From: Streptomyces venezuelae
GTDB taxonomy: Bacteria > Actinomycetota > Actinomycetes > Streptomycetales > Streptomycetaceae
DNA length: 64,000 nucleotides
Reading direction: 5' to 3'
Assembly (NCBI RefSeq): GCF_008642295.1
Contig: NZ_CP029190.1
Coordinates: 4,881,501-4,945,500 of the forward strand
Shown piece after piece: positions 1 through 64,000 of the stretch. Each line of letters starts with the position of its first letter. Position 1 is the stretch's first letter. Under the pieces are notes generated by a model. It saw only the letters and a list, made by a program, of their open reading frames with translations, was not told the DNA's origin and searched no databases. Made by a program: the position numbers and the translations under genes.

Positions 1-189
1 CGCCGCTGGAGCCGCGGCCCGGCACTGATCACCCAGATCATGGCGATGCCGGTGGCCTGGACCCTGTGGACCACCGGCGGCGCGATGATCGCAGCGGCCG
101 TGGCCCTGGCCCTGGCCGCCCTGGCCGTGATCGTCCTCCTGGTGAACCCGACGGCCACCGAGGCCCTGGGCATCGGACCGTCTTCTTAG
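1..189 (+). CDS. C-terminal end of a membrane protein (partial)
   Basis: Frame 1 is open from the window edge to TAG at 187-189, giving 62 residues. The visible part starts basic (RRWSRG), then has a hydrophobic stretch around the first tryptophans and a long Ala/Leu/Val membrane helix, ending in TEALGIGPSS. The start and most of the protein lie outside the window, so no family can be named. It converges with the sigma factor gene on the other strand. Being an integral membrane protein is well supported by the composition; its function is not. Confidence 0.55.
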   Translation, partial: RRWSRGPALITQIMAMPVAWTLWTTGGAMIAAAVALALAALAVIVLLVNPTATEALGIGPSS

Positions 190-258
190 GGCTCGGTTCG
201 CCTCCGGGGCGCTGCTGTCGGCTCCAGGCGGGCGTGCGTCCTCGAAAACCGCTCGTCC

Positions 259-287
259 TCCCCCAGACTTCGTCCGGGGGGACCCCC
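259..287. terminator. Possible hairpin between convergent genes
   Basis: TCCCCC at 259-264 can pair with GGGGGA at 277-282 around a 12-base loop, and a further run of C follows. It lies in the 210-bp gap between the membrane protein end and the sigma factor end, where a bidirectional terminator is expected. No U-run is obvious. No gene is seen in this gap. Confidence 0.35.
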
Positions 288-399
288 ACGCGGTTTCCTC
301 CGGGCGCTCGCCCACCTTCGCCGACGCGCCCCTTCGGCTCACTCGCCCGTGCAGGCTGCGGCCGGACGGGGCGGGGGAAGCACGAGGCGGGAGGTCAGA

Positions 400-1194
400 T
401 CACTCCTCGACGAGGAGCTTGTCCCGGAGCTGGGCCAGGGTGCGGGCCAGCAGCCGGGAGACGTGCATCTGGGAGATGCCGACCTCCTGCGCGATCTGCG
501 ACTGGGTCATGTTGCCGAAGAAACGCAGCAGCAGGATCCGCTTCTCCCGGGGCGGCAGCCCTTCCAGCAGCGGCTTCAGCGACTCGCGGTACTCGACGCC
601 TTCCAGCGCCTCGTCCTCCGCGCCCAGGGTGTCCGCGACCGCCGGCGACTCGTCGTCGGTGTCCGGCACGTCCAGCGACAGCGTGCTGTAGGCATTGGCC
701 GATTCCAGCCCCTCCAGCACCTCCTCCTCGGAGATCCCGAGCCGCTCCGCCAGCTCGTGCACCGTGGGGGAGCGGCCGTGCTGCTGGGACAGCTCGGCCG
801 TGGCGGTGGTCAGCGACAGCCGCAGTTCCTGCAGCCGCCGCGGGACGCGGACCGCCCAGCCCTTGTCGCGGAAGTGCCGCTTGATCTCGCCGACCACCGT
901 CGGGGTCGCGTACGTCGAGAACTCGACGCCCCGGTCGGGGTCGAACCGGTCCACCGATTTGATCAGCCCGATGGTGGCGACCTGCGTCAGGTCGTCCAGC
1001 GGTTCGCCCCGGTTGCGGAACCGCCGCGCCAGGTGTTCGACCAGCGGCAGGTGCATCCGGACCAGGCGGTTGCGGAGCTCGGCCCGCTGCGGGGAGCCCT
1101 CCGGCAGTTCCCGCAGCTCCAGGAACAGGGCCCGCGCGCCGCTGCGGTCGCGTGGATCGTGCCCCTCGTGTTGTTCGTGCTGGTTATCGCTCAT
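400..1194 (-). CDS. RNA polymerase sigma factor, SigB/SigF family
   Basis: This 264-residue protein is a group 3 sigma factor of the SigB/SigF/SigG type, which directs RNA polymerase to stress or sporulation promoters. Region 2 is clear at about residues 50-115 (DDLTQVATIGLIKSVDRFD and STYATPTVVGEIKRHFRD). Region 3 starts at VRVPRRLQELR, and region 4 carries LPPREKRILLLRFF and the helix-turn-helix MTQSQIAQEVGISQMHVSRLL near the C-terminus. I chose the ATG at 1194. The frame stays open upstream with in-frame ATG codons (for example in MAADGFLDSAERR), so the true start may be 45-75 bases earlier, nearer the anti-sigma gene. The upstream RsbW-like gene on the same strand makes this a sigma/anti-sigma pair. 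Confidence 0.9.
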   Translation of the reverse strand: MSDNQHEQHEGHDPRDRSGARALFLELRELPEGSPQRAELRNRLVRMHLPLVEHLARRFRNRGEPLDDLTQVATIGLIKSVDRFDPDRGVEFSTYATPTVVGEIKRHFRDKGWAVRVPRRLQELRLSLTTATAELSQQHGRSPTVHELAERLGISEEEVLEGLESANAYSTLSLDVPDTDDESPAVADTLGAEDEALEGVEYRESLKPLLEGLPPREKRILLLRFFGNMTQSQIAQEVGISQMHVSRLLARTLAQLRDKLLVEE

Positions 1195-1343
1195 AGGGCC
1201 CGCCCGTCGCTCCGCCGAGTCCAAAAAGCCGTCTGCCGCCATGGCGTCCGCCATGCCGTCCACCGCCACGCCGTCCGCAGGGTGGGGGCGGGCGTGCTGT
1301 TCCGGGACGCCTGCCGCCTCCCGCACCGGGGTCTCCCCGCCGC

Positions 1344-1757
1344 TCACGCCGGGCCTGGTCCCGCGCCGCGCTGTTTGTAGAGGCTGATGCTGACCGTGCG
1401 GTCCTCCTCGACCGTGGACTCGACCTTGCCGGCCAGCGCCGACAGGACGGTCCAGGCGAACGTATCGCGCTCCGGTGCACGCCCGTCGGTCGTCGGGGCC
1501 GACACGGTCACCTCCAGCGAGTCGTCGACCAGCCGGAACACGCAGCTGAGGACGGAGCCGGGCACGGCCTGCTGAAGCAGGATCGCGCAGGCCTCGTCCA
1601 CCGCGATGCGGAGGTCCTCGATCTCGTCGAGGGTGAAGTCCAAACGTGCCGCGAGACCGGCCGTGGCCGTACGCAGCACCGACAGGTAGGCACCCGCGGC
1701 CGGCAGCCGGACTTCCACGAAGTCCTGGGTCCCGGGCTCGCCTGCGATCTGGGACAC
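1344..1757 (-). CDS. Anti-sigma factor, RsbW-type ATP-binding kinase
   Basis: The 137-residue product has the GHKL/HATPase fold of serine-kinase anti-sigma factors: a conserved VRLPAAGAYLSVLRTATAGLAARLDFTLDEIEDLRIAVDEA region whose DEIEDL..AVDEAC part is the N-box, followed by a degenerate glycine-rich lid. Such proteins hold a SigB/SigF-like factor inactive until an anti-anti-sigma factor takes them away. The GTG at 1757 is preferred because GGAGG lies five bases upstream; open frame continues further upstream but without family similarity. It sits just upstream of the sigma gene on the same strand, so the sigma factor is its likely partner. No anti-anti-sigma gene is in view. Confidence 0.85.
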   Translation of the reverse strand: MSQIAGEPGTQDFVEVRLPAAGAYLSVLRTATAGLAARLDFTLDEIEDLRIAVDEACAILLQQAVPGSVLSCVFRLVDDSLEVTVSAPTTDGRAPERDTFAWTVLSALAGKVESTVEEDRTVSISLYKQRGAGPGPA

Positions 1758-1973
1758 CCTCACCTCCAAGGTGGTACGAGCTCTGTTCGCCGGTGACGCT
1801 ATCGCGATCCGGACGATCGTGTCGCGGCACCCCCGGTGGCACCCGCGCCCCAGACCCACGGCAGTCAGTGACCGATGGTAAGCCCATGGGTACGCACAGT
1901 GGCTAGAGGTCTGCGGGCCCAAATCGAGGGAACCGGCGGAGGGTTGACCTACCCCGCCGCGGGCGATCGAACC

Positions 1974-2234
1974 TCAGACGATCGAGGCATCGACAAAACA
2001 CCAGCGCCAGGTCTCACCGGGCTCGAAACTCCGCATCACCGGATGGCCGGTTTCGAGGTAGTGCGCGGTGGCGTGGCGGTGCGGGGAGGAGTCGCAGCAG
2101 CCCACGTGCCCGCACCAGAGACAGAGCCGCAACTGCACCGGATGGCTGCCCATGGCCTCGCATTCCGGGCAGGTCAGGGCATGCGGGGCAGGCTCGGGGC
2201 GCGGCAGTTCCGGTACGTGCGTGCACTCGCTCAT
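1974..2234 (-). CDS. UBP-type zinc finger protein
   Basis: An 86-residue protein that is almost entirely one ZnF-UBP domain: CPECEAMGSHPVQLRLCLWCGHVGCCDSSPHRHATAHYLETGHPVMRSFEPGETWRWCF. The Cys/His pairs expected for three zinc sites are all present (C..C, C..C, H..H). In eukaryotes this fold binds ubiquitin C-termini. In streptomycetes it occurs as a small stand-alone protein or fused to transporters, and its ligand is not established. It starts about 40-60 bases from the divergent Na+/H+ antiporter gene, and this pairing is common in actinobacteria (recollection). Confidence 0.85.
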   Translation of the reverse strand: MSECTHVPELPRPEPAPHALTCPECEAMGSHPVQLRLCLWCGHVGCCDSSPHRHATAHYLETGHPVMRSFEPGETWRWCFVDASIV

Positions 2235-2290
2235 GATGGCCAGGTTACGCAGGCGGGGGCGCGCGTCGAGGAATGGAGGGCGGAGCCTTC

Positions 2291-3889
2291 ATGGAGGTAC
2301 TTCCGCTGGTCGCACTGGTGGCGGTCAGTGCCGCCGTGGCCGGGCTGGCCCGCCGCACCCCGGTGCCGGCTCCGCTGCTGCTGGTCGCGGCCGGGCTGGT
2401 GACCTCGTACCTGCCGGGGGTGCCCGACTACACCCTCGACCCGCACATCGTGCTGCCGCTGCTGCTGCCCCCGCTGCTCTACACGGCGGCGGTGGACAGC
2501 TCCTACCTGGACCTCCGGGCGAACATCCGGCCGGTTGCGCTGCTGTCGGTCGGCTACGTCCTCTTCGCGACCCTGGTGGTCGGCTATGTGGTCCACCTGG
2601 CGGTGCCGGGGCTGCCGCTGACGGCCGCGCTGGTCCTCGGCGCGGTGATCGCCCCGCCGGACGCGGTGGCCGCGACCGCGATCGCCCGGCGGCTCGGCCT
2701 GCCGTCCCGGATCACCACCATCCTGCAGGGCGAGTCGCTGGTGAACGACGCCACCGCCATCACCGCGTACAAGGTGGCGCTCGCGGCCGTGGTCGGCGAG
2801 GGCGCCGGTTGGGCGGGCGGGATCACCGAGTTCCTGCTCGCATCGGTCGGCGGGGTGGGCGTGGGCCTGCTGCTGATGGTCCCGATCCACCACCTCCGCA
2901 CCCGGCTGCGGGAACCCCTGCTCCAGAACACCCTCTCCCTGCTGATCCCGTTCGTGGCGTACGCGGCGGCGGAGCGGGTGCACGCCTCCGGGGTGCTGGC
3001 GGTGGTCGTGGTGGCCCTCTACCTGGGCCACCGGGCCTGGCAGGTCGACTTCGCGACCCGGCTCCAGGAGGCGGCGGTCTGGCGGATGATCGCGTTCGTC
3101 CTGGAATCGGTGGTCTTCGCCCTGATCGGTCTCCAGCTGCCGGTGGTCCTGAAGGACCTGGGCGAGTACGAGGGCATCGACGCGGCCTGGTACGCGCTGC
3201 TGGTGTTCCTGGTGGTGGTGGTCGCCCGGTTCGCCTGGGTGTTCCCGGCGACCTTCCTGCCACGGGCGGCGTCCGCCCGGATCCGGGACCGGGAGCGGGC
3301 CACGACCTGGAAGTCCGCGGTGATCGTCGGCTGGGCCGGCATGCGGGGAGTGGTCTCGCTGGCGATCGCCTTCTCCATCCCGATCCACCTGGACGACGGC
3401 AGCCCCTTCCCGTACCGCAGCCTGATCCTCTTCCTCACCTTCACCACGGTGATCGCCACCCTGGTGGTGCAGGGCCTGACCCTGCCGCCGCTGATCCGGC
3501 TGCTGCGGCTGCCGCCGCGGGACATGCAGGCGGAGACGCTGGCGGAGGCACAGGCCCAGAGCGAGGCCTCGCGGGCGGCGGACGAACGCCTGACGGAACT
3601 CCTGGAGGACCCGGCCAACCGGCTCCCGCAGCCCTTGGCGGACCGGCTGCGCACGGTGCTGGAGCGGCGGCGCAATGCGGTGTGGGAGCGGCTGGGGGAG
3701 GTGAACCCGGTGACCGGGGAGTCGGCGGACGAGGTCTACCGGCGGCTGTCGCGGGAGATGATCGAGGCGGAACGGGAGGTCTTCGTGGACCTCCGCGACC
3801 GGCGCCGGATCGACGACGAAATGCTCCGCGCGCTGCTCCGTCGGCTGGACCTGGAGGAGGCGGCGGCGTACCGGGAGGACTCGGCGTAG
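2291..3889 (+). CDS. Na+/H+ antiporter, CPA1 family
   Basis: A 532-residue membrane antiporter. About 12 hydrophobic helices fill residues 1-410. The family ion-binding signature is present: APPDAVAATAIARRLGLP, then GESLVNDATA, where the Asp pairs carry the exchanged cation. GMRGVVSLAIAF is the conserved late helix. A charged cytoplasmic tail of about 120 residues (MQAETLAEAQAQSEASRAADERLTELLED onward) is predicted helical. The ATG at 2291 was chosen over the ATG at 2273 because a GGAG-containing stretch precedes it and the hydrophobic helix starts immediately. It probably exports Na+ in exchange for protons. The gene ends just before a small convergent gene. Confidence 0.9.
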   Translation: MEVLPLVALVAVSAAVAGLARRTPVPAPLLLVAAGLVTSYLPGVPDYTLDPHIVLPLLLPPLLYTAAVDSSYLDLRANIRPVALLSVGYVLFATLVVGYVVHLAVPGLPLTAALVLGAVIAPPDAVAATAIARRLGLPSRITTILQGESLVNDATAITAYKVALAAVVGEGAGWAGGITEFLLASVGGVGVGLLLMVPIHHLRTRLREPLLQNTLSLLIPFVAYAAAERVHASGVLAVVVVALYLGHRAWQVDFATRLQEAAVWRMIAFVLESVVFALIGLQLPVVLKDLGEYEGIDAAWYALLVFLVVVVARFAWVFPATFLPRAASARIRDRERATTWKSAVIVGWAGMRGVVSLAIAFSIPIHLDDGSPFPYRSLILFLTFTTVIATLVVQGLTLPPLIRLLRLPPRDMQAETLAEAQAQSEASRAADERLTELLEDPANRLPQPLADRLRTVLERRRNAVWERLGEVNPVTGESADEVYRRLSREMIEAEREVFVDLRDRRRIDDEMLRALLRRLDLEEAAAYREDSA

Positions 3890-3903
3890 CGACGCCTCCG
3901 GCG

Positions 3904-4104
3904 TCAGCAGGAATCCGGGTGCGGGGGCGACACGTAGATCGCGGACAGCACCCCGTCGCCGGCCACCTCGACCGGCGCGGGGGCGGTGGTGTCCGCCGGT
4001 TTCAGGTCGTACGGCAGGGCCCGCAGCGGGACGTCCTCGCCGAGGAAGGCCACCGAGACCGTGCCGCGGCAGGCCGAGGGTCCGGGCGGCGCGGTGTCGG
4101 GCAC
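3904..4104 (-). CDS. Small hypothetical protein, possibly secreted or truncated
   Basis: The 66-residue reading frame (GTG at 4104) gives a C-terminal half that looks like a real small Streptomyces protein (SACRGTVSVAFLGEDVPLRALPYDLKPADTTAPAPVEVAGDGVLSAIYVSP), with two cysteines, one at the very end. The frame stays open about 120 bases upstream but reads as Arg/Pro/Cys-rich noise. A neighbouring frame in that stretch reads like a signal peptide (SAPAATGLVAALPAVSGT), so a frameshift or a missed upstream start is possible. It lies between the antiporter end and the PLP enzyme end. Function unknown. Confidence 0.4.
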   Translation of the reverse strand: MPDTAPPGPSACRGTVSVAFLGEDVPLRALPYDLKPADTTAPAPVEVAGDGVLSAIYVSPPHPDSC

Positions 4105-4223
4105 CGGCCGTCCCGCGGGCCGGCCGGGTGCCCGATACGGCCGGCAGCGCGGCCACGAGGCCAGTGGCGGCCGGTGCGGACAGCGCGCGTAGGTGCGACA
4201 GGGGTCGTGCAGACGTTCGGCGA

Positions 4224-5153
4224 TCAGGCCGTGTCGTAGGGGGACCCGGTGACCACGGCGGCCACGGTGCCGCCCGCGGGGAAGGCGCCGGTGGCCGCCA
4301 GCTCGACCAGCGCGTACAGCAGCTTCGCCACGTAGATCCGTTCCACCGGCAGGCCGTGCCGGTCCTCGAAGTCGGCCGCGAAGGAGTCGAGGTCAGCCGG
4401 AACCCGGGCGTAGCCGCCGTGGTCGAAGCCCTCAGCCAGGGACCAGTTGCCGAGCGGCGCACCAAAGGCCGCCGTCTGGAGGGAACGTATCTCCCCGGCG
4501 AGGAAGCCCCCGCGCAGCACCGGCACGCCCAGCGCCCGCTGTCCCGGCCCCAGCCCGGCCGCCAGGCCGGCCAGGGTGCCGCCGGTGCCGCAGGCCACCG
4601 CCGCCACGTCCGCCGGCACGCCCGCCACGTCCGCCGCACCGGCCAGTTCACGGCCCAGCTCCGCGCAGCCCGACAGGGCGAGCGGATTGCTGCCTCCCTC
4701 GGGGATCACATACGCATCGGCGGCCCCGGCTTCGGCCGGCAGCGCGGGGTCGGCCTTCTCCCGGTACCGGGCCCGGCTCACGAAGTGCAGTCGCATCCCA
4801 TCGGCCACGCACTGGGCCAGCGAGGGGTTCAGCGCCCGCCGGGCCAGTTCCTCGCCCCGGACGATCCCCACGGTCGGCAGCCCCAGCAGCCGCCCGGCGG
4901 TGGCGGTGGCCCGCAGATGGTTGGAGTAGGCCCCGCCGAAGGTCAGCAGGGCGGGGTGGCCGCCCTCGACGGCGGCCCGCAGGTTCGGCGCGAGCTTGCG
5001 CCATTTGTTCCCGGGCAGCTCGGGATGGACCAGATCGTCCCGCTTCAGCAGCAGCCGCACCCCGTGCCGCTCGAACCGCTCGTCATGGATCTCCTGCAAC
5101 GGGGACGGCGGGCGCGGCTGCAAGAGCGTGTGCGGGTTCGCGGGACGGTTCAC
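4224..5153 (-). CDS. PLP enzyme, ACC deaminase / D-cysteine desulfhydrase family
   Basis: A 309-residue fold-type II PLP enzyme. The PLP lysine lies in LVHPELPGNKWRKL near residue 50, preceded by the family motif LLLKRDDL. Substrate-binding GGAYSNHLRATA and the phosphate-binding loop CGTGGTLAGLAAGL follow; the C-terminal VVTGSPYDTA is typical. Family members deaminate 1-aminocyclopropane-1-carboxylate or desulfhydrate D-cysteine. True ACC deaminases are usually about 340 residues with distinct tyrosines near the active site, so a D-amino-acid or general deaminase role is as likely here. It is a single-gene unit reading away from the amidase end. Confidence 0.8.
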   Translation of the reverse strand: MNRPANPHTLLQPRPPSPLQEIHDERFERHGVRLLLKRDDLVHPELPGNKWRKLAPNLRAAVEGGHPALLTFGGAYSNHLRATATAGRLLGLPTVGIVRGEELARRALNPSLAQCVADGMRLHFVSRARYREKADPALPAEAGAADAYVIPEGGSNPLALSGCAELGRELAGAADVAGVPADVAAVACGTGGTLAGLAAGLGPGQRALGVPVLRGGFLAGEIRSLQTAAFGAPLGNWSLAEGFDHGGYARVPADLDSFAADFEDRHGLPVERIYVAKLLYALVELAATGAFPAGGTVAAVVTGSPYDTA

Positions 5154-5253
5154 CCGTCCATTGTGTGCCGCCCCCGCCGGTACCGTCGCAGGCCGTCCCG
5201 CAGCCGGCCCGGCGCCGGACGGGCGGGGCGAGGGGGCCTCGCCCCGCCGGGGG

Positions 5254-5844
5254 CTACTTCAGGCGTTCCGCCACGCGCTCGCGCATCGAGGCCATCGTGA
5301 AGCCCTTCGGGTCGATCTTGCCCGGCTGCCATTCCAGGTGGCCGATCACCGAGCGTGCGTTCCAGCCGTGCACCCGGCAGACGGCGGCGGCTGCGCGGGC
5401 GATCGCGTCGAGTTGGACCGCCGGCCAGGGGTCCTCGCCGTCGCCGAGGTTTTCGCATTCGAAGCCGTAGAAGTGCCGGTTGCCGTCCCTGTTCGCCTGG
5501 TTGTCGGGCGGCAGCGCCTTCTCCGCGATCACCGCGGCCAGTACGTCGGAGTCTCCGGCCCCGGCGTGGTTGGCGCGGCCGTAGCCGACCAGATGGACCC
5601 GGCCGTCCTTGGTGATCACGCCGTGGCAGAGCGGACCGGGCAGGTTCGTGTCCCCCTCGCGGCAGATCGACACCGTGGTGGCGGTGCCCCGGGAGACCGT
5701 GTGGTGGATCATCACTCCGTGGACCGGGCCCCACGGGCCCTTGTGGTTGCGGTTGTGCGTGCGCCAGGCGCCGACTTCGACGACGGTCAGCCCTTCGCGC
5801 CGCAGTGCGTCGATGAACCGTTCCGAGGACATGGGTGCGGCCAT
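5254..5844 (-). CDS. N-acetylmuramoyl-L-alanine amidase (Amidase_2/PGRP fold)
   Basis: A 196-residue zinc amidase that would cut the bond between MurNAc and L-alanine in peptidoglycan. The zinc site is visible: MIHHTVS near residue 47, then CHGVITKDGRVHLVGYGRANHAG, FYGFECENLGDGEDPW and the late HLEWQPGKIDPKG, whose His and Lys complete the active site. There is no signal peptide at this start, so export may depend on another route, or the enzyme may act on fragments in the cytoplasm during recycling. A separate binding domain is absent; the protein is essentially only the catalytic domain. Confidence 0.88.
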   Translation of the reverse strand: MAAPMSSERFIDALRREGLTVVEVGAWRTHNRNHKGPWGPVHGVMIHHTVSRGTATTVSICREGDTNLPGPLCHGVITKDGRVHLVGYGRANHAGAGDSDVLAAVIAEKALPPDNQANRDGNRHFYGFECENLGDGEDPWPAVQLDAIARAAAAVCRVHGWNARSVIGHLEWQPGKIDPKGFTMASMRERVAERLK

Positions 5845-6324
5845 GGCCGCCTCCTTCCTTGCGTACCCGTTGTCACCGGGTGTAGCGGAGGCAGCCCTTC
5901 CGCGGCTAGTGCATTCGTACGCCGAGCGAGCCGATCCGGACAGCCGGCACGGCCTCAGGCGGCGCCGAGTGAGGCGTGCTTGTGTGCGATGCGGGTCGGC
6001 ATCACATCGGGACGGGTGCCGGGGTGAGCCGGCGGCCGAGTGCTATCGGCCATCCGCCCCGTGCTTGCTCAGGGGTCCGCAGGCCCGCCCGGTCCGGCGG
6101 AGTGCAGCGTCTGGCGCCGGTGAGCGCGAGTCCGCCGCCGCGACCGCGCCGCGCCTCCACCTCGCGGGTGGCCGAAAGGGGTGGGTCCCCGAGGGGCCGG
6201 TGAGCAGAAGAGAGTGCCCAGACCCGCGCGGAGTAGTCCCACCCTTTTGTGTAATGGCCCCGTCACGTTCCGTCCTGCAAGGCTTCGATCGCAGATTCAT
6301 GGAGTGATCGAAGGGGAATGACAC
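5845..6324. other. 480-bp divergent intergenic region
   Basis: This stretch separates the amidase (minus) and the encapsulin shell gene (plus) and must hold both promoters. I found no plausible protein or RNA gene. The last 45 bases hold an inverted repeat and the shell gene's ribosome binding site, listed separately. Confidence 0.5.
6283..6313 (+). promoter_or_regulatory. Inverted repeat overlapping the shell-gene RBS
   Basis: CTTCGATC at 6283-6290 is perfectly complementary to GATCGAAG at 6306-6313, with a 15-base spacer. The right arm runs into the ribosome binding site AAGGGGAA (6311-6318) of the encapsulin gene that starts at 6325. It could be an operator, or an mRNA hairpin that hides the ribosome binding site. 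Only the symmetry is seen; the role is inference. Confidence 0.4.
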
Positions 6325-7730
<1,406 letters not shown>

Positions 7731-7734
<4 letters not shown>

Positions 7735-8762
7735 ACGCCATCGCGACCGGTGAGGGCCAGGAGGCCGCGGCACTCCTGGAACACACGAGAGAAACGGTCA
7801 ACCCGGAACTGCGCCGCGCGGTCGAGAGCCTGCCCGGATCCATGCGGCGCGTGGCCATGTACCACTTCGGCTGGGAGGAGGCCGACGGCACCCCGGCGGC
7901 GGGCCACGCGGGCAAGGCCATCCGGCCGGCCCTGGTGCTCGCCGCGGTCCGCGCCCTGGGCGGGGACCCGGACCGGGCGGTACGGGCCGCGGTGGCCGTG
8001 GAGCTGGCGCACAACTTCACCCTGCTCCACGACGACATCATCGACGAGGACTCCCGGCGGCGCGGCAGGCCGACGGCGTGGACCGTGTTCGGGACCCCGG
8101 ACGCGATCATCGTCGGCGACGCCATGATGGCGCTCGCCCTGCGCCTGCTGGCGGAGGACCCGCACCCGGCCTCCGCCCAGGCCTCGGCCCGGCTCGCCGC
8201 GTGCGTGGTAGAGCTGTGCGCCGGGCAGCAGGCGGACTGCGCCTTCGAACAGCGGGACCGGGTGTCGCTGGACGAGTGCCTGACCATGGCGATGGCCAAG
8301 ACCGGCGCCCTGCTGGGGTGCGCCTGTGCCCTCGGTGCGCTCTACGCCGGGGCCGGACCGGACGAGGTCGATGCCGTGGATGGCTTCGGGCGGGAGGCCG
8401 GGCTGGCCTTCCAGCTGATCGACGACCTGATCGGCATCTGGGGCGACCCGGAGCACACCGGCAAGCCGGCCGGCGCCGATCTGCTCGCCCGCAAGAAGTC
8501 CCTGCCGGTGGTGGCCGCGCTCACCTCGGGCACCGAGGCGGGCCGGGAACTGGCCGGGCTGTACGCCGGACCCATGAGCGGGGACGACGTGCAGCGGGCC
8601 GCCGCAGCGGTGGACCGGGCCGGCGGCCGGGACTGGGCGCAGGCCCATGCCGCGGACCGGATGGGCCGGGCGGTGCACCAGCTGTCCCGGGCGGTGCCGG
8701 ACCTCGGGGCGGCGGGCGGTCTGCTGGCGCTGGCGGAGTTCGTGACCCGGCGTACCCGGTAG
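7731..8762 (+). CDS. Polyprenyl (isoprenoid) diphosphate synthase, probable encapsulin cargo
   Basis: A trans-prenyltransferase of about 343 residues. The first aspartate-rich motif is HDDIIDED, the second is [12 protein letters not shown], and [21 protein letters not shown] is the conserved late loop. The fold condenses isopentenyl diphosphate with an allylic diphosphate; product length cannot be read reliably. The only ATG (7842) lies inside the conserved first helix ([15 protein letters not shown]), and coding-like codons continue upstream to the shell gene stop. I therefore place the start at a CTG at 7731 that overlaps the shell TGA (translational coupling), with the ATG at 7842 as the alternative. 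Its position directly behind the shell gene suggests that the enzyme is packaged inside the compartment. Confidence 0.8.
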
Positions 8763-8822
8763 CGGTAGCCGTGGCGGTAGCCGTGGCGGTACCGGGCGGT
8801 AGCAGAACCGCCCGGGCGGGCC

Positions 8823-8862
8823 AAGGACTGTTCCGGCACCTCATGGTGCCGGAACAGTCCTT
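8823..8862. terminator. Strong hairpin terminator after the encapsulin operon
   Basis: An 18-bp perfect stem (8823-8840 with 8845-8862), containing GGACTGTTCCGGCACC and its complement, closes on a TCAT loop and is followed by TTT. It sits 60 bases after the polyprenyl synthase stop and before the GNAT gene. A short 12-bp direct repeat (CGGTAGCCGTGG, twice) lies between the stop and the stem. Confidence 0.8.
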
Positions 8863-8929
8863 TCCGCATGATCCGGCCCAACTCTAGGATCGCTCACGGC
8901 TGTTGACACGTGAGCGAAGGGTGAGACCA

Positions 8930-9523
8930 GTGGGGCTGGACATACGCCAGGCAGGGCCGTCGGACCGGGACGCGGTGGCGCGGCTGCTCGACGAGGCCTT
9001 CCGGAACGACCCGGTGAGCAGCTGGGTCTTCCCCGACCCGGAGCACCGGCGGGCGGTGCACGGGAAGTTCCTGGGGGTGTTCGTGGACGTGGCGCTGGAG
9101 CAGGGCCGGATCGACTACGCCGTGGACGGCTCCTGTGCGGCGCTGTGGCTGCGGGTCCCGGCCGGTGAGCACGAGGACGGGGAGGACATCCCGGCGAAGA
9201 TGCGCGCGGTGGCCGATCCGGACAACGAGCGCTGCGAGCTGGTCGGCCGGCTGACCGGCGAGGTCCACCCGACCGCCGAGGAGCACGAGTACCTGCTGAT
9301 GATCGCGGTCGATCCGGCCCGGCAGGGGTCGGGGCTGGGGACCGCGCTGATGCGGCCGGTGCTGGACGCCTGCGACCGGGACGGCGTACCGGCGTACCTG
9401 GAGGCGAGCAGCGAGCGCAGCAAGCGGCTGTACGAGCGGCTGGGCTGGGAGTTCACCGGGACGGCGGTACAGCTGCCGGACGGGCCGCCGATGTGGCCCA
9501 TGTGGCGCAAGCCGCAGGGCTGA
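8930..9523 (+). CDS. GNAT family N-acetyltransferase
   Basis: About 197 residues with the GNAT fold. LDIRQAGPSDRDAVARLLDEAF begins the first strand-helix. The acetyl-CoA-binding motif A is YLLMIAVDPARQGSGLGTALMRPVLDACD (Q/RxxGxG/A), and motif B follows at VPAYLEASSERSKRLYERLGWEFTG. The substrate is not predictable. The GTG at 8930 is chosen because AAGGGTGAG lies a suitable distance upstream; in-frame GTG (8921) and TTG (8903) codons are alternatives. It is a single gene after the encapsulin terminator. Confidence 0.85.
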   Translation: MGLDIRQAGPSDRDAVARLLDEAFRNDPVSSWVFPDPEHRRAVHGKFLGVFVDVALEQGRIDYAVDGSCAALWLRVPAGEHEDGEDIPAKMRAVADPDNERCELVGRLTGEVHPTAEEHEYLLMIAVDPARQGSGLGTALMRPVLDACDRDGVPAYLEASSERSKRLYERLGWEFTGTAVQLPDGPPMWPMWRKPQG

Positions 9524-9621
9524 GCCTCGGCGGGCGCAGCGCCCTTGTGTAACCACTGCACCCGTAGTACTTTACGCGGAGTGCTTCGTGAGGGAGTGCT
9601 GTGTATCCAGGGGGAGACCGG

Positions 9622-10206
9622 ATGTTGCGCAAGCTGACCTACTTCATCGCCACCTCGGTCGACGGCTTCATCGGTGAGCCGGACGGGAACGGCGACTTCC
9701 TGAACCAGTGGCTGGACCCCGAGTACCTGGACTGGATGGTTGCCGAGTACCCGGAGACCATCCCCACCCATGTGCAGGGGCACTTCGGGATCACCGACCT
9801 CCGGGCCCGGCACTTCGACGCGGTCATCCAGGGCCGCGGGAGCTACGACATCGGCCTCAAGGCGGGGGTCACCAGCCCCTACGCCCACCTGAAGCAGTAC
9901 GTGGCCAGCCGTTCGCTGACCACCTCGCCGGACCCGGCGGTGGAGCTGATCGCCGGGGACGTGGCGGCCCGGGTGCGCGAGCTCAAGCAGGAGGACGGCC
10001 TCGGCATCTGGCTGTGCGGCGGTGCCGACCTGGCCGGACAGCTGGTGGAGGAGATCGACGAGTTCGTGGTGAAGACCTACCCGGTGGTGGCCGGGTCCGG
10101 GATGCCGATGACCCGGGCCGGGTTCGGCGCACGGGAGGTCGAGCTCCTCGGGGTGAAGGGCTTCGGTGGCGGCCAGGTGGTCACCACGTACGCGCGCAAG
10201 CGCTGA
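9622..10206 (+). CDS. Dihydrofolate reductase-like protein (RibD C-terminal family)
   Basis: A 194-residue DHFR-fold protein. KLTYFIATSVDGFIGEPDG is the family's N-terminal strand and loop, LGIWLCGGADLAGQLVEEIDEFVV is the cofactor-side helix region, and KTYPVVAGSGMPM is the late substrate loop. Members reduce pteridine- or pyrimidine-like substrates with NADPH, but most Streptomyces paralogues, like this one, have no assigned substrate. The ATG at 9622 follows a GGGGGAGA ribosome binding site and is preferred over the GTG at 9601. It appears to be monocistronic. Confidence 0.8.
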   Translation: MLRKLTYFIATSVDGFIGEPDGNGDFLNQWLDPEYLDWMVAEYPETIPTHVQGHFGITDLRARHFDAVIQGRGSYDIGLKAGVTSPYAHLKQYVASRSLTTSPDPAVELIAGDVAARVRELKQEDGLGIWLCGGADLAGQLVEEIDEFVVKTYPVVAGSGMPMTRAGFGAREVELLGVKGFGGGQVVTTYARKR

Positions 10207-10271
10207 ACCGGCTGCGCCGGGTGTCCCGGGGAGGCCAGGTAAACGGGAGAAAACCGGACTAATGTAGACGT

Positions 10272-10490
10272 ATGACTGGCCATGATCAGCACCAGCGTCA
10301 GCACCAGCATCAGCATCTGACGGTGGCCCCGCAGGCCGGGCGTGAGCAGCGAGTCTGCCCGGCCTGCGGGCGCCCCGTCGAGACGGTGATCAGGCGGCGC
10401 AAGGTTCTCGGGGCGTTTGTGCCGGAGTGGGGTCCGGGTCCCTGCCGGAACCCGGACTGCACTGCGCGCGAGCCTGACGACGTGCCGTAG
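10272..10490 (+). CDS. Small His/Gln-rich zinc-ribbon protein
   Basis: A 72-residue protein with a polar HQHQHQ-type N-terminus followed by CPACGRP and, about 30 residues later, CRNPDC, which together could bind one zinc ion. The ATG lies shortly after an A/T-richer stretch likely to be its promoter. It matches no family I can name. The stop is 12 bases before the end of the convergent snapalysin gene. Confidence 0.55.
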   Translation: MTGHDQHQRQHQHQHLTVAPQAGREQRVCPACGRPVETVIRRRKVLGAFVPEWGPGPCRNPDCTAREPDDVP

Positions 10491-10502
10491 CGGCGGCCCG
10501 CG

Positions 10503-11171
10503 CTAGCGCTGGGCGACCAGGCCGTTGCGCCACAGGTAGTCGACGCGCGAGCGCTCCGCCGCGTTCGGCGTCGCGTTCTGGCAGGACGTGCCCGGCCCGC
10601 CGCCCGACATCAGCTCGCTGCACGGACCCGAGTAGTGGTCGGGCAGGCCGAGCACGTGCCCGGTCTCGTGGGAGGTCACCCGGGTGGAGTTGTACTGCTG
10701 GTTCTGCCGGTAGTCGAGGAAGATGTACCCCCGCCCGTGCCCGTCGGTGCTGGCGTACGAACCGCGCGAGTCATTGCCCTCGTAGTACGCGAAGTTCCCG
10801 CCGGAGGACACCTCCTGGAGCTTCACATTGGACACCGAGCTGTTCCAGATCTGGGTGGAGCGGGCTATCTGGGTGCGGAAGCTGGGCGCGTTGCGGGTGT
10901 TGTAGGTGACGGTGACCGCCAGTACGCCCGGGTTGGCCTTGCGCTGCTCGGCCACGGAGCGCTGTATGGCCTCGAAGAAGGCGCGGTTGGCGTCCGCGTT
11001 CTCCTGCGACCGTTCGTAGGCGGCGTAGCTCGCGGCATTGCCGGCCGGCATCGGTGCCGGGGCCGCGCCGGCGGCGGGGGCGGTGACGCCGAGGGCGGTC
11101 GCGAGACCGAGTCCGATCACGGTGGCCAGAACGGCCTTGCGGGAGCTGCTGGTGCGTCGGGAGTGGCGCAT
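10503..11171 (-). CDS. snpA: Snapalysin, small secreted neutral zinc protease (M7)
   Basis: A 222-residue secreted protease. The signal peptide covers about residues 1-36 ([16 protein letters not shown], hydrophobic core, then [10 protein letters not shown]), followed by a short propeptide. The mature domain starts near AVTVTYNT. The extended zinc motif [15 protein letters not shown] (residues 168-182) is the snapalysin signature, in which an Asp serves as third ligand; [11 protein letters not shown] is the Met-turn. It is divergently transcribed from a LysR regulator, the classic snpA/snpR (mprA/mprR) arrangement in Streptomyces, where the regulator activates the protease gene. Confidence 0.95.
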
Positions 11172-11267
11172 GGTGGGGGGCTCCTCCTCAATCCGGTGCG
11201 GGGGGTGGGTGGTTCCGGTACCGGAGTCTGGGGGAGCCGGGGCGGCCGGCGGATGATGTCAGCGGCC

Positions 11268-11284
11268 GATAACACCGGGCTATC
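11268..11284. promoter_or_regulatory. Candidate LysR operator between snpA and its regulator
   Basis: GATA at 11268-11271 and TATC at 11281-11284 form an inverted repeat with a 9-base centre, inside the divergent spacer. LysR-type activators usually bind T-N11-A elements with this kind of symmetry, and the snapalysin regulator is known to bind the shared spacer. The exact site is inference. Confidence 0.4.
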
Positions 11285-11380
11285 AGGGTGTGGCGGACTG
11301 GCCAACTCCCGTGAAAATGGCGGGAATAGGTGGGGTGTCAGTGGCTGGTGCGGTCTGCGGGCCGCGCCTACTCTCGGGTC

Positions 11381-12316
11381 ATGGAGCTCGAGGTGAGGCA
11401 TCTGCGCGCGCTGTGCGCCATTGCCGATGCCGGCAGCCTGCACAAGGCCGCCCGGCAGCTCGGCGTCAGCCAGCCCTCGCTGACCACGCAGTTGCAGCGG
11501 ATCGAACGGGCCCTGGACGGGGAGCTGTTCCTGCGGGAGCGCACCGGCTGCCGGCCGACGCCGTTCGGGCGGACCGTGCTCGGCCGGGCCCGGCCGCTGC
11601 TGGCGGAGATGGCCGCACTGGTCGCGGAGGCGCGGGCGCAGGCGCACGGCCAGCGGCTGCGGATCGGCTCCACCGCCAGCCGGGCCCTGCCGGGCTGGCT
11701 GCGCAGGCTGCACCGGAGGTTCCCCGACACCGAGACCACGCTGGTGGTGGACGTGTCGGCGAACGCGCTGCTGCGGATGGTGGCGGCCGGACAGCTGGAC
11801 GTGGCCTTTGTCCACGAGGTGGAGGGCAGCCCGCTGCGGGTGCCGGCCGGGCTCCAGGTGCGGGTGCTGATGGAGCGCGAGCCGCAGTTCCTGTCGATGT
11901 CCCGGAACCATCCGGCCGCCCGGCAGCCGGTGGTGGACCTGCGGGACTTCGCGCGGGACCGGTGGACGGTGGACCCTTCGGTGGACGGCGAATGGGACGG
12001 CCTGCGGCGGGTGTTCGCCGGTGCCGGCCTCGATCCGCCGGTGCTGCACACCGACTACCACACCGCTGCGTCGCTGATCGTCTCGGGCGAGGCGGTGGCG
12101 CCGTGCCAGCCGACGTCCGGGCCGCGGGACGACATGGCCATACGGCCGCTGCAGGGTGATCCGCTGGCGGTGCGGCTGCTGCTGGCGACGCGGCCGGGGG
12201 CGCATGCGGAGGTGTACGCGGACCTGCGGGCGGCCTACCGTGAGCTGGCGCTCCGGACGGCCCCCTACCGAGCCTGGCTCCACCGCACGGGCAACCCCCT
12301 CCTGACCGCGGCATAA
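11381..12316 (+). CDS. snpR: LysR-family activator of the snapalysin gene
   Basis: A 311-residue LysR-type regulator. The N-terminal winged helix-turn-helix is at residues 1-60 (ELEVRHLRALCAIADAGS, then AARQLGVSQPSLTTQLQRIE). The effector domain starts at about residue 85 (QRLRIGSTASRALPGWLRRLHRRFPD), a variant of the usual LysR co-inducer domain. The ATG at 11381 fits the family start. It is transcribed away from snapalysin, which it probably activates; the symbol rests on that arrangement. Confidence 0.85.
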   Translation: MELEVRHLRALCAIADAGSLHKAARQLGVSQPSLTTQLQRIERALDGELFLRERTGCRPTPFGRTVLGRARPLLAEMAALVAEARAQAHGQRLRIGSTASRALPGWLRRLHRRFPDTETTLVVDVSANALLRMVAAGQLDVAFVHEVEGSPLRVPAGLQVRVLMEREPQFLSMSRNHPAARQPVVDLRDFARDRWTVDPSVDGEWDGLRRVFAGAGLDPPVLHTDYHTAASLIVSGEAVAPCQPTSGPRDDMAIRPLQGDPLAVRLLLATRPGAHAEVYADLRAAYRELALRTAPYRAWLHRTGNPLLTAA

Positions 12317-13290
12317 CCCCCACCCGCGCCGCGCGGCCTGCGCTCCGGCGGCCCCGGGCTCCGCCCGGCCCCCGCTCCGGGCTGCGCCCGGCACCCCGTA
12401 CCGGGGTGCACCCCGCACCCGTTGGGGGCTCCGCCCCGGGCTACGCCGGATGCGCGGGCTCCGCCCGTCACCCCGGGCTGGGCCCGCACACGCGCCGGGC
12501 TCCGCCCGACCCCTTGGGGGCTCCGCCCGCCGCCCCGGGCTGCGCCCGAACCCGGCCCAGGGCTGCGCCCGGCACCCCGTACCGGGGTTGCATCCCGGAC
12601 CCCTTGGGGGCTCCGCCCCCGGCCGGTGTGTGCCGGGCCCGGCCTGATGCGCGGGCTCCGCCCGGCGCCCTGGTGCGCGCGGCACCTGAACCCCGCGCGG
12701 GACTGCGCCCGGGCGCGGGTGGGCCTTGCCCGCCGACGGGCTCTGCCCGATGCCGTCCCGGCTCCAGGGGCCCGTGGGGCGTGCGGGGCTCCGCCCCGAA
12801 CCCCTGGCATGCGGGTCTCGCCCGGCCTGGCCCGCCCCCTGGGGGCTTCGCCCCAAGCCCGATTCCAGGGGAGTGATCCCAGCGGGGTCCGGGCCCCGCC
12901 CCTGCCGGCCGGGCCGGGGCCTGGGCATCGCCCGGGGTGCGCACGGTGCCCGGCTCCGGGTCCGGGGCTTCGCCCCGCCGCCCGCGCCCGCGCCGGGCCG
13001 GACCCGCCCGTGCCCTCAGGGCGGCCGGGCGGACCCACCCCAACCCCGGCTCCAGGGGGAGCGCCCCCTGCCGGGCCCGGGCGCCGCCCGGACCCGGGTT
13101 CCGGGGCGCCGGGCCCCGCCCCTGCCGGCCGGCCGGGGTCCGGGCCCGCCCGGGCCGGGGACTGCGCCCGGCCCCCGGGTCCGGGGCGCCGCCCCGCCGA
13201 CTGCCGCGGCCCGGGCGCGCCGCCCCCGCCCGCGTCCTCGGGCCGGCCGGGTGGCGCCCGCCCGGGGTGGTCGCAAGAGCCGCGGCCAGC
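12317..13290. repeat. Long intergenic array of short GC-rich hairpin motifs
   Basis: About 1 kb without a credible gene. It is packed with variants of GGGCTCCGCCC, GGGCTGCGCCC and GGGGCTTCGCCCC, each of which is itself a short hairpin (GGGC/GCCC arms). I count at least a dozen copies, separated by C- and G-rich filler such as CCCCGTACCGGGGT. Open frames through it are Pro/Arg/Gly/Ala low complexity and are not genes. It may be a graveyard of terminators or a small palindromic repeat family expanded between the LysR gene end and the PadR-linked promoter. Confidence 0.75.
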
Positions 13291-13298
13291 GGAGTGGC

Positions 13299-13326
13299 TT
13301 GACTTGGGTGGGGCGCGATATATCGT
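13299..13326 (+). promoter_or_regulatory. Promoter and palindrome before DUF4097-padR
   Basis: TTGACT at 13299-13304 and TATCGT at 13321-13326 (16-base spacing) look like a promoter. The perfect palindrome CGATATATCG at 13316-13325 overlaps the -10 box. A second CGCGATAT-containing symmetric element lies about 25 bases downstream (ACGCGATATGCGTCGCG). PadR regulators usually repress their own operon through such sites, so this is a candidate operator for the PadR protein encoded two genes on. Confidence 0.6.
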
Positions 13327-13378
13327 GTTAGGCGGAAGACGCGATATGCGTCGCGTTCCGACGAGGAGGATCCGCACC

Positions 13379-14287
13379 ATGGCCGAGCAGACCTGGTCCA
13401 TCGCCGAGCCGCAGAAGCTCGCCTTCGAATCCCCGGTGAAGCGCCTGCGCGTCCGCATCCTGGACGGCACCGTCAACGTCGTCGGCACCGACGAAGGTCC
13501 CGCCCGGCTGGAGGTCTCCGAGGTGGACGGCCCCCCGCTGCACATCGTGCAGACCGGCGACACCCTCACCGTGTCCTACGAGGACCTGCCCTGGAACGGC
13601 TCCCAGGGCCTGCGGGAATGGTTCGACTCCAAGCCCTGGGACAACTGGCGCTCCGCCTCCGGCCGCAAGGCCTGGGAGCGCAGCGCCGTGGTCACCCTCA
13701 CCCTGCCCGCCGACGCCCACGTCCAGATCGCCGCGGTCGGCGCCGCCTCCGTGGTCTCCGGCATCCGCGGTGGCACCGAGCTGCACGGGGTCTCCGGCGA
13801 CGCCACCCTCGTACGCCTGGCCGGCAGCGTCCTCACCCGTACCGTCACCGGCAGTGTCGAGGCCCAGTCCGTGGACGGGGACTTCCGGTTCCGCTCCGTC
13901 TCCGGCGGTCTCACCGTCGTCGACGGCTCGGCCGGCACCGTACGGGCCGAATCCCTCAACGGGGACATGCTCCTCGACCTCGCGCCCGCCCCGGCCGCCG
14001 GACGCCCGTTCGACATCAGCCTCAACTCCGTCTCCGGACGGGTCGCGATCCAGCTCCCGCACCAGGCCGACGCCAGGGTCGAGGCCGGCACCACCAGCGG
14101 CAGGATCTCGAACGCCTTCGAGGACCTCCAGGTCTCCAGCCGGGTCGGCTCCAAGAAGATCACCGGGACGCTCGGCGAGGGCACCGGTACGCTCCGCGCC
14201 ACCACCGTCTCCGGAGCCATCGCCCTGCTGCGCCGCCCCGACGCCGGGACGGCGGCCCCGCTCTCGTTCGACAAGAAGGTGCTCTGA
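13379..14287 (+). CDS. DUF4097 family beta-solenoid-like protein
   Basis: A 302-residue protein with the DUF4097 (putative adhesin) repeat pattern. After an N-terminal strand region (KLAFESPVKRLRVRILDGTVNVVG) the second half repeats short strands with Gly/Ser turns: SGDATLVRLAGSV, TVTGSVEAQSVDGDFRFRSVSGG, VRAESLNGDMLL, SVSGRVAIQL, TTSGRISNAF, KITGTLGEGTG, TVSGAIALL. There is no signal peptide or membrane segment, so it is probably cytoplasmic. ACGAGGAGGAT gives a good ribosome binding site. Only one base separates it from the PadR gene, so the two are co-expressed and presumably act in the same response, often linked to envelope stress in this family. Confidence 0.85.
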   Translation: MAEQTWSIAEPQKLAFESPVKRLRVRILDGTVNVVGTDEGPARLEVSEVDGPPLHIVQTGDTLTVSYEDLPWNGSQGLREWFDSKPWDNWRSASGRKAWERSAVVTLTLPADAHVQIAAVGAASVVSGIRGGTELHGVSGDATLVRLAGSVLTRTVTGSVEAQSVDGDFRFRSVSGGLTVVDGSAGTVRAESLNGDMLLDLAPAPAAGRPFDISLNSVSGRVAIQLPHQADARVEAGTTSGRISNAFEDLQVSSRVGSKKITGTLGEGTGTLRATTVSGAIALLRRPDAGTAAPLSFDKKVL

Positions 14288-14288
14288 C

Positions 14289-15233
14289 ATGCCGCCCGTC
14301 TTCGCCCACGGCCGCCTCCGCCTCTACCTGCTGAAGCTGCTGGACGAGGCGCCGCGCCACGGGTACGAGGTGATCCGCCTGCTGGAGGAGCGCTTCCAGG
14401 GCCTGTACGCGCCCTCGGCCGGCACCGTCTACCCGCGGCTGGCCAAGCTGGAGGCCGAGGGTCTGGTCACGCACGCCACCGAAGGCGGGCGCAAGGTGTA
14501 CTCGATCACCGACGCCGGCCGGGCCGAACTGGCCGGCCGCACCGGCGAACTCGCCGACCTGGAACTGGAGATCCGCGAATCGGTCTCCGAACTGGCCGCC
14601 GAGATACGCGACGACGTCCGCGGCGCGGCGGGCGACCTGCGGCGCGAGATGCTGGCCGCGGCCTCCGCTTCCGCCACCGCCGCTCCCGGCCCGGACCCTT
14701 CGGACGACGCCTGGGCCGCGGCGAAGGAGGAACTGCGGCGGGCCCGCCAGGAGTGGAAGGAACAGGCCCGCCGGGCCAAGGACGAGAGCCGCCGGGCCCG
14801 CGAGGAGGCCCAGCAGGCCCGCCGGCAGGCCAAGGAGGCGCAGGACAGGGCCCGTGAGGAGGTCCAGCGGATCGCCGGCCAGCTCCAGGAGCAGTTCGCC
14901 CGGTCCGCCGTACGGGAGGGCCTGTCCGACATCACGGACAAGCTCGGGGCCTGGCTCGGCGCTACCGGTCCGGCCGAGCCCCAGAGCGAAGACCGGACCG
15001 AGCCCGCCGCCGAAGAGCGTCGGAGCGGTGATTCCGGTTGGGCCGCCGATCTGGCCCCCACCGGGGATCCGGCCCGGGATCTGGACCGGCTGCTGGACCG
15101 GTTCCGCGATGAAGTCCGCGACGCCGCCCGCGACCACGGGGTGACCGCCGCCCAGGCCGAGGAGGCGCGCCGGCGGCTCTCGGCCGCCGCGGCCGACCTC
15201 ACCTCCGCCTTGCGCCGCACCACCCGCGGCTGA
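14289..15233 (+). CDS. PadR-family regulator with long coiled coil and helical C-terminal hairpin
   Basis: A 314-residue protein. Residues 1-90 are a PadR winged helix (LYLLKLLDEAPRHGYEVIRLLEER, SAGTVYPRLAKLEAEGLV). Residues about 150-210 are a highly charged continuous coiled coil (KEELRRARQEWKEQARRA onward), unusually long for PadR proteins. After a low-complexity linker the C-terminus has a helical hairpin, LDRLLDRFRDEVRDAARDHG, then an Ala/Leu helix. This last element closely resembles the tail of the convergent NRPS. It probably represses its own operon, whose promoter carries palindromes. Confidence 0.88.
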   Translation: MPPVFAHGRLRLYLLKLLDEAPRHGYEVIRLLEERFQGLYAPSAGTVYPRLAKLEAEGLVTHATEGGRKVYSITDAGRAELAGRTGELADLELEIRESVSELAAEIRDDVRGAAGDLRREMLAAASASATAAPGPDPSDDAWAAAKEELRRARQEWKEQARRAKDESRRAREEAQQARRQAKEAQDRAREEVQRIAGQLQEQFARSAVREGLSDITDKLGAWLGATGPAEPQSEDRTEPAAEERRSGDSGWAADLAPTGDPARDLDRLLDRFRDEVRDAARDHGVTAAQAEEARRRLSAAAADLTSALRRTTRG

Positions 15234-15244
15234 CCCGGCACACG

Positions 15245-15283
15245 CGCAGCCCCCCGGCCCGTCGTCACGGCCGGGGGGCTGCG
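15245..15283. terminator. Bidirectional terminator between padR and the NRPS gene
   Basis: A perfect 15-bp stem (15245-15259 with 15269-15283; CGCAGCCCCCCGGCC and its complement) closes a 9-base loop between two convergent genes. It marks the left border of the biosynthetic cluster. Confidence 0.8.
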
Positions 15284-15300
15284 TCGGATCAACGCCCGGA

Positions 15301-18300
15301 TCAGAGGGTCTTGCGGTTCTCCGTCACCCGGGTGCGGAGCGTGGCCAGGGTCGCGGTCAGCGTCTCCTGGACCGCGTCCAGCTGCTCCTCGGTGAGCTGG
15401 TGGTGCTTGGTGTTGTCACGGACCTCCTCGGCGAAGCGGTCCAGCATCCGCTTCAGCCGGCGCTGCGCGTCCTTGGGGTCCTTCGGCTTGTTGCCGCCCC
15501 ACTGCATGCTGCTCTGGATGCGGTTGTCGATGTCCTCCTGGATCCGGGCGTTGAACTCCGGGCCCGAGTACTGCTCGCGGTAGGACTCCTCCAGGGTCTC
15601 CTTGAGCTGCTGTGCCTGGTCCTGGGCCTGGGCGCGCATCTGAATCACCGATTCCTTCGTTTCGTTCCTGATGGATTTCACGGTCTGCTTGATGGATTTG
15701 CCGAGTGCGGGCCGGCTCTTGGCCGTCGCGGGCTTCAGGTGCCCGGACAGCTCCGCGATGGTCGGGTGCTGGAACAGCAGCCGGATGGACACTTCCAGTC
15801 CGACGGTCCGCCGCAGCCGGCCGATGATCCTGGTCGCCTTCAGGGAGTTGCAGCCGAGGGCGAAGATGTTGTCGTCGATGCCGACCCGCTCGACGCCCAG
15901 CACCTCGGCGAACACCCCGCACACCGCCTCTTCCTGCGGGGTGCGGCCCGGCCGGTGGCCGGAGTCCGCCGCGGTGTCCGCGCCGGGCTCGGGCAGTGCG
16001 TCCCGGTCCACCGTCCCGTCCGCCGTCAGCGGCAGCTCCTCGAGCGTCACCACGGTGGCCGGCACCATGGGGTCCGGCAGCTGCTGCGCCGCGAACTCGC
16101 GCAGCTGCTCGGCGCCGAGAGCCGCGGCTGCCTCCGTACCGCCCGCCCGCAGCGGTACGACGTACCCGACGAGCCGGTCGTCGCCGTCCGGGCCGTCCGC
16201 GGGCCGGGCGACCACCGCCGCCTGCGACACCGCCGGGTGCGCGGCCAGCACGGCCTCGACCTCGTCGGTACGGAACCGCCGTCCGCGGATCTTCACCTGC
16301 GCACCGCCGCGCCCGATCAGCTCGAGCCGGCCGTCGCGGCCCCAGCGGGCCAGGTCGCCGGTGCGGAACATCCGGGCCCCGGCCGGACCGAACGGGTCCG
16401 GCAGGAACCGGTCGGCGGTCAGGGCCCCCCGGCCGTGGTAGCCGCGGGCCACCCCGCCGCCGACGTACAGGGCTCCGGTCACCCCCGCCGGCACCGGCGC
16501 GAACGACTCGTTCAGCACATGGAACCGCAGGCCGTCGAGCGGCTGGCCGAGCGGCAGGGTTCCGGTGCCCGGGGCGTCCTCGTCCCCGGCCGGCACCGTG
16601 AAGGCGGTGGCCCGTACCGTTCCGGCGGGGCTGTAGCTGCCCACCACCCGGACCCCCGGTATCGCCGTGCGGACCCGCCGGGCGAACGAGGCGAGCACCG
16701 GCTCGCCGGTGAGGACGACCGTCCCGGCCCGGAAGGCGCCGGCACCGGCGGTGCCGTTCAGCAGCCCGGCGAAGAACGGCGCGGTCGTGCTGATCACATC
16801 GCCCGACCAGCCGCCCTGCTCCGCCAGCGCCCCGGGATCCCGGACCACCTCGACGCAGGCGCCCCCGCTCAGTGCGGCGAGGATCTCGAAGGCCACCGCA
16901 TCGCCGTGCGGCGAGGCCGCCAGCAGCCGGGTTCCGGGCACCAGACCCGCCCCGGTGGCGAACCCGGTCACCCCCTCGAACAGCGCGCGGTGGCTGATCG
17001 CGGCACCCGCCGGCGCACCGTCCTGCTGCGGCGCCCGCCGCAGCCAGGCCAGCTGCTGCGGAGCGGAGGGCGCCGCCGCAACCGGGTCCCCGTCGCCCGG
17101 GACGGCGTACGGAGCGTCCACGTCCGCCTGGGTGAGCACCAGTCCGGCGCCCGCCTGGGCCGGCAGCGGATCGCGCTCCGGGCCGGACCGGCCGGAGCCG
17201 GTCAGCACGAACGCGGCACCCGACTTCAGCGTCGCCAGCAGTGCCACCGCGAGCTGAGCCGAGCGCGGCAGGGCGAGCCCGACCACCGCCTCCGGGCCGG
17301 CACCCAGCCGGACCAGGTGCCGGGCCAGGGCGTCCGCCCGGCGGTTCAGCTCCCGGTAGGTCAGCGACAGTCCGTCGGAGACCACGGCGACCGCGTCCGG
17401 GGCCGAGGCCGCCTGCCGCTCGATCAGAGCGGGCAGGGTGTCCCCGGGGGCCGGCGCGGCGGTGACCGCCTCGTGGTAGCCCCTGATGATCCGGTCGCGC
17501 TCGGCCTCCAGCAGCACGTCCACCGCGTCGACCCGCAGGTCCGAGTCGGCCAGCAGCTGCCGGAGCACCCCGTGGAGCCGCTCGGCGATGTCGTCGACCG
17601 CGTCCTCGGTGAACAGGTTGCGGTGGTACTGGAGGTTCAGCCGGACGTGCGGCTCGGTCTCGACGATCAGGGCGAGCGGGTAGTTCGCGGCGCCCTCCGC
17701 ACGGATGCCGGTCACCTCCACCCCGGCCGCCGCGGTCGCCTCCGCGATGCCCACCCGGTCCACCGGGTAGGACTGGAACGCCACCAGGGTGTCGAACAGC
17801 GTGTCCAGGCCGGTGGCCTGGTGGATCTCGACCAGGCTGTGGTGGTGGTGGTCCAGCAGGACGGACTGCCGGTCCTGGAGGCCGGTCAGCACCTCGGCGA
17901 GGGTGTCGCCGGGGGCGTACCGGACCCGCACCGGAAGGGTGTTGATGAACAGTCCGACCATGGACTCCACCCCCGGCAGCGCCGCCGGCCGGCCGGAGAC
18001 CGTGGCACCGAACACCACGTCCCGGCGGCCGGTGAGCCCGCCGAGCAGCACCGCCCAGGCGCCCTGCACCAGGGTGTTCACCGTGACCCCCAGTTCGGAG
18101 GCCTTCCGGAACAGGCTGCGGGACTCGTCCTCGGACAGTCCGAGCCCGGCCGAACCGGCGCCGGAGGCCTGCGCCCGGGGCGCGGTGGTCGGCACCAGCA
18201 GGGTCGGCTCCTCGACCCCGGCGAGCTCCTCCGCCCAGGCCTTGGCGGTCTCCGCACGGTCCTGCCGGTCCAGCCAGGCCAGGAACTCGCGGAAGTCGCG

Positions 18301-21279
18301 GACCCGGGGGAGCCCCGAGGCATCCCCGCCGGAGGCGTACAGCCGCAGCAGGTCCTGCATCAGGATCGGCTCGGACCAGCCGTCGATCAGTACGTGGTGG
18401 GTGGTGAGGACCAGCTCGTGGCGGTCCTCTCCGAACTGCACCAGGGTCAGGCGCAGCAGCGGGGGTGCGGTGCGGTCGAAGTGCCGGGCGTAGTCCTCGG
18501 TGAGGAACGCCTCGAAGGCCGCGTCGCGCTCGGCCGGGGCCAGACCGGTCAGGTCGACCTCCTGCCAGGGCAGCGCCACACCGTCCACCACGAGCTGGAC
18601 GAGGTTGTCGTCGGAATCGGGAACGAAGGCCACGCGCAGGTTCGCGTACCGGTCGAGCAGGGCCTGGCCGGCGGCCCGCATCCGGGCGGGGTCGACCGGA
18701 CCGGACAGATGGAACACGGTCTGCATCTGGTACGCGTCGTAGCCCGTGTCGTTGAGCGTGGACTCGAAGAGGATGCCGGACTGCAGGGCGGTCAGCGGCC
18801 ATACGTCGGACAGTCCGGGGTAGCGCTGCTGCCAGGTCCGGAACTCCGGCGAGTCCGGCGAGGCCAGCGGCGCGGTACCGGCCGCCTCCGCCGCCGGGTC
18901 GGTCCCGGTGGCGACCGCGGCGAGCGCGGCGACCGTACGGGACTGGAGGATCTGGCGGGGGGTGACCTCCAGGCCGCGGGCGCGGGCCCGGGTGACGACC
19001 TGGATGGCGCGGATGCTGTCGCCGCCGATGGCCAGGAAGTCGTCGTCGATGCCGATCCGGGCGGCGCCGAGCACCTCGGCGAACACCCCGGCCAGGGTCT
19101 CCTCCTCGGCCGTACGGGGGGCCCGGTAGGCGGCGGTGGCGAGCTCCGGCTCCGGCAGGCCCTTCCGGTCCAGCTTGCCGTTCGGGGTGAGCGGCAGCTT
19201 CTCCAGGGTGACGACGGCGGCGGGCACCATGTACTCGGGCAGCCGGGCGGCGGCCGTCCTCAGCAGCTCCTCGGTGTCGAGGGCGGGCGCGGTGCCGCCG
19301 GCGCCGGTGCCGTCGCCGGCCTCGGGCACCACATAGGCGACGAGCCGGTTCGAGCGGGCCACGACCACGCTCTGGCGGACGGCCGGGTGGGCGCGCAGCA
19401 CGCTCTCGATCTCGCCGAGCTCCACCCGCAGGCCGTGGATCTTCACCTGGAAGTCGGCGCGGCCCAGCAGCTCGATCAGTCCGTCCGGGCCGAACCGGGC
19501 GACGTCACCGGTCCGGTACAGGCGCTCGGCGACCTCGCCGTAGGACCACTCGATGAAGCGTTCGGCGGTGCGCTCGGGCTGGTTGAGGTAGCCGCGGGCC
19601 AGACCGATGCCCGCCAGGTACAGCTCGCCGGGAACGCCCGGGGGCACCGGCTGGAGCGCCTCGTCGAGGATGTAGGTGCGCTGGTTGGCCATCGGACGGC
19701 CGTACGGGATGCTCGTCCAGTCCGGGTCGGCCTTCTCCACCTCGAAGAGGGTGGAGTGGATCGAGGACTCGGTGGCCCCGCCCATCACGATGAACCGCAG
19801 ATCGGGGGCGAAGGCGCGGATCCGATCGGCCAGCGGGACCGGGACCCAGTCGCCGCCGAGCAGGGCCAGCCGCAGCTGCGGCAGGGGGTCGGCGCCGGTC
19901 TGCTCCAGCTGGTCGGCCAGCAGGCCCAGCAGGGCGGGGGCGGAGTTCCAGACCGTCACGCCCTCGGCGGCGGCCAGTTCGGCCCAGTGGACGGGGTCCT
20001 TGGTGCGGCCGGCCTCGGGAACGATCACCGTGCCGCCGGCGGCCGTGAGGCCCAGGAACTCGTAGACCGACATGTCGAAGCTGGGCGAGGACAGGGCGAG
20101 GACGGAGTCCCCGGGACCGACCGCGAAGCGGGTGTTCAGGTCGGCGATGTTGTTGAGGACGCCCAGGTGCCGCAGCGCGATCGGCTTGGGGGCACCGGTG
20201 GATCCCGAGGTGTGGATGATGTAGCAGAGGTGCTCGGGGCCGGCGACGGGCTCCGGGTTGTGCTCCGGCAGGGCGGCGAGGATCTCGGCGTCCCGGTCGA
20301 CCAGCACCAGCGGCGGGCTCTGCTCGTCGCGCTCGGGCAGGTTCGAGGTGAGGTCCTCGCGGCTGATCATCACGGCGCAGGAGGTGCCGTTGACCATGAT
20401 GGCGATCCGGTCGGCCGGGTAGTCCGGGTCGAGCGGGACGTATGCGCCGCCGGCCTTGAGGACGGCGAGCTCCGCGATCAGCAGGGCGGGGGAGCGGTCC
20501 AGGCAGAGGCCGACCCGCACATCGGGGCCGACGCCCAGGGAACGCAGGTGGTGGGCCAGGCGGTTGGCCGCGGCGTTGATCTCCCCGTAGCCGATGCGTC
20601 GGCCGGCGTGCACGACGGCGATGGCCTCGGGGGCGCGCTCCACCTGGGCCTCGAAGGCCTCGTGCAGGGTGCCGTGGGCCGGCAGCGGGGTCTCGGTGCG
20701 GTTCCACTCGACCAGGGTGCGCTGCAGCTCCTCGTCGGTGAGCAGCCGCAGCCTGCTGACGGGCTGTGCCGGGGTCCGCAGTCCGTCGGCGAGCAGGGTG
20801 CGGTAGTGGTCGAGCAGGCGGACCGCGGTGTGGCGGTCGAAGAGGGCGGCGTCGTAGTGGAGTTCCAGGGCCTCGCCGCGGACGAGCAGCTGGAGCTCGT
20901 ACGGGGCGTGCTCCCGGGCGGGGGTGCCGTCGGCGGCGAAGGCGACGACCGGGGTGTCGGCGGCGGGGCCGGTGGTGCCGGCCGCGGCCAGCTCCGGCAG
21001 GGTGGCCTGCCCGTCGACCGGGAAGCGGGTCTCGCCGTCCGGGCCGGCCAGGGCGATCCGGTCCTGGCCCGTGTAGCGGAAGAGCAGGGCGGCGAAGGCG
21101 GCGGCCAGTACGCCGGTGGGGCCGGTCCCGTCGGCGGTGGCCGGGACCTCGATCTCGAGCTGGGAGTGCGCCACGGCCGAGCACCGGGGCGCCACATCCG
21201 GAAGGCGCGGGCGGTCCGACGGTACGAGCACCGGCGCCCAGGCCTCCTGGGAGGCGTCGTGGGTACGGTCGTGGATCAT
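15301..21279 (-). CDS. Dimodular NRPS, partial C-A-T-C-A*-T with helical tail
   Basis: A 1992-residue synthetase. Residues 1-185 are the C-terminal lobe of a condensation domain without HHxxxDG. A1 spans about 200-710, with intact A3 (HTSGSTGAPKP), A5 (GGATESS), A7 (YRTGD) and catalytic K702. T1 is at 725-795 (IGGDS, Ser755). The C domain is at about 820-1260 with active HHVLIDGWS at 961-969. A2 (1285-1765) is degenerate: A3 is lost (LAWLRRAPQQDGAPAGAA), A5 reads SPAGT instead of PTE, and the A10 lysine is Thr1756. T2 is at 1785-1848 with Ser1812 in ALGCNSLKAT. A charged helical tail fills 1850-1992. There is no thioesterase, epimerase or reductase. Read on the GrsA scheme the A1 pocket is D402 M403 Y406 N445 L473 G475 M499 I507 H508 K702, nearest the Cys/Ser-like codes I remember. 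It overlaps the SHMT-like gene by four bases. Confidence 0.92.
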   Translation of the reverse strand: MIHDRTHDASQEAWAPVLVPSDRPRLPDVAPRCSAVAHSQLEIEVPATADGTGPTGVLAAAFAALLFRYTGQDRIALAGPDGETRFPVDGQATLPELAAAGTTGPAADTPVVAFAADGTPAREHAPYELQLLVRGEALELHYDAALFDRHTAVRLLDHYRTLLADGLRTPAQPVSRLRLLTDEELQRTLVEWNRTETPLPAHGTLHEAFEAQVERAPEAIAVVHAGRRIGYGEINAAANRLAHHLRSLGVGPDVRVGLCLDRSPALLIAELAVLKAGGAYVPLDPDYPADRIAIMVNGTSCAVMISREDLTSNLPERDEQSPPLVLVDRDAEILAALPEHNPEPVAGPEHLCYIIHTSGSTGAPKPIALRHLGVLNNIADLNTRFAVGPGDSVLALSSPSFDMSVYEFLGLTAAGGTVIVPEAGRTKDPVHWAELAAAEGVTVWNSAPALLGLLADQLEQTGADPLPQLRLALLGGDWVPVPLADRIRAFAPDLRFIVMGGATESSIHSTLFEVEKADPDWTSIPYGRPMANQRTYILDEALQPVPPGVPGELYLAGIGLARGYLNQPERTAERFIEWSYGEVAERLYRTGDVARFGPDGLIELLGRADFQVKIHGLRVELGEIESVLRAHPAVRQSVVVARSNRLVAYVVPEAGDGTGAGGTAPALDTEELLRTAAARLPEYMVPAAVVTLEKLPLTPNGKLDRKGLPEPELATAAYRAPRTAEEETLAGVFAEVLGAARIGIDDDFLAIGGDSIRAIQVVTRARARGLEVTPRQILQSRTVAALAAVATGTDPAAEAAGTAPLASPDSPEFRTWQQRYPGLSDVWPLTALQSGILFESTLNDTGYDAYQMQTVFHLSGPVDPARMRAAGQALLDRYANLRVAFVPDSDDNLVQLVVDGVALPWQEVDLTGLAPAERDAAFEAFLTEDYARHFDRTAPPLLRLTLVQFGEDRHELVLTTHHVLIDGWSEPILMQDLLRLYASGGDASGLPRVRDFREFLAWLDRQDRAETAKAWAEELAGVEEPTLLVPTTAPRAQASGAGSAGLGLSEDESRSLFRKASELGVTVNTLVQGAWAVLLGGLTGRRDVVFGATVSGRPAALPGVESMVGLFINTLPVRVRYAPGDTLAEVLTGLQDRQSVLLDHHHHSLVEIHQATGLDTLFDTLVAFQSYPVDRVGIAEATAAAGVEVTGIRAEGAANYPLALIVETEPHVRLNLQYHRNLFTEDAVDDIAERLHGVLRQLLADSDLRVDAVDVLLEAERDRIIRGYHEAVTAAPAPGDTLPALIERQAASAPDAVAVVSDGLSLTYRELNRRADALARHLVRLGAGPEAVVGLALPRSAQLAVALLATLKSGAAFVLTGSGRSGPERDPLPAQAGAGLVLTQADVDAPYAVPGDGDPVAAAPSAPQQLAWLRRAPQQDGAPAGAAISHRALFEGVTGFATGAGLVPGTRLLAASPHGDAVAFEILAALSGGACVEVVRDPGALAEQGGWSGDVISTTAPFFAGLLNGTAGAGAFRAGTVVLTGEPVLASFARRVRTAIPGVRVVGSYSPAGTVRATAFTVPAGDEDAPGTGTLPLGQPLDGLRFHVLNESFAPVPAGVTGALYVGGGVARGYHGRGALTADRFLPDPFGPAGARMFRTGDLARWGRDGRLELIGRGGAQVKIRGRRFRTDEVEAVLAAHPAVSQAAVVARPADGPDGDDRLVGYVVPLRAGGTEAAAALGAEQLREFAAQQLPDPMVPATVVTLEELPLTADGTVDRDALPEPGADTAADSGHRPGRTPQEEAVCGVFAEVLGVERVGIDDNIFALGCNSLKATRIIGRLRRTVGLEVSIRLLFQHPTIAELSGHLKPATAKSRPALGKSIKQTVKSIRNETKESVIQMRAQAQDQAQQLKETLEESYREQYSGPEFNARIQEDIDNRIQSSMQWGGNKPKDPKDAQRRLKRMLDRFAEEVRDNTKHHQLTEEQLDAVQETLTATLATLRTRVTENRKTL

Positions 21280-22679
21280 GGTCCGACTCCGATCAGTGTG
21301 GTGCCGACGCTGGTGATGCTGCTGGGGCTCTCGATGGGCAGGGGGTGCCGGGCGCAGAGCCAGCGCACCTCCTCACGGATCGTGGCGACCAGTGCGGGGT
21401 CGATCCGGTACTCGGTGTCCGTCAGTGCGGTGGTGGCCTTGAGGACGGTGTGCAGCAGCTGTGCGCACTCCGCCATCTGCTCCGGGCCCATGCCGCGCTG
21501 GGCGAGGATGTTGGTGCCGAGCCGCAGTCCGCTGGTGACCAGCGGCGGCTTGGTGTCACCGGGGATGCGGTTGCGGTTCGCGAGGATTCCGCACTCCTCC
21601 AGGGCCCGTTCGGCGATCACTCCGGTCAGGCCGGTGTCGGTGGTGTCCAGAAGCACGATGTGGTTGTCGGTGCCGCCGGTGAGGATCCGGTAGCCGAGGG
21701 AGGACAGTTCGCCGGCGAGGGCGGAGGCGCTCTCGACGATCAGGCGGGCCGTCTGCCGGAAGCCGGGTCCGGCCGCCACCGAGAAGGCACGGGCCTTGGC
21801 GGCGATCGAGGCGGGGCTGGGAGTTCCCTGCGACTGCGGGAACACGGCCCGCTGGATGAGCCGGCCGAGCGGGGTGCGGCCGTCGGGACCGGGCGTCTGA
21901 TACTCGCGCCCGCTCAGGATCAGGCCTCCGCGGGGGCCGCCCAGCTGCTTGTACGTGCTCATGGTGGTGATGTGGGCGAGGTCGACCGGGCTCGGGTGCA
22001 CCCCGGCGGCGACCAGGCCCGCGATGTGGGAGATGTCCGCGAGCAGGTACGCGCCCACCTGGTCGGCGATGGCCCGGAACCGGGCGAAGTCCACGGTGCG
22101 GGGGTAGGCGCTCGCCCCGGCGATGATGACCTTGGGTCGGTGCTCCCGGGCCAGGGCCTCGACCTGGGCGTAGTCGATCCGGCCGGCCTCGTCCAGGCCG
22201 TAGTGGACCGCGTGGTAGTGGCGGCCGGTGACCGAGGCCCGCGAGCCGTGGGTGAGGTGGCCGCCGGCGTCGAGGTCGAGGCCGAGGATGGTGCCGCCCG
22301 GCGGGACCAGCGCGGCGAGGACCGCGAGGTTGGCCGAGGAGCAGGAGTGCGGCTGGACGTTCGCGTAGCGGGCGCCGAACAGCTGCTTGGCCCGCTCCAC
22401 GGCCATGTTCTCGACCTGGTCGAACTGCTGGGCGCCGGGGTGGTACCGGGCGCCGGGGTAGCCCTCGGCCGTCACGTTGGACAGGGCCGCTCCACCGGCG
22501 GCGAGGACCGAGGGGTCGGCGATGCTCGCCGAGGCGATCATCGCGAGGGTCGCGTTCTGCTGGCCCACCTCCGCGTCCAGCAGCGCGGCGAGCTCGGGGT
22601 CGGTGTCCTGCAGGGATTCCCATCCGATGCGGAGGAGCTCGCCCTGTGCACCGTCCACCACTAGCTGACGTTCCATCAC
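21276..22679 (-). CDS. SHMT-like PLP enzyme with altered active site
   Basis: A 467-residue fold-type I PLP enzyme, clearly related to glycine/serine hydroxymethyltransferase along its length (AEGYPGARYH, FGARYANVQPHS, GGHLTHGS, GLVAAGVHPSPVDLAH, GGPRGGLIL). The PLP lysine is K244 in STYKQLGGPRGG. Several catalytic positions differ from GlyA: ASEN reads ASAS, the Tyr of NKYAEG is Thr (NVTAEG), the His before the lysine is Tyr, and SGSQAN reads SCSSAN. Clusters use such paralogues for alpha-substituted or beta-hydroxy amino acids or for transaldol reactions. It is the first gene of the NRPS transcription unit (ATGA overlap), so it probably makes or alters an NRPS substrate rather than serving folate metabolism. 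Confidence 0.85.
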   Translation of the reverse strand: MMERQLVVDGAQGELLRIGWESLQDTDPELAALLDAEVGQQNATLAMIASASIADPSVLAAGGAALSNVTAEGYPGARYHPGAQQFDQVENMAVERAKQLFGARYANVQPHSCSSANLAVLAALVPPGGTILGLDLDAGGHLTHGSRASVTGRHYHAVHYGLDEAGRIDYAQVEALAREHRPKVIIAGASAYPRTVDFARFRAIADQVGAYLLADISHIAGLVAAGVHPSPVDLAHITTMSTYKQLGGPRGGLILSGREYQTPGPDGRTPLGRLIQRAVFPQSQGTPSPASIAAKARAFSVAAGPGFRQTARLIVESASALAGELSSLGYRILTGGTDNHIVLLDTTDTGLTGVIAERALEECGILANRNRIPGDTKPPLVTSGLRLGTNILAQRGMGPEQMAECAQLLHTVLKATTALTDTEYRIDPALVATIREEVRWLCARHPLPIESPSSITSVGTTLIGVGP

Positions 22680-22811
22680 CAGTACCTCATCTCGCGCTTC
22701 CAGCGCCTCGAAGGGCTATAACTGCCCGTTGCTTGTGGACTGTTTCCGGCGGCCGGCGAACGTGTCAGGTCGGTTCGGGCCGGGCCGGCCGGGTTCGGGA
22801 TCAGTGGGTGA

Positions 22812-23600
22812 TCAGTGGGTGCGGTCCTTGTTGAAGTGGGCCATGGCCCAGAAGAAGCCGAGGATGGCGATGGCGAGGATCCAGGCGGTGGCGATCCAGC
22901 CGCTGTTGCCGATTTCGGTGCCCATGAGGAGGCCGCGGAGGGTTTCGATGACGGGGGTGAAGGGCTGGTATTCGGCGAACCAGCGCAGGCCGGTGGGCAT
23001 GGTGTCGGTGGGGACGACGCCGGAGCCGACGAAGGGCAGCAGGATCAGGGGGAAGGGGGCGTTGGAGGCGGCGTCGAGGGTCTTGGCGGCGAGGCCGAAG
23101 GCGACGCCGAGCCAGGTCAGGGCGAAGCTGATGCCGGCCAGGAGGCCGAGGGCGGCGAGCCATTCGACCGGGGAGGCGGAGGGCTCGAAGCCCATGAGCC
23201 AGGCGACTGCGAAGACGAAGGCCATGGAGGCCAGGGTCTGGACGACGGAGGAGATGACGCGGGCGATGAGGATGGAGGGGCGGAAGATCGCCATGGTCTT
23301 GAACCGGGCGATGATGCCTTCGGTCATGTCGACGCTGGTGGAGACGGCGGTGCCGAGCATTCCGGTGGCGGCGGTCATGATGATCAGGCCGGGCAGGACG
23401 TAGTTGACGTATTCGGCCCGTCCGCCGGATGGGCCGACGCCGGTGCCCAGGACCCCGCCGAAGACGTAGACGAACAGGAGCAGGAACAGGACCGGGATAC
23501 CGATGATCGAGATGGTGGTCGTCGGGTAGCGGAGCTGGTTCTTGACGTTGCGGCGCAGCAGGGTGACGGAGTCGGCTACGGCGAAGTTGACGGTGCTCAT
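22812..23600 (-). CDS. ABC-2 type transporter permease (DrrB-like)
   Basis: A 262-residue membrane protein with six hydrophobic helices (ISIIGIPVLFLLLFVYVFGG, VLPGLIIMTAATGMLG, VISSVVQTLASMAFVFAVAWLMG, LAALGLLAGISFALTWLGVAFGL, PLILLPFVGSGVVP, ATAWILAIAILGFFWAMAHF). EYQPFTPVIETLRGLL is the conserved end motif of daunorubicin-resistance-type permeases. Its start overlaps the ATPase stop by four bases (ATGA), so the two form one exporter. The position inside the cluster suggests export of, or self-resistance to, the product. Confidence 0.92.
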   Translation of the reverse strand: MSTVNFAVADSVTLLRRNVKNQLRYPTTTISIIGIPVLFLLLFVYVFGGVLGTGVGPSGGRAEYVNYVLPGLIIMTAATGMLGTAVSTSVDMTEGIIARFKTMAIFRPSILIARVISSVVQTLASMAFVFAVAWLMGFEPSASPVEWLAALGLLAGISFALTWLGVAFGLAAKTLDAASNAPFPLILLPFVGSGVVPTDTMPTGLRWFAEYQPFTPVIETLRGLLMGTEIGNSGWIATAWILAIAILGFFWAMAHFNKDRTH

Positions 23601-24586
23601 ACCAGGACCTTCTTGTCGGTGTCGGCGGAGGCGGTGGTGGTCTCGGTTCCGGTCTCGGTTCCGGTCTCGGTCTTGGTCTGGCCGGTGAGGGCGAGGAAGA
23701 CGTCGTCGAGGTCGGGGGTGTGCAGGGACATCTCGTGGATGGTGGTGGTGTCGAGGCGGTTCAGGACGGCCTGGACGTTCTGGGCGCTGCCGTCGGAGGG
23801 GATCCGGAGCTTGAGGTCCTCGTCGTTGCGGGTGAAGGGGACGGTCAGGGTCCGGGCCGCGAGGTCGAGGGCGTAGGCGGTGCTGAACTGCAGGTCGATG
23901 CTGCCGCCGGGGACCTTCCGCTTCAGCTCTTCGGGGGTGCCCTGGGCGACCAGCCGGCCGCCGTCGAGGACCGCGATGCAGTCGGCGAGCTGGTCGGCCT
24001 CCTCCAGGTACTGGGTGGTCAGGAAGATGGTGACGCCGTCGGCGACCAGGCCGCGGATCATCTCCCACATCGAGCGGCGCACCCGCGGGTCGAGACCGGT
24101 GGTGGGCTCGTCCAGGAAGATCACCTGCGGGCGGCCGACCAGGGTCATCGCCAGGTCCAGACGCCGCTTCATACCGCCGGAGAAGGTGATCACCGGCTTC
24201 TTCGCGGCCTCGACCAGGTCGAACTGCTCGATCAGGTCGGTGGACCGCTGCTTGACCGTCTTGCGGTCCAGGTGCCAGAGCCGGCCCATCAGCTCCAGGT
24301 TCTCCATCGCGTTCAGGAACGGGTCCACCGCGGAGAACTGACCCGTGACACCGATGCTGGAACGCACCCCGTCCGGGTCCGAGGCCAGATCGTGCCCCAG
24401 GACATTCGCGCTGCCCGAGTCCATCGTGGTCAGCGTCGAAAGGATCTTCACCGTGGTGGTCTTGCCCGCACCGTTGGGACCCAGCAGCGAGAACACCGAC
24501 CCCGCCGGGATGTGCAGATCCACACCGTCGAGGACCTTGTGCTCCCCATAGGCCTTGCGAAGACCGGTAGCCGTAATGGCCGTCAT
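23597..24586 (-). CDS. ABC transporter ATP-binding protein (DrrA-like)
   Basis: A 329-residue ATPase. Walker A is GPNGAGKTTT, the Q-loop lies in GVTGQFSAVD, the signature is FSGGMKRRLDL, Walker B is VIFLDEPTTGLD and the switch motif is LTTQYLEEAD; all match the DrrA subfamily. The C-terminal DrrA extension carries SLHTPDLDDVFLALTG, then a Thr/Glu-Gly low-complexity tail. AGGAGG-like bases precede the ATG at 24586. It pairs with the permease downstream as an exporter for the cluster product (inference). Confidence 0.93.
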   Translation of the reverse strand: MTAITATGLRKAYGEHKVLDGVDLHIPAGSVFSLLGPNGAGKTTTVKILSTLTTMDSGSANVLGHDLASDPDGVRSSIGVTGQFSAVDPFLNAMENLELMGRLWHLDRKTVKQRSTDLIEQFDLVEAAKKPVITFSGGMKRRLDLAMTLVGRPQVIFLDEPTTGLDPRVRRSMWEMIRGLVADGVTIFLTTQYLEEADQLADCIAVLDGGRLVAQGTPEELKRKVPGGSIDLQFSTAYALDLAARTLTVPFTRNDEDLKLRIPSDGSAQNVQAVLNRLDTTTIHEMSLHTPDLDDVFLALTGQTKTETGTETGTETTTASADTDKKVLV

Positions 24587-24949
24587 GACATTCCTCCTCT
24601 GAATGCTCTGGATGAACTGAACGAACTGGATGAACTGGATGCGGCGGCGGGTGCGGGGTGCAGGTCGCCGGTGGTGCCGGTATCGCCGGAACGGCGGGCG
24701 GGGAACGGGGAACCGCGCATTCGGCCGGTCAGCCGAAAGGCGATCTTTCGGTTCTTGCAGAAGACCACGTGGGCGGAATGGGCAACGCTCTCCACGATGC
24801 TCCCGGGAGTCATTACGGTCTGCCGGTCCGGCGCCGGCTGAAGAATTCCGACAAGCGGGCCGCAATCATCCGCGACACGACCAGGGCCGCGGCGCGGACG
24901 CCCATGTCGAAATTCGGCGAGAACTGCCGGGTTCCGCCGGAGGCGCTGC
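24587..24949. other. 363-bp spacer upstream of the exporter genes
   Basis: This gap lies between the ATPase start and the end of the piperazate-synthase-like gene, both on the minus strand. It holds the ATPase ribosome binding site, four tandem 9-bp repeats (listed separately) and a 23-bp stretch similar to the arginine deiminase 5' end (see findings). Open frames through it show no family similarity. Confidence 0.5.
24608..24643. repeat. Four tandem 9-bp repeats in the exporter leader
   Basis: CTGGATGAA, CTGAACGAA, CTGGATGAA and CTGGATGCG run head to tail just upstream of the ATPase ribosome binding site. They could be a regulator-binding array or part of the untranslated leader. The repeat is directly visible; the role is open. 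Confidence 0.7.
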
Positions 24950-25603
24950 TCACGGCAGGCTCGCCATGAGGGAGGCAGCCGCGCGGTGGCGGGCGCAGTC
25001 GCGTTCGCTGAACGACCGGTAGACGCGGTCGCGGATCTCCGGGGCCTGCTCCTGGCTGAGTTTGAACATCCCGTCGGCCCCGGACACGGTGAACCGGAAG
25101 GCCCCGACCTCCGGCAGGATCTGGCGGAAGTAGGAGATCGACTCGGTCATGTCCCAGTCGGCGCCGAAGTCGGCCTCGAAGGCGCGGACGGTGGACTTCA
25201 CCACGTCGAGGGTGTCCTCGGACGGGCCCGGCGAGTCGATCTTCTGGATCGTGCCGCGGACATGGACCGAGGTGAAGTTCCAGGTCGGAGCCGCCGGCGT
25301 CTTGCCGTACACGGTGGGCGAGACATAGCCGTGCGGGCCGGTGAAGGTCAGCAGAGCCACCTCGCCGGACTGGATCGCCTTCCAGTGCGGGTTGGAGCGG
25401 TTCATGTGCCCGAGCAGGGTCGCGCCCGCCAGGTCGGGGGCCCACTCCCGGTTGGCGTCGGGATCCGGAATCACCGGGAGATGGGTGGCGAACGGGCCTG
25501 CGAGGGGGCTGCCGTTGTGGACCAGCAGGGCCAGCGGATTGTTCCGGATCAGATCTACCATCCATGAACCGGACGGTTCGCGGTAGGGCGGTGGAACGAA
25601 CAT
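24950..25603 (-). CDS. PaiB-fold protein, probable heme-dependent piperazate synthase (KtzT type)
   Basis: A 217-residue FMN-binding split-barrel protein of the PaiB family: FVPPPYREP at the N-terminus, GPFATHLPV (His41), LLGHMNRSNPHW (His66), LTFTGPHGYVSPTVYG, PTWNFTSVHVRGT (His114) and the late GMFKLSQEQ. Automated annotation usually calls this an FMN-binding negative regulator. As I recall, the KtzT-type piperazate synthases, heme enzymes that close the N-N bond of L-piperazate from N5-hydroxyornithine, belong to this same fold and get the same label. The ornithine N-monooxygenase in the same cluster makes that the better call. It is divergent from arginine deiminase. A true PaiB regulator remains possible. 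Confidence 0.72.
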   Translation of the reverse strand: MFVPPPYREPSGSWMVDLIRNNPLALLVHNGSPLAGPFATHLPVIPDPDANREWAPDLAGATLLGHMNRSNPHWKAIQSGEVALLTFTGPHGYVSPTVYGKTPAAPTWNFTSVHVRGTIQKIDSPGPSEDTLDVVKSTVRAFEADFGADWDMTESISYFRQILPEVGAFRFTVSGADGMFKLSQEQAPEIRDRVYRSFSERDCARHRAAASLMASLP

Positions 25604-25809
25604 CGGTATTCGTCCTCTCGGCTTCGGGTGGTTCCATCTGCCGAGAACACTAACTACGCGTCTTTTTGAATCGTTATTGAGACGACTTCACGCCACGACC
25701 CCGGCCGGCGGCGGTGGCCGAAAAGCATTCGATAGCGAAACGGAAACAGGTTCGCCTAGCTTTCGGTGAAGGAGTTCTCGCTGCTCCGATGTCGAAGTCA
25801 GGAGAGAAC
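25604..25809. promoter_or_regulatory. Divergent promoter region of the precursor genes
   Basis: This 206-bp spacer separates the KtzT-like gene (minus) and arginine deiminase (plus). It is noticeably A/T-richer than its surroundings (CTTTTTGAATCGTTATTGAG), as expected for paired promoters. CGTCT and AGACG arms flank this core as a short inverted repeat. No specific binding site can be assigned. Confidence 0.5.
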
Positions 25810-27048
25810 ATGTTCCATGTGGATTCTGAGATCGGTGTACTGAAACAGGTCATCCTGCACGAGCCGGGTCTGGCGTTCGAGCGGCTGACCCCGGCCAACA
25901 AGGACGAACTGCTCTTCGACGACGTCGTATGGGTGTCCCGGGCCCAGCAGGAACACCGCGCTTTCCAGCAGGTCATGCGGGACCGGGGGGTCACCGTCCA
26001 CCTGCTGCACGACCTGCTCGCGGAAACGGTCAAGGACGAGCAGGCCGTCGCCTTCGTCCTGGAGCGCATCCTGGACGAGCGCCAGCCCCACCTGGGGCCC
26101 GCCCTGGCCCGGCTCACCGGCCAGGTGCTGTCCGCCATGGGCCCGGACGAGCTGGCCACCCACCTGCTCGGCGGCATGAACAAGCTGGAGTTGACCCAGG
26201 CACTGGGCGAGCGCTCCCCGAACGGCGTGCGCTCCCTCGGACTCGACCTGATGGCCGACGACGACTTCGTCCTCGCGCCGCTGCCCAACTCGCTCTTCAC
26301 CCGCGACACCAGCTGCTGGGTCTACGACGGAGTCTCGGTCAACCCGATGATGATGTCCGGGCGCAAGCGCGAGACCGTCAACTACGAGGCCATCTACAAC
26401 TTCCACCCGATGTTCGCCGAGTCCGGCGCGCACCGCTGGATCGACGGCGAGGCCATGGCCCCGGCCGCACTCGAGGGCGGCGACGTCCTGGTGCTCGGCC
26501 ACGGCACCGTACTCATCGGCCTCGGCGAGCGCACCACCCCGGCCGGCGTCGAGCTGCTGGCCCGCCGGCTGTTCCGGACCGGGTCCGCGCAGCGGGTGAT
26601 CGCCATGGAACTGCCGAAGGCCCGGGCGTTCATGCACCTCGACACCGTGCTGACCATGGTGGACGAGGACGCCTTCACCCTTTTCACCGGCCTGGACCGG
26701 CGCGAGCTGCGGTCCTGGACGCTGACCCCGGGCCGGCACCAGGTACCGGACGTCACCGAGAACAAGGACGTCTTCGACGCGATCGGGAACGCCCTCGGCC
26801 TGGACGCGGTACGGGTCCTGCAGACCCGTCAGAGCTCCTACGCCGCCGAGCGGGAGCAGTGGAACGACGGCTGCAACCTGCTGGCCATCGCCCCCGGCAC
26901 CGTCATCGCGTACGAGGTCAACGAGAACAGCAACCGGATGCTCCGGGAGAACGGCATCGAGGTGCTGGAGGTCCGCGGCGACCAGCTCGGCCGCGGCCGT
27001 GGCGGCCCGCGCTGTATGAGCTGCCCGATCGAACGCGGCGCCGCCTGA
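25810..27048 (+). CDS. arcA: Arginine deiminase
   Basis: A 412-residue enzyme that would hydrolyse L-arginine to L-citrulline and ammonia. Family motifs are complete: LPNSLFTRDTSCWVYDG, ALEGGDVLVLG, AFMHLDTVLTMVDED with the catalytic His, WNDGCNLLAIAPG and the C-terminal GGPRCMSCPI with nucleophile Cys402. The ATG at 25810 has AGGAG five bases away; an in-frame ATG at 25789 is the alternative. No carbamate kinase or ornithine carbamoyltransferase is nearby, so this is not the energy-yielding ADI pathway. The link to the DDAH-like and N-monooxygenase genes suggests precursor supply. Confidence 0.9.
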   Translation: MFHVDSEIGVLKQVILHEPGLAFERLTPANKDELLFDDVVWVSRAQQEHRAFQQVMRDRGVTVHLLHDLLAETVKDEQAVAFVLERILDERQPHLGPALARLTGQVLSAMGPDELATHLLGGMNKLELTQALGERSPNGVRSLGLDLMADDDFVLAPLPNSLFTRDTSCWVYDGVSVNPMMMSGRKRETVNYEAIYNFHPMFAESGAHRWIDGEAMAPAALEGGDVLVLGHGTVLIGLGERTTPAGVELLARRLFRTGSAQRVIAMELPKARAFMHLDTVLTMVDEDAFTLFTGLDRRELRSWTLTPGRHQVPDVTENKDVFDAIGNALGLDAVRVLQTRQSSYAAEREQWNDGCNLLAIAPGTVIAYEVNENSNRMLRENGIEVLEVRGDQLGRGRGGPRCMSCPIERGAA

Positions 27049-27203
27049 ACCGTGCTGCCGGCGGCCGAAACCGCAGCAATCCGAATTACCCGGCGAAACA
27101 CGATCAATAACGAAAGGGAAACCCCGCTCGATAGCTTCGGAAGAGAGACCGCAATCCGGCCACCCGGCTTCACGGGAGTCCCCCAAACCGAGAGGAAGAA
27201 CCC

Positions 27204-28040
27204 TTGTCCCAGCCCCAGACCGCCCGTCAGGCCACGCCCCGCCACTACCTGATGTGCCGTCCGACGCACTTCGACGTCAACTACGCGATCAACCCCTGGA
27301 TGGACCCCGGGAAGCCGGTCGACACCGACCTGGCCATCGAGCAGTGGGAGGCCCTGCGCCGGCTGTATCTGGAGCACGGCCACACCGTCGATCTCGTCGA
27401 ACCGGTCGAAGGCCTCCCGGACATGGTCTTCGCCGCCAACGGTGCGACCGTGGTCGACGACCGGGTGCTGATCGCGAAGTTCCGCCACCCGGAGCGGGCC
27501 GCCGAGGCCCCGGCCTACCAGAAGTGGTACACCGAGCAGGGCTACCCCGAGATCTTCTCCGCCGAGTACGTGAACGAGGCCGAGGGCGACTACATCGTGG
27601 TCGGCCGGACCGTGCTCGCCGGCACCGGCTTCCGTACCGACCCGCGGGCCCACGCGGAGGCGGAGCAGGCCCTCGGCGTCCCGGTGGTCAGCCTCACCCT
27701 GGTCGACCCGCGCTACTACCACCTCGACGTGGCGCTCGCCGCGCTCTCCGACACCGAGGTCATGTACTACCCGGGCGCCTTCGCCGAGGAGAGCCTCGCC
27801 GTCCTGCGGGAGCTCTACCCCGACGCGATCCTGGTCGACGAGGCGGACGCCGAGGTCTTCGGCCTCAACGCCGTCTCCGACGGCCTGCACGTATTCCTCC
27901 CGGAGACCGCGACCGGACTGGCCGCACAGCTGCGCGCCCACGGGTTCGAGCCGATCGGCGTCGACCTGTCCGAGCTGCTCAAGGCGGGCGGCAGCGTGAA
28001 GTGCACCACCCAGGAGATCCGCCACCTGGCCGCCTCCTGA
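27204..28040 (+). CDS. DDAH-like guanidine hydrolase (amidinotransferase superfamily)
   Basis: A 278-residue member of the guanidine-modifying superfamily, closest in pattern to dimethylargininase-like proteins of actinobacteria. Visible motifs are MCRPTHFDVNYAINPWMDP, LPDMVFAANGATVV, FRHPERAAE, RYYHLDVALAAL with the catalytic His, FGLNAVSDG and SVKCTTQEIR with catalytic Cys267. The start is TTG at 27204 behind AGAGGAAG. The family hydrolyses substituted arginines to citrulline, and some relatives convert arginine all the way to ornithine. Next to an ornithine hydroxylase, ornithine supply from arginine or citrulline is the attractive reading, but the substrate is not proven by sequence. Confidence 0.82.
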   Translation: MSQPQTARQATPRHYLMCRPTHFDVNYAINPWMDPGKPVDTDLAIEQWEALRRLYLEHGHTVDLVEPVEGLPDMVFAANGATVVDDRVLIAKFRHPERAAEAPAYQKWYTEQGYPEIFSAEYVNEAEGDYIVVGRTVLAGTGFRTDPRAHAEAEQALGVPVVSLTLVDPRYYHLDVALAALSDTEVMYYPGAFAEESLAVLRELYPDAILVDEADAEVFGLNAVSDGLHVFLPETATGLAAQLRAHGFEPIGVDLSELLKAGGSVKCTTQEIRHLAAS

Positions 28041-28045
28041 CCGTC

Positions 28046-28080
28046 AGCAGTCCCCCAGCAGTCCCCCAGCAGTCCGCCAG
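28046..28080. repeat. Short direct repeats after the DDAH-like gene
   Basis: The unit AGCAGTCCCCC occurs three times in tandem, the last copy altered, right after the stop of the DDAH-like gene and before the ribosome binding site of the N-monooxygenase gene. It is probably local slippage; no function is evident. Confidence 0.6.
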
Positions 28081-28117
28081 AAGTCACACCACACCTATGC
28101 CAGTGGGAGAGTCATCC

Positions 28118-29455
28118 ATGAGTGCTCGCGAACACGAGATCTACGACGTGGTCGGCATCGGATTCGGGCCGTCCAACCTGTCGCTCGCCATCTCCCTGGA
28201 AGAGCATCGCGCGAACGTCCTCACGAACCCGATCACCTCCGCCTTCTTCGAGCGGCAGCCCAGGTTCGGATGGCACCGCAACATGCTGTTGCCGTCGGCG
28301 ACGATGCAGATCTCCTTCCTGAAGGACCTGGTCACCTTCCGCAACCCGGTGTCGAGGTACAGCTTCGTGTCCTTCCTGCACGCCTCGGGCCGCCTCGCGC
28401 AGTTCGTCAACCGGCAGGACTTCTTCCCGACCCGCGCGGAATTCCACCAGTACCTGGAGTGGGCGGAGTCCAGCCTCAGCAACGTGGTCACCTACAGTTC
28501 CTCGGTCACCGGGATCCGGCTCCCCCCGGAGGTCGCCCACGACCGGCCCGAGTACCTCCGGATCGACGTGACCGACGAGGGCGGCGGCACCCGGACGGTC
28601 GACGCCCGCAACGTGGTCATCTCGACCGGCCTCGTCCCACGCATGCCGGACGGCATAGCGCGGCACGAACGGGTCTGGCACAGCTCGGAGTTCCTGTCCC
28701 GGTACGGCCGGACAGAACCGGGCGACCTCAAACGGGTGGCGGTGGTCGGCGCCGGCCAGAGCGCCGCGGAGATCACCAAGTTCCTGTACGAGCGCCTCCC
28801 GCACGCCCAGATCACCGCGATCATGCCCTCGTACGGTTACTCGGTCGCCGACGACACCCCGTTCGCCAACCAGATCTTCGACGCCGGGGCGGTCGACGAG
28901 TACTACTTCGGCACCGAGCGGGCCCGGGACGCGTTCTGGCGCTACCACAAGAACACCAACTACGGGGTGGTCGACGACGCGGTCATCCGGCACCTCTACG
29001 AGATCCAGTACGAGGAGGAGGTACGCGAGACCAAGCGACTGCACTTCCGCAATCTGACCAAGGTCAGCTCGGTGGAGCACACCGGTTCCGAGACCCGCGT
29101 CCACCTGGTCTCGCAACTGGACGGCCCGCAGCCGTTCCTGGACGTGGACGCGATCGTCTTCGCGACCGGCTACGACTCGCTGGACCCGAGCCGGCTGCTC
29201 GGCGACCTCGACCGCTTCTGCCTGCGGGACGAGTCGGGGCGCCACCGGGTGGAGCGCGACTACCGGCTCGTCACCACCCCGGACCTGCCCATCGGCATCT
29301 ACCTCCAGGGCGGGACCGAGCACACCCACGGTCTGACCTCCTCCCTGCTGTCGAACATCGCCGTCCGCAGCGGTGAGATCGCCGACTCCATCATCCAGCG
29401 CCGTGCCGAGCGGGAGCTCATCCCGGCCGGCGCCCTCCAGGCGGCCGACAGCTGA
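28118..29455 (+). CDS. L-ornithine/L-lysine N-monooxygenase (KtzI/SidA family)
   Basis: A 445-residue flavin N-hydroxylase that adds OH to the side-chain amine of ornithine or lysine. The FAD site is VGIGFGPSNLSLAISLEE, and substrate/flavin contacts lie in FGWHRNMLLPSATMQISFLKDLVTFRNP. The NADPH site is VVGAGQSAAEI, and VFATGYDSLDP plus THGLTSSLLSNIAVRSGEI close the protein. In siderophore clusters such enzymes feed hydroxamates, but no formyl- or acetyltransferase or siderophore uptake gene is present. With a KtzT-like protein nearby, N5-hydroxyornithine for piperazate is the best reading. The ATG follows GTGGGAGAG. A terminator follows the gene. Confidence 0.93.
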   Translation: MSAREHEIYDVVGIGFGPSNLSLAISLEEHRANVLTNPITSAFFERQPRFGWHRNMLLPSATMQISFLKDLVTFRNPVSRYSFVSFLHASGRLAQFVNRQDFFPTRAEFHQYLEWAESSLSNVVTYSSSVTGIRLPPEVAHDRPEYLRIDVTDEGGGTRTVDARNVVISTGLVPRMPDGIARHERVWHSSEFLSRYGRTEPGDLKRVAVVGAGQSAAEITKFLYERLPHAQITAIMPSYGYSVADDTPFANQIFDAGAVDEYYFGTERARDAFWRYHKNTNYGVVDDAVIRHLYEIQYEEEVRETKRLHFRNLTKVSSVEHTGSETRVHLVSQLDGPQPFLDVDAIVFATGYDSLDPSRLLGDLDRFCLRDESGRHRVERDYRLVTTPDLPIGIYLQGGTEHTHGLTSSLLSNIAVRSGEIADSIIQRRAERELIPAGALQAADS

Positions 29456-29474
29456 TCCGGCCTGTCGCAGCCGC

Positions 29475-29525
29475 GCCCCCCGCGCCGATCCGGCCTCGCG
29501 CCACGGGTCGTTGCGGGGGGCTTTC
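29475..29525 (+). terminator. Terminator after the N-monooxygenase gene
   Basis: GCCCCCCGC (29475-29483) pairs with GCGGGGGGC (29513-29521), directly followed by TTT. It ends the arginine deiminase to N-monooxygenase unit. Confidence 0.7.
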
Positions 29526-29674
29526 TGCTGACCGGCACGGCGAAAAGGCGCCGCGGAAAGGCGGAGGTTTTCCTCCATGGTGCTCGCGCGCGCGGGCGCG
29601 TAATTTCGATATACCCCCACCCCCCGGACATTCCCACGAGAGGGCCGGCAGCGGCCCGGAGGCAGGACATCATC

Positions 29675-29893
29675 ATGGATTCCACAGCAGGAGCGGTCAT
29701 CGCCGGTTCGACGATGCTGGCGACCACCACGCTCGTCGTCACGGGGCTGGTCTGGCTCTCCCACAGCCTGCAGCGGGAGCGGCGTACGGAGGACCGCACG
29801 GCCGTCAAACTGCAGCGGGAGCTGCGCAGCGAGGTCGCCGAGCTGAGCAGCCGGGTGGGCGCCATGCAGCGTCTGCTGGAGGGGCTGGACTGA
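29675..29893 (+). CDS. Small single-pass membrane protein with coiled-coil tail
   Basis: A 72-residue protein: a short polar N-terminus, one hydrophobic helix at about residues 7-30 (AGAVIAGSTMLATTTLVVTGLVWL), then a charged heptad-like helix (QRERRTEDRTAVKLQRELRSEVAELSSRVGAMQRLLEGL). The ATG lies a short distance after GGCCCGGAGGCAGG. It has 200-bp spacers on both sides and matches no family I know. It could tether or assist the NRPS/carrier proteins at the membrane, or be unrelated to the pathway. Confidence 0.6.
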   Translation: MDSTAGAVIAGSTMLATTTLVVTGLVWLSHSLQRERRTEDRTAVKLQRELRSEVAELSSRVGAMQRLLEGLD

Positions 29894-30119
29894 GCGGGGT
29901 GGGGAACCTCGTGCAGCTGTGAGGACATCCGCCGGGCCATGACCCGGCGGTCCTTTCGCGCGATTCCGGCGCGCCGCCCGCGGTCTCTGTGTACCGGCGG
30001 GCTATTGCCGCAGGCCTGGCACCGGAAGAAGAGCGATATTGGCCTGATAACACCTCTCCCTAGTGTCTTCCTCATGAAGACGTGCAGCCGGACGCCGGCT
30101 CACGTGGAGGCGCAGATCC

Positions 30120-30485
30120 ATGGTGGAGGCGACGCACATGACTGAGGACACGGACGAGTACGGCTACGCGGCCGACGGCCGCCCCGGCACCGACAGCGAG
30201 CGCCGGCTGGCCGGGCTGTGGGCCGGTGTACTCGGCGTGCCGGTGGACCGCATCCAGCGCACCGACAACTTCTTCGCCATTGGCGGCACGTCCCGGGCCG
30301 CCGCCCGGCTGGTGATCGCCTTGGACCGGCACGTCTCCATCGACGAGTTCGCCCGTACCCACAGCCTGTCCGAACTGGCGGACCTGCTCGACCGGAGGCT
30401 CGGCGTCCGGAGGGTACCGAGCGTCAGGGGCGTCGGAAGCGTTCGGAGCGTCACCGTCACCGCTGCCGTCCCGGCCATCGGCTGA
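30120..30485 (+). CDS. Free-standing peptidyl carrier protein
   Basis: A 121-residue protein with one carrier (T) domain at about residues 25-95. The phosphopantetheine site is DNFFAIGGTSRAAARL with Ser58; LAGLWAGVLGV before it and IDEFARTHSLSELADLLDRR after it complete the helical bundle. The last 30 residues are Arg/Val/Ser-rich and probably disordered. Two starts are possible, ATG 30120 and ATG 30138, each behind its own copy of GTGGAGGCG. No free adenylation domain lies nearby, so it must be loaded by NRPS A1 or an enzyme encoded elsewhere. It could carry an intermediate during tailoring. Confidence 0.85.
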   Translation: MVEATHMTEDTDEYGYAADGRPGTDSERRLAGLWAGVLGVPVDRIQRTDNFFAIGGTSRAAARLVIALDRHVSIDEFARTHSLSELADLLDRRLGVRRVPSVRGVGSVRSVTVTAAVPAIG

Positions 30486-30543
30486 CGTCTACCAGGCACT
30501 CACTCGGCACCGAAGCCGACTCATTCATGGGAGACACCGGAAG

Positions 30544-31965
30544 ATGACCACCGTAATCGAAGCAACGGCAGCGGAGCAGGTTCTGGGCGGATCCCCCGAG
30601 GGGGTGCCCACGGCAGACACCGTCGACCCGACCGACACGCGGCTGTGGACCGCCGAACAGCGGGCCGCCGCCCAACAGCCGGACTGGCCGGTCCACGCGG
30701 CCGTGGACGTGGTCCGGTCGCAGCTGAACGCGGCGCTGCCGCTGGTCTCCGCCAACGAGTGCGAGACGCTCAAGGACCGGCTGGCCGCGGTGTCCCGTGG
30801 CGAGGCGTTCCTGCTCCAGGGCGGCGACTGCGCCGAGACCTTCGCCGATGTGACGGCCGCCGCCGTCCAGGCCAAGGTCCGCACCCTGCTGCAGATGGCC
30901 CTGGTCCTCACCTACGCGGGCAGCGTGCCGGTGATCAAGGTCGGCCGGATGGCCGGCCAGTACGCCAAGCCGCGGTCCCAGCCGACCGAGACCCGTGACG
31001 GCATCACCCTGCCGGCCTATCGCGGCGATGCGGTCAACGGCTTCGACTTCACCCGGACCCAGCGCATCCCGGACCCGGGCCGCATGCTGCGCATGTACCA
31101 GGCCGCCGCGTCCACGGTGAACCTGGTGCGCGCCTTCACCACGGGCGGTGACGCCGACCTCCACCAGGCGCACAGCTGGAACCAGGACTTCGTACGGAAC
31201 TCTCCCGTCGGCTCCCGCTACGCCCGCCTGGTCGACCGGATCGACCAGGCCCTGGCCTTCATGCGCGCCTGCGGCAGCAGCGACGAACAGGCGACGCGCG
31301 CGGTCGAGTTCTTCGTCAGCCACGAGGGCCTGCTGCTGGAGTACGAGCAGTCGCTGACCCGCGCCGACGCGGCGACCGGCCGCAGTTACGCCTCCAGCGG
31401 CCATCTGCTGTGGATCGGCGAGCGGACCCGGGACATCGACGGCCCGCACATCGAGTACTTCTCCCGGATCGCCAACCCGATCGCGGTGAAGCTGGGCCCG
31501 GCCACCACCCCGGACACGGTCATGAGGCTGGTCGACAAGCTCGACCCGGAGCGCGAGCCCGGCCGGCTCACCTTCGTGGTCCGCATGGGTGCCGGCACGG
31601 TGCGCGACCGGCTGCCCGAGCTGGTCGAGCGGGTGACGGTGGAGGGTGCCCGGGTCGCATGGGTGTGCGATCCCATGCATGGCAATACTTTCGCCGCGCC
31701 CTCCGGGCACAAGACGCGGCATTTCGACGACATTGTGGACGAGGTCACCGGCTTTTTCGAGGTGCATCGGGGCCTTGGTACGCATCCCGGCGGAATCCAC
31801 CTGGAGTTCACCGGAGATGACGTCACCGAGTGCGTGGGCGGAGGAGCCCGAGTGCGTTTCGGCGACCTGACGGATCGCTATGAATCCGCTTGCGATCCGC
31901 GGCTGAACCGTACTCAGTCCCTGGAACTCGCCTTTCTCACCGCCGAAATGTACCGGCGGCGTTGA
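30544..31965 (+). CDS. Class II (plant-type) DAHP synthase
   Basis: A 473-residue enzyme of the first shikimate step (phosphoenolpyruvate plus erythrose 4-phosphate). Class II motifs are plain: LLQGGDCAETF, PRSQPTETRDGITLPAYRGDAVN, SHEGLLLEYEQSLTR, GERTRDIDGPHIEYFSRIANPIAVKLGP, RMGAGTVRDRLP and VCDPMHGNT. Streptomyces normally has a housekeeping copy elsewhere; a second copy in a cluster usually boosts chorismate for an aromatic building block. No isochorismate, anthranilate, phenazine or aminobenzoate genes are present here, so the aromatic unit, if any, is unidentified. It starts about 60 bases after the carrier protein gene. Confidence 0.93.
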   Translation: MTTVIEATAAEQVLGGSPEGVPTADTVDPTDTRLWTAEQRAAAQQPDWPVHAAVDVVRSQLNAALPLVSANECETLKDRLAAVSRGEAFLLQGGDCAETFADVTAAAVQAKVRTLLQMALVLTYAGSVPVIKVGRMAGQYAKPRSQPTETRDGITLPAYRGDAVNGFDFTRTQRIPDPGRMLRMYQAAASTVNLVRAFTTGGDADLHQAHSWNQDFVRNSPVGSRYARLVDRIDQALAFMRACGSSDEQATRAVEFFVSHEGLLLEYEQSLTRADAATGRSYASSGHLLWIGERTRDIDGPHIEYFSRIANPIAVKLGPATTPDTVMRLVDKLDPEREPGRLTFVVRMGAGTVRDRLPELVERVTVEGARVAWVCDPMHGNTFAAPSGHKTRHFDDIVDEVTGFFEVHRGLGTHPGGIHLEFTGDDVTECVGGGARVRFGDLTDRYESACDPRLNRTQSLELAFLTAEMYRRR

Positions 31966-32003
31966 CCCCCGATCCCGGCCATGGCCAAAGGAAGTGATCA
32001 ACC

Positions 32004-32735
32004 ATGCGTCTTGTCATTGCCGAAGGCTCCGCGATCCTGCGGGCAGGCCTGGCTCACGTGCTCGGAGACCGGGGTCACGAGCTGGCTGCGGCGGTCCACG
32101 ACGCCCGTGTCCTGCCCGCCCTCGTCGACGCCCACCGGCCGGACGTGCTCATCGCGAACGTCCGGCTGGCCCCCACCTGGGACGACGAGGGCGTCGGGGC
32201 GGCGCTGGCCGCACGCGGCGCGCACCCCGGCACCGCGGTGCTGCTCTTCTCCTCGGCGCCCGAACCGCAGCACGTGGCCCGGCTGTTCGCGGGCGACGGC
32301 TCCGGTCTGGGCTACCTGCTCCAGGACCGGATGACCGATACCGAGGAACTGGTGGGCGCCCTGTCCCAGGTCGCCGGCGGCGGTACCGTCGTCGACCCCC
32401 GGATGGTCGGCGCACTGGCGGCCGGCGCCGGCGCCCGTCCCGACGGCGGGGCGGCGACCGGGCTCGGGCTGCTCAGCGAGCGGGAACTGGAGGTGCTGAC
32501 GCTGATGGCGCAGGGCCGTACCAACAGCGCGATCGCGGAGCGGCTGATCGTTTCCGCCGGAACGGTGGAGAAGAGGGTCGCCGCGGTCTTCGACAAGCTG
32601 AACATTCCGGGAAGCCCCGGGGACAACCGCCGGGTGCTCGCGGTGCTGCGCTATCTCACCGACCGGCACGCCCAGACCAACACGATCGACTTCACCCGCG
32701 AACGCCGTCGGCGGATGCTGGAGAGGGTCGCCTAG
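32004..32735 (+). CDS. NarL/LuxR-family regulator with a receiver domain lacking the phospho-Asp
   Basis: A 243-residue protein with a receiver-like domain (1-130) and a LuxR helix-turn-helix at about 155-215 (LSERELEVLTLMAQGRTNSAIAERLIVSAGTVEKRVAAVFDKL). The phosphoacceptor position reads DVLIANVRL, with Asn52 where Asp is expected, and the acidic pocket is reduced to IAEGS. No sensor kinase is nearby. It is therefore probably an orphan regulator controlled by ligand binding or abundance rather than phosphorylation. Its place at the right end of the cluster suggests pathway control. Confidence 0.88.
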   Translation: MRLVIAEGSAILRAGLAHVLGDRGHELAAAVHDARVLPALVDAHRPDVLIANVRLAPTWDDEGVGAALAARGAHPGTAVLLFSSAPEPQHVARLFAGDGSGLGYLLQDRMTDTEELVGALSQVAGGGTVVDPRMVGALAAGAGARPDGGAATGLGLLSERELEVLTLMAQGRTNSAIAERLIVSAGTVEKRVAAVFDKLNIPGSPGDNRRVLAVLRYLTDRHAQTNTIDFTRERRRRMLERVA

Positions 32736-32857
32736 AAACCCACTTCAGTGTCACTCGAGGGAACTTGACAAGGTATCAGTCCCACCCTTCACCGCATTCG
32801 GTCTGGCGGAAAATGATGTGTTCTCGAGCGCGCACACTAGTCGGCTGAAATGAGGTC

Positions 32858-33676
32858 GTGCACGTGAACTTGGCCAACAACACCGGTGTCGGAACGAAAG
32901 CCACCCACCGTCCCGGTCCGCAGGTGTCGAGGCTGATTCCCCCGCAGCGCGCAATGCGCCCCGGACAGCCTGGAACCGAACAGGTACTCACGACGAGAGT
33001 CGGCCTGCAACTGCCGGTCGTCTTCACCTTCGAGGAATGGCAGCGGGCCGGCCGTCAGCTGGCCGGTGTCGTGGATTCGTCCTCGTGGTGGCTCGGTGAC
33101 TGGCTGGCGTACGGCAAGGACCACTACGGGGACCGCTACCAGCAGGGCATCCAGGCGGCGGGTCTGCGCTACCAGACGCTGCGCAACTACGCCTGGATAG
33201 CCCGCCGGTTCGAGATGGGCCGGCGGCGCGCGAAGCTGACGTTCCAGCACCACGCCGAGGTGGCCTCGCTGCCCGTGGAGGAGCAGGACCTGTGGCTCAC
33301 CCGGGCCGAGGAGTTCAAGTGGACGACCAAGCAGCTCCGGTCCGCCCTGCGGGAGGCCCGGGACGGCGTGGAGACGCTGCGCGAGCGGCCTGCCCCGCGG
33401 CGCCAGCTCGCGGTTCCGGCGGAACGTTTCGACTGCTGGCTGAAGGCGGCCGACCGGCTGGGAACCGACCTGGACGAGTGGGTCCTCGCGACCCTCGACT
33501 CGGCGGCCGAGCGGGTCTTCGAGGCACTCGGCCCGGCCGAGCCGGAGCCGGCCGCCCTGGAGGCCGCTGAGCCCGCCGCGGACATCGACCGGCGCATGGA
33601 CGAGCTGATCGACGAGGTCCGCGCCGAGGCCGCGGCCGAGGCCGCCGCCGACCGGCGCCTCTACCGGAGCCTCTAG
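32858..33676 (+). CDS. LmbU-family transcriptional regulator
   Basis: A 272-residue protein (GTG start). Its central domain matches the LmbU/NovE/HrmB family of pathway regulators: VGLQLPVVFTFEEWQRAGRQLAG, SSSWWLGDWLAYGKDHYGDRYQQ, YQTLRNYAWIARRFEMGRRR, LTFQHHAEVASLPVEEQDLWLTRAEEFKWT. This region contains a helix-turn-helix, and LmbU itself binds promoters in the lincomycin cluster. The C-terminus is Ala/Glu-rich. TTGACA at about 32765 may be part of its promoter. The family is strongly linked to antibiotic clusters, so this is the best candidate for a cluster-specific activator. Confidence 0.87.
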   Translation: MHVNLANNTGVGTKATHRPGPQVSRLIPPQRAMRPGQPGTEQVLTTRVGLQLPVVFTFEEWQRAGRQLAGVVDSSSWWLGDWLAYGKDHYGDRYQQGIQAAGLRYQTLRNYAWIARRFEMGRRRAKLTFQHHAEVASLPVEEQDLWLTRAEEFKWTTKQLRSALREARDGVETLRERPAPRRQLAVPAERFDCWLKAADRLGTDLDEWVLATLDSAAERVFEALGPAEPEPAALEAAEPAADIDRRMDELIDEVRAEAAAEAAADRRLYRSL

Positions 33677-33690
33677 GGGCCGCGGGCCCC
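33676..33690 (+). terminator. Short GC hairpin after the LmbU-family gene
   Basis: GGGGCCGCGGGCCCC is nearly self-complementary and begins at the last base of the stop codon. It may help end transcription at the right border of the cluster. There is no U-run. Confidence 0.4.
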
Positions 33691-33730
33691 CGCGGGGTCC
33701 CCGCCCTGTACGACGGCTCGGCGTGCGCCG

Positions 33731-33756
33731 GCCTGTGGAGTGCATGAACCACAGGC
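33731..33756 (-). terminator. Hairpin between the LmbU-family gene and tRNA-Arg
   Basis: GCCTGTGG (33731-33738) pairs with CCACAGGC (33749-33756). It directly follows the tRNA 3' end on the minus strand, as a tRNA terminator would. Confidence 0.5.
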
Positions 33757-33759
33757 TGG

Positions 33760-33832
33760 TGCCCCCGGCAGGACTCGAACCTGCGGCCAAGTGCTTAGAA
33801 GGCACCTGCTCTATCCACTGAGCTACGGGGGC
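33760..33832 (-). tRNA. tRNA-Arg (anticodon UCU)
   Basis: Read on the minus strand, a 7-bp acceptor stem GCCCCCG/CGGGGGC encloses the D-arm TAGCTCAGTGGATAGAGC, an anticodon arm GTGC-CTTCTAA-GCAC giving anticodon TCT, and a TpsiC arm with GGTTCGAGTCC. The discriminator is A, and CCA (complement of TGG at 33757-33759) is encoded. It marks the return to core genes right of the cluster. Confidence 0.95.
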
Positions 33833-34118
33833 CGGAAGGTGACCATGAGCCGGGTCAAGGATAGGGCTCCCATCGCCTCGTCCCGGTTGCTTCACCCGCG
33901 TGCCACGATGTGGAGGTTCGGTGAAGCGGTCCCGATAATCGCAGGCAGATGCGATTCCTGCACCGCTTTTGCGCCGCCGCGCGCCGGGTGTTGTGCACTC
34001 GTTATGCCTGTGCCCCAGTCGCCCCTTCTGTTCCGTCGTCCGGCTGGTTGGAGTGGCGGTCGGCGCGCAGAGGGCCTATAAGCTTCAAAAAGGGTCACAA
34101 ATTGGGCATTCTTCGCAT

Positions 34119-35771
34119 GTGGTGACCTTGGATGTTCGGCCTCAGCTGCTCGATGCCCTCTCCGCCCTGCGCGACCGGGTCGCCTCCGTGCGTCTGCCGC
34201 TGCCCCTTCCCGGTGCCCCGCGCGCCCGCCAGACCAGAGCCGAGCTGCTCGCCCAGCTCGACGACTACCTGGTGCCCAGGCTCCGGGCCCCCGAGGCCCC
34301 CCTCCTCGCGGTGATCGGCGGCTCAACCGGCGCGGGGAAGTCCACCCTCGTCAACTCCCTCGTCGGGCGGCAGGTCAGCGAGGCGGGGGTGCTCCGGCCC
34401 ACGACCCGTACGCCCGTACTCGTCTGCCATCCGGACGACCACCACTGGTTCGCCGGGATGCGGGTGCTCCCCGACCTGATGCGGGTCTGGGGCGACCGGT
34501 TCGACGACGGCGCCGGCCCGGCCGGCACCGCCCCCGGGCGGACCGGCCGCCGCCCCGGCGGCACCGGAGCCACCGGCAGCACCGGAGCCACCGGCGCGCG
34601 CGAGCTGCGCATCGAGACCGTCGGCAGCCTGCCCCGCGGCCTCGCCCTGCTCGACGCACCCGACATCGACTCCCTGGTGGTGGAGAACCGCAATCTCGCC
34701 GCCGAGCTCATCTGCGCCGCCGACGTCTGGGTCATGGTCACCACCGCCTCCCGCTACGCCGATGCCGTCCCCTGGCACCTGCTGCGCACGGCCAAGGAGT
34801 ACAAGGCCACCCTGATCACCGTGCTCGACCGGGTGCCGCACCAGGTGCTCACCGAGGTCTCACGGCAGTACGGGGCCCTGCTCACCCGCGCCGGACTGGG
34901 CGACGTACCCCGCTTCACCGTCCCCGAGCTCCCGGAGTCGGCCGGCGGCGGCGGACTGCTCCCGGCCACCGCCGTCGCCCCGCTGGCCGCCTGGCTGATC
35001 CACCACGCCCAGGACCCGGCAGCCCGGCAGCAGGCGGTCGGCCGTACCGCCCTCGGGGTGCTGGACTCGCTGCGCCGCCGGATGCCCGCGCTCGCCGCCG
35101 CCGTCGCCGCCCAGCACGCCGCGGCCGTACGGCTCACCGCCGCGGTCGAGGACGCGTACAAGAAGGAGGGCAAGCGGGTCCGCAGCCGACTCGACCAGGG
35201 CGCCGTGCTCGCCGGAGACGCCCTCACCCGCTGGCGCGGCTACCCCGTCGACACCACCGCCGACGAACTGCTCGACTCCCTCGCCGAAAGCCTCGCCGCC
35301 CTCCTCCAGTGCGCCGTCGCCGCCGCGGACGAACGGATCGCCGCCGTCTGGCGCCGGGAGCCCGCCGCCGCAGGGATCCCGCTGCCCGCCCCCGACCGGG
35401 AGGCGGGCGAACGGATCGGGATGGCCGTACGCCGCTGGCGGCGGGTCCTGGAGGAACTCGCCGAGGAAGAGGTGGCCCGGCTCGACCGGCAGCCCGTACC
35501 CGACCCCGACCAGATCGCCGCCCTGCTCGTCTCCGCCCTGCTGGGCGGCAAGCGGGCCCGGGTGGCCGGCGAGAAACTCGCCGAGCGGATCGGCGCCCAG
35601 GCCGCGCTGCGGCTGCGCGACCGGGGCGGCGAACTCGTCGGCGAACACCTCGACGAGGTACTCAGGGCCGAACGCGACCGCCGCCTGGCCCCCCTCGACG
35701 CACTCGAAGTCACCCCGGAGCCGCAGGCCGAGCTGATCGCCGCGCTCTCCCTACTGCAGAAGGAGAGATGA
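34119..35771 (+). CDS. dynA: Dynamin-like GTPase, DynA type
   Basis: A 550-residue GTPase (GTG start at 34119 or 34122). The P-loop is [19 protein letters not shown], followed by switch I (RPTTRTPV), G3 (LLDAPDIDS) and G4 (ITVLDRV). The long helical remainder has no membrane helix. An insertion of Gly/Thr/Ala repeats ([14 protein letters not shown]) lies between switch I and G3. Together with the next gene, which has two membrane helices, it matches the two-gene dynamin-like pair DynA/DynB known to stabilise FtsZ rings in sporulating Streptomyces (recalled from the literature). The symbol is inferred from that match. Confidence 0.8.
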
Positions 35772-35775
35772 CGAG

Positions 35776-37599
35776 GTGACCGCCCTCACCGAGAACACCG
35801 ACGACCGCTGGGACGACCGCTGGGACGACGGGCTCATCGCCCGCCGGCTCGCCGAGGACGAGGAGGAGGACGACGGCACCGACGAGGCGCTCGTCCGTGC
35901 CGTCTCCGGGGCCGGCGGCGACGGCGGCAAGGCCCCCGGCCCGCCGCCCCTCAGCCCCGAGGGGCTGGCCCTGCGGGCCCGTCTCGACGCCCTGCGCCAG
36001 CTGGTCGGCCTCTCCCGCACCCGGCTCGACGGCAAGACGCTCGCCGAGGCCGGTCGGGTGCTCGACGAGGCCGCCGCCCGGCGCGGACTCTCCCCCCAGC
36101 ACACCGTGGTCGCCATCGCCGGAGCCACCGGAAGCGGAAAGTCCACGCTCTTCAATTCACTCGCAGGAGTGCAGATCTCGGAGACCGGACTGCGCCGCCC
36201 GACCACCGCCGCGCCGATCGCATGCAGTTGGACCGACGGCGCGGCCGGGCTGCTGGACCGGCTGGAGATCCCCGGCCGGCTGCGCCGCCGCCCGCGCGAC
36301 ACCGCGGACGCCGGCCTCCTCCAGGGACTGGTCCTGGTCGACCTGCCCGACCTGGACTCCGCGGTCGGCGCCCACCGCGAGCACGTGGACCGGGTGCTGG
36401 CCCTGGTCGACGCCGTGGTGTGGGTGGTCGACCCGGAGAAGTACGCCGACGCCGTCCTCCACGAGCGCTACCTGAGGCCGCTCGCCGGGCACGCCGAGAT
36501 CACCTTCGTGGTCCTCAACCAGGTCGACCGGCTGCCCGGCGAGGCCGCCGACCTGGTCCTCGACGACCTGCGCAGACTCCTCGACGAGGACGGCATCGCC
36601 CTCGGCGAACACGGCGAACCCGGGGCCACCGTGCTCGGACTGTCCGCCCTCACCGGCGAAGGCGTGGGGGAGCTCCGCGAACTGCTGGGACAGTTCACCC
36701 AGGAACGCGGCGCCGCCACCCGGCGGATCTCCGCCGACGTCGACCGGGCCGCCCACCGGCTGCGCACGCTGTACGTCGCGGACGGGCACGGCGGTCCGGA
36801 GATCGGCGAGGCCGCCCGGACCGAGTTCGAGGACCGGCTCGCCGAGGCGGTCGGCGCGTACGCGGCCGGGCTCGCCGCCGAACGGGCCTGGCGGCGCAAC
36901 GCCGGCAAGGCCTGCGGAACCCCCTGGCTGCGGCTGTGGCGCTGGTACGAGAGCCGGCGCGCCCCGCACCGGCTCAGCGGCCTGGCCGCGCTGGCCGCAC
37001 TCGGCGGCCGTACGTACGGCGGCGAACCGGAACCGCCGCGGGAGGAAGAGGTCACCGCGCGGCAGCGGGTGGAGCAGGCGGTGCGGACGGTGGCCGACGA
37101 GGCCGCCGCCGGACTGCCCGAACCATGGGCGCAGGCGGTACGGGAGACCGCCGTCCGGGGTGCCGAGCGGATGCCGGAGGCGCTGGACGAGCTGGCGGTG
37201 ACGGTGGGCGTGCCCACCGGGAAGCCGCCACGGCCGGCCTGGTGGCCGGCCGCCGTCCTGGGCCAGGCGGCCATGACCCTGGTGCAGATCTTCGGCGGGC
37301 TGTGGCTGGTCGGGCAGATCGCCGGGGTGCTGGAACCGGGCCTGCTGCTGCCCGTCCTGCTGATGGTGGCCGGGATCGTGGGCGGGCCGCTGGTCGAGTG
37401 GACCTGCTCGATGGCGGCCCGCGGACCCGCCCGCCGGTACGGGCAGGACGCCGAACGCCGGCTCCGGCAGGCGGCGGCCGGCTGCGGGCGGGCCAGGGTG
37501 CTGGAGCCGGTCGCGGCCGAACTGCTGCGGTACCGCGAGGTGCGGGAGCAGTACGCGGTGGTGGCAGGGGGGAACCGGTTGTCCACAACCCGTCAGTAA
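35776..37599 (+). CDS. dynB: Dynamin-like membrane GTPase, DynB type
   Basis: A 607-residue GTPase starting at GTG 35776, four bases after the previous stop. G1 is IAGATGSGKSTLFNSLAG, then RPTTAAPI, LVDLPDLDS (G3) and VVLNQVDRL (G4). Two adjacent membrane helices lie at about residues 480-540 (AAVLGQAAMTLVQIFGGLWLVG and LLPVLLMVAGIVGGPLVEW), the expected membrane anchor of a bacterial dynamin. The pair probably assembles at the cell division site during sporulation septation. It is followed by an SsbB-like gene. Confidence 0.82.
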   Translation: MTALTENTDDRWDDRWDDGLIARRLAEDEEEDDGTDEALVRAVSGAGGDGGKAPGPPPLSPEGLALRARLDALRQLVGLSRTRLDGKTLAEAGRVLDEAAARRGLSPQHTVVAIAGATGSGKSTLFNSLAGVQISETGLRRPTTAAPIACSWTDGAAGLLDRLEIPGRLRRRPRDTADAGLLQGLVLVDLPDLDSAVGAHREHVDRVLALVDAVVWVVDPEKYADAVLHERYLRPLAGHAEITFVVLNQVDRLPGEAADLVLDDLRRLLDEDGIALGEHGEPGATVLGLSALTGEGVGELRELLGQFTQERGAATRRISADVDRAAHRLRTLYVADGHGGPEIGEAARTEFEDRLAEAVGAYAAGLAAERAWRRNAGKACGTPWLRLWRWYESRRAPHRLSGLAALAALGGRTYGGEPEPPREEEVTARQRVEQAVRTVADEAAAGLPEPWAQAVRETAVRGAERMPEALDELAVTVGVPTGKPPRPAWWPAAVLGQAAMTLVQIFGGLWLVGQIAGVLEPGLLLPVLLMVAGIVGGPLVEWTCSMAARGPARRYGQDAERRLRQAAAGCGRARVLEPVAAELLRYREVREQYAVVAGGNRLSTTRQ

Positions 37600-37700
37600 T
37601 CCACAGGGGGGAGCGGGGTGGGGGCGGGTGGGCGGAGCATGAAGTCCGGAGCGGGTGCCGTGGCCGTGCGGCCCGCGAGGACGGGGAGGGGGCGACCGGG

Positions 37701-38102
37701 ATGAACGAGACCCTGGTGACACTGGTGGGGCATGTGGCGACGCAGATTGACTACCGGGAGACGCCGAATGGGGCATCGGCGAGATTCCGCTTCGCCGTGA
37801 CCCCGCGGTTCCGGGACCGGCAGACACAGGCCTGGACGGACGGGCCGACCAGTTTCTTCACGGTGTGGGCGCGGCGCTCCCTGGCCGCCAATCTGGCGGG
37901 TTCGGTGGCGGTCGGCGAACCCCTGGTAGTGCACGGCCGGCTGCGGGTCCGGGACGGGGAGCGGGAGGGCCGGAAGTGGTTCTCCGCCGATATCGAGGCG
38001 GTGGCCGTCGGACACGACCTCACACGCGGCACCGCGGCGTTCCGCCGGGTCGTCAAAGTCGAGTCGATACTGACGGATTCTCAGAAGGCGGCGGTGGTCT
38101 AG
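37701..38102 (+). CDS. ssbB: Single-stranded DNA-binding protein (SsbB-like)
   Basis: A 133-residue OB-fold protein: NETLVTLVGHVATQIDYRETPNG, ARFRFAVTPRF, SFFTVWARRSLAANLAGSVAVGEPLVVHGRLRVRD and KWFSADIEAVAVGHDL are the strands and the W/F-containing DNA-binding face of bacterial SSB. It lacks the acidic DDDIPF-type C-terminal tip of the main SSB, as expected for the second streptomycete SSB, which is linked to chromosome segregation in spores. The neighbouring dynamin-like genes fit a sporulation setting. Confidence 0.85.
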   Translation: MNETLVTLVGHVATQIDYRETPNGASARFRFAVTPRFRDRQTQAWTDGPTSFFTVWARRSLAANLAGSVAVGEPLVVHGRLRVRDGEREGRKWFSADIEAVAVGHDLTRGTAAFRRVVKVESILTDSQKAAVV

Positions 38103-38170
38103 GTGTTCGAGACCGCTAGGATTCCCCGGTACTCACGGGCGCCAGGGTCTTTGGCCCAAAGGGGAAGACT

Positions 38171-39427
38171 GTGTCCATTGCCGTTCCCGCTCATTCCGGT
38201 TCCACCGATCGTTCCGGTTCCACCGGTGTCACCGGCAGAACCGCTTCCACCGGCACGACTGTTTCCACGGGCGGAGGCGGCGGCGGGGTCCGGAGACCGC
38301 TGGCCGTTGCCCTGCTGGCCGCGGCCCTCGCCGCCGCGCCCGGCACCGCGGCGGCCACCGAGACCGAGCGGCCGGGGTCCCGGCCGCCGGAAGGCGCGAG
38401 CGCCGTGCTCGACGGGCTGAAGACCTACGGGCAGGCGGTGCTGCGCGGCACGGACGGGGCGGTCCGCCACATTCCGGCCGGGCTGTACGAGATGCGGGTC
38501 GACGGCGGCGGGATGCTGCAGACCTACGGGGTGGGGCTGGCCGGCTTCGCCCAGCCCGAGGAGCGGTACACCGAGACACCGTGGAGCGGCAGCCCGCTCG
38601 GCGGAAACGGCGAGGCCGGCCGGATCCGCTGGGTGCTGGAGCACTCCTACCCCCAGCTGAACGACCTCGCCGGGCTCGCCGAGGCCGCCGGCGCCGGCGC
38701 GCTCACCGCGGAGAGCGCAGCCGCCGGCACCCAGGTGGCGATCTGGCGGCTCACCGAGGGGGCGAGCGTGGAGGCGGCCGACCCGGCGGCGGAGAAGCTG
38801 GCCGACTACCTCCAGCAGGCCTCCGTGCTGCTCCCGGAGCCGCCCGCCTCGCTCAGCCTGGAGCCCGCCGAGGTGTCCGGGGCGGCGGGCAGCCGGCTCG
38901 GGCCCGTCACCGTCCGCACCCGCGCGCAGAGCGTGACGGTCACCCCGGACCCGGCGGCGCAGCGGATGGGGGTGCGGGTGCTGGATGCCGAGGGCCGGCC
39001 GGTGACGACCGCGGCCAACGGCACCCGGCTCTATTTCGAGGTGCCCGCGGGCACCCCCGACGGCACCGCTTCGGTGACCGTCCAGGGCGCCACCAAGGTC
39101 CCGGTCGGGAGGGTCTTCACCAGCGGCGGGCACAGCCAGGCGCAGATCGTGGCGGGCTCCAGCGCCTCCGCCGCCACCGCCCGGGCCGATGCGGTCTGGC
39201 CGGCGCCTGCGCCCGGGAACCTGGCCGCGCAGGGAGCACCGGGTGCGGCGATCGGGGTGCCGGTCGCCGCGGCGATGGTGGACGAGAAGGAGACGGAGGA
39301 CCGTCTGGCGGCCAGCGGCAGCTCCGCGGCCACCCCGGTGATCGCCTCCCTGGCCGTCGGTCTGGTGGTCCTCGGCGGGGTGGTGGTCCTGATGCTGCGC
39401 AAGCGGCCACTGGACGAGGAGGAGTAG
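38171..39427 (+). CDS. Secreted membrane-anchored protein of the thioester-domain family, thioester Cys missing
   Basis: A 418-residue surface protein (GTG start). It has a Ser/Thr/Gly-rich N-terminal stretch, then a signal segment (VRRPLAVALLAAALAAAPGTAAA). The thioester-domain pattern follows: GGGMLQTYGVGL, EERYTETPWSGSPLGGNGEAGRIRWVLEHSYPQLNDLAGLA and AAAGTQVAIWRL. Relatives have TYCID, where the Cys bonds to a later Gln; here the position is Gly120 although Gln188 is kept. An Ig-like segment and a C-terminal membrane helix (VIASLAVGLVVLGGVVVLML) with RKRPLDEEE anchor it. It probably has a structural or adhesive role without a thioester. Confidence 0.82.
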   Translation: MSIAVPAHSGSTDRSGSTGVTGRTASTGTTVSTGGGGGGVRRPLAVALLAAALAAAPGTAAATETERPGSRPPEGASAVLDGLKTYGQAVLRGTDGAVRHIPAGLYEMRVDGGGMLQTYGVGLAGFAQPEERYTETPWSGSPLGGNGEAGRIRWVLEHSYPQLNDLAGLAEAAGAGALTAESAAAGTQVAIWRLTEGASVEAADPAAEKLADYLQQASVLLPEPPASLSLEPAEVSGAAGSRLGPVTVRTRAQSVTVTPDPAAQRMGVRVLDAEGRPVTTAANGTRLYFEVPAGTPDGTASVTVQGATKVPVGRVFTSGGHSQAQIVAGSSASAATARADAVWPAPAPGNLAAQGAPGAAIGVPVAAAMVDEKETEDRLAASGSSAATPVIASLAVGLVVLGGVVVLMLRKRPLDEEE

Positions 39428-39533
39428 CGGGGAGGGCGGCCCCGGGGGCCGTCTCGGGCCCATCCGGCGGACCGGACGGGGGAGGACGGGCGGCGGAGGG
39501 GGTTCAAACGAAGATCCGGGGTAGGGGACCGGG

Positions 39534-41039
39534 ATGGAACAGGATGCGCGAGTGGCGGGAACCCACGGCGGGCCGGTGACCTGGCGGGGCGGGGTGGCGC
39601 GGTGGGACCGGGGTCTCTTCGATGCCGTGGCCCGGCGGCACTGGCCGGGGGGCGACCGGGTGCTGCCACGGCTGAGCAGGGCCGCGGACCACGGGCTGCT
39701 GTGGGGCGGGGTCGCCGCAGGACTGGTGGTGTTCGGGTCCGCCGGGGTGCGGCGGGCGGCGCTGCACGGGGCCGCCTCCCTGGCGCTGGCCTCGGCCACG
39801 GTCAACACGGTCGGCAAATGGACGGTACGGCGGGCCCGGCCGCTGACCGAAGGGGTGCCGGCGGTCCGGCAGCCGGCCCGGCAGCCCTGGACCACGTCGT
39901 TCCCGTCCGGGCACTCCGCCTCCGCGTTCGCCTTCCTCACCGGCCTGGCCTCGGCGGCGCCCGGCTGGGGTGCGGTGATCGCTCCGCTGGCCGTGTCCGT
40001 GGCCTTCTCCCGGGTCTACACCGGGGTGCACTACCCGACGGATGTGCTGGCCGGGGCTGCGCTCGGGGTCGGGGCCGGGCTGGTCGTACGGCGTCTCGCG
40101 GCCGAGGCGGAGCGGGCGCGGACCACCCCGGGTGACGAGAGCCCGGCCCCGGCGCCGGCGCTGCCCGGCGGCGCCGGGCTCACCGTCGTCGTCAACACCG
40201 GGTCCGGTACGGCGGACCCGGCCGCGCTGGACCTCCTCGCCTCGGAGCTGCCGGCCGCCGAGGTGGTCGAGTGCTCGGGCGAGGAGCTGACCGGGGTACT
40301 GGCGGACGCCGCGGGCCGGTGCGCCGCCCTCGGCGTCCTCGGGGGCGACGGCACCGTCAATGCGGCGGCCACGGCCGCACTGCACGCCGGGGTGCCGCTG
40401 GCCGTGTTTCCCGGCGGGACCCTGAACCACTTCGCCCAGGACCTCGGGCTCGGCGGGCTCGAGGACACCTGCCGGGCCGTGGCCGGCGGGCATGCCGTGC
40501 GGGTGGGGGTCGGCCGGTTCACCCCGGAGCCGGCCGGCTCAGCCGGGCCCGGGTACTTCCTGAACACCTTCAGCCTGGGCGCCTACCCGGAGCTGCTGGG
40601 CCGGCGGCTGCGCTGGGCCCCGAGGATCGGCGGCGGCCCCGCCGCCCTGCTGGCGGCCGTACACGTGCTGCGCTCGCAGCGCCCGGTCCGGCTGCGGCTG
40701 GCCGGCCGGGCCCGCTCGGTCTGGCTGCTCTTCGCCGGCAACGGCACGTACCACGGCACCGGTCCCACCCCGCGCCGCCGGCTCAGCCTGGCCGAGTCCG
40801 AGCTGGACGTGCGCCTGGTCCACGGAGGCGGCCATCCCGGCATCCGGCTGCTCACCGCCGCTCTGACCGGCCCGCTGAGCCGGTCCCCGGTGCATGTCGC
40901 GACCCGCCTGCGCACCCTGCACATCGCCGGTATCCCGCCCGGCACGCCACTCGCCTTCGACGGGGAGTACGACGTCGCACCCCCGGCCCTGATTCTGGAC
41001 AAACTTCCCCAAGCCCTGACCGTCTACCGACCGGAGTGA
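39534..41039 (+). CDS. PAP2 phosphatase-diacylglycerol kinase fusion
   Basis: A 501-residue fusion. Residues about 1-195 are a membrane PAP2 phosphatase with its three motifs KWTVRRARP, SFPSGHSAS and SRVYTGVHYPTD. After an Ala/Pro linker, residues about 215-500 are a DagK/YegS-type lipid kinase: GLTVVVNTGSGTA, the ATP motif LGVLGGDGTVNAAA, VFPGGTLNHFAQDLGL and GTPLAFDGEYD. Such proteins could dephosphorylate a lipid phosphate and rephosphorylate the lipid in one polypeptide at the membrane. The ATG follows GGGGACCGG at a moderate distance. It has its own promoter region. Confidence 0.88.
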   Translation: MEQDARVAGTHGGPVTWRGGVARWDRGLFDAVARRHWPGGDRVLPRLSRAADHGLLWGGVAAGLVVFGSAGVRRAALHGAASLALASATVNTVGKWTVRRARPLTEGVPAVRQPARQPWTTSFPSGHSASAFAFLTGLASAAPGWGAVIAPLAVSVAFSRVYTGVHYPTDVLAGAALGVGAGLVVRRLAAEAERARTTPGDESPAPAPALPGGAGLTVVVNTGSGTADPAALDLLASELPAAEVVECSGEELTGVLADAAGRCAALGVLGGDGTVNAAATAALHAGVPLAVFPGGTLNHFAQDLGLGGLEDTCRAVAGGHAVRVGVGRFTPEPAGSAGPGYFLNTFSLGAYPELLGRRLRWAPRIGGGPAALLAAVHVLRSQRPVRLRLAGRARSVWLLFAGNGTYHGTGPTPRRRLSLAESELDVRLVHGGGHPGIRLLTAALTGPLSRSPVHVATRLRTLHIAGIPPGTPLAFDGEYDVAPPALILDKLPQALTVYRPE

Positions 41040-41136
41040 TCAATTCCGATAAAAACCGGGCAAGAGAGGCTGTTTTCGCAGGTTAGGGTGTCGAGAAAAT
41101 GATCAAATGCAGCCTCTTTACGAGTAGGTGCTCTCT

Positions 41137-42324
41137 GTGAAGTTGTCCCGGATCGCCGCCGCGGTCACCACGGCCGCCATTGCTCCGGCCGTGCTCCTGT
41201 CCTCCCCGGCGTTCGCCACCGACGCCCCGGGCGCCGGTACCGGCACCACCCCGGCCGCGCCGACCGCTCCCGACACGGACCCCGAGGCCCAGTCCAAGGC
41301 GGACCGCGAGGAGATCGAGCGGATCATCGCCGACCCGATGAGCAGCGCGTACATGCGCGAGGCCGCCCGCAAGGCCATCGCCGACGGTCCCGCCGCGATG
41401 CGCAAGTTCGTGGAGACCGACCAGCACCACATCCGCCTCGACGACTACCGGGTCCTGATCACCCGCCTCCTGCACAACGCCGGTCCCAGCCTGAAGAAGG
41501 GGATCAACGAGATCCTCGACAAGGACAAGCACACCCTGGCGGATCTGCGCACGTTCTACAACGTCACCCAGCACGAGCTGCGCGACGTGGACAACCAGGT
41601 CGAGATCTCCAAGCTCATCCATGCCGGTGGCCCGGGCGTGAAGGAGGCCGGCAAGAAGGCGCTCAAGGGCACGCCCGCCGACCGGACCGCCTTCCTCGAG
41701 ACCGGGTTCCGCCTGGCCCGGGCCCAGGACGACAGGGTCGAGGTCTTCCGGGTGCTCAGCACCGCGGGCCCGGTGCTGAAGGAGGGGATCTACCAGCTCC
41801 TCGACGGCAACCCGACCCCGGAGCAGCTGCGCACGTTCCTGGAGTCCACCCAGCACCAGCTGCGTGACCAGGACAACCGCGTCAAGATCGCCCAGATCAT
41901 CGACGGTGCCGGTCCGGAGCTGCTCAAGGCCGGCCGTGCCGCACTGGACGGCACCCCCGCCGACCGGACCGCCTTCCTCGAGAAGGGCCAGCACGAGGCC
42001 CGCGCCAAGGACAAGAAGGCGCAGGAGGAGAAGGACAGGACGGAGCAGGGCAAGGACCAGGGCGGCCAGGGCCAGGGCAAGGACGGCCAGGGCCAGAACC
42101 AGGGCAACGGCTCGGGCTCCGGCACCGGCACGGGCGGCAACGGGACGGGTACCGGCACCGGCACCGGCAACAACACCGCTCCCCAGGGCGGCAGCGGCTC
42201 CCTCGCCACCACCGGCGCCGACTCCTCCACCACCATGATCGCCGGAGGCGCCGGCACCGCCCTCGCCGCGGGCGCCGGCCTGCTGCTCGCGGCCCGTATG
42301 CGCCGCACGGCCGGCCAGCGCTGA
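41137..42324 (+). CDS. ALF-repeat surface protein with LAXTG sorting signal
   Basis: A 395-residue cell-wall protein. The signal peptide is KLSRIAAAVTTAAIAPAVLLSSPAFATDA. The body has repeated helices of the ALF type, such as YMREAARKAIADGPAAMRKFVE, GVKEAGKKALKGTPADRTAFLE and LLKAGRAALDGTPADRTAFLE, with interleaved EISKLIHAGGP/KIAQIIDGAGP units. A Gly/Gln/Thr-rich wall-spanning region follows, ending in LATTG, a hydrophobic helix and RRTAGQR, the typical class E sortase LAXTG signal. The start is GTG 41137 (GTG 41128 is possible). It is probably surface-displayed on hyphae; no ligand is known. Confidence 0.85.
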   Translation: MKLSRIAAAVTTAAIAPAVLLSSPAFATDAPGAGTGTTPAAPTAPDTDPEAQSKADREEIERIIADPMSSAYMREAARKAIADGPAAMRKFVETDQHHIRLDDYRVLITRLLHNAGPSLKKGINEILDKDKHTLADLRTFYNVTQHELRDVDNQVEISKLIHAGGPGVKEAGKKALKGTPADRTAFLETGFRLARAQDDRVEVFRVLSTAGPVLKEGIYQLLDGNPTPEQLRTFLESTQHQLRDQDNRVKIAQIIDGAGPELLKAGRAALDGTPADRTAFLEKGQHEARAKDKKAQEEKDRTEQGKDQGGQGQGKDGQGQNQGNGSGSGTGTGGNGTGTGTGTGNNTAPQGGSGSLATTGADSSTTMIAGGAGTALAAGAGLLLAARMRRTAGQR

Positions 42325-42351
42325 CCCGCTGACCCCTGGATCCGGTGCCCC

Positions 42352-42394
42352 GGCGCGGGCGGCGCTCCCCGGCCCCGGGAGCACCGCCCGCGCC
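42352..42394 (+). terminator. Terminator after the ALF-repeat gene
   Basis: GGCGCGGGCGG (42352-42362) pairs with CCGCCCGCGCC (42384-42394), and the inner bases GCTCCC/GGGAGC extend the stem. It lies 28 bases after the stop. Confidence 0.75.
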
Positions 42395-42473
42395 ATACGG
42401 GTTTCCCCCGCGGGGTGGACGTCAGGCAAGATGGGGTGTATCTGCCCATCATCGATCTGCCGGACGGTTTCTC

Positions 42474-44138
<1,665 letters not shown>

Positions 44139-44140
44139 GC

Positions 44141-44572
44141 GTGGCCCGTCACATCTACCGCTGCCCGTTGCGCTGGTCGGACATGGACGCCTTCGGCCAC
44201 GTCAACAACGTGGTCTTCCTCCGCTACCTGGAGGAGGCGCGCATCGACTTCATGTTCCGGCTGGCGCCGGGCAACGGCTCCCAGTCGTTCCAGGGCGGGT
44301 CCGTCGTGGCCCGTCACGAGATCGACTACAAGCGCCCGCTGGTGCACCGGCACGAGCCGGTCACCATCGAGTCGTGGGTGACGAAGATAGGTGCGGCCTC
44401 GCTGACCATCGCCTACGAGGTCAAGGACGAGGACACCGTGTACGTGCGGGCGTCCACCGTCGTCGTGCCCTTCGACCTGGAGACCCAGCGACCGCGGCGG
44501 ATCACCGAGGAGGAGCGCTACTTCCTCGAGAAGTACGTCGACGATTCGGCCGGACCGGCGCGCGCCGCATGA
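44141..44572 (+). CDS. Acyl-CoA thioesterase, hotdog fold (4HBT family)
   Basis: A 143-residue protein: RWSDMDAFGHVNNVVFLRYLEEARIDFM is the classic catalytic Asp/helix region, and VARHEIDYKRPLVHRHEPVTIESWV and DEDTVYVRASTVVVPFDLETQRPRRI complete the hotdog fold. It hydrolyses acyl-CoA or aryl-CoA; the natural substrate is unclear. GTG start two bases after the EttA stop; its own stop overlaps the next start, so the three genes form one operon. Confidence 0.9.
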   Translation: MARHIYRCPLRWSDMDAFGHVNNVVFLRYLEEARIDFMFRLAPGNGSQSFQGGSVVARHEIDYKRPLVHRHEPVTIESWVTKIGAASLTIAYEVKDEDTVYVRASTVVVPFDLETQRPRRITEEERYFLEKYVDDSAGPARAA

Positions 44573-45270
44573 CCGACCGGCTGCGCTTCGCCGATTCCGG
44601 GGAGGCGGCGGACCTCGCCGCCTTCCTGGGCCGGCTCGTGCACTACGACCGCGCCGCCGCGGTCCGCCTGCAGGCAGGCGGCGGCGCGCTCGCCGTGTTC
44701 GGCCGGCCGCCCTCCTTCGAGGTGCTGGCCATCCGCACCGCCCGGCTGGCCGAGCCCGCCGAGCTGGACCGCACGGTGTCCGCCGGCGAGCTGCTGGAGT
44801 CGGTGGACGAGTCCGCCGGCACCGCCGTGGTGCCCGCCGCCGTCACCGGGCCGCCCTGGGCCGGTGTGCTGCCGCCCCGCGGCGGCTGGCGGGAGGTACC
44901 GGGGCTGCCCGCCCCCGAGGCGATACGCCAGGCCGTGGGCGCCGCCGTGGCCGAATTCCGGGCCCGGGACGAGGCACTGCCCGACCCGCACCGCACCCGC
45001 GCCGAGCGGGACCGCATCGGGCGCGAGATCTGGTCCCGGACCCTGGGCGACACCGAGCTTCCGCTGCGTGCCGTGCACGCCGCACAGTCCCTCGGCTTCC
45101 TGCGGCCGATACGGCTCACCGTGCCCGGCCCGGCCCCCGCGCCCGGCGCCCCCGCCCCGGTGGCGCTGCTGGCCTCCGGGAGCTGGCTGCGGCTGCGCAC
45201 CCCGTACGGGTCCATCGCCCTCCGGCGACCGGGCGGCGGCCTGGGCGCCCTCCAGGTCCGCCCCGTCTGA
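44569..45270 (+). CDS. Conserved actinobacterial protein of unknown function
   Basis: A 233-residue protein that overlaps the thioesterase by ATGA. It is Ala/Arg/Pro-rich, mostly soluble, with a recognisable start (DRLRFADSGEAADLAAFLGRLVHYDRAAAVRLQ) and a closing LLASGSWLRLRTPYGSIALRR. I know it as a conserved gene beside ettA and a thioesterase in streptomycetes but can name no domain. There are no membrane segments or metal motifs. Confidence 0.75.
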   Translation: MTDRLRFADSGEAADLAAFLGRLVHYDRAAAVRLQAGGGALAVFGRPPSFEVLAIRTARLAEPAELDRTVSAGELLESVDESAGTAVVPAAVTGPPWAGVLPPRGGWREVPGLPAPEAIRQAVGAAVAEFRARDEALPDPHRTRAERDRIGREIWSRTLGDTELPLRAVHAAQSLGFLRPIRLTVPGPAPAPGAPAPVALLASGSWLRLRTPYGSIALRRPGGGLGALQVRPV

Positions 45271-45290
45271 GGTCCGGGCCCCGCCCCCTG

Positions 45291-45695
45291 CTAACCCGCC
45301 GTGTTGATCATCGATGCGGCTGCGTACGTCAGGTACTTCCACAGCTGCGCCTCGTGCTCCGGGGCCAGCTCCAGCTCGTCCACCGCAACCCGCATGTGCC
45401 GCAGCCACGCGTCGTGCGCGGCCTGGTCCACCTGGAACGGCGCGTGCCGCATCCGCAGCCGGGGGTGGCCCCGGTGGTTGCTGTAGGTGGTCGGCCCGCC
45501 CCAGTACTGCATCAGGAACAGCGCGAACCGCTCCTCGGCCGGACCCAGATCCTCCTCCGGGTACATCGGACGCAGCAACGGGTCTTCCGCGACCCCCTGG
45601 TAGAACCGGTGCACCAGGCGGCGGAAGGTCTCCTCGCCGCCCACCTGCTCGTAAAAGGTCTGCTCCTGAAGCGTGCCCCGCGGAATCTCATTCAC
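45291..45695 (-). CDS. glbO: Truncated haemoglobin, group II
   Basis: A 134-residue globin of the 2-on-2 type. TFYEQVGGEETFRRLVHRFYQGVAEDPLLRPMYPEEDLGPAEERFALFLMQYWGG covers helices A-E, with the group II Tyr at B10. HPRLRMRHAPFQVDQAAHDAWLRHM contains the proximal His and the late Trp (G8). Such proteins bind oxygen or NO and are tied to oxidative stress protection. It is a single gene convergent with the previous operon. Confidence 0.92.
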   Translation of the reverse strand: MNEIPRGTLQEQTFYEQVGGEETFRRLVHRFYQGVAEDPLLRPMYPEEDLGPAEERFALFLMQYWGGPTTYSNHRGHPRLRMRHAPFQVDQAAHDAWLRHMRVAVDELELAPEHEAQLWKYLTYAAASMINTAG

Positions 45696-45780
45696 CCGCC
45701 CATGGTCTCAGACGCCCGGACGGAGGACCCGGGTCCTAGGACCGCTCGCATCCCGGGCCCGGGCGCAGGAGAGTGGAGGC

Positions 45781-46794
45781 ATGGGCGCCCACCAGGTGCA
45801 CGCCGGGCACGGTGCGGGGCACGGTGCCGGACACAGTGCCCAGCACGGCGTGGAGCCGGAGATTGCGCATGCCGCGCAGCTGCGGGAGCTGACCGCGGCC
45901 GGGGTGCTCGATGATCCTGCCTGGCGGGCGGCGTTCGCCGCGGTTCCCCGGCACCTGTTCGTCCCGTACTTCTTCACCGGCCGCGGCGCCGGGCACGAGC
46001 GGCTGTGGTGCGAGGACCCCGACCCGGCCCAGCGGGCCCGCTGGCTGCGCGGGGTGTACGCGGACACCCCGCTGGCGACCCGGCTGCGCGACGGCGGGCT
46101 GGTCTCCTCCAGCAGCCAGCCCTCGCTGATGGCCAAGATGCTGGACGCCCTCCAGGTCCGCGACGGCGACCGGGTGCTGGAGATCGGCGCCGGCAGCGGC
46201 TACAACGCCGCCCTGCTCTGCCACCGCCTCGGCGACGAGCAGGTCACCACCGTGGACCTGGACGAGGAGATCACCGAGTCCGCGCGACGGCATCTGGACC
46301 TGCTCGGCTACCACCCCGCCGTGATCACCGGCGACGGCGCGCGCGGGGCCCCGGCCCGCGCCCCCTTCGACCGGATCATCGTGACCTGCACCCTGCCGCA
46401 GATCCCGCCCGCCTGGCTGGGCCAGTGCCGGCCGGGCGCACGCATCCTGGCGCCGCTGTCCACCGGACTGATCGCGCTGCGGGTCCGGGACGCCCACTTC
46501 GCCGAGGGCCGCTTCCTGCACACCTCGGCATACTTCGTGCCGCTGCGCGGAGCGGAGGCCGCACCGCCGGAGATCGCGGGCGGGCTGCCGTACGAACTGC
46601 TGGAGAACGAGCGCTTCCAGTTCATGCTGCTGCTCACGGCGGGGGCCCTGCACCCGCGGGAGGCGCTGGACCTGTGGCGCACCGAGGGCCGGCCGGCCCG
46701 GGAGCGGTTCGGGGTGACCGTCAGCGGCACCGGCCAGTGGTCCTGGCTGGACGATCCCCAGGGGCCGTACGTCTGGCCCCTGGGGGAGGGCTGA
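45781..46794 (+). CDS. PCMT-like SAM-dependent methyltransferase
   Basis: A 337-residue protein. After a His/Gly-rich N-terminus (HAGHGAGHGAGHS) come LRELTAAGVLDDPAWRAAFAAVPRHLFVPYFF and SSSSQPSLMAKML, the hallmark of protein L-isoaspartate methyltransferases. The SAM loop VLEIGAGSGYNAALL follows, then FDRIIVTCTLPQIPPAWLGQ. The C-terminal 100 residues are specific to actinobacterial versions. It may repair isoaspartyl residues; related enzymes act in peptide maturation, but no precursor gene is seen here. The ATG at 45781 follows GAGTGGAGGC. Confidence 0.85.
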   Translation: MGAHQVHAGHGAGHGAGHSAQHGVEPEIAHAAQLRELTAAGVLDDPAWRAAFAAVPRHLFVPYFFTGRGAGHERLWCEDPDPAQRARWLRGVYADTPLATRLRDGGLVSSSSQPSLMAKMLDALQVRDGDRVLEIGAGSGYNAALLCHRLGDEQVTTVDLDEEITESARRHLDLLGYHPAVITGDGARGAPARAPFDRIIVTCTLPQIPPAWLGQCRPGARILAPLSTGLIALRVRDAHFAEGRFLHTSAYFVPLRGAEAAPPEIAGGLPYELLENERFQFMLLLTAGALHPREALDLWRTEGRPARERFGVTVSGTGQWSWLDDPQGPYVWPLGEG

Positions 46795-46803
46795 GGACCG
46801 GGC

Positions 46804-47712
46804 TCAGCCCCGGCGGACCGTGATGGTGGTCCAGGCGCCGACGTGGACCCGGTCGCCGTCGTTCAGCGGGACCGGTACGTACGGCTGGATGGGCTCCTCG
46901 CCGCCGTTGATGGTGGTGCCGTTGGTCGAGTTCTGGTCCACCACCGCCCAGCTGCCGTCGGGCTGCTGGACCAGGACGGCGTGCTGGTGCGAGACGCCCG
47001 GGTCCTCCGGCGGCACCGACAGGTCGATGTCCGGGGACTCACCGGTGGAGGCGCGGCGGCGGCCGATGGTGATCTGGCCGCCGGACAGCGGAAGGTGCTG
47101 CTCCGGCGAGTAGGCGGGCAGGTTCAGACCGGCCGCCTCGGGGCCGCTGCGCTGCATCATCGCCATGAAGTACGAGCGGTCCGGGCCGATGGTGGCGGAC
47201 CAGCCGGTGCCCTGCGGCCGGTGGTGCTGCTCCTGCTGCACCGGCTCCTGCTGCTGGTAGTGCGGCTGGGCGCCGGGCGGCGCCGTCGGGGCCGGCTGGG
47301 CGGGCGGCGGGAGCAGCCAGTCGTCCCCGCCGGCCAGCGGCTCGGCCGGCCGGTTGACCCGGGAGGGCCGGGAGCCCTGGTAGTCGTACGGGGCCTGGGC
47401 GTACGACGCGGGGCCCGGGCCGGGGGCCGGTGCCGGGGGAGCGGGCTGCACGGGCGCCGGGGGCGCGTACGAAGTGGGGTTGCCGGTCAGGAAGTTGTAC
47501 CGGCACTCCTCGCAGAACGGGGCCATGGCCTCGCGCGGGGTCCGGCACTGCGGGCAGAGTTCCGCCTGGGCGGTCGCGTCCGCGCCGACCGGCGGGTAGC
47601 CGTATCCGTAGGAGGGCGCCGCGGGCGCGCCCGCGGGGGCGGCCATGCGGTGGCCGCAGACCTCGCACCAGTCGTCGGAGACCGATTGGTGCCCGTTCGG
47701 GCAGGTCGGCAT
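46804..47712 (-). CDS. FHA domain protein with N-terminal zinc ribbons
   Basis: A 302-residue protein, the last gene of a signalling locus. The N-terminus holds CPNGHQSVSDDWCEVCG and CPQCRTPREAMAPFCEEC, two zinc ribbons. A Pro/Ala/Gln-rich linker follows, and residues about 215-300 form an FHA domain (ITIGRRR, IDLSVPPEDPGVSHQHAVL, WAVVDQNSTNGTTING, DGDRVHVGAWTTI) that binds phosphothreonine. It could read phosphorylation set by the PknG-like kinase and removed by the PP2C phosphatase of the same locus (inference). It lacks the Thr-rich N-terminal tail of GarA/OdhI. Confidence 0.88.
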   Translation of the reverse strand: MPTCPNGHQSVSDDWCEVCGHRMAAPAGAPAAPSYGYGYPPVGADATAQAELCPQCRTPREAMAPFCEECRYNFLTGNPTSYAPPAPVQPAPPAPAPGPGPASYAQAPYDYQGSRPSRVNRPAEPLAGGDDWLLPPPAQPAPTAPPGAQPHYQQQEPVQQEQHHRPQGTGWSATIGPDRSYFMAMMQRSGPEAAGLNLPAYSPEQHLPLSGGQITIGRRRASTGESPDIDLSVPPEDPGVSHQHAVLVQQPDGSWAVVDQNSTNGTTINGGEEPIQPYVPVPLNDGDRVHVGAWTTITVRRG

Positions 47713-47756
47713 CGGGCCCGTCCCCCTTCTCCCCGCCCCACAACGGCAGGTCCTCG

Positions 47757-49079
47757 TCAGGTCTTCTTCACTCGTACGGTCTGGGTGGAACGCGTTTCGA
47801 GGGTCATCTCATCCGCATCCGCGACCTTTGCTTTCAGCCGCACAGTACCGGCAGCGGCATCCACGACGTCGACCACCTTCGCCAGCAGTTTGGCAGTGTC
47901 TTCGTTCCCGGACGCACTCGCCAGTTGGACGGCTCGGCCCAGCTTGGCCGTGGCCCCACCGATATCACCCGTTTTGCGGGCTTCCAGTCCCTGCTGGATG
48001 GCCTGGGCCAGCTCGGCCTGGCCGGTGTAGTGGGCCACTTGCGGGTTGAGCGCGGTGGACGCGGCCAGATCGTCCGTCCAGACGGCCCGGACCAGTCCCT
48101 GAGCGAGCACGGAGGGTGCCGCCCCGGACGGACCGGGCACCACCAGCGAGGCCCGGGCGGCCAGCATCTCCTGGCCGACGGCGGCCTGCGGGACCCGGAC
48201 GCACACGTGGTACTCGCGGGACTCGTCGCCCCAGGAGCCGGTCGGGTAGTCGCCGGCCCGCGGGCCGGCTCCGGTGCGGCGGTCCGTCAGGTCGAGGACG
48301 CTGGGGGCGACCTGCTTGACGTACTGGATCTCCGCGCCGACCGGGGTCCACAGGCGCAGGGCGACGTCCGCCACCTCTTTGCCCATGGTCTTCTCCATCA
48401 TCCGGCGGAAGTCCTCGGCGAGGTGGGCCGGGTCGGCGACGATGTCGGCGGTGCCCAGGAGCGCTCCGGCGATCCCGGTCACCTCTTTCACCTCCCAGTC
48501 GGTGCCGACCCCGCGGGCATCGCAGGTGAACCGGCCGGCACAGGCCTCCAGGGTGGCGCGCAGCCGCTCCGGCTCCTCGTGCTCGTTGCGGCCGTCGGTG
48601 AGCAGGATGCCGTGCCGGATGGCGGCGGAGCTGCCCCGGAACAGGCCGTCGGCGAGCCGCAGCCAGGTGCCGATGGCGGTGCCGCCGCCGGGTTCCAGGT
48701 GCCGCAGGGCCTCCTTGGCTCGGTCCCGGGTGGCCGGGTCGGCGACCGCGAGGCGGCCCTGGCCGGGGTAGACCTCCCTGGCCACATGGGTGCCGGCGAT
48801 GACCGCGAAGGGGGTGCCGTCGCGGAGGGTGTCCACGGCGGCGGCGGTGGCCTGCCGGGCGCCTTCCATCTTGGACGGCGGGTACTGCATGGACCCCGAG
48901 CAGTCGACCATGATCACCACGGCGGCGGAGCCGGGCAGTGCCGCCTGGGTGGCGGTGGCCCCGCCGGTGGCGGTGACGGACACGATGGCGTGCACGTCCC
49001 GCCCGCCCACGGGCAGGAACTCGTTCTGGTAGACCTCGGCGGTGAACCGGGGGGCGCTCGGCTTGGCGAAGTTCGCCAC
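47757..49079 (-). CDS. von Willebrand factor A domain protein
   Basis: A 440-residue protein. The VWA domain spans about residues 45-230, with an intact metal site: MVDCSGSMQYPPSKM (DxSxS), a threonine in GGGTAIGTWL and DGRNEHEEPE. The C-terminal part is helical (ELAQAIQQGLEARKTGDIGGATAKLGRAVQLA). There is no signal peptide, so it is probably a cytoplasmic adaptor. It lies between the PP2C and FHA genes. Confidence 0.87.
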   Translation of the reverse strand: MANFAKPSAPRFTAEVYQNEFLPVGGRDVHAIVSVTATGGATATQAALPGSAAVVIMVDCSGSMQYPPSKMEGARQATAAAVDTLRDGTPFAVIAGTHVAREVYPGQGRLAVADPATRDRAKEALRHLEPGGGTAIGTWLRLADGLFRGSSAAIRHGILLTDGRNEHEEPERLRATLEACAGRFTCDARGVGTDWEVKEVTGIAGALLGTADIVADPAHLAEDFRRMMEKTMGKEVADVALRLWTPVGAEIQYVKQVAPSVLDLTDRRTGAGPRAGDYPTGSWGDESREYHVCVRVPQAAVGQEMLAARASLVVPGPSGAAPSVLAQGLVRAVWTDDLAASTALNPQVAHYTGQAELAQAIQQGLEARKTGDIGGATAKLGRAVQLASASGNEDTAKLLAKVVDVVDAAAGTVRLKAKVADADEMTLETRSTQTVRVKKT

Positions 49080-49098
49080 GGGACGGTCTCCTTGCGGA

Positions 49099-50712
49099 TC
49101 AGGCCTGCGGAGTGGCGGACGGGGGCTCGGCGACCTGCTCGCCCGGCGGTACGGCGAACGGGACCACCGCCACGGTCACGTTGTCGTGGCCGCCGCCGTC
49201 GAGGGCGTGCCCGACCAGCACCTGCGCGCTGTGCAGCGGACGCGAGGAGGCGTCCACGGGCAGCACGGCGGCCATCTCGGCGGCCGACTCGGCGTAGTTC
49301 CACAATCCGTCGGTGCACACCACCACCACGCCCGGATGGTCCGGCCGGAAGGTCTTGGTGTGCGGTTCCAGTTCGTACGCATCGGCACCGAGCCAGCCGG
49401 TGATGGCGTGGGCGCGTACGTCGGCATAGGCCTCGGCCTCGCCCATCAGGCCGGCGGCGACCATCTGGGCGGCCCAGGAGTCGTCCTCGGTCAGCCGGTG
49501 GGCGAGCGCGGCGCGGTCGTCGGGCACCCAGTAGGCCCGGCTGTCGCCGACCCAGCCGACGGTCAGCAGACCGCCGCTGATCACGGCGCCGACCAGGGTG
49601 CAGGCGGGTGCGTTCTGGGCGCCGGGCACCTCCGGGGCCAGCGCGTTGACGGCGTTCGCCGCGGCCAGGATGGCCGAGTGCATGGCCTCCTGGGGGTGGG
49701 CGCCGCGCGGGAGCACGTCCAGCAGGGCCTCGTTGGCGGCGGCTGCCGCGGCGGCGGAGGCGTCGTCGGGGCGGCTGGCGGAGGAGACGCCGTCGCAGAC
49801 GATCGCGATGGTGGCGGCGGAGCCGTCGGGCAGCGCGGTCGCGGAGACCGCGAAGGAGTCCTCGTTGCGGTGGTGCCGCAGGCCGCGGTCGCTGACGGCC
49901 GCGACACTGCCGAGCTCCTCCTCGACATGGTCCCGCTCGCGGGGCTGGGCGTGCCCGCAGTTCTCGCAGTAGCCGTCGGTGTCGACCCGGCCGGCCCGGC
50001 AGGCCACGCAGGTCTTGCCGCCGGGCGCGGGCGCGGGCGCAGGCGCGGGTGCCGCTGCGGGCGCCGGTGCCTCGGCCGGGGCGGGTGCGGGGGCCGGAGC
50101 GGGGGCCGCCGGTGCCTCGGGGGCGTCGGGGTGCCCGGCGTAGGGGTCGTGGGGGTCCTGCGGGCCGGGGACGGCTCCGCCGCCGTACGGTCCGGGTCCG
50201 CCCGGGGTGCTGTGCTGCGCGGCGGCCCCGTACGGGTCCCCGGCTGGGCCGTCGTAGCGGGTGGGGCGGTGCTCGCCCCAGCCGTCCGGGGCGGGGGCCG
50301 CCGCCGGTGTGCCCGTCCAGCCGGCCGGATCGCCGACCAGGGTCGGCGCGGCACCGGACACGCTGCCCCAACCGGGCGCGGGCAGGCCGGGGTCGGGAGC
50401 CGGAGCCGATGCCTGGGCCTGTGCCTGAGCTTGCCCCTGTGCCTGCCCCTGCGGCTGGGCGGCCTCGGCCGAGCCGTAGCCACCCGCCGGGCCGTACCCG
50501 CCCGCGGCGGATGCCGACGGACCGTACCCCTCCGGAGCCGGAGCCGGAGCCGGAGCCGCAGGCGGTGGCGCGGACACGGCCAGGGTGGGGCGGTCGACCT
50601 GCGGTGGTGGCGGCGAGGACAGGTCGTGTCCGCAGCGGCCACAGAAGAGGTCACCCTCCTCCAGCGGTTCCGCGCAGCTGGGGCAGCCCGAGGGCTGTTG
50701 CATCCGCTCCAT
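49099..50712 (-). CDS. PP2C-type Ser/Thr phosphatase with zinc ribbons
   Basis: A 537-residue protein. An N-terminal ribbon CPSCAEPLEEGDLFCGRCG is followed by about 180 residues of Ala/Pro/Gly/Gln-rich linker, a second ribbon CVACRAGRVDTDGYCENCG, and a PP2C domain (about 275-530). Metal-binding motifs are RHHRNEDSFAV, IVCDGVSSAS, GWVGDSRAYWV, VVCTDGLWNYAES and GGGHDNVTVAVV. It should dephosphorylate targets of the PknG-like kinase encoded directly upstream, whose stop touches this gene's start region. ATG 50712 and GTG 50715 are both possible. Confidence 0.92.
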   Translation of the reverse strand: MERMQQPSGCPSCAEPLEEGDLFCGRCGHDLSSPPPPQVDRPTLAVSAPPPAAPAPAPAPEGYGPSASAAGGYGPAGGYGSAEAAQPQGQAQGQAQAQAQASAPAPDPGLPAPGWGSVSGAAPTLVGDPAGWTGTPAAAPAPDGWGEHRPTRYDGPAGDPYGAAAQHSTPGGPGPYGGGAVPGPQDPHDPYAGHPDAPEAPAAPAPAPAPAPAEAPAPAAAPAPAPAPAPGGKTCVACRAGRVDTDGYCENCGHAQPRERDHVEEELGSVAAVSDRGLRHHRNEDSFAVSATALPDGSAATIAIVCDGVSSASRPDDASAAAAAAANEALLDVLPRGAHPQEAMHSAILAAANAVNALAPEVPGAQNAPACTLVGAVISGGLLTVGWVGDSRAYWVPDDRAALAHRLTEDDSWAAQMVAAGLMGEAEAYADVRAHAITGWLGADAYELEPHTKTFRPDHPGVVVVCTDGLWNYAESAAEMAAVLPVDASSRPLHSAQVLVGHALDGGGHDNVTVAVVPFAVPPGEQVAEPPSATPQA

Positions 50713-50715
50713 CAC

Positions 50716-53697
50716 TCACACCCACGTCCGGGGACGGAAACGGTTGGCCCGTTCCACCAGTTCGATCCGCTCCTCGCCCCGCTGCGCCAGCCGGGCCAGG
50801 ACGCGGTAGGAGCGTTCCAGGCCGAAGCGCAGCCCCCGCTCGTCGAGTTGACTGCCGAGCAGCGAGGTCCGGCCGGGGTCCGCACCCCGGCTACCCGACA
50901 GTACCCAGTCCAGGGCCGAGCCCAGAACCTCGGTCGTCAGCCGCTCGTGCCGCTCCGGGCTCAGGCCGAACCGCCGCAGCGCCTCGACCTGCCCGGCAGC
51001 GGCCGACAGGTCGGCCAGGAGGGGCTCCGCCGGGGACCGTTCGCGCAGACGTGCCCGTACCGCCGCGACCCGGGCCGCGGTGTAGTGGATCGAGGATTCC
51101 GGTACGGATTCCAGCGTGCCCACCGCCCCGGCCCGGTCCCCGGTGGCCAACTGCACCCGGGCCAGCCCGAACGCGGCGCTGACGAAGCCGGGGTCGGTGA
51201 TCCAGACCAGCCGGTAGTACTCGGCGGCGTTGTCCAGCTGGCCCAGGATCTCGGCGCACAGCCCGAGGGCCAGCTTGGGGGCCGGCTCGCCCGGGAAGGC
51301 GTCGTAGACCGCGTCGAAGGAGAGCGCCGCGGCCTCGTTGTCGCCGGTGGCCAGCGAGGCGATGCCGCGCGCCCAGACCACCCGCCAGTCGTCCGGGTAC
51401 CGGGCCTCCAGCTCGGCCAGGGCCGGGCCGGCCGCGGCCGGCTCACCGAGCTCCAGCCGGGCCCGCAGCTCGCGGAGCCGCAGTTCGGCGGAGTCGGCGG
51501 GCGCGGAACCCAGCGCGCCGAGCAGGTCGGCGGGCGCGGAGGCCAGCAGGCCGGCGAGGAAACCGGCGTTGGGGTCGGCGGAGTCCACCAGCGGTACCGG
51601 CAGTGCGAGGGCGGTGCCGTGCGCATCCAGCGCGGTGAGCCAGGCGGGGGCGGGGGCCGCCTCGGCCGGCCGCGGCCCGGGCACCACCACCCGGGCGGCC
51701 CCGGCCGGCGCCACGGCGGGCGCGGGCTGCGGCCCCGGCCCGCCCGCCACATGCGTAACGGCCGTCCCGACCCCGCCGGGCCCGGACGCCCCGGCCGCGT
51801 GTCCCGGGACGGGCGCCCCGCCGGGTCCGTAGCCGGGGCCCGCCCCGGGGCCGGCCTGCGGCAGCCCGCTGCCGGCCGCCGGCCCCGGGCCGGGCACCGG
51901 AACTCCGGTTCCCGGTGTGCCGGGCCATGTGCCTGTGCCTGCCTGTGGCGGCCGAACCCCGGCGTACGGCGGCATTGCCGGCCCTGCCGGGCCGGACGCG
52001 GACGCGCCGGTCAGCCCGGGGGCCGCCCCCGGCCCTGCCGGGGACACCGGCCCCGCCTGTGGCGGTACCGCGCTGCCGGCCGCCGGGCCGTGGCTCTGCC
52101 CGGCAGGCACGGGCGGGGCGGCCTGGGCCGGCAGTGGGCCGAGCGGGGCCCGGCCGGCCCGGCGGGCGCGGCCGGACACGGCGCGGGCGCCCAGCCGGGA
52201 CACCGTACGGTCCGGGGCGTCCGCGAACAGCAGGGTGTCCGGCACCCGGAGCTCCGGGCCGAAGAGGGTGGACAGATGGGGCCGCGGACGGCCGCTCTGG
52301 AGCGCCACGACCTCCCGCAGCACCCCGGTCAGCTGGTCCGCCATCTCCTGCGCGGAGGCGAACCGCCGGTCCGGGTCCGGGTCGGTGGCCCGGACGAGCA
52401 GCCGGTAGAAGGACTCGTAGCGGCGGAACACCTCGATGTGCTCCGGGTCCGGCAGGGAGTCCGCGAACACGTTCGTGTAGCCCTGGAAGTCGAAGGTGAG
52501 GACCGCGAGCGTGCGGGCCACTGTGTACAGGTCGGAGGCCACCGAGGGCCCGACCTCCGCCACCTCCGGCGCCTGGTAGCCGACCGTGCCGTAGATGGCC
52601 GACTCCTCGTCGTCCATCCGCCGCACCGCGCCCATGTCGATCAGCTTCAGCTGGTCGGCCTGCTGGATGGCGTTGTCCACCTTGAAGTCGCAGTACAGCA
52701 GGTTGCGGCTGTGCAGATGGCCCAGCGCCTCCAGCGCCTCGATGCCGTACGCGCAGGCCTGTTCCACCGGCAGCGGATCGCGCCGGCCGTCCGGCCGCCG
52801 CCGCTCGTTCGCGATCTCCTTGAGCGATTTGCCGCCCACGTACTCCATCACTATGTACCCGTCCAGCGAGCCGGTCCGCTGGTCCAGGTGCTCGACGAAG
52901 TTGTAGATCCGCACGATGTTGGAGTGCTCGATCTCCGCCAGGAACCGCCGCTCCGAGATCGCCGCCGCCATGGCGTCGTGGTCCCCGGTGTCCAGCAGGC
53001 CCTTCAGCACCACCCACCGGTCGGACACGGCCCGGTCCACCGCGAGGTACACCCAGCCCAGGCCGCCGTGCGCCAGGCAGCCCGCCACCTCGTACTGGCC
53101 GCGCACCACGTCGCCGCCGCGCAGCTTCGGCACGAAGGAGTACGGGTGGCCGCACTTGGTGCAGAAGCCCTCCGTCCGGCCCGGCCGGTCACCGCGCGAA
53201 CGCCCCACCGGAGCGCCGCAGTCCGAGCGTGAGCAGAACCGCTTCCGCTCCGGCACCTCGGGGTTCTCCAGCACCGCCGTCGAAGGGTCCGGACGCGGCA
53301 CCTCCGGTACGGCCACCAGCCCGGCCCCCAGCCGGTTCCGCCCGGAGGAGGAAGCGGCCGAGCCCGAACTGCGCACCGACACCGAGCGGGTGGACCCGGT
53401 CCCGGACAGCGCCCGCGACAGCCGCCCCGACACCGACCGCCGCGAGGAGGCGGACCGGGAGGACCGCGAGGACCGCGCCGAGGCGCGCGAGGACGAGGCC
53501 GAGCGCGCCGACGGCCCCGACCGGTCGGATCCGCCCCCGCGCGCCGCGCTCGTCATCCCGGTCGGCGGCGACACCAGCTCCGAGGCCGCCGCCTCCGGCG
53601 CCAGCCCGCAGGTGTCGCAGTACAGCTCCCCGCCGCCCATGTCCTCGTACGCCCCGGGGCAGTCGGGGCGCCGGCACGGTGTCCCGGCCAGGCTCAT
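50716..53697 (-). CDS. pknG: PknG-like serine/threonine protein kinase with TPR domain
   Basis: A 993-residue soluble kinase. An N-terminal zinc-ribbon-like segment (CRRPDCPGAYEDMGGGELYCDTCG) and a long Ser/Arg-rich region precede a second CSRSDCGAPVG/CTKCG pair. The kinase domain lies at about 235-500: YEVAGCLAHGGLGWVYLAVD, VVLKGLL (Lys), YIVMEYVGGKSL, LLYCDFKVDN (catalytic Asp) and LIDMGAVRR. An Ala/Pro/Gly linker leads to a C-terminal TPR domain (residues 720-993). This order matches PknG. The start overlaps the upstream gene by ATGA. PknG controls 2-oxoglutarate/glutamate metabolism through FHA proteins in related bacteria. Confidence 0.92.
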   Translation of the reverse strand: MSLAGTPCRRPDCPGAYEDMGGGELYCDTCGLAPEAAASELVSPPTGMTSAARGGGSDRSGPSARSASSSRASARSSRSSRSASSRRSVSGRLSRALSGTGSTRSVSVRSSGSAASSSGRNRLGAGLVAVPEVPRPDPSTAVLENPEVPERKRFCSRSDCGAPVGRSRGDRPGRTEGFCTKCGHPYSFVPKLRGGDVVRGQYEVAGCLAHGGLGWVYLAVDRAVSDRWVVLKGLLDTGDHDAMAAAISERRFLAEIEHSNIVRIYNFVEHLDQRTGSLDGYIVMEYVGGKSLKEIANERRRPDGRRDPLPVEQACAYGIEALEALGHLHSRNLLYCDFKVDNAIQQADQLKLIDMGAVRRMDDEESAIYGTVGYQAPEVAEVGPSVASDLYTVARTLAVLTFDFQGYTNVFADSLPDPEHIEVFRRYESFYRLLVRATDPDPDRRFASAQEMADQLTGVLREVVALQSGRPRPHLSTLFGPELRVPDTLLFADAPDRTVSRLGARAVSGRARRAGRAPLGPLPAQAAPPVPAGQSHGPAAGSAVPPQAGPVSPAGPGAAPGLTGASASGPAGPAMPPYAGVRPPQAGTGTWPGTPGTGVPVPGPGPAAGSGLPQAGPGAGPGYGPGGAPVPGHAAGASGPGGVGTAVTHVAGGPGPQPAPAVAPAGAARVVVPGPRPAEAAPAPAWLTALDAHGTALALPVPLVDSADPNAGFLAGLLASAPADLLGALGSAPADSAELRLRELRARLELGEPAAAGPALAELEARYPDDWRVVWARGIASLATGDNEAAALSFDAVYDAFPGEPAPKLALGLCAEILGQLDNAAEYYRLVWITDPGFVSAAFGLARVQLATGDRAGAVGTLESVPESSIHYTAARVAAVRARLRERSPAEPLLADLSAAAGQVEALRRFGLSPERHERLTTEVLGSALDWVLSGSRGADPGRTSLLGSQLDERGLRFGLERSYRVLARLAQRGEERIELVERANRFRPRTWV

Positions 53698-54962
53698 CTG
53701 GTGTCCTCTCTCGGCGTCAGGGCCTCGGCCGCCGCCTGCTGGTAGCGCAGGACGGCCTGTTCGGCCACCCGCAGGTCGCAGGGTGCGCTCCACAGCATCC
53801 GCCGTGCCGCGTCGTACCGCTCGGTCAGCAGCGGGTCCTCGGCCAGCCCGTGCCGGGCCACCTTCGCCCGGTACGCGTCCAGCCGGCCGCGCAGCTCCGC
53901 CCGCACCGCCAGCGGCGCGGTCACCGCCGTCAACGACTCCCGGGCCCGGCGCAGTTCGTCCTCGGCCCGCTCCTCCAGCGATTCCAGCAGCGGGGACAGC
54001 CGGTGCCAGCGGCCGTTCCGGCGGTGGTCGGCGGCTGCCGCCAGCTGCTCCTGCAGGGCGGTGGGCGGGCCGCTGACCGCCGGGACCTCCGAGGCGGCGA
54101 TCTTCGCCAGCACCTCGCCGCGCGCCGTCCGCGCCTCCGCCAGGGTCCGGTCCGCCCGGGAGAGCACGTCCCGCAGGGCGATCAGCCGCGCCTCCGCGTC
54201 CTGCCGCACGTCCAGGACGGCCTCGACCTCCCGCCGTACGTCCTCCAGCGCGAGGGCCGCCCGGTCGTACCGGGTGGTGTCCGGACGGCCCCGCTCCCGC
54301 CAGCCGGCCGGTGCCGAAGCGCCCGGTGCGGGCGTCCAGAAGGCCAGCGGGTCGGCGATCACCTCGGCGCGCAGCGCCGTCAGTTCCACGGTGATCTCCT
54401 CCAGGTCGTCGCCGGAGGGGTGCTCACCCGGCCGTACGCCCACCGAGTGGGCCAGCGAACGGGTCCGGTGGAGTTCCGCGGCGAGCAGGTCGATCCGGGC
54501 GGGCAGCGCCGACCACACCGTGTCGGCCGCCACCACCACGTCCAGCGAGCCCGCGTACAGCTCGTTCATCCGGGCCACCAGCTCCGCCAGCGACAGCCGT
54601 TCCGCGAGCCGGTCGCCGTCCACCGCGCCGCCCGCGATCAGCACCCCCGGGCCGCGCAGCCGCTCGGTGAGCTCGACCAGCTCCTCCCGGCCCGGCCAGC
54701 GGCGCCGCTCCCGGATCTCCCGGGCAGCCGCCAGCGCCCCGCTGTAGGCGTCGAAGTACGTCCACAGCCGGGTGATCGCCGCGTCCGCCGCCGCCCAGCG
54801 CTCCTTGGTCAGGCCGGTCAGCTCGGCCCCCTCCAGGAGCCGCCGTCCGGCATGGTCCTGGAGTGCCAGCAGCGAGGTCTCCACGGCCTCGTGCTCCGCG
54901 GCCAGCCGGGCCAGCGCACGGTCGACCTCGTCCCGGTCCATCACCGCCTCCGTTCCGGTCAC
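53694..54962 (-). CDS. Coiled-coil protein of the pknG locus, unknown function
   Basis: A 422-residue, almost entirely helical soluble protein (MDRDEVDRALARLAAEHEAVETSLLALQDH, ALEDVRREVEAVLDVRQDAEARLIALRDVL, WHRLSPLLESLEERAEDELRRARESL). It sits between glnH and pknG with almost no spacing and an ATGA overlap with pknG, so it is translated with them. It may be a scaffold linking the membrane sensor to the kinase; this is inference, and no named domain is recognised. Confidence 0.75.
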   Translation of the reverse strand: MTGTEAVMDRDEVDRALARLAAEHEAVETSLLALQDHAGRRLLEGAELTGLTKERWAAADAAITRLWTYFDAYSGALAAAREIRERRRWPGREELVELTERLRGPGVLIAGGAVDGDRLAERLSLAELVARMNELYAGSLDVVVAADTVWSALPARIDLLAAELHRTRSLAHSVGVRPGEHPSGDDLEEITVELTALRAEVIADPLAFWTPAPGASAPAGWRERGRPDTTRYDRAALALEDVRREVEAVLDVRQDAEARLIALRDVLSRADRTLAEARTARGEVLAKIAASEVPAVSGPPTALQEQLAAAADHRRNGRWHRLSPLLESLEERAEDELRRARESLTAVTAPLAVRAELRGRLDAYRAKVARHGLAEDPLLTERYDAARRMLWSAPCDLRVAEQAVLRYQQAAAEALTPREDTR

Positions 54963-54967
54963 CCCGC

Positions 54968-56023
54968 TCAGTCCCGGTACTTCGGTGCCGGCGGTGCCCC
55001 GATGCCCCGCAGATCATCCTTCAGGTGCCGCTCGTACGATGTCATCCAGGGACTGTTCCCGCCGCCCGCCCGGTAGTTCTCCAGCACTTTGTTGACGCGC
55101 CGCACCAGGTCGGTGGCGTCCTTGTTCATCGCCACCCCGTAGAACTCCTTGGTGAACGGGGTGCCCACCAGTTCCACCGAGGGGTCCTGGGCGGCCTGGC
55201 CTGCCGCGAGCGCATTGTCGGTGACGATCCCGTCGACCTGGCCGAGCTGGAGCCGCACCAGGCAGTCCAGCTGGTTGGGCACGAGCACCGGCACGGAGCC
55301 GTACGACTCCTTCTTCAGCGCGGCCTCCCCCGTGGACCCGGCGGCGGTGCAGATCCGCCGGCCCTTGAGGGTGGTGTCGTACCCGGTGATGCCCGACTTC
55401 CGGGGGGCCAGCACCTGCTGCCCGGCCTCGAAGTACGCCGTGGAGAACGCGACCTCCTCCAGCCGCTTGCAGTTGATGGTCATGGTCCGCACCACCACGT
55501 CCACCCGGCCCTCCTTCAGGGCCGGGATGCGCTGGCTGGTGGGAATGGCCCGGTAGATCACCGCGTCCGGGTTGCCGAGGATGTCCTGGGCGATGGCCCG
55601 CACCAGGTCGATGTCGAAGCCGGTCAGCTGACCGGTGGCCGGATCCCGGTACCCCCACCGGAAGCTGTTCTGGTCCACGCCCGCGACCAGCTTCCCGGCC
55701 GACTTGATCCGCTGGATGGCCGCGCCGTCCAGGCCGTTGGGGCGCAGGCTCGCCTCCGGGTCCCGGCAGGTGTCCGAACCCGGCAGCGCCGGGGACACCA
55801 CGGGCACCCGGGCCGACTGCCGGGCGGGCGGCGCGCCGGTGCCGGGCGCGCCGTGGGCCAGCGGCAGCAGCACGACCGCGGCCGTCACGGCGCAGGCCCC
55901 GGCCATCGCCGTCACCCCGCCCCAGCCGCGCAGCCGGTTCCGGCGCCCGGCCGGGCCCGCCCCGCCGTCGCCTCCGGCACCGTCTCCGGTACCGCTCCCG
56001 TACCGCCTCACGCGCATCCGCAT
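54968..56023 (-). CDS. glnH: GlnH-like amino acid-binding protein
   Basis: A 351-residue periplasmic-type binding protein anchored by an N-terminal membrane helix (GWGGVTAMAGACAVTAAVVLLPLAHG). The solute-binding fold starts at about residue 105: SAGKLVAGVDQNSFRWGYRDPATGQLTGFDIDLVRAIA, RVDVVVRTMTINCKRLEEVAFSTAYFEAGQQVLA, GRRICTAAGSTGEAAL and VDGIVTDNALAAG. No transporter genes are next to it. The gene order instead matches GlnH of mycobacteria, which senses amino acids such as Asp/Glu for GlnX and PknG. It starts two bases after the GlnX stop. Confidence 0.87.
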   Translation of the reverse strand: MRMRVRRYGSGTGDGAGGDGGAGPAGRRNRLRGWGGVTAMAGACAVTAAVVLLPLAHGAPGTGAPPARQSARVPVVSPALPGSDTCRDPEASLRPNGLDGAAIQRIKSAGKLVAGVDQNSFRWGYRDPATGQLTGFDIDLVRAIAQDILGNPDAVIYRAIPTSQRIPALKEGRVDVVVRTMTINCKRLEEVAFSTAYFEAGQQVLAPRKSGITGYDTTLKGRRICTAAGSTGEAALKKESYGSVPVLVPNQLDCLVRLQLGQVDGIVTDNALAAGQAAQDPSVELVGTPFTKEFYGVAMNKDATDLVRRVNKVLENYRAGGGNSPWMTSYERHLKDDLRGIGAPPAPKYRD

Positions 56024-56024
56024 C

Positions 56025-57428
56025 TCACCTGTACTCCGAAAGCCTGCGCCCGATACCGAGCAGCGCCGCCGCCGCGCCCACGGCCGCCAGGGCCGCCGCG
56101 CCCGTCACCAGTCCGCCCAGCGCGGCCAGGCCGCCCCCGGCCGCGTCGGTGAACTCCTGCTGCTCATGGGCCACCGCCTGTTCCAGGACGGCGTCCACGG
56201 TGTCGAAGGAGGCCCCGCTGCTCGTCTTGTCCCAGGACACCCCGTTCTTGTCGAGGCCGCCGATGACCTGGGGCTGTGCGAGCTCGTAGTCGCCCTTCAC
56301 ATCGCTCTCGCGGGCCGCCGCGTGCCGCTGCTGCCACTGCTTCACCCCGTCCGAGGCCTGCTCGACCGGGGTGCGGCCCTGCCCGTCGTCGGCCAGTTCC
56401 AGGGCCGCCGCCAGACCCGCGGTCAGATCCTCCATGTTCCGCGCGTAGTCCACGTCGTACTTGTCGGACTTGCCGTCCTCGGCCAGGACCGCGCCCCGCG
56501 AGACCAGGGTCAGGTTTTCGTTGGCCCGCGCCTGAAGCGAGGCGATCCGGGCGTCGTTGAGCACCTTCAGCGACTCCTGGCCCTGCGCCCGCGCCTCGTC
56601 CAGCCCGGACCGGGCCATGGTGTGCCCCAGCGCCAGCCACAGCAGCACCACCGTGGTGGCCGCCGTCGCGGCCAGCAGCCCGTGGTTGAACACCCGGTTG
56701 GTGTGCCGGTAGTTGCGCCGCTGGGCCCACACCAGGGCCGCGATCACCAGCACGCCCGTACCGAGCGAGGCCAGCGGCCAGGACCGGGCCGCGTCGTGGT
56801 CCGCGTACAGCCGGCGGGTCTCCGCCTCGTACAGCCGCTGGGCGGCGGGCAGCAGCAGACTGCTCATCTGTTCGTTGGCGTACCGCAGATAGGCGCCGCC
56901 GAGCGGCAGGCCCTGCCGGTTGGTGGCCCGGGCCTGCTCGATCAGCCCGGTGTAGCGCGGCAACTGCTCGCCGAGCAGGGCGATCTCCCGCCGGGACTCG
57001 GCGCTGGCGCCGGTGTGCGCAGCCGCCTTCACCAGCAGCCGGGAGGCGTTGGCGATGTCCTTCTCGTACCGCTCGCGGACCGCCCGCGGTTCCTGCCCGC
57101 CGGCCAGGAAGCCGCCGGCCGAGGTGGTGTCGGCGTCGGCGAGGGAGCGGTAGATGCTGGCGGCGTCCGCGCTCAGCGGCTGGCTGCGGTGCACCACGTC
57201 GTCCGCGGCGGCCCTGCGGTCGGTGATCTGCCAGGCCGTCACCGCGCCGAAGGCCACGACCAGCAGGGCCAGTACGGCGCCGATGATCCGCAGCCGCCCG
57301 GGCTCGGTGGTCGCGGCCCCGCGGAGCTGCTCCACGCCCTCCGCCCACGCGGTGCGCCGGCGCGGCGGAGGAGCGGCGGGCACGGCCGTGCCGCCCTCCG
57401 GCGCGGGCGCGCTGGTGATCGTGGCCAC
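56025..57428 (-). CDS. glnX: GlnX-like membrane signalling protein
   Basis: A 467-residue membrane protein with about four helices (IIGAVLALLVVAFGAVTAWQI; SLGTGVLVIAALVWA; GLLAATAATTVVLLWLALG; and a C-terminal AALGGLVTGAAALAAVGAAAALLG). These separate extracytoplasmic helical domains resembling chemoreceptor-type four-helix sensors. GTG 57428 is used because GGGGGAGG lies four bases upstream. In mycobacteria GlnX relays the amino-acid signal from GlnH to the kinase PknG; the same order here (glnX-glnH-coiled coil-pknG) supports that role. It is the first gene of the seven-gene unit. Confidence 0.84.
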   Translation of the reverse strand: MATITSAPAPEGGTAVPAAPPPRRRTAWAEGVEQLRGAATTEPGRLRIIGAVLALLVVAFGAVTAWQITDRRAAADDVVHRSQPLSADAASIYRSLADADTTSAGGFLAGGQEPRAVRERYEKDIANASRLLVKAAAHTGASAESRREIALLGEQLPRYTGLIEQARATNRQGLPLGGAYLRYANEQMSSLLLPAAQRLYEAETRRLYADHDAARSWPLASLGTGVLVIAALVWAQRRNYRHTNRVFNHGLLAATAATTVVLLWLALGHTMARSGLDEARAQGQESLKVLNDARIASLQARANENLTLVSRGAVLAEDGKSDKYDVDYARNMEDLTAGLAAALELADDGQGRTPVEQASDGVKQWQQRHAAARESDVKGDYELAQPQVIGGLDKNGVSWDKTSSGASFDTVDAVLEQAVAHEQQEFTDAAGGGLAALGGLVTGAAALAAVGAAAALLGIGRRLSEYR

Positions 57429-57633
57429 CTGACCTCCCCCTGGTCGCAGGACTGCTGTCGTCGCAGCAGTATGGCCGTACGGACGGCCGCGCACAGCACC
57501 AGGTGGCGGATCTTGCGTGATTCGCCCGCCGTCCCTGCCCGCCGGCCCTGTCGTTCATCCCACTGTCGTCTTCACCGTCAATACGTGCGCAGGACCGCCA
57601 CGGTTCCACTCCTGCCCCGGAGACCGGGCCGGT

Positions 57634-58683
57634 TCACCCGGTGCAGGCGGGAAAATGGGTGCGCAGTTTCGCCTGGACACGGGGCGGGGTGCCGAGCGCG
57701 TCCAGCCCGAGCAGGGCCGCGCCGAGCACCGGCGGGGACAGCACCACGGAGATCCGGGCGCGCGGCGCCCGTTCGGCGAGGCGCACCGCGATCCGGTCGT
57801 TGAGCTGCGGATGCCGGGCGGCCACCACACTGCCGCCCAGCACCACCGGCACCTCCTCGCCGAGCAGGTCCAGCCGGCCCAGGGCCACCGCCGCCATCGC
57901 CACGATTTCGTCCGCCTGCCGGTGCACCAGGGACAGCGCCACCGGATCCCCGGCGGCGGCCACCGCGAACAGCACCGGCACCAGTTCGTGGATCCGCGCC
58001 GCCGGCAGCCCGCCCAGGTGCAGGGCTTCGATCAGCTCCGCCATCGAAGACCGGCCGAAATGCGCCGGCAGCTCCGCCGCCAGCGCGGTCGGCTCCCCGC
58101 GGCCGTCCTCGGCCCGGGCGGCGAACCACAGCGCCTCCCTGGCCAGTCCGCCCCCGCCGCCCCAGTCCCCGGACAGCGGGCCCAGCGCGGCGAACCGGGC
58201 GGTCCGCCCGTCCGGCAGCAGCCCCGCGCAGTTGACGCCCGCCCCGCAGACCACGGCCACCCCGCGGGGTGCCGCGCCCGCCGGGAGCCCGGCCCGCAGC
58301 ACCGCGAAGGTGTCGTTGTGGACCGCCGTGGTCCCGCCCCAGCCGCGCCGCCGCAGCGCGTCCGCCAGCGCGGCCTCCTCCACCGGCAGGTCGGCGTTGG
58401 CCAGACAGGCCGAGACGTGGTCGGCGTACGGGAGTCCGGCCCGGCCGGCCGCGTCCACCGCCTCCGCGACCGCCTCGGCCAGCACGTCCACCGCCGCCTC
58501 CACCCCCACCACGGGCGGCTGGAAGCCTCCCGCCCGCCCGGTGCCCAGCACCGAACCGTCGGCGCCGATCAGCGCCACGTCCGTCTTGCTGTTGCCCGCG
58601 TCCACCGCGAGCACGGCGGGCCGCTCCACCCCGCCGGTCCGGCCGGTCAAGCCGGTCAAGCCGGTCAGGCCGGTCAGACCCAT
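57634..58683 (-). CDS. BadF/BadG/NagK-type amino-sugar kinase
   Basis: A 349-residue sugar kinase of the ASKHA fold. VLAVDAGNSKTDVALIGADGSVLG is the phosphate-1 motif, then VHNDTFAVLRAGLPAGAAPRGVAVVCGAGVNCAGLLPDGR, LGPLSGDWGGGGGL and VVLGGSVVAARHP. It most likely phosphorylates N-acetylglucosamine or a related sugar released by the GH4 enzyme and imported by the adjacent ABC system. The protein begins with four LTG repeats encoded by tandem 9-bp units, so the true start may be later. It overlaps the GH4 gene by ten bases. Confidence 0.82.
   Translation of the reverse strand: MGLTGLTGLTGLTGRTGGVERPAVLAVDAGNSKTDVALIGADGSVLGTGRAGGFQPPVVGVEAAVDVLAEAVAEAVDAAGRAGLPYADHVSACLANADLPVEEAALADALRRRGWGGTTAVHNDTFAVLRAGLPAGAAPRGVAVVCGAGVNCAGLLPDGRTARFAALGPLSGDWGGGGGLAREALWFAARAEDGRGEPTALAAELPAHFGRSSMAELIEALHLGGLPAARIHELVPVLFAVAAAGDPVALSLVHRQADEIVAMAAVALGRLDLLGEEVPVVLGGSVVAARHPQLNDRIAVRLAERAPRARISVVLSPPVLGAALLGLDALGTPPRVQAKLRTHFPACTG
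58642..58677. repeat. Four tandem 9-bp repeats at the start of the sugar kinase gene
   Basis: GCCGGTCAA twice and GCCGGTCAG twice run head to tail. On the minus strand they encode LTG units right after the kinase start and end close to the GH4 stop. The number of copies may vary between strains. Confidence 0.8.
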
Positions 58684-59939
58684 GCCAGGTGCTCCTTGTT
58701 GTGCGCGAGCAGCCGGTCCGTGAGGCCATCGGCCCGGTCGTACTGGCCCACCAGCGGGTGCGCCAGCAGCGCCCGGAACACCCGGTCGCGCCCGCCGCGC
58801 AGCGCCGCGTCCAGTGCCAGGTCCTCGTACGCCGTCACCTGCGCGACCAGCCCCGCGTACAGCGGGTCCAGGGTGGGCGCGGCCAGCGGCACCGGACCGT
58901 CCCGGCCGACCCGCGCCTGTACCTCGATCACGGCGTCGTCTGCGAGGAACGGCAGGGTGCCCCGGTTGAGGGTGTTCACCACCTGCACCGGGGAGCCGCC
59001 GTCGCCGAGCAGGGCCGCCGCCAGGTCCACGGCCGCCTCCGAGTAGAAGGCCCCGCCCCGCCGGGCCAGCAGCCCGGGCTTCTCCGCCAGTGCCGGATCG
59101 GCGTACATCTCCAGCAACTGCCGCTCCATCGCGGCGACCTCGGCGGCCCGTGAGGGCTTCGCTCCGAGCTCCCGGACCACCTCGTCGTGCGCGTAGAAGT
59201 ACCGCAGGTAGTACGAGGGGACGACCCCGAGCCGGTCCAGCACGGACCGCGGCAGGTGCAGGTCGGAGGCGATCGCCTCGCCGTGCGCGGTCAGCAGGGC
59301 CGGCAGCAGGTCCTCCCCGTCCGGGCCGCCCCGGCGCACGCCCCGCTCCCAGGTCAGGTGGTTCAGCCCGATGTGGTCCAGGTGCAGTTCGTCGGGGGAC
59401 AGGCCGAGCAGCCGGGCGAACTTCCGCTGGAAGCCGATCGCCACGTTGCACAGGCCGACCGCCTTGTGGCCGGCCTGCAGCAGGGCCCGGGTGACGATGC
59501 CGACCGGATTGGTGAAGTCGATGATCCAGGCGTCCGGGTTGGCCCGCCGGACCCGCTCGGCGATGTCCAGCACCACCGGTACCGTGCGCAGCGCCTTGGC
59601 CAGCCCGCCCGCGCCGGTGGTCTCCTGCCCCACACAGCCGCACTCCAGCGGCCAGGTCTCGTCCTGCTGCCGGGCCGCCTGTCCGCCCACCCGCAGCTGG
59701 AGCAGTACGGCATCGGCGTCCGCGACCCCGGCGTCCGGGTCGGAGGTGGTGGTGACGGTGGCCGGGTGCCCCTGCCGGGCGAAGATCCGCCGGGCCAGCC
59801 CGCCGACCAGGTCCAGCCGCCCGGCGTCCGGGTCGACGAGGACGAGCTCGGAGACGGGCAGGGTGTCGCGGAGCCGTGCGAAGCCGTCGACCAGCTCGGG
59901 GGTGTAGGTGGAACCGCCGCCCACCACTGCGAGTTTCAT
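58674..59939 (-). CDS. GH4 family 6-phospho-glycosidase
   Basis: A 421-residue NAD+- and Mn2+-dependent glycosidase of GH4. The nucleotide site is KLAVVGGGSTYTPELVDGF. The catalytic region reads LECGCVGQETTGAGGLAKALR, and IIDFTNPVGIVTRALL, CNVAIGFQRK and HIGLNHLTWERG contain the metal Cys/His. GH4 enzymes act by an oxidation-elimination mechanism on 6-phospho-beta-glucosides or related sugars. The pattern is nearest 6-phospho-beta-glucosidases. It overlaps the kinase gene and follows two permease genes, so it processes the imported sugar. Confidence 0.92.
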   Translation of the reverse strand: MKLAVVGGGSTYTPELVDGFARLRDTLPVSELVLVDPDAGRLDLVGGLARRIFARQGHPATVTTTSDPDAGVADADAVLLQLRVGGQAARQQDETWPLECGCVGQETTGAGGLAKALRTVPVVLDIAERVRRANPDAWIIDFTNPVGIVTRALLQAGHKAVGLCNVAIGFQRKFARLLGLSPDELHLDHIGLNHLTWERGVRRGGPDGEDLLPALLTAHGEAIASDLHLPRSVLDRLGVVPSYYLRYFYAHDEVVRELGAKPSRAAEVAAMERQLLEMYADPALAEKPGLLARRGGAFYSEAAVDLAAALLGDGGSPVQVVNTLNRGTLPFLADDAVIEVQARVGRDGPVPLAAPTLDPLYAGLVAQVTAYEDLALDAALRGGRDRVFRALLAHPLVGQYDRADGLTDRLLAHNKEHLAWV

Positions 59940-59944
59940 CGTGA

Positions 59945-60880
59945 CTAGCCTTTCACTCCGGTCAGGGTGACGCCTTCCACGAACGCTTTCTGGGCGAAGA
60001 AGAAGAGGACGATCACCGGGGCCATGACCAGCACGGTGGCGGCCATGGTGAGGTTCCAGTCGGTGTGGTGGGCGCCCTTGAAGGACTCCAGGCCATAGCT
60101 GAGGGTCCAGGCGGCGGGGTTGTCGGAGGCGTAGATCTGCGGGCCGAAGTAGTCGTTCCACAGGGCGAAGAACTGGAACAGCGCGACCGCCGCGATGGCG
60201 GGCTTCGCCATCGGCAGGACCACGCGCAGCAGGGCGCGGAGCTCGCCGCACCCGTCGATCCGGGCCGCGTCCAGGTATTCCTCCGGGATGGTCAGCAGGA
60301 ACTGCCGCAGCAGGAAGACGGAGAACGCGTCCCCGAACGCCAGCGGGATGATCAGCGGCCACAGGGTGCCGGACAGGTCCAGCTGCTTGGCCCAGAACAG
60401 GTACATCGGGATCACCACGACCTGCGGCGGCAGCATCATCATGGCGATCACCAGCAGCAGCGACAGCCGGCGCCCGCGGAACCGGAACCGGGCGAGCGCG
60501 TACGCCACCGGGATGGAGGACACCACCGTCAGCAGGGTGCCCAGTCCGGCGTACAGCAGGGTGTTGCGCCACCAGGTCAGGAAGCCCGGGGTGTCCCACA
60601 CCCTCGTGTAGTTCTCCCACTGCCAGGTGCGCGGCACCAGGTCCCGGGTGAGGGCCTGCTGATCGGACATCAGCGAGGTCAGCAGGACGAAGACGAAGGG
60701 CAGGACGAAGAACAGGGCGGCGGCCACGCCGAGCGAGTGCACGGCGATCCAGTGCAGCACCGCCCTGCGGCGCGCCGCGCGTACCGGCCCCGGCGTGCGG
60801 GCGGTACCCGCCGTGCGGGAGGAGCCCGCCGGGACCGGCTTCCGGGGCTTCCGCTCCACTACCTGGGCCATGTCAGTCAC
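59945..60880 (-). CDS. Sugar ABC transporter permease (MalG type)
   Basis: A 311-residue permease with six membrane helices. The ATPase-contact EAA loop is EYLDAARIDGCGELRALLRVVLP. PQVVVIPMYLFWAKQLDLSGTLWPLIIPLAFGDAFSVFLLRQFLLTIP is the conserved CUT1 MalG-like core. The N-terminus has an Arg/Pro-rich cytoplasmic stretch, so an internal start (MAQVVERK) is possible. It overlaps the first permease gene by eight bases. No ATPase gene is present; streptomycetes often share MsiK among CUT1 systems. Confidence 0.92.
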   Translation of the reverse strand: MTDMAQVVERKPRKPVPAGSSRTAGTARTPGPVRAARRRAVLHWIAVHSLGVAAALFFVLPFVFVLLTSLMSDQQALTRDLVPRTWQWENYTRVWDTPGFLTWWRNTLLYAGLGTLLTVVSSIPVAYALARFRFRGRRLSLLLVIAMMMLPPQVVVIPMYLFWAKQLDLSGTLWPLIIPLAFGDAFSVFLLRQFLLTIPEEYLDAARIDGCGELRALLRVVLPMAKPAIAAVALFQFFALWNDYFGPQIYASDNPAAWTLSYGLESFKGAHHTDWNLTMAATVLVMAPVIVLFFFAQKAFVEGVTLTGVKG

Positions 60881-61820
60881 CCGTCCCGATCAGTCCGCCG
60901 CGCCGGCGCATCAGCAGCGCGGTGAAGGCCATGCACAGCGTGAACAGCACCAGGGCCAGCACGCAGGCGGTGCCGTAGTCGAAGCGCTGGAAGCCGGTGT
61001 TGTAGACGATCTGCGGCAGGGTGAGGGTGGACTTGTCGGGGTAGCCCGGCTCGAACTGCTGGCCCGAGCCGCCGATCACCCCGGCCGCCACCTTCCCCGC
61101 CACCAGCGGCTGGGTGTAGTACTGCATCGCCTGGATCACCCCGGTGACCACCGCGAACAGGATGATCGGCGAGATGTTCGGCAGGGTGATGTGCCGGAAC
61201 CGCTGCCAGGCCCCGGCGCCGTCGAGTTCGGCCGCCTCGTACTGCTCCTTCGGTACGTCGAGCAGCGCGGCCATGAAGATCACCATCAGGTCCCCGACGC
61301 CCCACACGGCGAGCATGGTCAGGGCGGGCTTGGACCAGTCGGCATCGGTGAACCAGCCGGGCTGCGGCAGGCCCACCGCGTCCAGCAGGGTGTTGGCGGG
61401 CCCGGTGCCCGGGTTGAGCAGGAAGACGAAGGCCAGGGTCGCGGCGACCGGGGGCGCCAGGTAGGGCAGGTAGAACAGGGTCCGGAACATCCCCGCGCCC
61501 GTCTTGAGCCGGGTGACGAGCAGGCCGATGCCGAGGCCGAAGGCGACCCGGCAGGCCACCATCACCACGACCAGCCACAGGGTGTTCCGCATCGCCGGCC
61601 AGAACAGCGGGTACTGGGTGAAGACGTAGGTCCAGTTGTCCAGGCCGTTGAAGACGGGCGGGCGGAAGCCGTCGTACTTCGTGAAGGAGAAGTACACGGT
61701 GGAGACGAGCGGGTAGGCGAAGAAGACGCCGAACCCGATCAGCCAGGGGGCCATGAAGGCCGCCGTGCGCAGTGCGGTCCTCCTGCGCTTCCTGCGGAGG
61801 GTGTGGGTGACGGTGGCCAT
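60873..61820 (-). CDS. Sugar ABC transporter permease (MalF type)
   Basis: A 315-residue CUT1 permease with six helices (AAFMAPWLIGFGVFFAYPLVSTVYFSF, LWLVVVMVACRVAFGLGIGLLV, LFYLPYLAPPVAATLAFVFLLNPG, LTMLAVWGVGDLMVIFMAALLD, ISPIILFAVVTGVIQAMQYY, CVLALVLFTLCMAFTALLM). The EAA loop is EQYEAAELDGAGAWQRFRHITLP. It pairs with the downstream MalG-type permease and the upstream binding protein. Confidence 0.93.
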   Translation of the reverse strand: MATVTHTLRRKRRRTALRTAAFMAPWLIGFGVFFAYPLVSTVYFSFTKYDGFRPPVFNGLDNWTYVFTQYPLFWPAMRNTLWLVVVMVACRVAFGLGIGLLVTRLKTGAGMFRTLFYLPYLAPPVAATLAFVFLLNPGTGPANTLLDAVGLPQPGWFTDADWSKPALTMLAVWGVGDLMVIFMAALLDVPKEQYEAAELDGAGAWQRFRHITLPNISPIILFAVVTGVIQAMQYYTQPLVAGKVAAGVIGGSGQQFEPGYPDKSTLTLPQIVYNTGFQRFDYGTACVLALVLFTLCMAFTALLMRRRGGLIGTGD

Positions 61821-61827
61821 CGGGCGC

Positions 61828-63162
61828 CTACTCCGCCTTCGCGATGTCCGTGTCGATCTGCGCGTCCGTCGTGGCCAGGGCCGCCGGCAGGTCGCCGACC
61901 GCGCCCTTCTCGTGCCGGTAGGCCAGGTCGGTGAAGGTCAGCTGGTAGGTGCCGCCGTCGGCCTGCGGAGGGGTGGTGGAGGACTTGGGGTGCCGGGCGA
62001 TGTCCAGGAAGGTCTTGAAGTTCTCGTCGACCCGGAGCTTCGGGGAGGCCAGTGCCTCCAGGGTGGAGGGCACGTTGTGGATGCCGTTGGCGAAGGCCAC
62101 CACCGCCTCGGTGTCGGTGGTCATGTACCTCACCAGCTCCCAGGCGGCGTTCTGCTTCCTGCTGCCCGAGGCGATGCCCATGATCGTGCCGGAGACGTAG
62201 CCCTTGCCGTAGTCGGCGGCCTGGTCGTCGGGGACGGGCAGCGGCGCAGTGCCGATCTCGAAGGTCACCCCCGCCTCCTTGGCCATGTTGGGCCGCCACT
62301 CGCCGTCGATCTGCATGGCGACCTGGCCCTTGTGGAAGGGGTGCTCGGCGCCCCATTCGTCACCGAAGGAGGCCCGGAACTTCTCCAGCTTCTCGTACCC
62401 GCCGAGCTTGGCCACCAGGTCCTTCTGGGCGGCCAGCATCTTTGCGAAGGCCGGGTCCGCGGCCAGGTTCGACTTGCCGTCCGGGGTGAAGTACGTCGGG
62501 CTCCACTGGGCCGCCAGCCGCATCGGGGTGGTCTCGTAGCCGTGGAACGTCGGCATCAGGCCGACCTGTTCGTAGGAGTCGCCCTTGGTCCGGGTGAGCT
62601 TCTGCGCGACCTCGGTGAACTCGCTCCAGGTCTTCGGCGGGGCGGTGATGCCGGCCGCCTTGAAGGCGTCCTTGTTGTAGACCAGGCCGTAGGCGTCGTT
62701 GAGCAGCGGCAGGGTGCACTGGTTGCCCTTGAACTGGGTGTAGTTCAGCAGGGACTGCGGGAACACCTTCGCCTTGTCGATCTTCGATTTGGCCAGGAAC
62801 GGGTTGAGGTCGACGAAGGCGCCGGAGTTGCAGAACTTGCCGACGCTGTCGGTGGTGAAGGAGGACACCACGTCCGGGGCCTTGTCGCCGCCCGCCCGCA
62901 GCGCCTGGTTGATCTTGTCGTCGGTCATGTTGCCGGTGACCTTGACCTTGATGTTCGGGTGCGCCGCCGTGAACCGCGCGATGTTCTCCTCGATGGCCTT
63001 GACCTCGCTCGGCGCCGACCAGCCGTGCCAGAAGTTGAGGGTGACCTCGTCGGCCGGGTCGTCGGAGGCCGTGGTCCCGGACGAACCGGTGCACGCGGTG
63101 GCGAGCACGGATATCGCGGCGGCCAGGGCGGCTGCGGAGGTCAGGCGGGAGATTCTGGGCAT
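61828..63162 (-). CDS. Sugar-binding lipoprotein of the ABC transporter
   Basis: A 444-residue extracellular solute-binding protein (family 1). The lipoprotein signal is RLTSAAALAAAISVLATACTGSS with lipobox LATAC (Cys24). The mature part reads VTLNFWHGWSAPSEVKAIEENIARFTAAHPNIKVKV, PDVVSSFTTD, NDAYGLVYNKDAFKAAGITAPPKTWSEF, GQVAMQIDGEWRPNM and GTIMGIASGSRKQNAAWELVRYM. With the GH4 and kinase genes it probably imports a beta-linked or N-acetylated oligosaccharide. The spacer upstream carries short GTGCGTGTG-type repeats and probably the operon promoter. Confidence 0.93.
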   Translation of the reverse strand: MPRISRLTSAAALAAAISVLATACTGSSGTTASDDPADEVTLNFWHGWSAPSEVKAIEENIARFTAAHPNIKVKVTGNMTDDKINQALRAGGDKAPDVVSSFTTDSVGKFCNSGAFVDLNPFLAKSKIDKAKVFPQSLLNYTQFKGNQCTLPLLNDAYGLVYNKDAFKAAGITAPPKTWSEFTEVAQKLTRTKGDSYEQVGLMPTFHGYETTPMRLAAQWSPTYFTPDGKSNLAADPAFAKMLAAQKDLVAKLGGYEKLEKFRASFGDEWGAEHPFHKGQVAMQIDGEWRPNMAKEAGVTFEIGTAPLPVPDDQAADYGKGYVSGTIMGIASGSRKQNAAWELVRYMTTDTEAVVAFANGIHNVPSTLEALASPKLRVDENFKTFLDIARHPKSSTTPPQADGGTYQLTFTDLAYRHEKGAVGDLPAALATTDAQIDTDIAKAE

Positions 63163-63276
63163 GGCGGTGTCACTCTCTGCGCGGGGATCTTCCTGAGCGG
63201 TGCAGGGGAAACGCGGTGGAGCGGTACAGCGGTGCGTGTGGTGCGTGTGGTGATGCGGCGGTGCGGTGGCGGTGCG

Positions 63277-64000
63277 TCAGCGGCGGGAGGTGTCGAACAC
63301 CTCGTCCCGGGTGGCGGCCAGGGCGCTCTCCAGCGCCCCGCGCAGCACCGGCTGTTCCCGGACCTCCCCGACGACCAGCCGGGGCCGGGAGGGGGCGAGG
63401 TCGGCCAGTTCGGAGGTCAGCAGCTCGTGCAGCGGCTCCCCGCCGGCCCCGAGCACGGCGCCGGACAGCACCACGATCTCCGGGTCGAGTACGGCGACCA
63501 GCGAGGCCAGACCGGTGGCCAGCGCGGTGGCGTAGCACCGCAGGAGCTCCAGCCGGGCGCCCTCCGGCCGGGCGGCGGCCTCGGCCAGCAGGGCCACGGC
63601 GGTCGCCACCTGGGCCCCGTACGCCGAGGGCTCCCCGGCCGGCTCCGGCGGCTCGATGCCGAGCCGGGCCGCGAGCGCCGGGACCACCTGGACGCCGGCC
63701 AGCTCCTGGTAACCGCCGGAGTTGGCCCGGGTGACCTGCCGGACCAGCGGGTGGCCGGTGACGGGCAGGAAGCCGACCTCGCCCGCACCGCCGGTCCAGC
63801 CGCGGTGCAGCCGGCCGCCGAGGACCAGGGCCGCGCCCAGGCCCTCCTGGTTCCACAGCAGGACGAAGTCCTTGTGTCCACGGGCGGCACCGAGGCGCTG
63901 CTCGGCGACCGCGGCGAGGTTGACGTCGTTCTCGTACTCCACGGGCATGGGGAGGGCGGCGGCCAGCTCGTCCAGCAGGGTGGGGGAGTGCCAGCCGGGG
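63277..64000 (-). CDS. ROK family transcriptional regulator or kinase (partial)
   Basis: The frame is open to the window edge, giving about 240 residues of the C-terminal part. ROK hallmarks are VEYENDVNLAAVAEQRLGAARGHKDFVLLWNQEGLGAALVLGGRLHRGWTGGAGEVGFLPV and DPEIVVLSGAVLGAGG. The DNA-binding N-terminus expected for a repressor lies outside the window. The usual Cys-rich zinc motif after GEVGF is absent (it reads VTGHPLVRQVTRANSGGYQELAG), which favours an allosteric regulator over a catalytic kinase. It probably controls the adjacent sugar uptake operon. Confidence 0.82.
   Translation of the reverse strand, partial: PGWHSPTLLDELAAALPMPVEYENDVNLAAVAEQRLGAARGHKDFVLLWNQEGLGAALVLGGRLHRGWTGGAGEVGFLPVTGHPLVRQVTRANSGGYQELAGVQVVPALAARLGIEPPEPAGEPSAYGAQVATAVALLAEAAARPEGARLELLRCYATALATGLASLVAVLDPEIVVLSGAVLGAGGEPLHELLTSELADLAPSRPRLVVGEVREQPVLRGALESALAATRDEVFDTSRR

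What the first reader, a model, noticed from the sequence alone, without database searches (positions are those of the whole stretch)
24950..29455. Candidate piperazate (N-N bond) pathway hidden behind a PaiB-like regulator annotation
The cluster pairs an ornithine/lysine N-monooxygenase (28118-29455) with a PaiB-fold protein (24950-25603). Piperazate is made by exactly this pair in the kutzneride pathway: KtzI N-hydroxylates ornithine and the heme protein KtzT forms the N-N bond. As I recall, KtzT homologues are routinely mislabelled as FMN-binding negative regulators. There are no hydroxamate-siderophore partners here. The pair sits with a small dimodular NRPS, an unusual size for piperazate producers, so a new small hydrazine-containing peptide is possible.
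Basis: partly seen in the sequence, partly recalled or inferred. Interest (0 to 1): 0.88.

Follow-up and report, generated by a model that had tools for sequence, protein, structure and literature searches.

The report
Half of a split piperazate cluster
A gene that looks like a regulator very probably makes the rare nitrogen-nitrogen-bonded building block piperazate, and its gene cluster looks like the precursor-making half of a pathway whose other half lies elsewhere on the chromosome.

Summary
24950-25603(-) is a KtzT-type piperazate synthase, not a PaiB regulator: 317 bits to solved synthase PipS, 75 to PaiB; it groups with solved synthases. 28118-29455(+) is KtzI-like. The Streptacidiphilus pinicola orthologue is almost surely SpPizS, active in vitro, product 'unknown'. 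But the 'new small peptide' is doubtful. The local NRPS has a dead second A domain in 6 of 6 orthologues. In S. pinicola it lies in one cluster with a large piperazate NRPS, hydroxy-acid module, thioesterase and P450s; in this genome that half sits 2.3 Mb away and carries a 99.7% identical copy of the window's ABC pair. The A-domain family of such NRPSs (DVFSFGAFYK) occurs in 43 of 44 KtzT-bearing and 0 of 348 other genus genomes, so it very probably activates piperazate. This genome has seven such domains in two distant NRPSs but one KtzT. Best reading: the window is the precursor half of a split cluster for a piperazate-rich, perhaps six-residue depsipeptide, and probably supplies a second peptide. 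Known chemistry, new variant.

The parts
24950..25603 (-). KtzT-type piperazate synthase, 217 aa; only PF04299 gene found in the genome
   Evidence: 317 bits to PipS 9ebk; 66% identical to PipS, 56% to KtzT
28118..29455 (+). KtzI-type flavin N-hydroxylase, ornithine inferred, 445 aa
   Evidence: 534 bits to KtzI 4tlx, 431 to MbtG (lysine), about 248 to other ornithine hydroxylases
25810..27048 (+). arginine deiminase family protein (arginine to citrulline, inferred)
   Evidence: PF02274 E 6.3e-114; NF002381 494 bits over cut-off 414; below the arcA cut-off (453 vs 489)
27204..28040 (+). DDAH / arginine-dihydrolase-like protein (ornithine supply, inferred)
   Evidence: NF045659 447 bits over cut-off 300; only solved relatives are Alr4995 and Sll1336 proteins
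15301..21279 (-). NRPS, partial C - A1 - T1 - C - A2 (degenerate) - T2 - tail, 1992 aa, no TE
19144..20682 (-). A1 domain, intact motifs, code DMYNLGMIHK
   Evidence: closest solved core FmoA3 6LTA
17488..18807 (-). condensation domain, HHVLIDG
15985..17439 (-). A2 domain, degenerate: no TSGSTG, A10 lysine replaced by Thr
   Evidence: nearest to the DVFSFGAFYK-type (piperazate) A domains
15736..15927 (-). T2 carrier domain, Ser kept (GCNSL)
15301..15732 (-). C-terminal charged tail, function unknown
21276..22679 (-). SHMT-family enzyme with Thr at the Tyr55 position; overlaps the NRPS start by 4 bases
22789..24603 (-). ABC permease (22812-23600) and ATPase (23597-24586); 1815 bp that are 99.67% identical to a copy at the 2.6 Mb NRPS locus
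30120..30485 (+). free-standing carrier protein
   Evidence: in S. sporangiiformans (65%), not found between hydroxylase and LuxR in S. pinicola
30544..31965 (+). extra class II DAHP synthase (one of three in the genome), possibly for an aromatic residue
   Evidence: 0 of 64 other KtzT stretches
32004..32735 (+). LuxR-type regulator
   Evidence: present in the 4 other ADI-bearing loci
32858..33676 (+). LmbU-family regulator
   Evidence: NF038070 223 bits; LmbU in 51 of 64 other KtzT stretches

Best explanation
The window holds the precursor-making half of a split biosynthetic gene cluster. Inferred: ADI and the dihydrolase-like protein turn arginine into ornithine. Strong inference: the KtzI homologue N5-hydroxylates ornithine and the KtzT homologue, a heme enzyme, closes the N-N bond to give L-piperazate. 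The SHMT probably makes a C4 beta-hydroxy amino acid (alpha-methylserine is my first guess) that A1 of the local NRPS loads. Piperazate is used by the large TE-ending NRPS at 2.58-2.60 Mb (four modules, three with piperazate-type A domains), with a hydroxy-acid module (A-KR-T), halogenase and P450s beside it. In S. pinicola both halves, apart from the halogenase, form one cluster. Predicted product: a cyclic depsipeptide of about six residues, three of them piperazate. The same piperazate probably also feeds a 6484-aa NRPS at 0.56 Mb with four such domains. How module 2 of the local NRPS works without its own A domain is open. Odds: synthase 0.95; hydroxylase on ornithine 0.9; A2 inactive 0.93; feeds the 2.6 Mb NRPS 0.85; feeds the 0.56 Mb NRPS 0.75; ADI and dihydrolase as ornithine supply 0.7; six-residue depsipeptide 0.5; alpha-methylserine 0.4.
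For: Synthase and hydroxylase. Tested orthologue: S. pinicola protein 59% to KtzT, as given for SpPizS, confirmed in vitro (PMC11705231, passages); one search found one such gene at E<=1e-60 in that genome. Piperazate A domain: family at E<=1e-135 in 43 of 392 genus genomes, all 43 among the 44 KtzT-bearing ones, 0 of 348 others; codes resemble published DVFSVASYAK, DVFSVGPYAK (PMC5031334, passages). Split: S. pinicola holds, in 39 kb, TE 67%, A-KR-PCP 62%, large NRPS 69% over 5437 aa, P450s 69% and 50%, small NRPS 58%, SHMT, ABC permease, KtzT, ADI, DDAH, KtzI, LuxR. Here the two halves each carry the same ABC pair, 1815 bp with 6 mismatches. Only one KtzT in this genome, none in the 0.56 and 2.6 Mb regions fetched. 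The other close hydroxylase (52%) sits by an NRPS with a DMENLGL-type code. A2.
Against: No activity, heme, expression or product data. NohD, a solved relative with another name, lies in the same unresolved branch and keeps the same checked residues apart from Ile154. The piperazate role of the A domains rests on co-occurrence and code likeness. The split rests on one assembly with a 1.8-kb repeat at both places; I could not check reads. The halogenase was not found in the 83 kb of S. pinicola fetched, nor DAHP synthase in 64 other KtzT stretches. In S. pinicola no ABC ATPase or free carrier protein was found at this place. A1 keeps only one (Asn) of the three FmoA3 side-chain contacts A688, N730, S760; it has Met and Gly at the others. 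Y55T in an SHMT raised use of D-serine, D-alanine being already accepted (PMC4761611), so the serine analogue is uncertain. A5 is partly kept in A2 of G239, G295 and P0003. ADI and DDAH each have a second locus in the genome.
Confidence: 0.8

Rival explanations
1. The 217-aa protein is a PaiB-type regulator or FMN-binding protein.
For: Pfam name FMN_bind_2; shared fold, and PaiB binds heme too (PMC13274692, parts 1-2 of 5 read).
Against: 75 bits to PaiB against 317 to PipS; 25-35% identity to four outside PF04299 rows against 50-66% to four solved synthases; conserved with KtzI.
Confidence: 0.03
2. The protein does another reaction on a hydroxylamine, as the solved NohD (named N-hydroxylamine dehydratase) presumably does.
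For: NohD sits in the same unresolved branch.
Against: 49% identical to NohD, 66% to PipS; the S. pinicola orthologue, almost surely SpPizS, makes piperazate in vitro (PMC11705231, passages).
Confidence: 0.05
3. One reading: the local NRPS alone makes a small (dipeptide-sized) piperazate peptide, piperazate being loaded on T2 by another A domain or taken free by the C domain.
For: Module 2 is nearest to piperazate-type modules and its C and T2 look intact; an ABC pair sits beside it.
Against: No TE in the local NRPS; S. pinicola keeps it beside the large piperazate NRPS; the split halves share an ABC pair.
Confidence: 0.12
4. The two loci are independent clusters that only share piperazate and an exchanged transporter; the local NRPS and the 2.6 Mb NRPS make different products.
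For: They are 2.3 Mb apart; each has its own ABC copy; the identical ABC DNA could be gene conversion alone.
Against: One cluster in S. pinicola with 69% identity of the large NRPS; a P450 also lies near the small NRPS in S. sporangiiformans.
Confidence: 0.2

Closest known systems
KtzI/KtzT piperazate pathway (kutzneride); SpPizS of Streptacidiphilus pinicola
   Same: hydroxylase and heme synthase pair; 56% to KtzT, 69% to the S. pinicola protein
   Different: here with ADI, dihydrolase-like protein, SHMT and a small NRPS, apart from the main NRPS
Piperazimycin-type hexadepsipeptides
   Same: recalled, from no call: three piperazate-type residues, alpha-methylserine, a hydroxy acid and one lipophilic amino acid, with hydroxy- and chloro-piperazate. 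The predicted residue count, SHMT, halogenase and P450s would fit
   Different: no piperazimycin cluster was compared; halogenase is of the tryptophan type; lead only
Lunaemycin and diperamycin clusters
   Same: KtzI/KtzT; LmbU gene next to the synthase and ornithine genes in lunaemycin (PMC9866976, passages); amidinotransferase proposed for ornithine in diperamycin (PMC10888640, passages)
   Different: there the piperazate genes lie in the cluster of the main NRPS; supply enzymes differ
Aurantimycin and polyoxypeptin
   Same: piperazate genes not identified within the cluster (stated in PMC10888640, passages), so presumably supplied from elsewhere
   Different: here the distant supply locus is identified and still carries part of the assembly line
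FmoA3 of JBIR-34/35
   Same: closest solved A-domain core to A1 (105 bits, next 75); activates alpha-methyl-L-serine (PMC11253843, passages)
   Different: one of three named contacts kept; Cy domain in FmoA3

Membership tests
KtzT-type piperazate synthase | closer to solved synthases than to PaiB | tested here: met
KtzT-type piperazate synthase | heme His61 and residues named in PMC13274692 | tested here: met
   9 of 11 positions as SbPZS, 177/178 as KtzT and PipS
KtzT-type piperazate synthase | ornithine N-hydroxylase partner | tested here: met
KtzT-type piperazate synthase | heme binding and cyclisation of N5-hydroxyornithine | not testable with these tools
   reported for SpPizS (PMC11705231)
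PaiB regulator | closest to PaiB | tested here: not met
   no Bacillus PaiB in the tree
NohD | NohD-like rather than synthase-like | tested here: inconclusive
KtzI ornithine N5-hydroxylase | KtzI best solved match | tested here: met
KtzI ornithine N5-hydroxylase | ornithine, not lysine | not testable with these tools
   MbtG second at 431 bits
piperazate-activating A domain (2.6 and 0.56 Mb NRPSs) | occurs with KtzT | tested here: met
   43 of 44 KtzT+ and 0 of 348 KtzT- genus genomes
piperazate-activating A domain (2.6 and 0.56 Mb NRPSs) | published piperazate code | tested here: inconclusive
   DVFSFG[AGS]FYK is like but not equal to the codes in PMC5031334
functional NRPS A domain (A2) | A3 P-loop and A10 lysine | tested here: not met
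   0 of 6 orthologues
alpha-methylserine-forming SHMT | Thr at the Tyr55 position (position mapped from recalled numbering) | tested here: met
   4 of 4 cluster copies, Tyr in the 3 other SHMTs of the genome; but Thr in 117 of 120 listed relatives, so it marks a large subfamily
FmoA3-type alpha-methylserine A domain | A688, N730, S760 | tested here: not met
   Met, Asn, Gly in the window; Met in 6 of 6 orthologues
arginine dihydrolase (ArgZ/AgrE, names recalled) | Asn71 and C-terminal Cys | tested here: inconclusive
   both align; NCBI model says dimethylargininase

The most novel reading that the evidence does not exclude
A depsipeptide cluster has broken into two loci 2.3 Mb apart, each left with a near-identical copy of the transporter. 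The window locus has become the genome's single piperazate source, serving two separate piperazate assembly lines, and its small NRPS adds a residue in trans to the distant TE-ending NRPS through a module whose own A domain is dead. The product would be a new, possibly halogenated, piperazimycin-like depsipeptide.
Probability: 0.4. Interest if true: 0.72.

Novelty: new variant of a known kind. Interest (0 to 1): 0.58.

Why it matters
Read alone, this window looks like a small dipeptide cluster and the 2.6 Mb locus like a piperazate peptide cluster without piperazate genes; read together they are one pathway. It gives a product-guided target for SpPizS, whose natural product is listed as unknown. 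The near-exact pairing of the DVFSFGAFYK-type A domain with KtzT gives a usable genomic marker for piperazate peptides, and the conserved dead A domain asks how a module works without its own loading.

Tried and rejected
The odds for a dipeptide were lowered for that reason.

Siderophore reading of the window: no partner in 40 scanned stretches. Tail search included the carrier domain and matched 372 of 392 genomes; only G239 matched the tail; repeated on residues 1840-1992 (3 proteins with the window's own; it did not list G239's, so it is not complete). Stand-alone A of G295 has no clear orthologue in the genome. Threonine transaldolase for the SHMT: no entry so named among the 60 listed of 88 solved matches. 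Structure prediction was not used. Literature: 10 searches. None held piperazic acid with arginine deiminase and nonribosomal peptide synthetase, with dimethylarginine dimethylaminohydrolase, or with hydroxymethyltransferase and NRPS; the strings DMYNLG and DVFSFGAF were not found. Piperazimycin was not searched for in the library; I only looked for the word in three fetched papers (0). Subscription journals are mostly not held.
Full report
What is there. The window is 4881501-4945500 of a 7,525,322-base, one-contig genome. G239 is of the same genus and its contig C248 (38,795 bases) has the length of the Streptomyces sporangiiformans contig, so the host is most likely a Streptomyces (inference). 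Minus strand: synthase 24950-25603, ABC ATPase, ABC permease, SHMT 21276-22679, NRPS 15301-21279. Plus strand: ADI 25810-27048, DDAH-like 27204-28040, hydroxylase 28118-29455, carrier protein, class II DAHP synthase, LuxR, LmbU.

The synthase. Against solved chains: 317 bits with 9ebk 'Piperazate synthase', 239 with 9jn4, 208 with 9kea, 197 with 9qlk, 156 to 131 with eight NohD sequences, 75 with PaiB 2ol5 and 9vyc. PMC13274692 (parts 1 and 2 of 5 read) names the first four PipS, KtzT, LnzB and SbPZS, under the same or a sister entry. On SbPZS numbering Tyr7, Thr38, heme ligand His61, Asn63, Asn66, Thr102, Tyr150, Ile154 and Lys173 are kept; 177 and 178 are Glu and Gln, as in KtzT, PipS, LnzB and NohD. 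Of four PF04299 rows from outside the branch, Asn63 is changed in 4, Tyr7 in 3 (gap in 1), Tyr150 in 2 (gap in 1). In a 78-row tree the protein is in a 64-row branch (99/97) with the solved synthases and NohD; 14 PF04299 rows lie outside. Cautions: the bootstrap had not settled, the root is a midpoint, some branches are very long, and the branch is mostly unresolved inside.

A tested orthologue. The genome-collection scan gave 6 loci. Streptacidiphilus pinicola (L005) has hydroxylase 69%, DDAH 76%, ADI 73%, synthase 68%, ABC permease 64%, SHMT 80%, NRPS 58% and LuxR 69%; no ABC ATPase or carrier protein was found there. Its synthase is 59% identical to KtzT. PMC11705231 (passages) gives SpPizS of S. 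pinicola, 59% to KtzT, confirmed in vitro, natural product 'unknown'. I did not compare accessions.

How common. KtzT relatives (E<=1e-60) are in 44 of 392 genus genomes and 21 of 297 family genomes, own included, samples overlapping. I fetched stretches around all places listed but a second copy in G208, and three named loci: 64 loci (some genomes twice). Within what was held: hydroxylase 50, LmbU 51, DDAH-like 14, ADI 4 (G239, G451, G343, G393, all with DDAH, LuxR and hydroxylase), SHMT 3 and the same NRPS 3 (G239, G295, G451), carrier protein 1, DAHP synthase 0. Dedicated ornithine genes beside piperazate genes have precedents in lunaemycin (PMC9866976, passages) and, proposed, diperamycin (PMC10888640, passages).

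The local NRPS. In 6 of 6 orthologues (window, G239, G451, G295, P0002, P0003) the exact string TSGSTG and the A10 lysine occur once, in A1; in A2 the lysine is Thr, Thr, Arg, Ala, Thr, Ser. K517 is called essential in PMC11253843 (passages). A1 reads DMYNLGMIHK in five and DMYNLGLIHK in G295. I recall threonine codes like DFWNIGMVHK; no call supplied that. C keeps HHxxxDG and T2 its Ser.

The piperazate A domain. Among 52 A domains from KtzT stretches, the 11 nearest to A2 outside orthologues are 41-46% identical; ten are of the DVFSFGAFY type. That sample came from KtzT stretches only, so I tested the family genus-wide: E<=1e-135 in 43 of 392 genomes, all 43 within the 44 KtzT-bearing ones (G339 is the exception), 0 of 348 others (4 candidates scored per genome). 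Published piperazate codes are DVFSVASYAK, DVFTVAAYAK, DVFSVGPYAK and DVFSVAAYAK (PMC5031334, passages). So the family very probably activates piperazate, and A2 is its decayed relative.

The other half. I read the codes of the 26 own-genome A-domain matches. Seven are of this type: four in one 6484-aa NRPS at 558.8-578.3 kb, followed by DFWNFGMVHK, and three in a 5447-aa NRPS at 2583.4-2599.8 kb, followed by DVCMVGVVCK. The genome has one KtzT. Its nearest other hydroxylase (52%) is at 6.50 Mb beside an NRPS with a DMENLGL-type code, which I take for a siderophore. Beside the 5447-aa NRPS lie an A-KR-carrier protein of 1299 aa, a thioesterase, a tryptophan-type halogenase, P450s, a TetR regulator and an ABC pair. 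That ABC DNA is 99.67% identical to window 22789-24603: 1815 bp, 6 mismatches, no further similarity around it. In S. pinicola one 39-kb run holds TE 67%, A-KR-carrier 62%, large NRPS 69% over 5437 aa, P450s 69% and 50%, then small NRPS, SHMT, ABC permease, KtzT, ADI, DDAH, KtzI, LuxR. S. sporangiiformans has A-KR-carrier 72%, TE 74%, halogenase 65% and the NRPS start 80% on C344, further NRPS on C347, and a P450 (53%) with the small NRPS and SHMT on C96; contig ends prevent joining them. So the cluster is whole in S. pinicola and in two pieces here.

Product. The 5447-aa NRPS has domains for four modules and a TE: piperazate x3 and one other residue; the A-KR module suggests a hydroxy acid and A1 one more residue, six in all. 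The SHMT has Thr where three other SHMTs of the genome have Tyr; Y55T in Streptococcus thermophilus SHMT raised D-serine use (PMC4761611, passages), and FmoA3, closest solved core to A1, takes alpha-methylserine, but A1 keeps one of its three contacts. Composition therefore resembles piperazimycins as I recall them; this is a lead, not a test.

Verdict. Known chemistry in a split, hub-like arrangement: a new variant.

Noticed in passing
own genome 558.8-578.3 kb (L233, L234): 6484-aa NRPS with four piperazate-type A domains and one DFWNFGMVHK domain, without KtzT or KtzI in the 56 kb fetched; an MMPL transporter and a lanthipeptide-type RamC protein lie beside it.
   Followed up: partly
window 15301-15732 (-): Charged tail after the last carrier domain of the NRPS, kept in G239 and two database proteins, shortened in G451, absent in G295.
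   Followed up: partly
window 30544-31965 (+): Third class II DAHP synthase of the genome (others 66% and 60%); with the tryptophan-type halogenase at 2.6 Mb it may point to a chlorinated aromatic residue.
   Followed up: partly
window 29675-29893 (+): 72-aa ORF with a membrane-like start between hydroxylase and carrier protein, read by eye.
   Followed up: no
window 6325-8762 (+): Type 2A encapsulin shell protein with cyclic-nucleotide domain beside a polyprenyl synthetase; a 75% identical stretch lies at about 589-591 kb of the genome.
   Followed up: no
window 38171-39427 (+) and 41128-42324 (+): Thioester-domain protein and ALF-repeat protein.
   Followed up: no
L076/L077 (G295): Variant cluster with stand-alone A domain, thioesterase, radical SAM/B12 protein, SHMT and the same small NRPS.
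   Followed up: partly
L073 (G568): Large NRPS with four A domains read as DVFSFGAFY, DVFPFGAFY, DVF-FGAFY and DVFSFGAY- beside KtzT, KtzI and DDAH: a likely poly-piperazate peptide.
   Followed up: no
L173 (own genome 5259545-5260372): Second DDAH-like locus, 60% identical, with one TGA inside the match.
   Followed up: no
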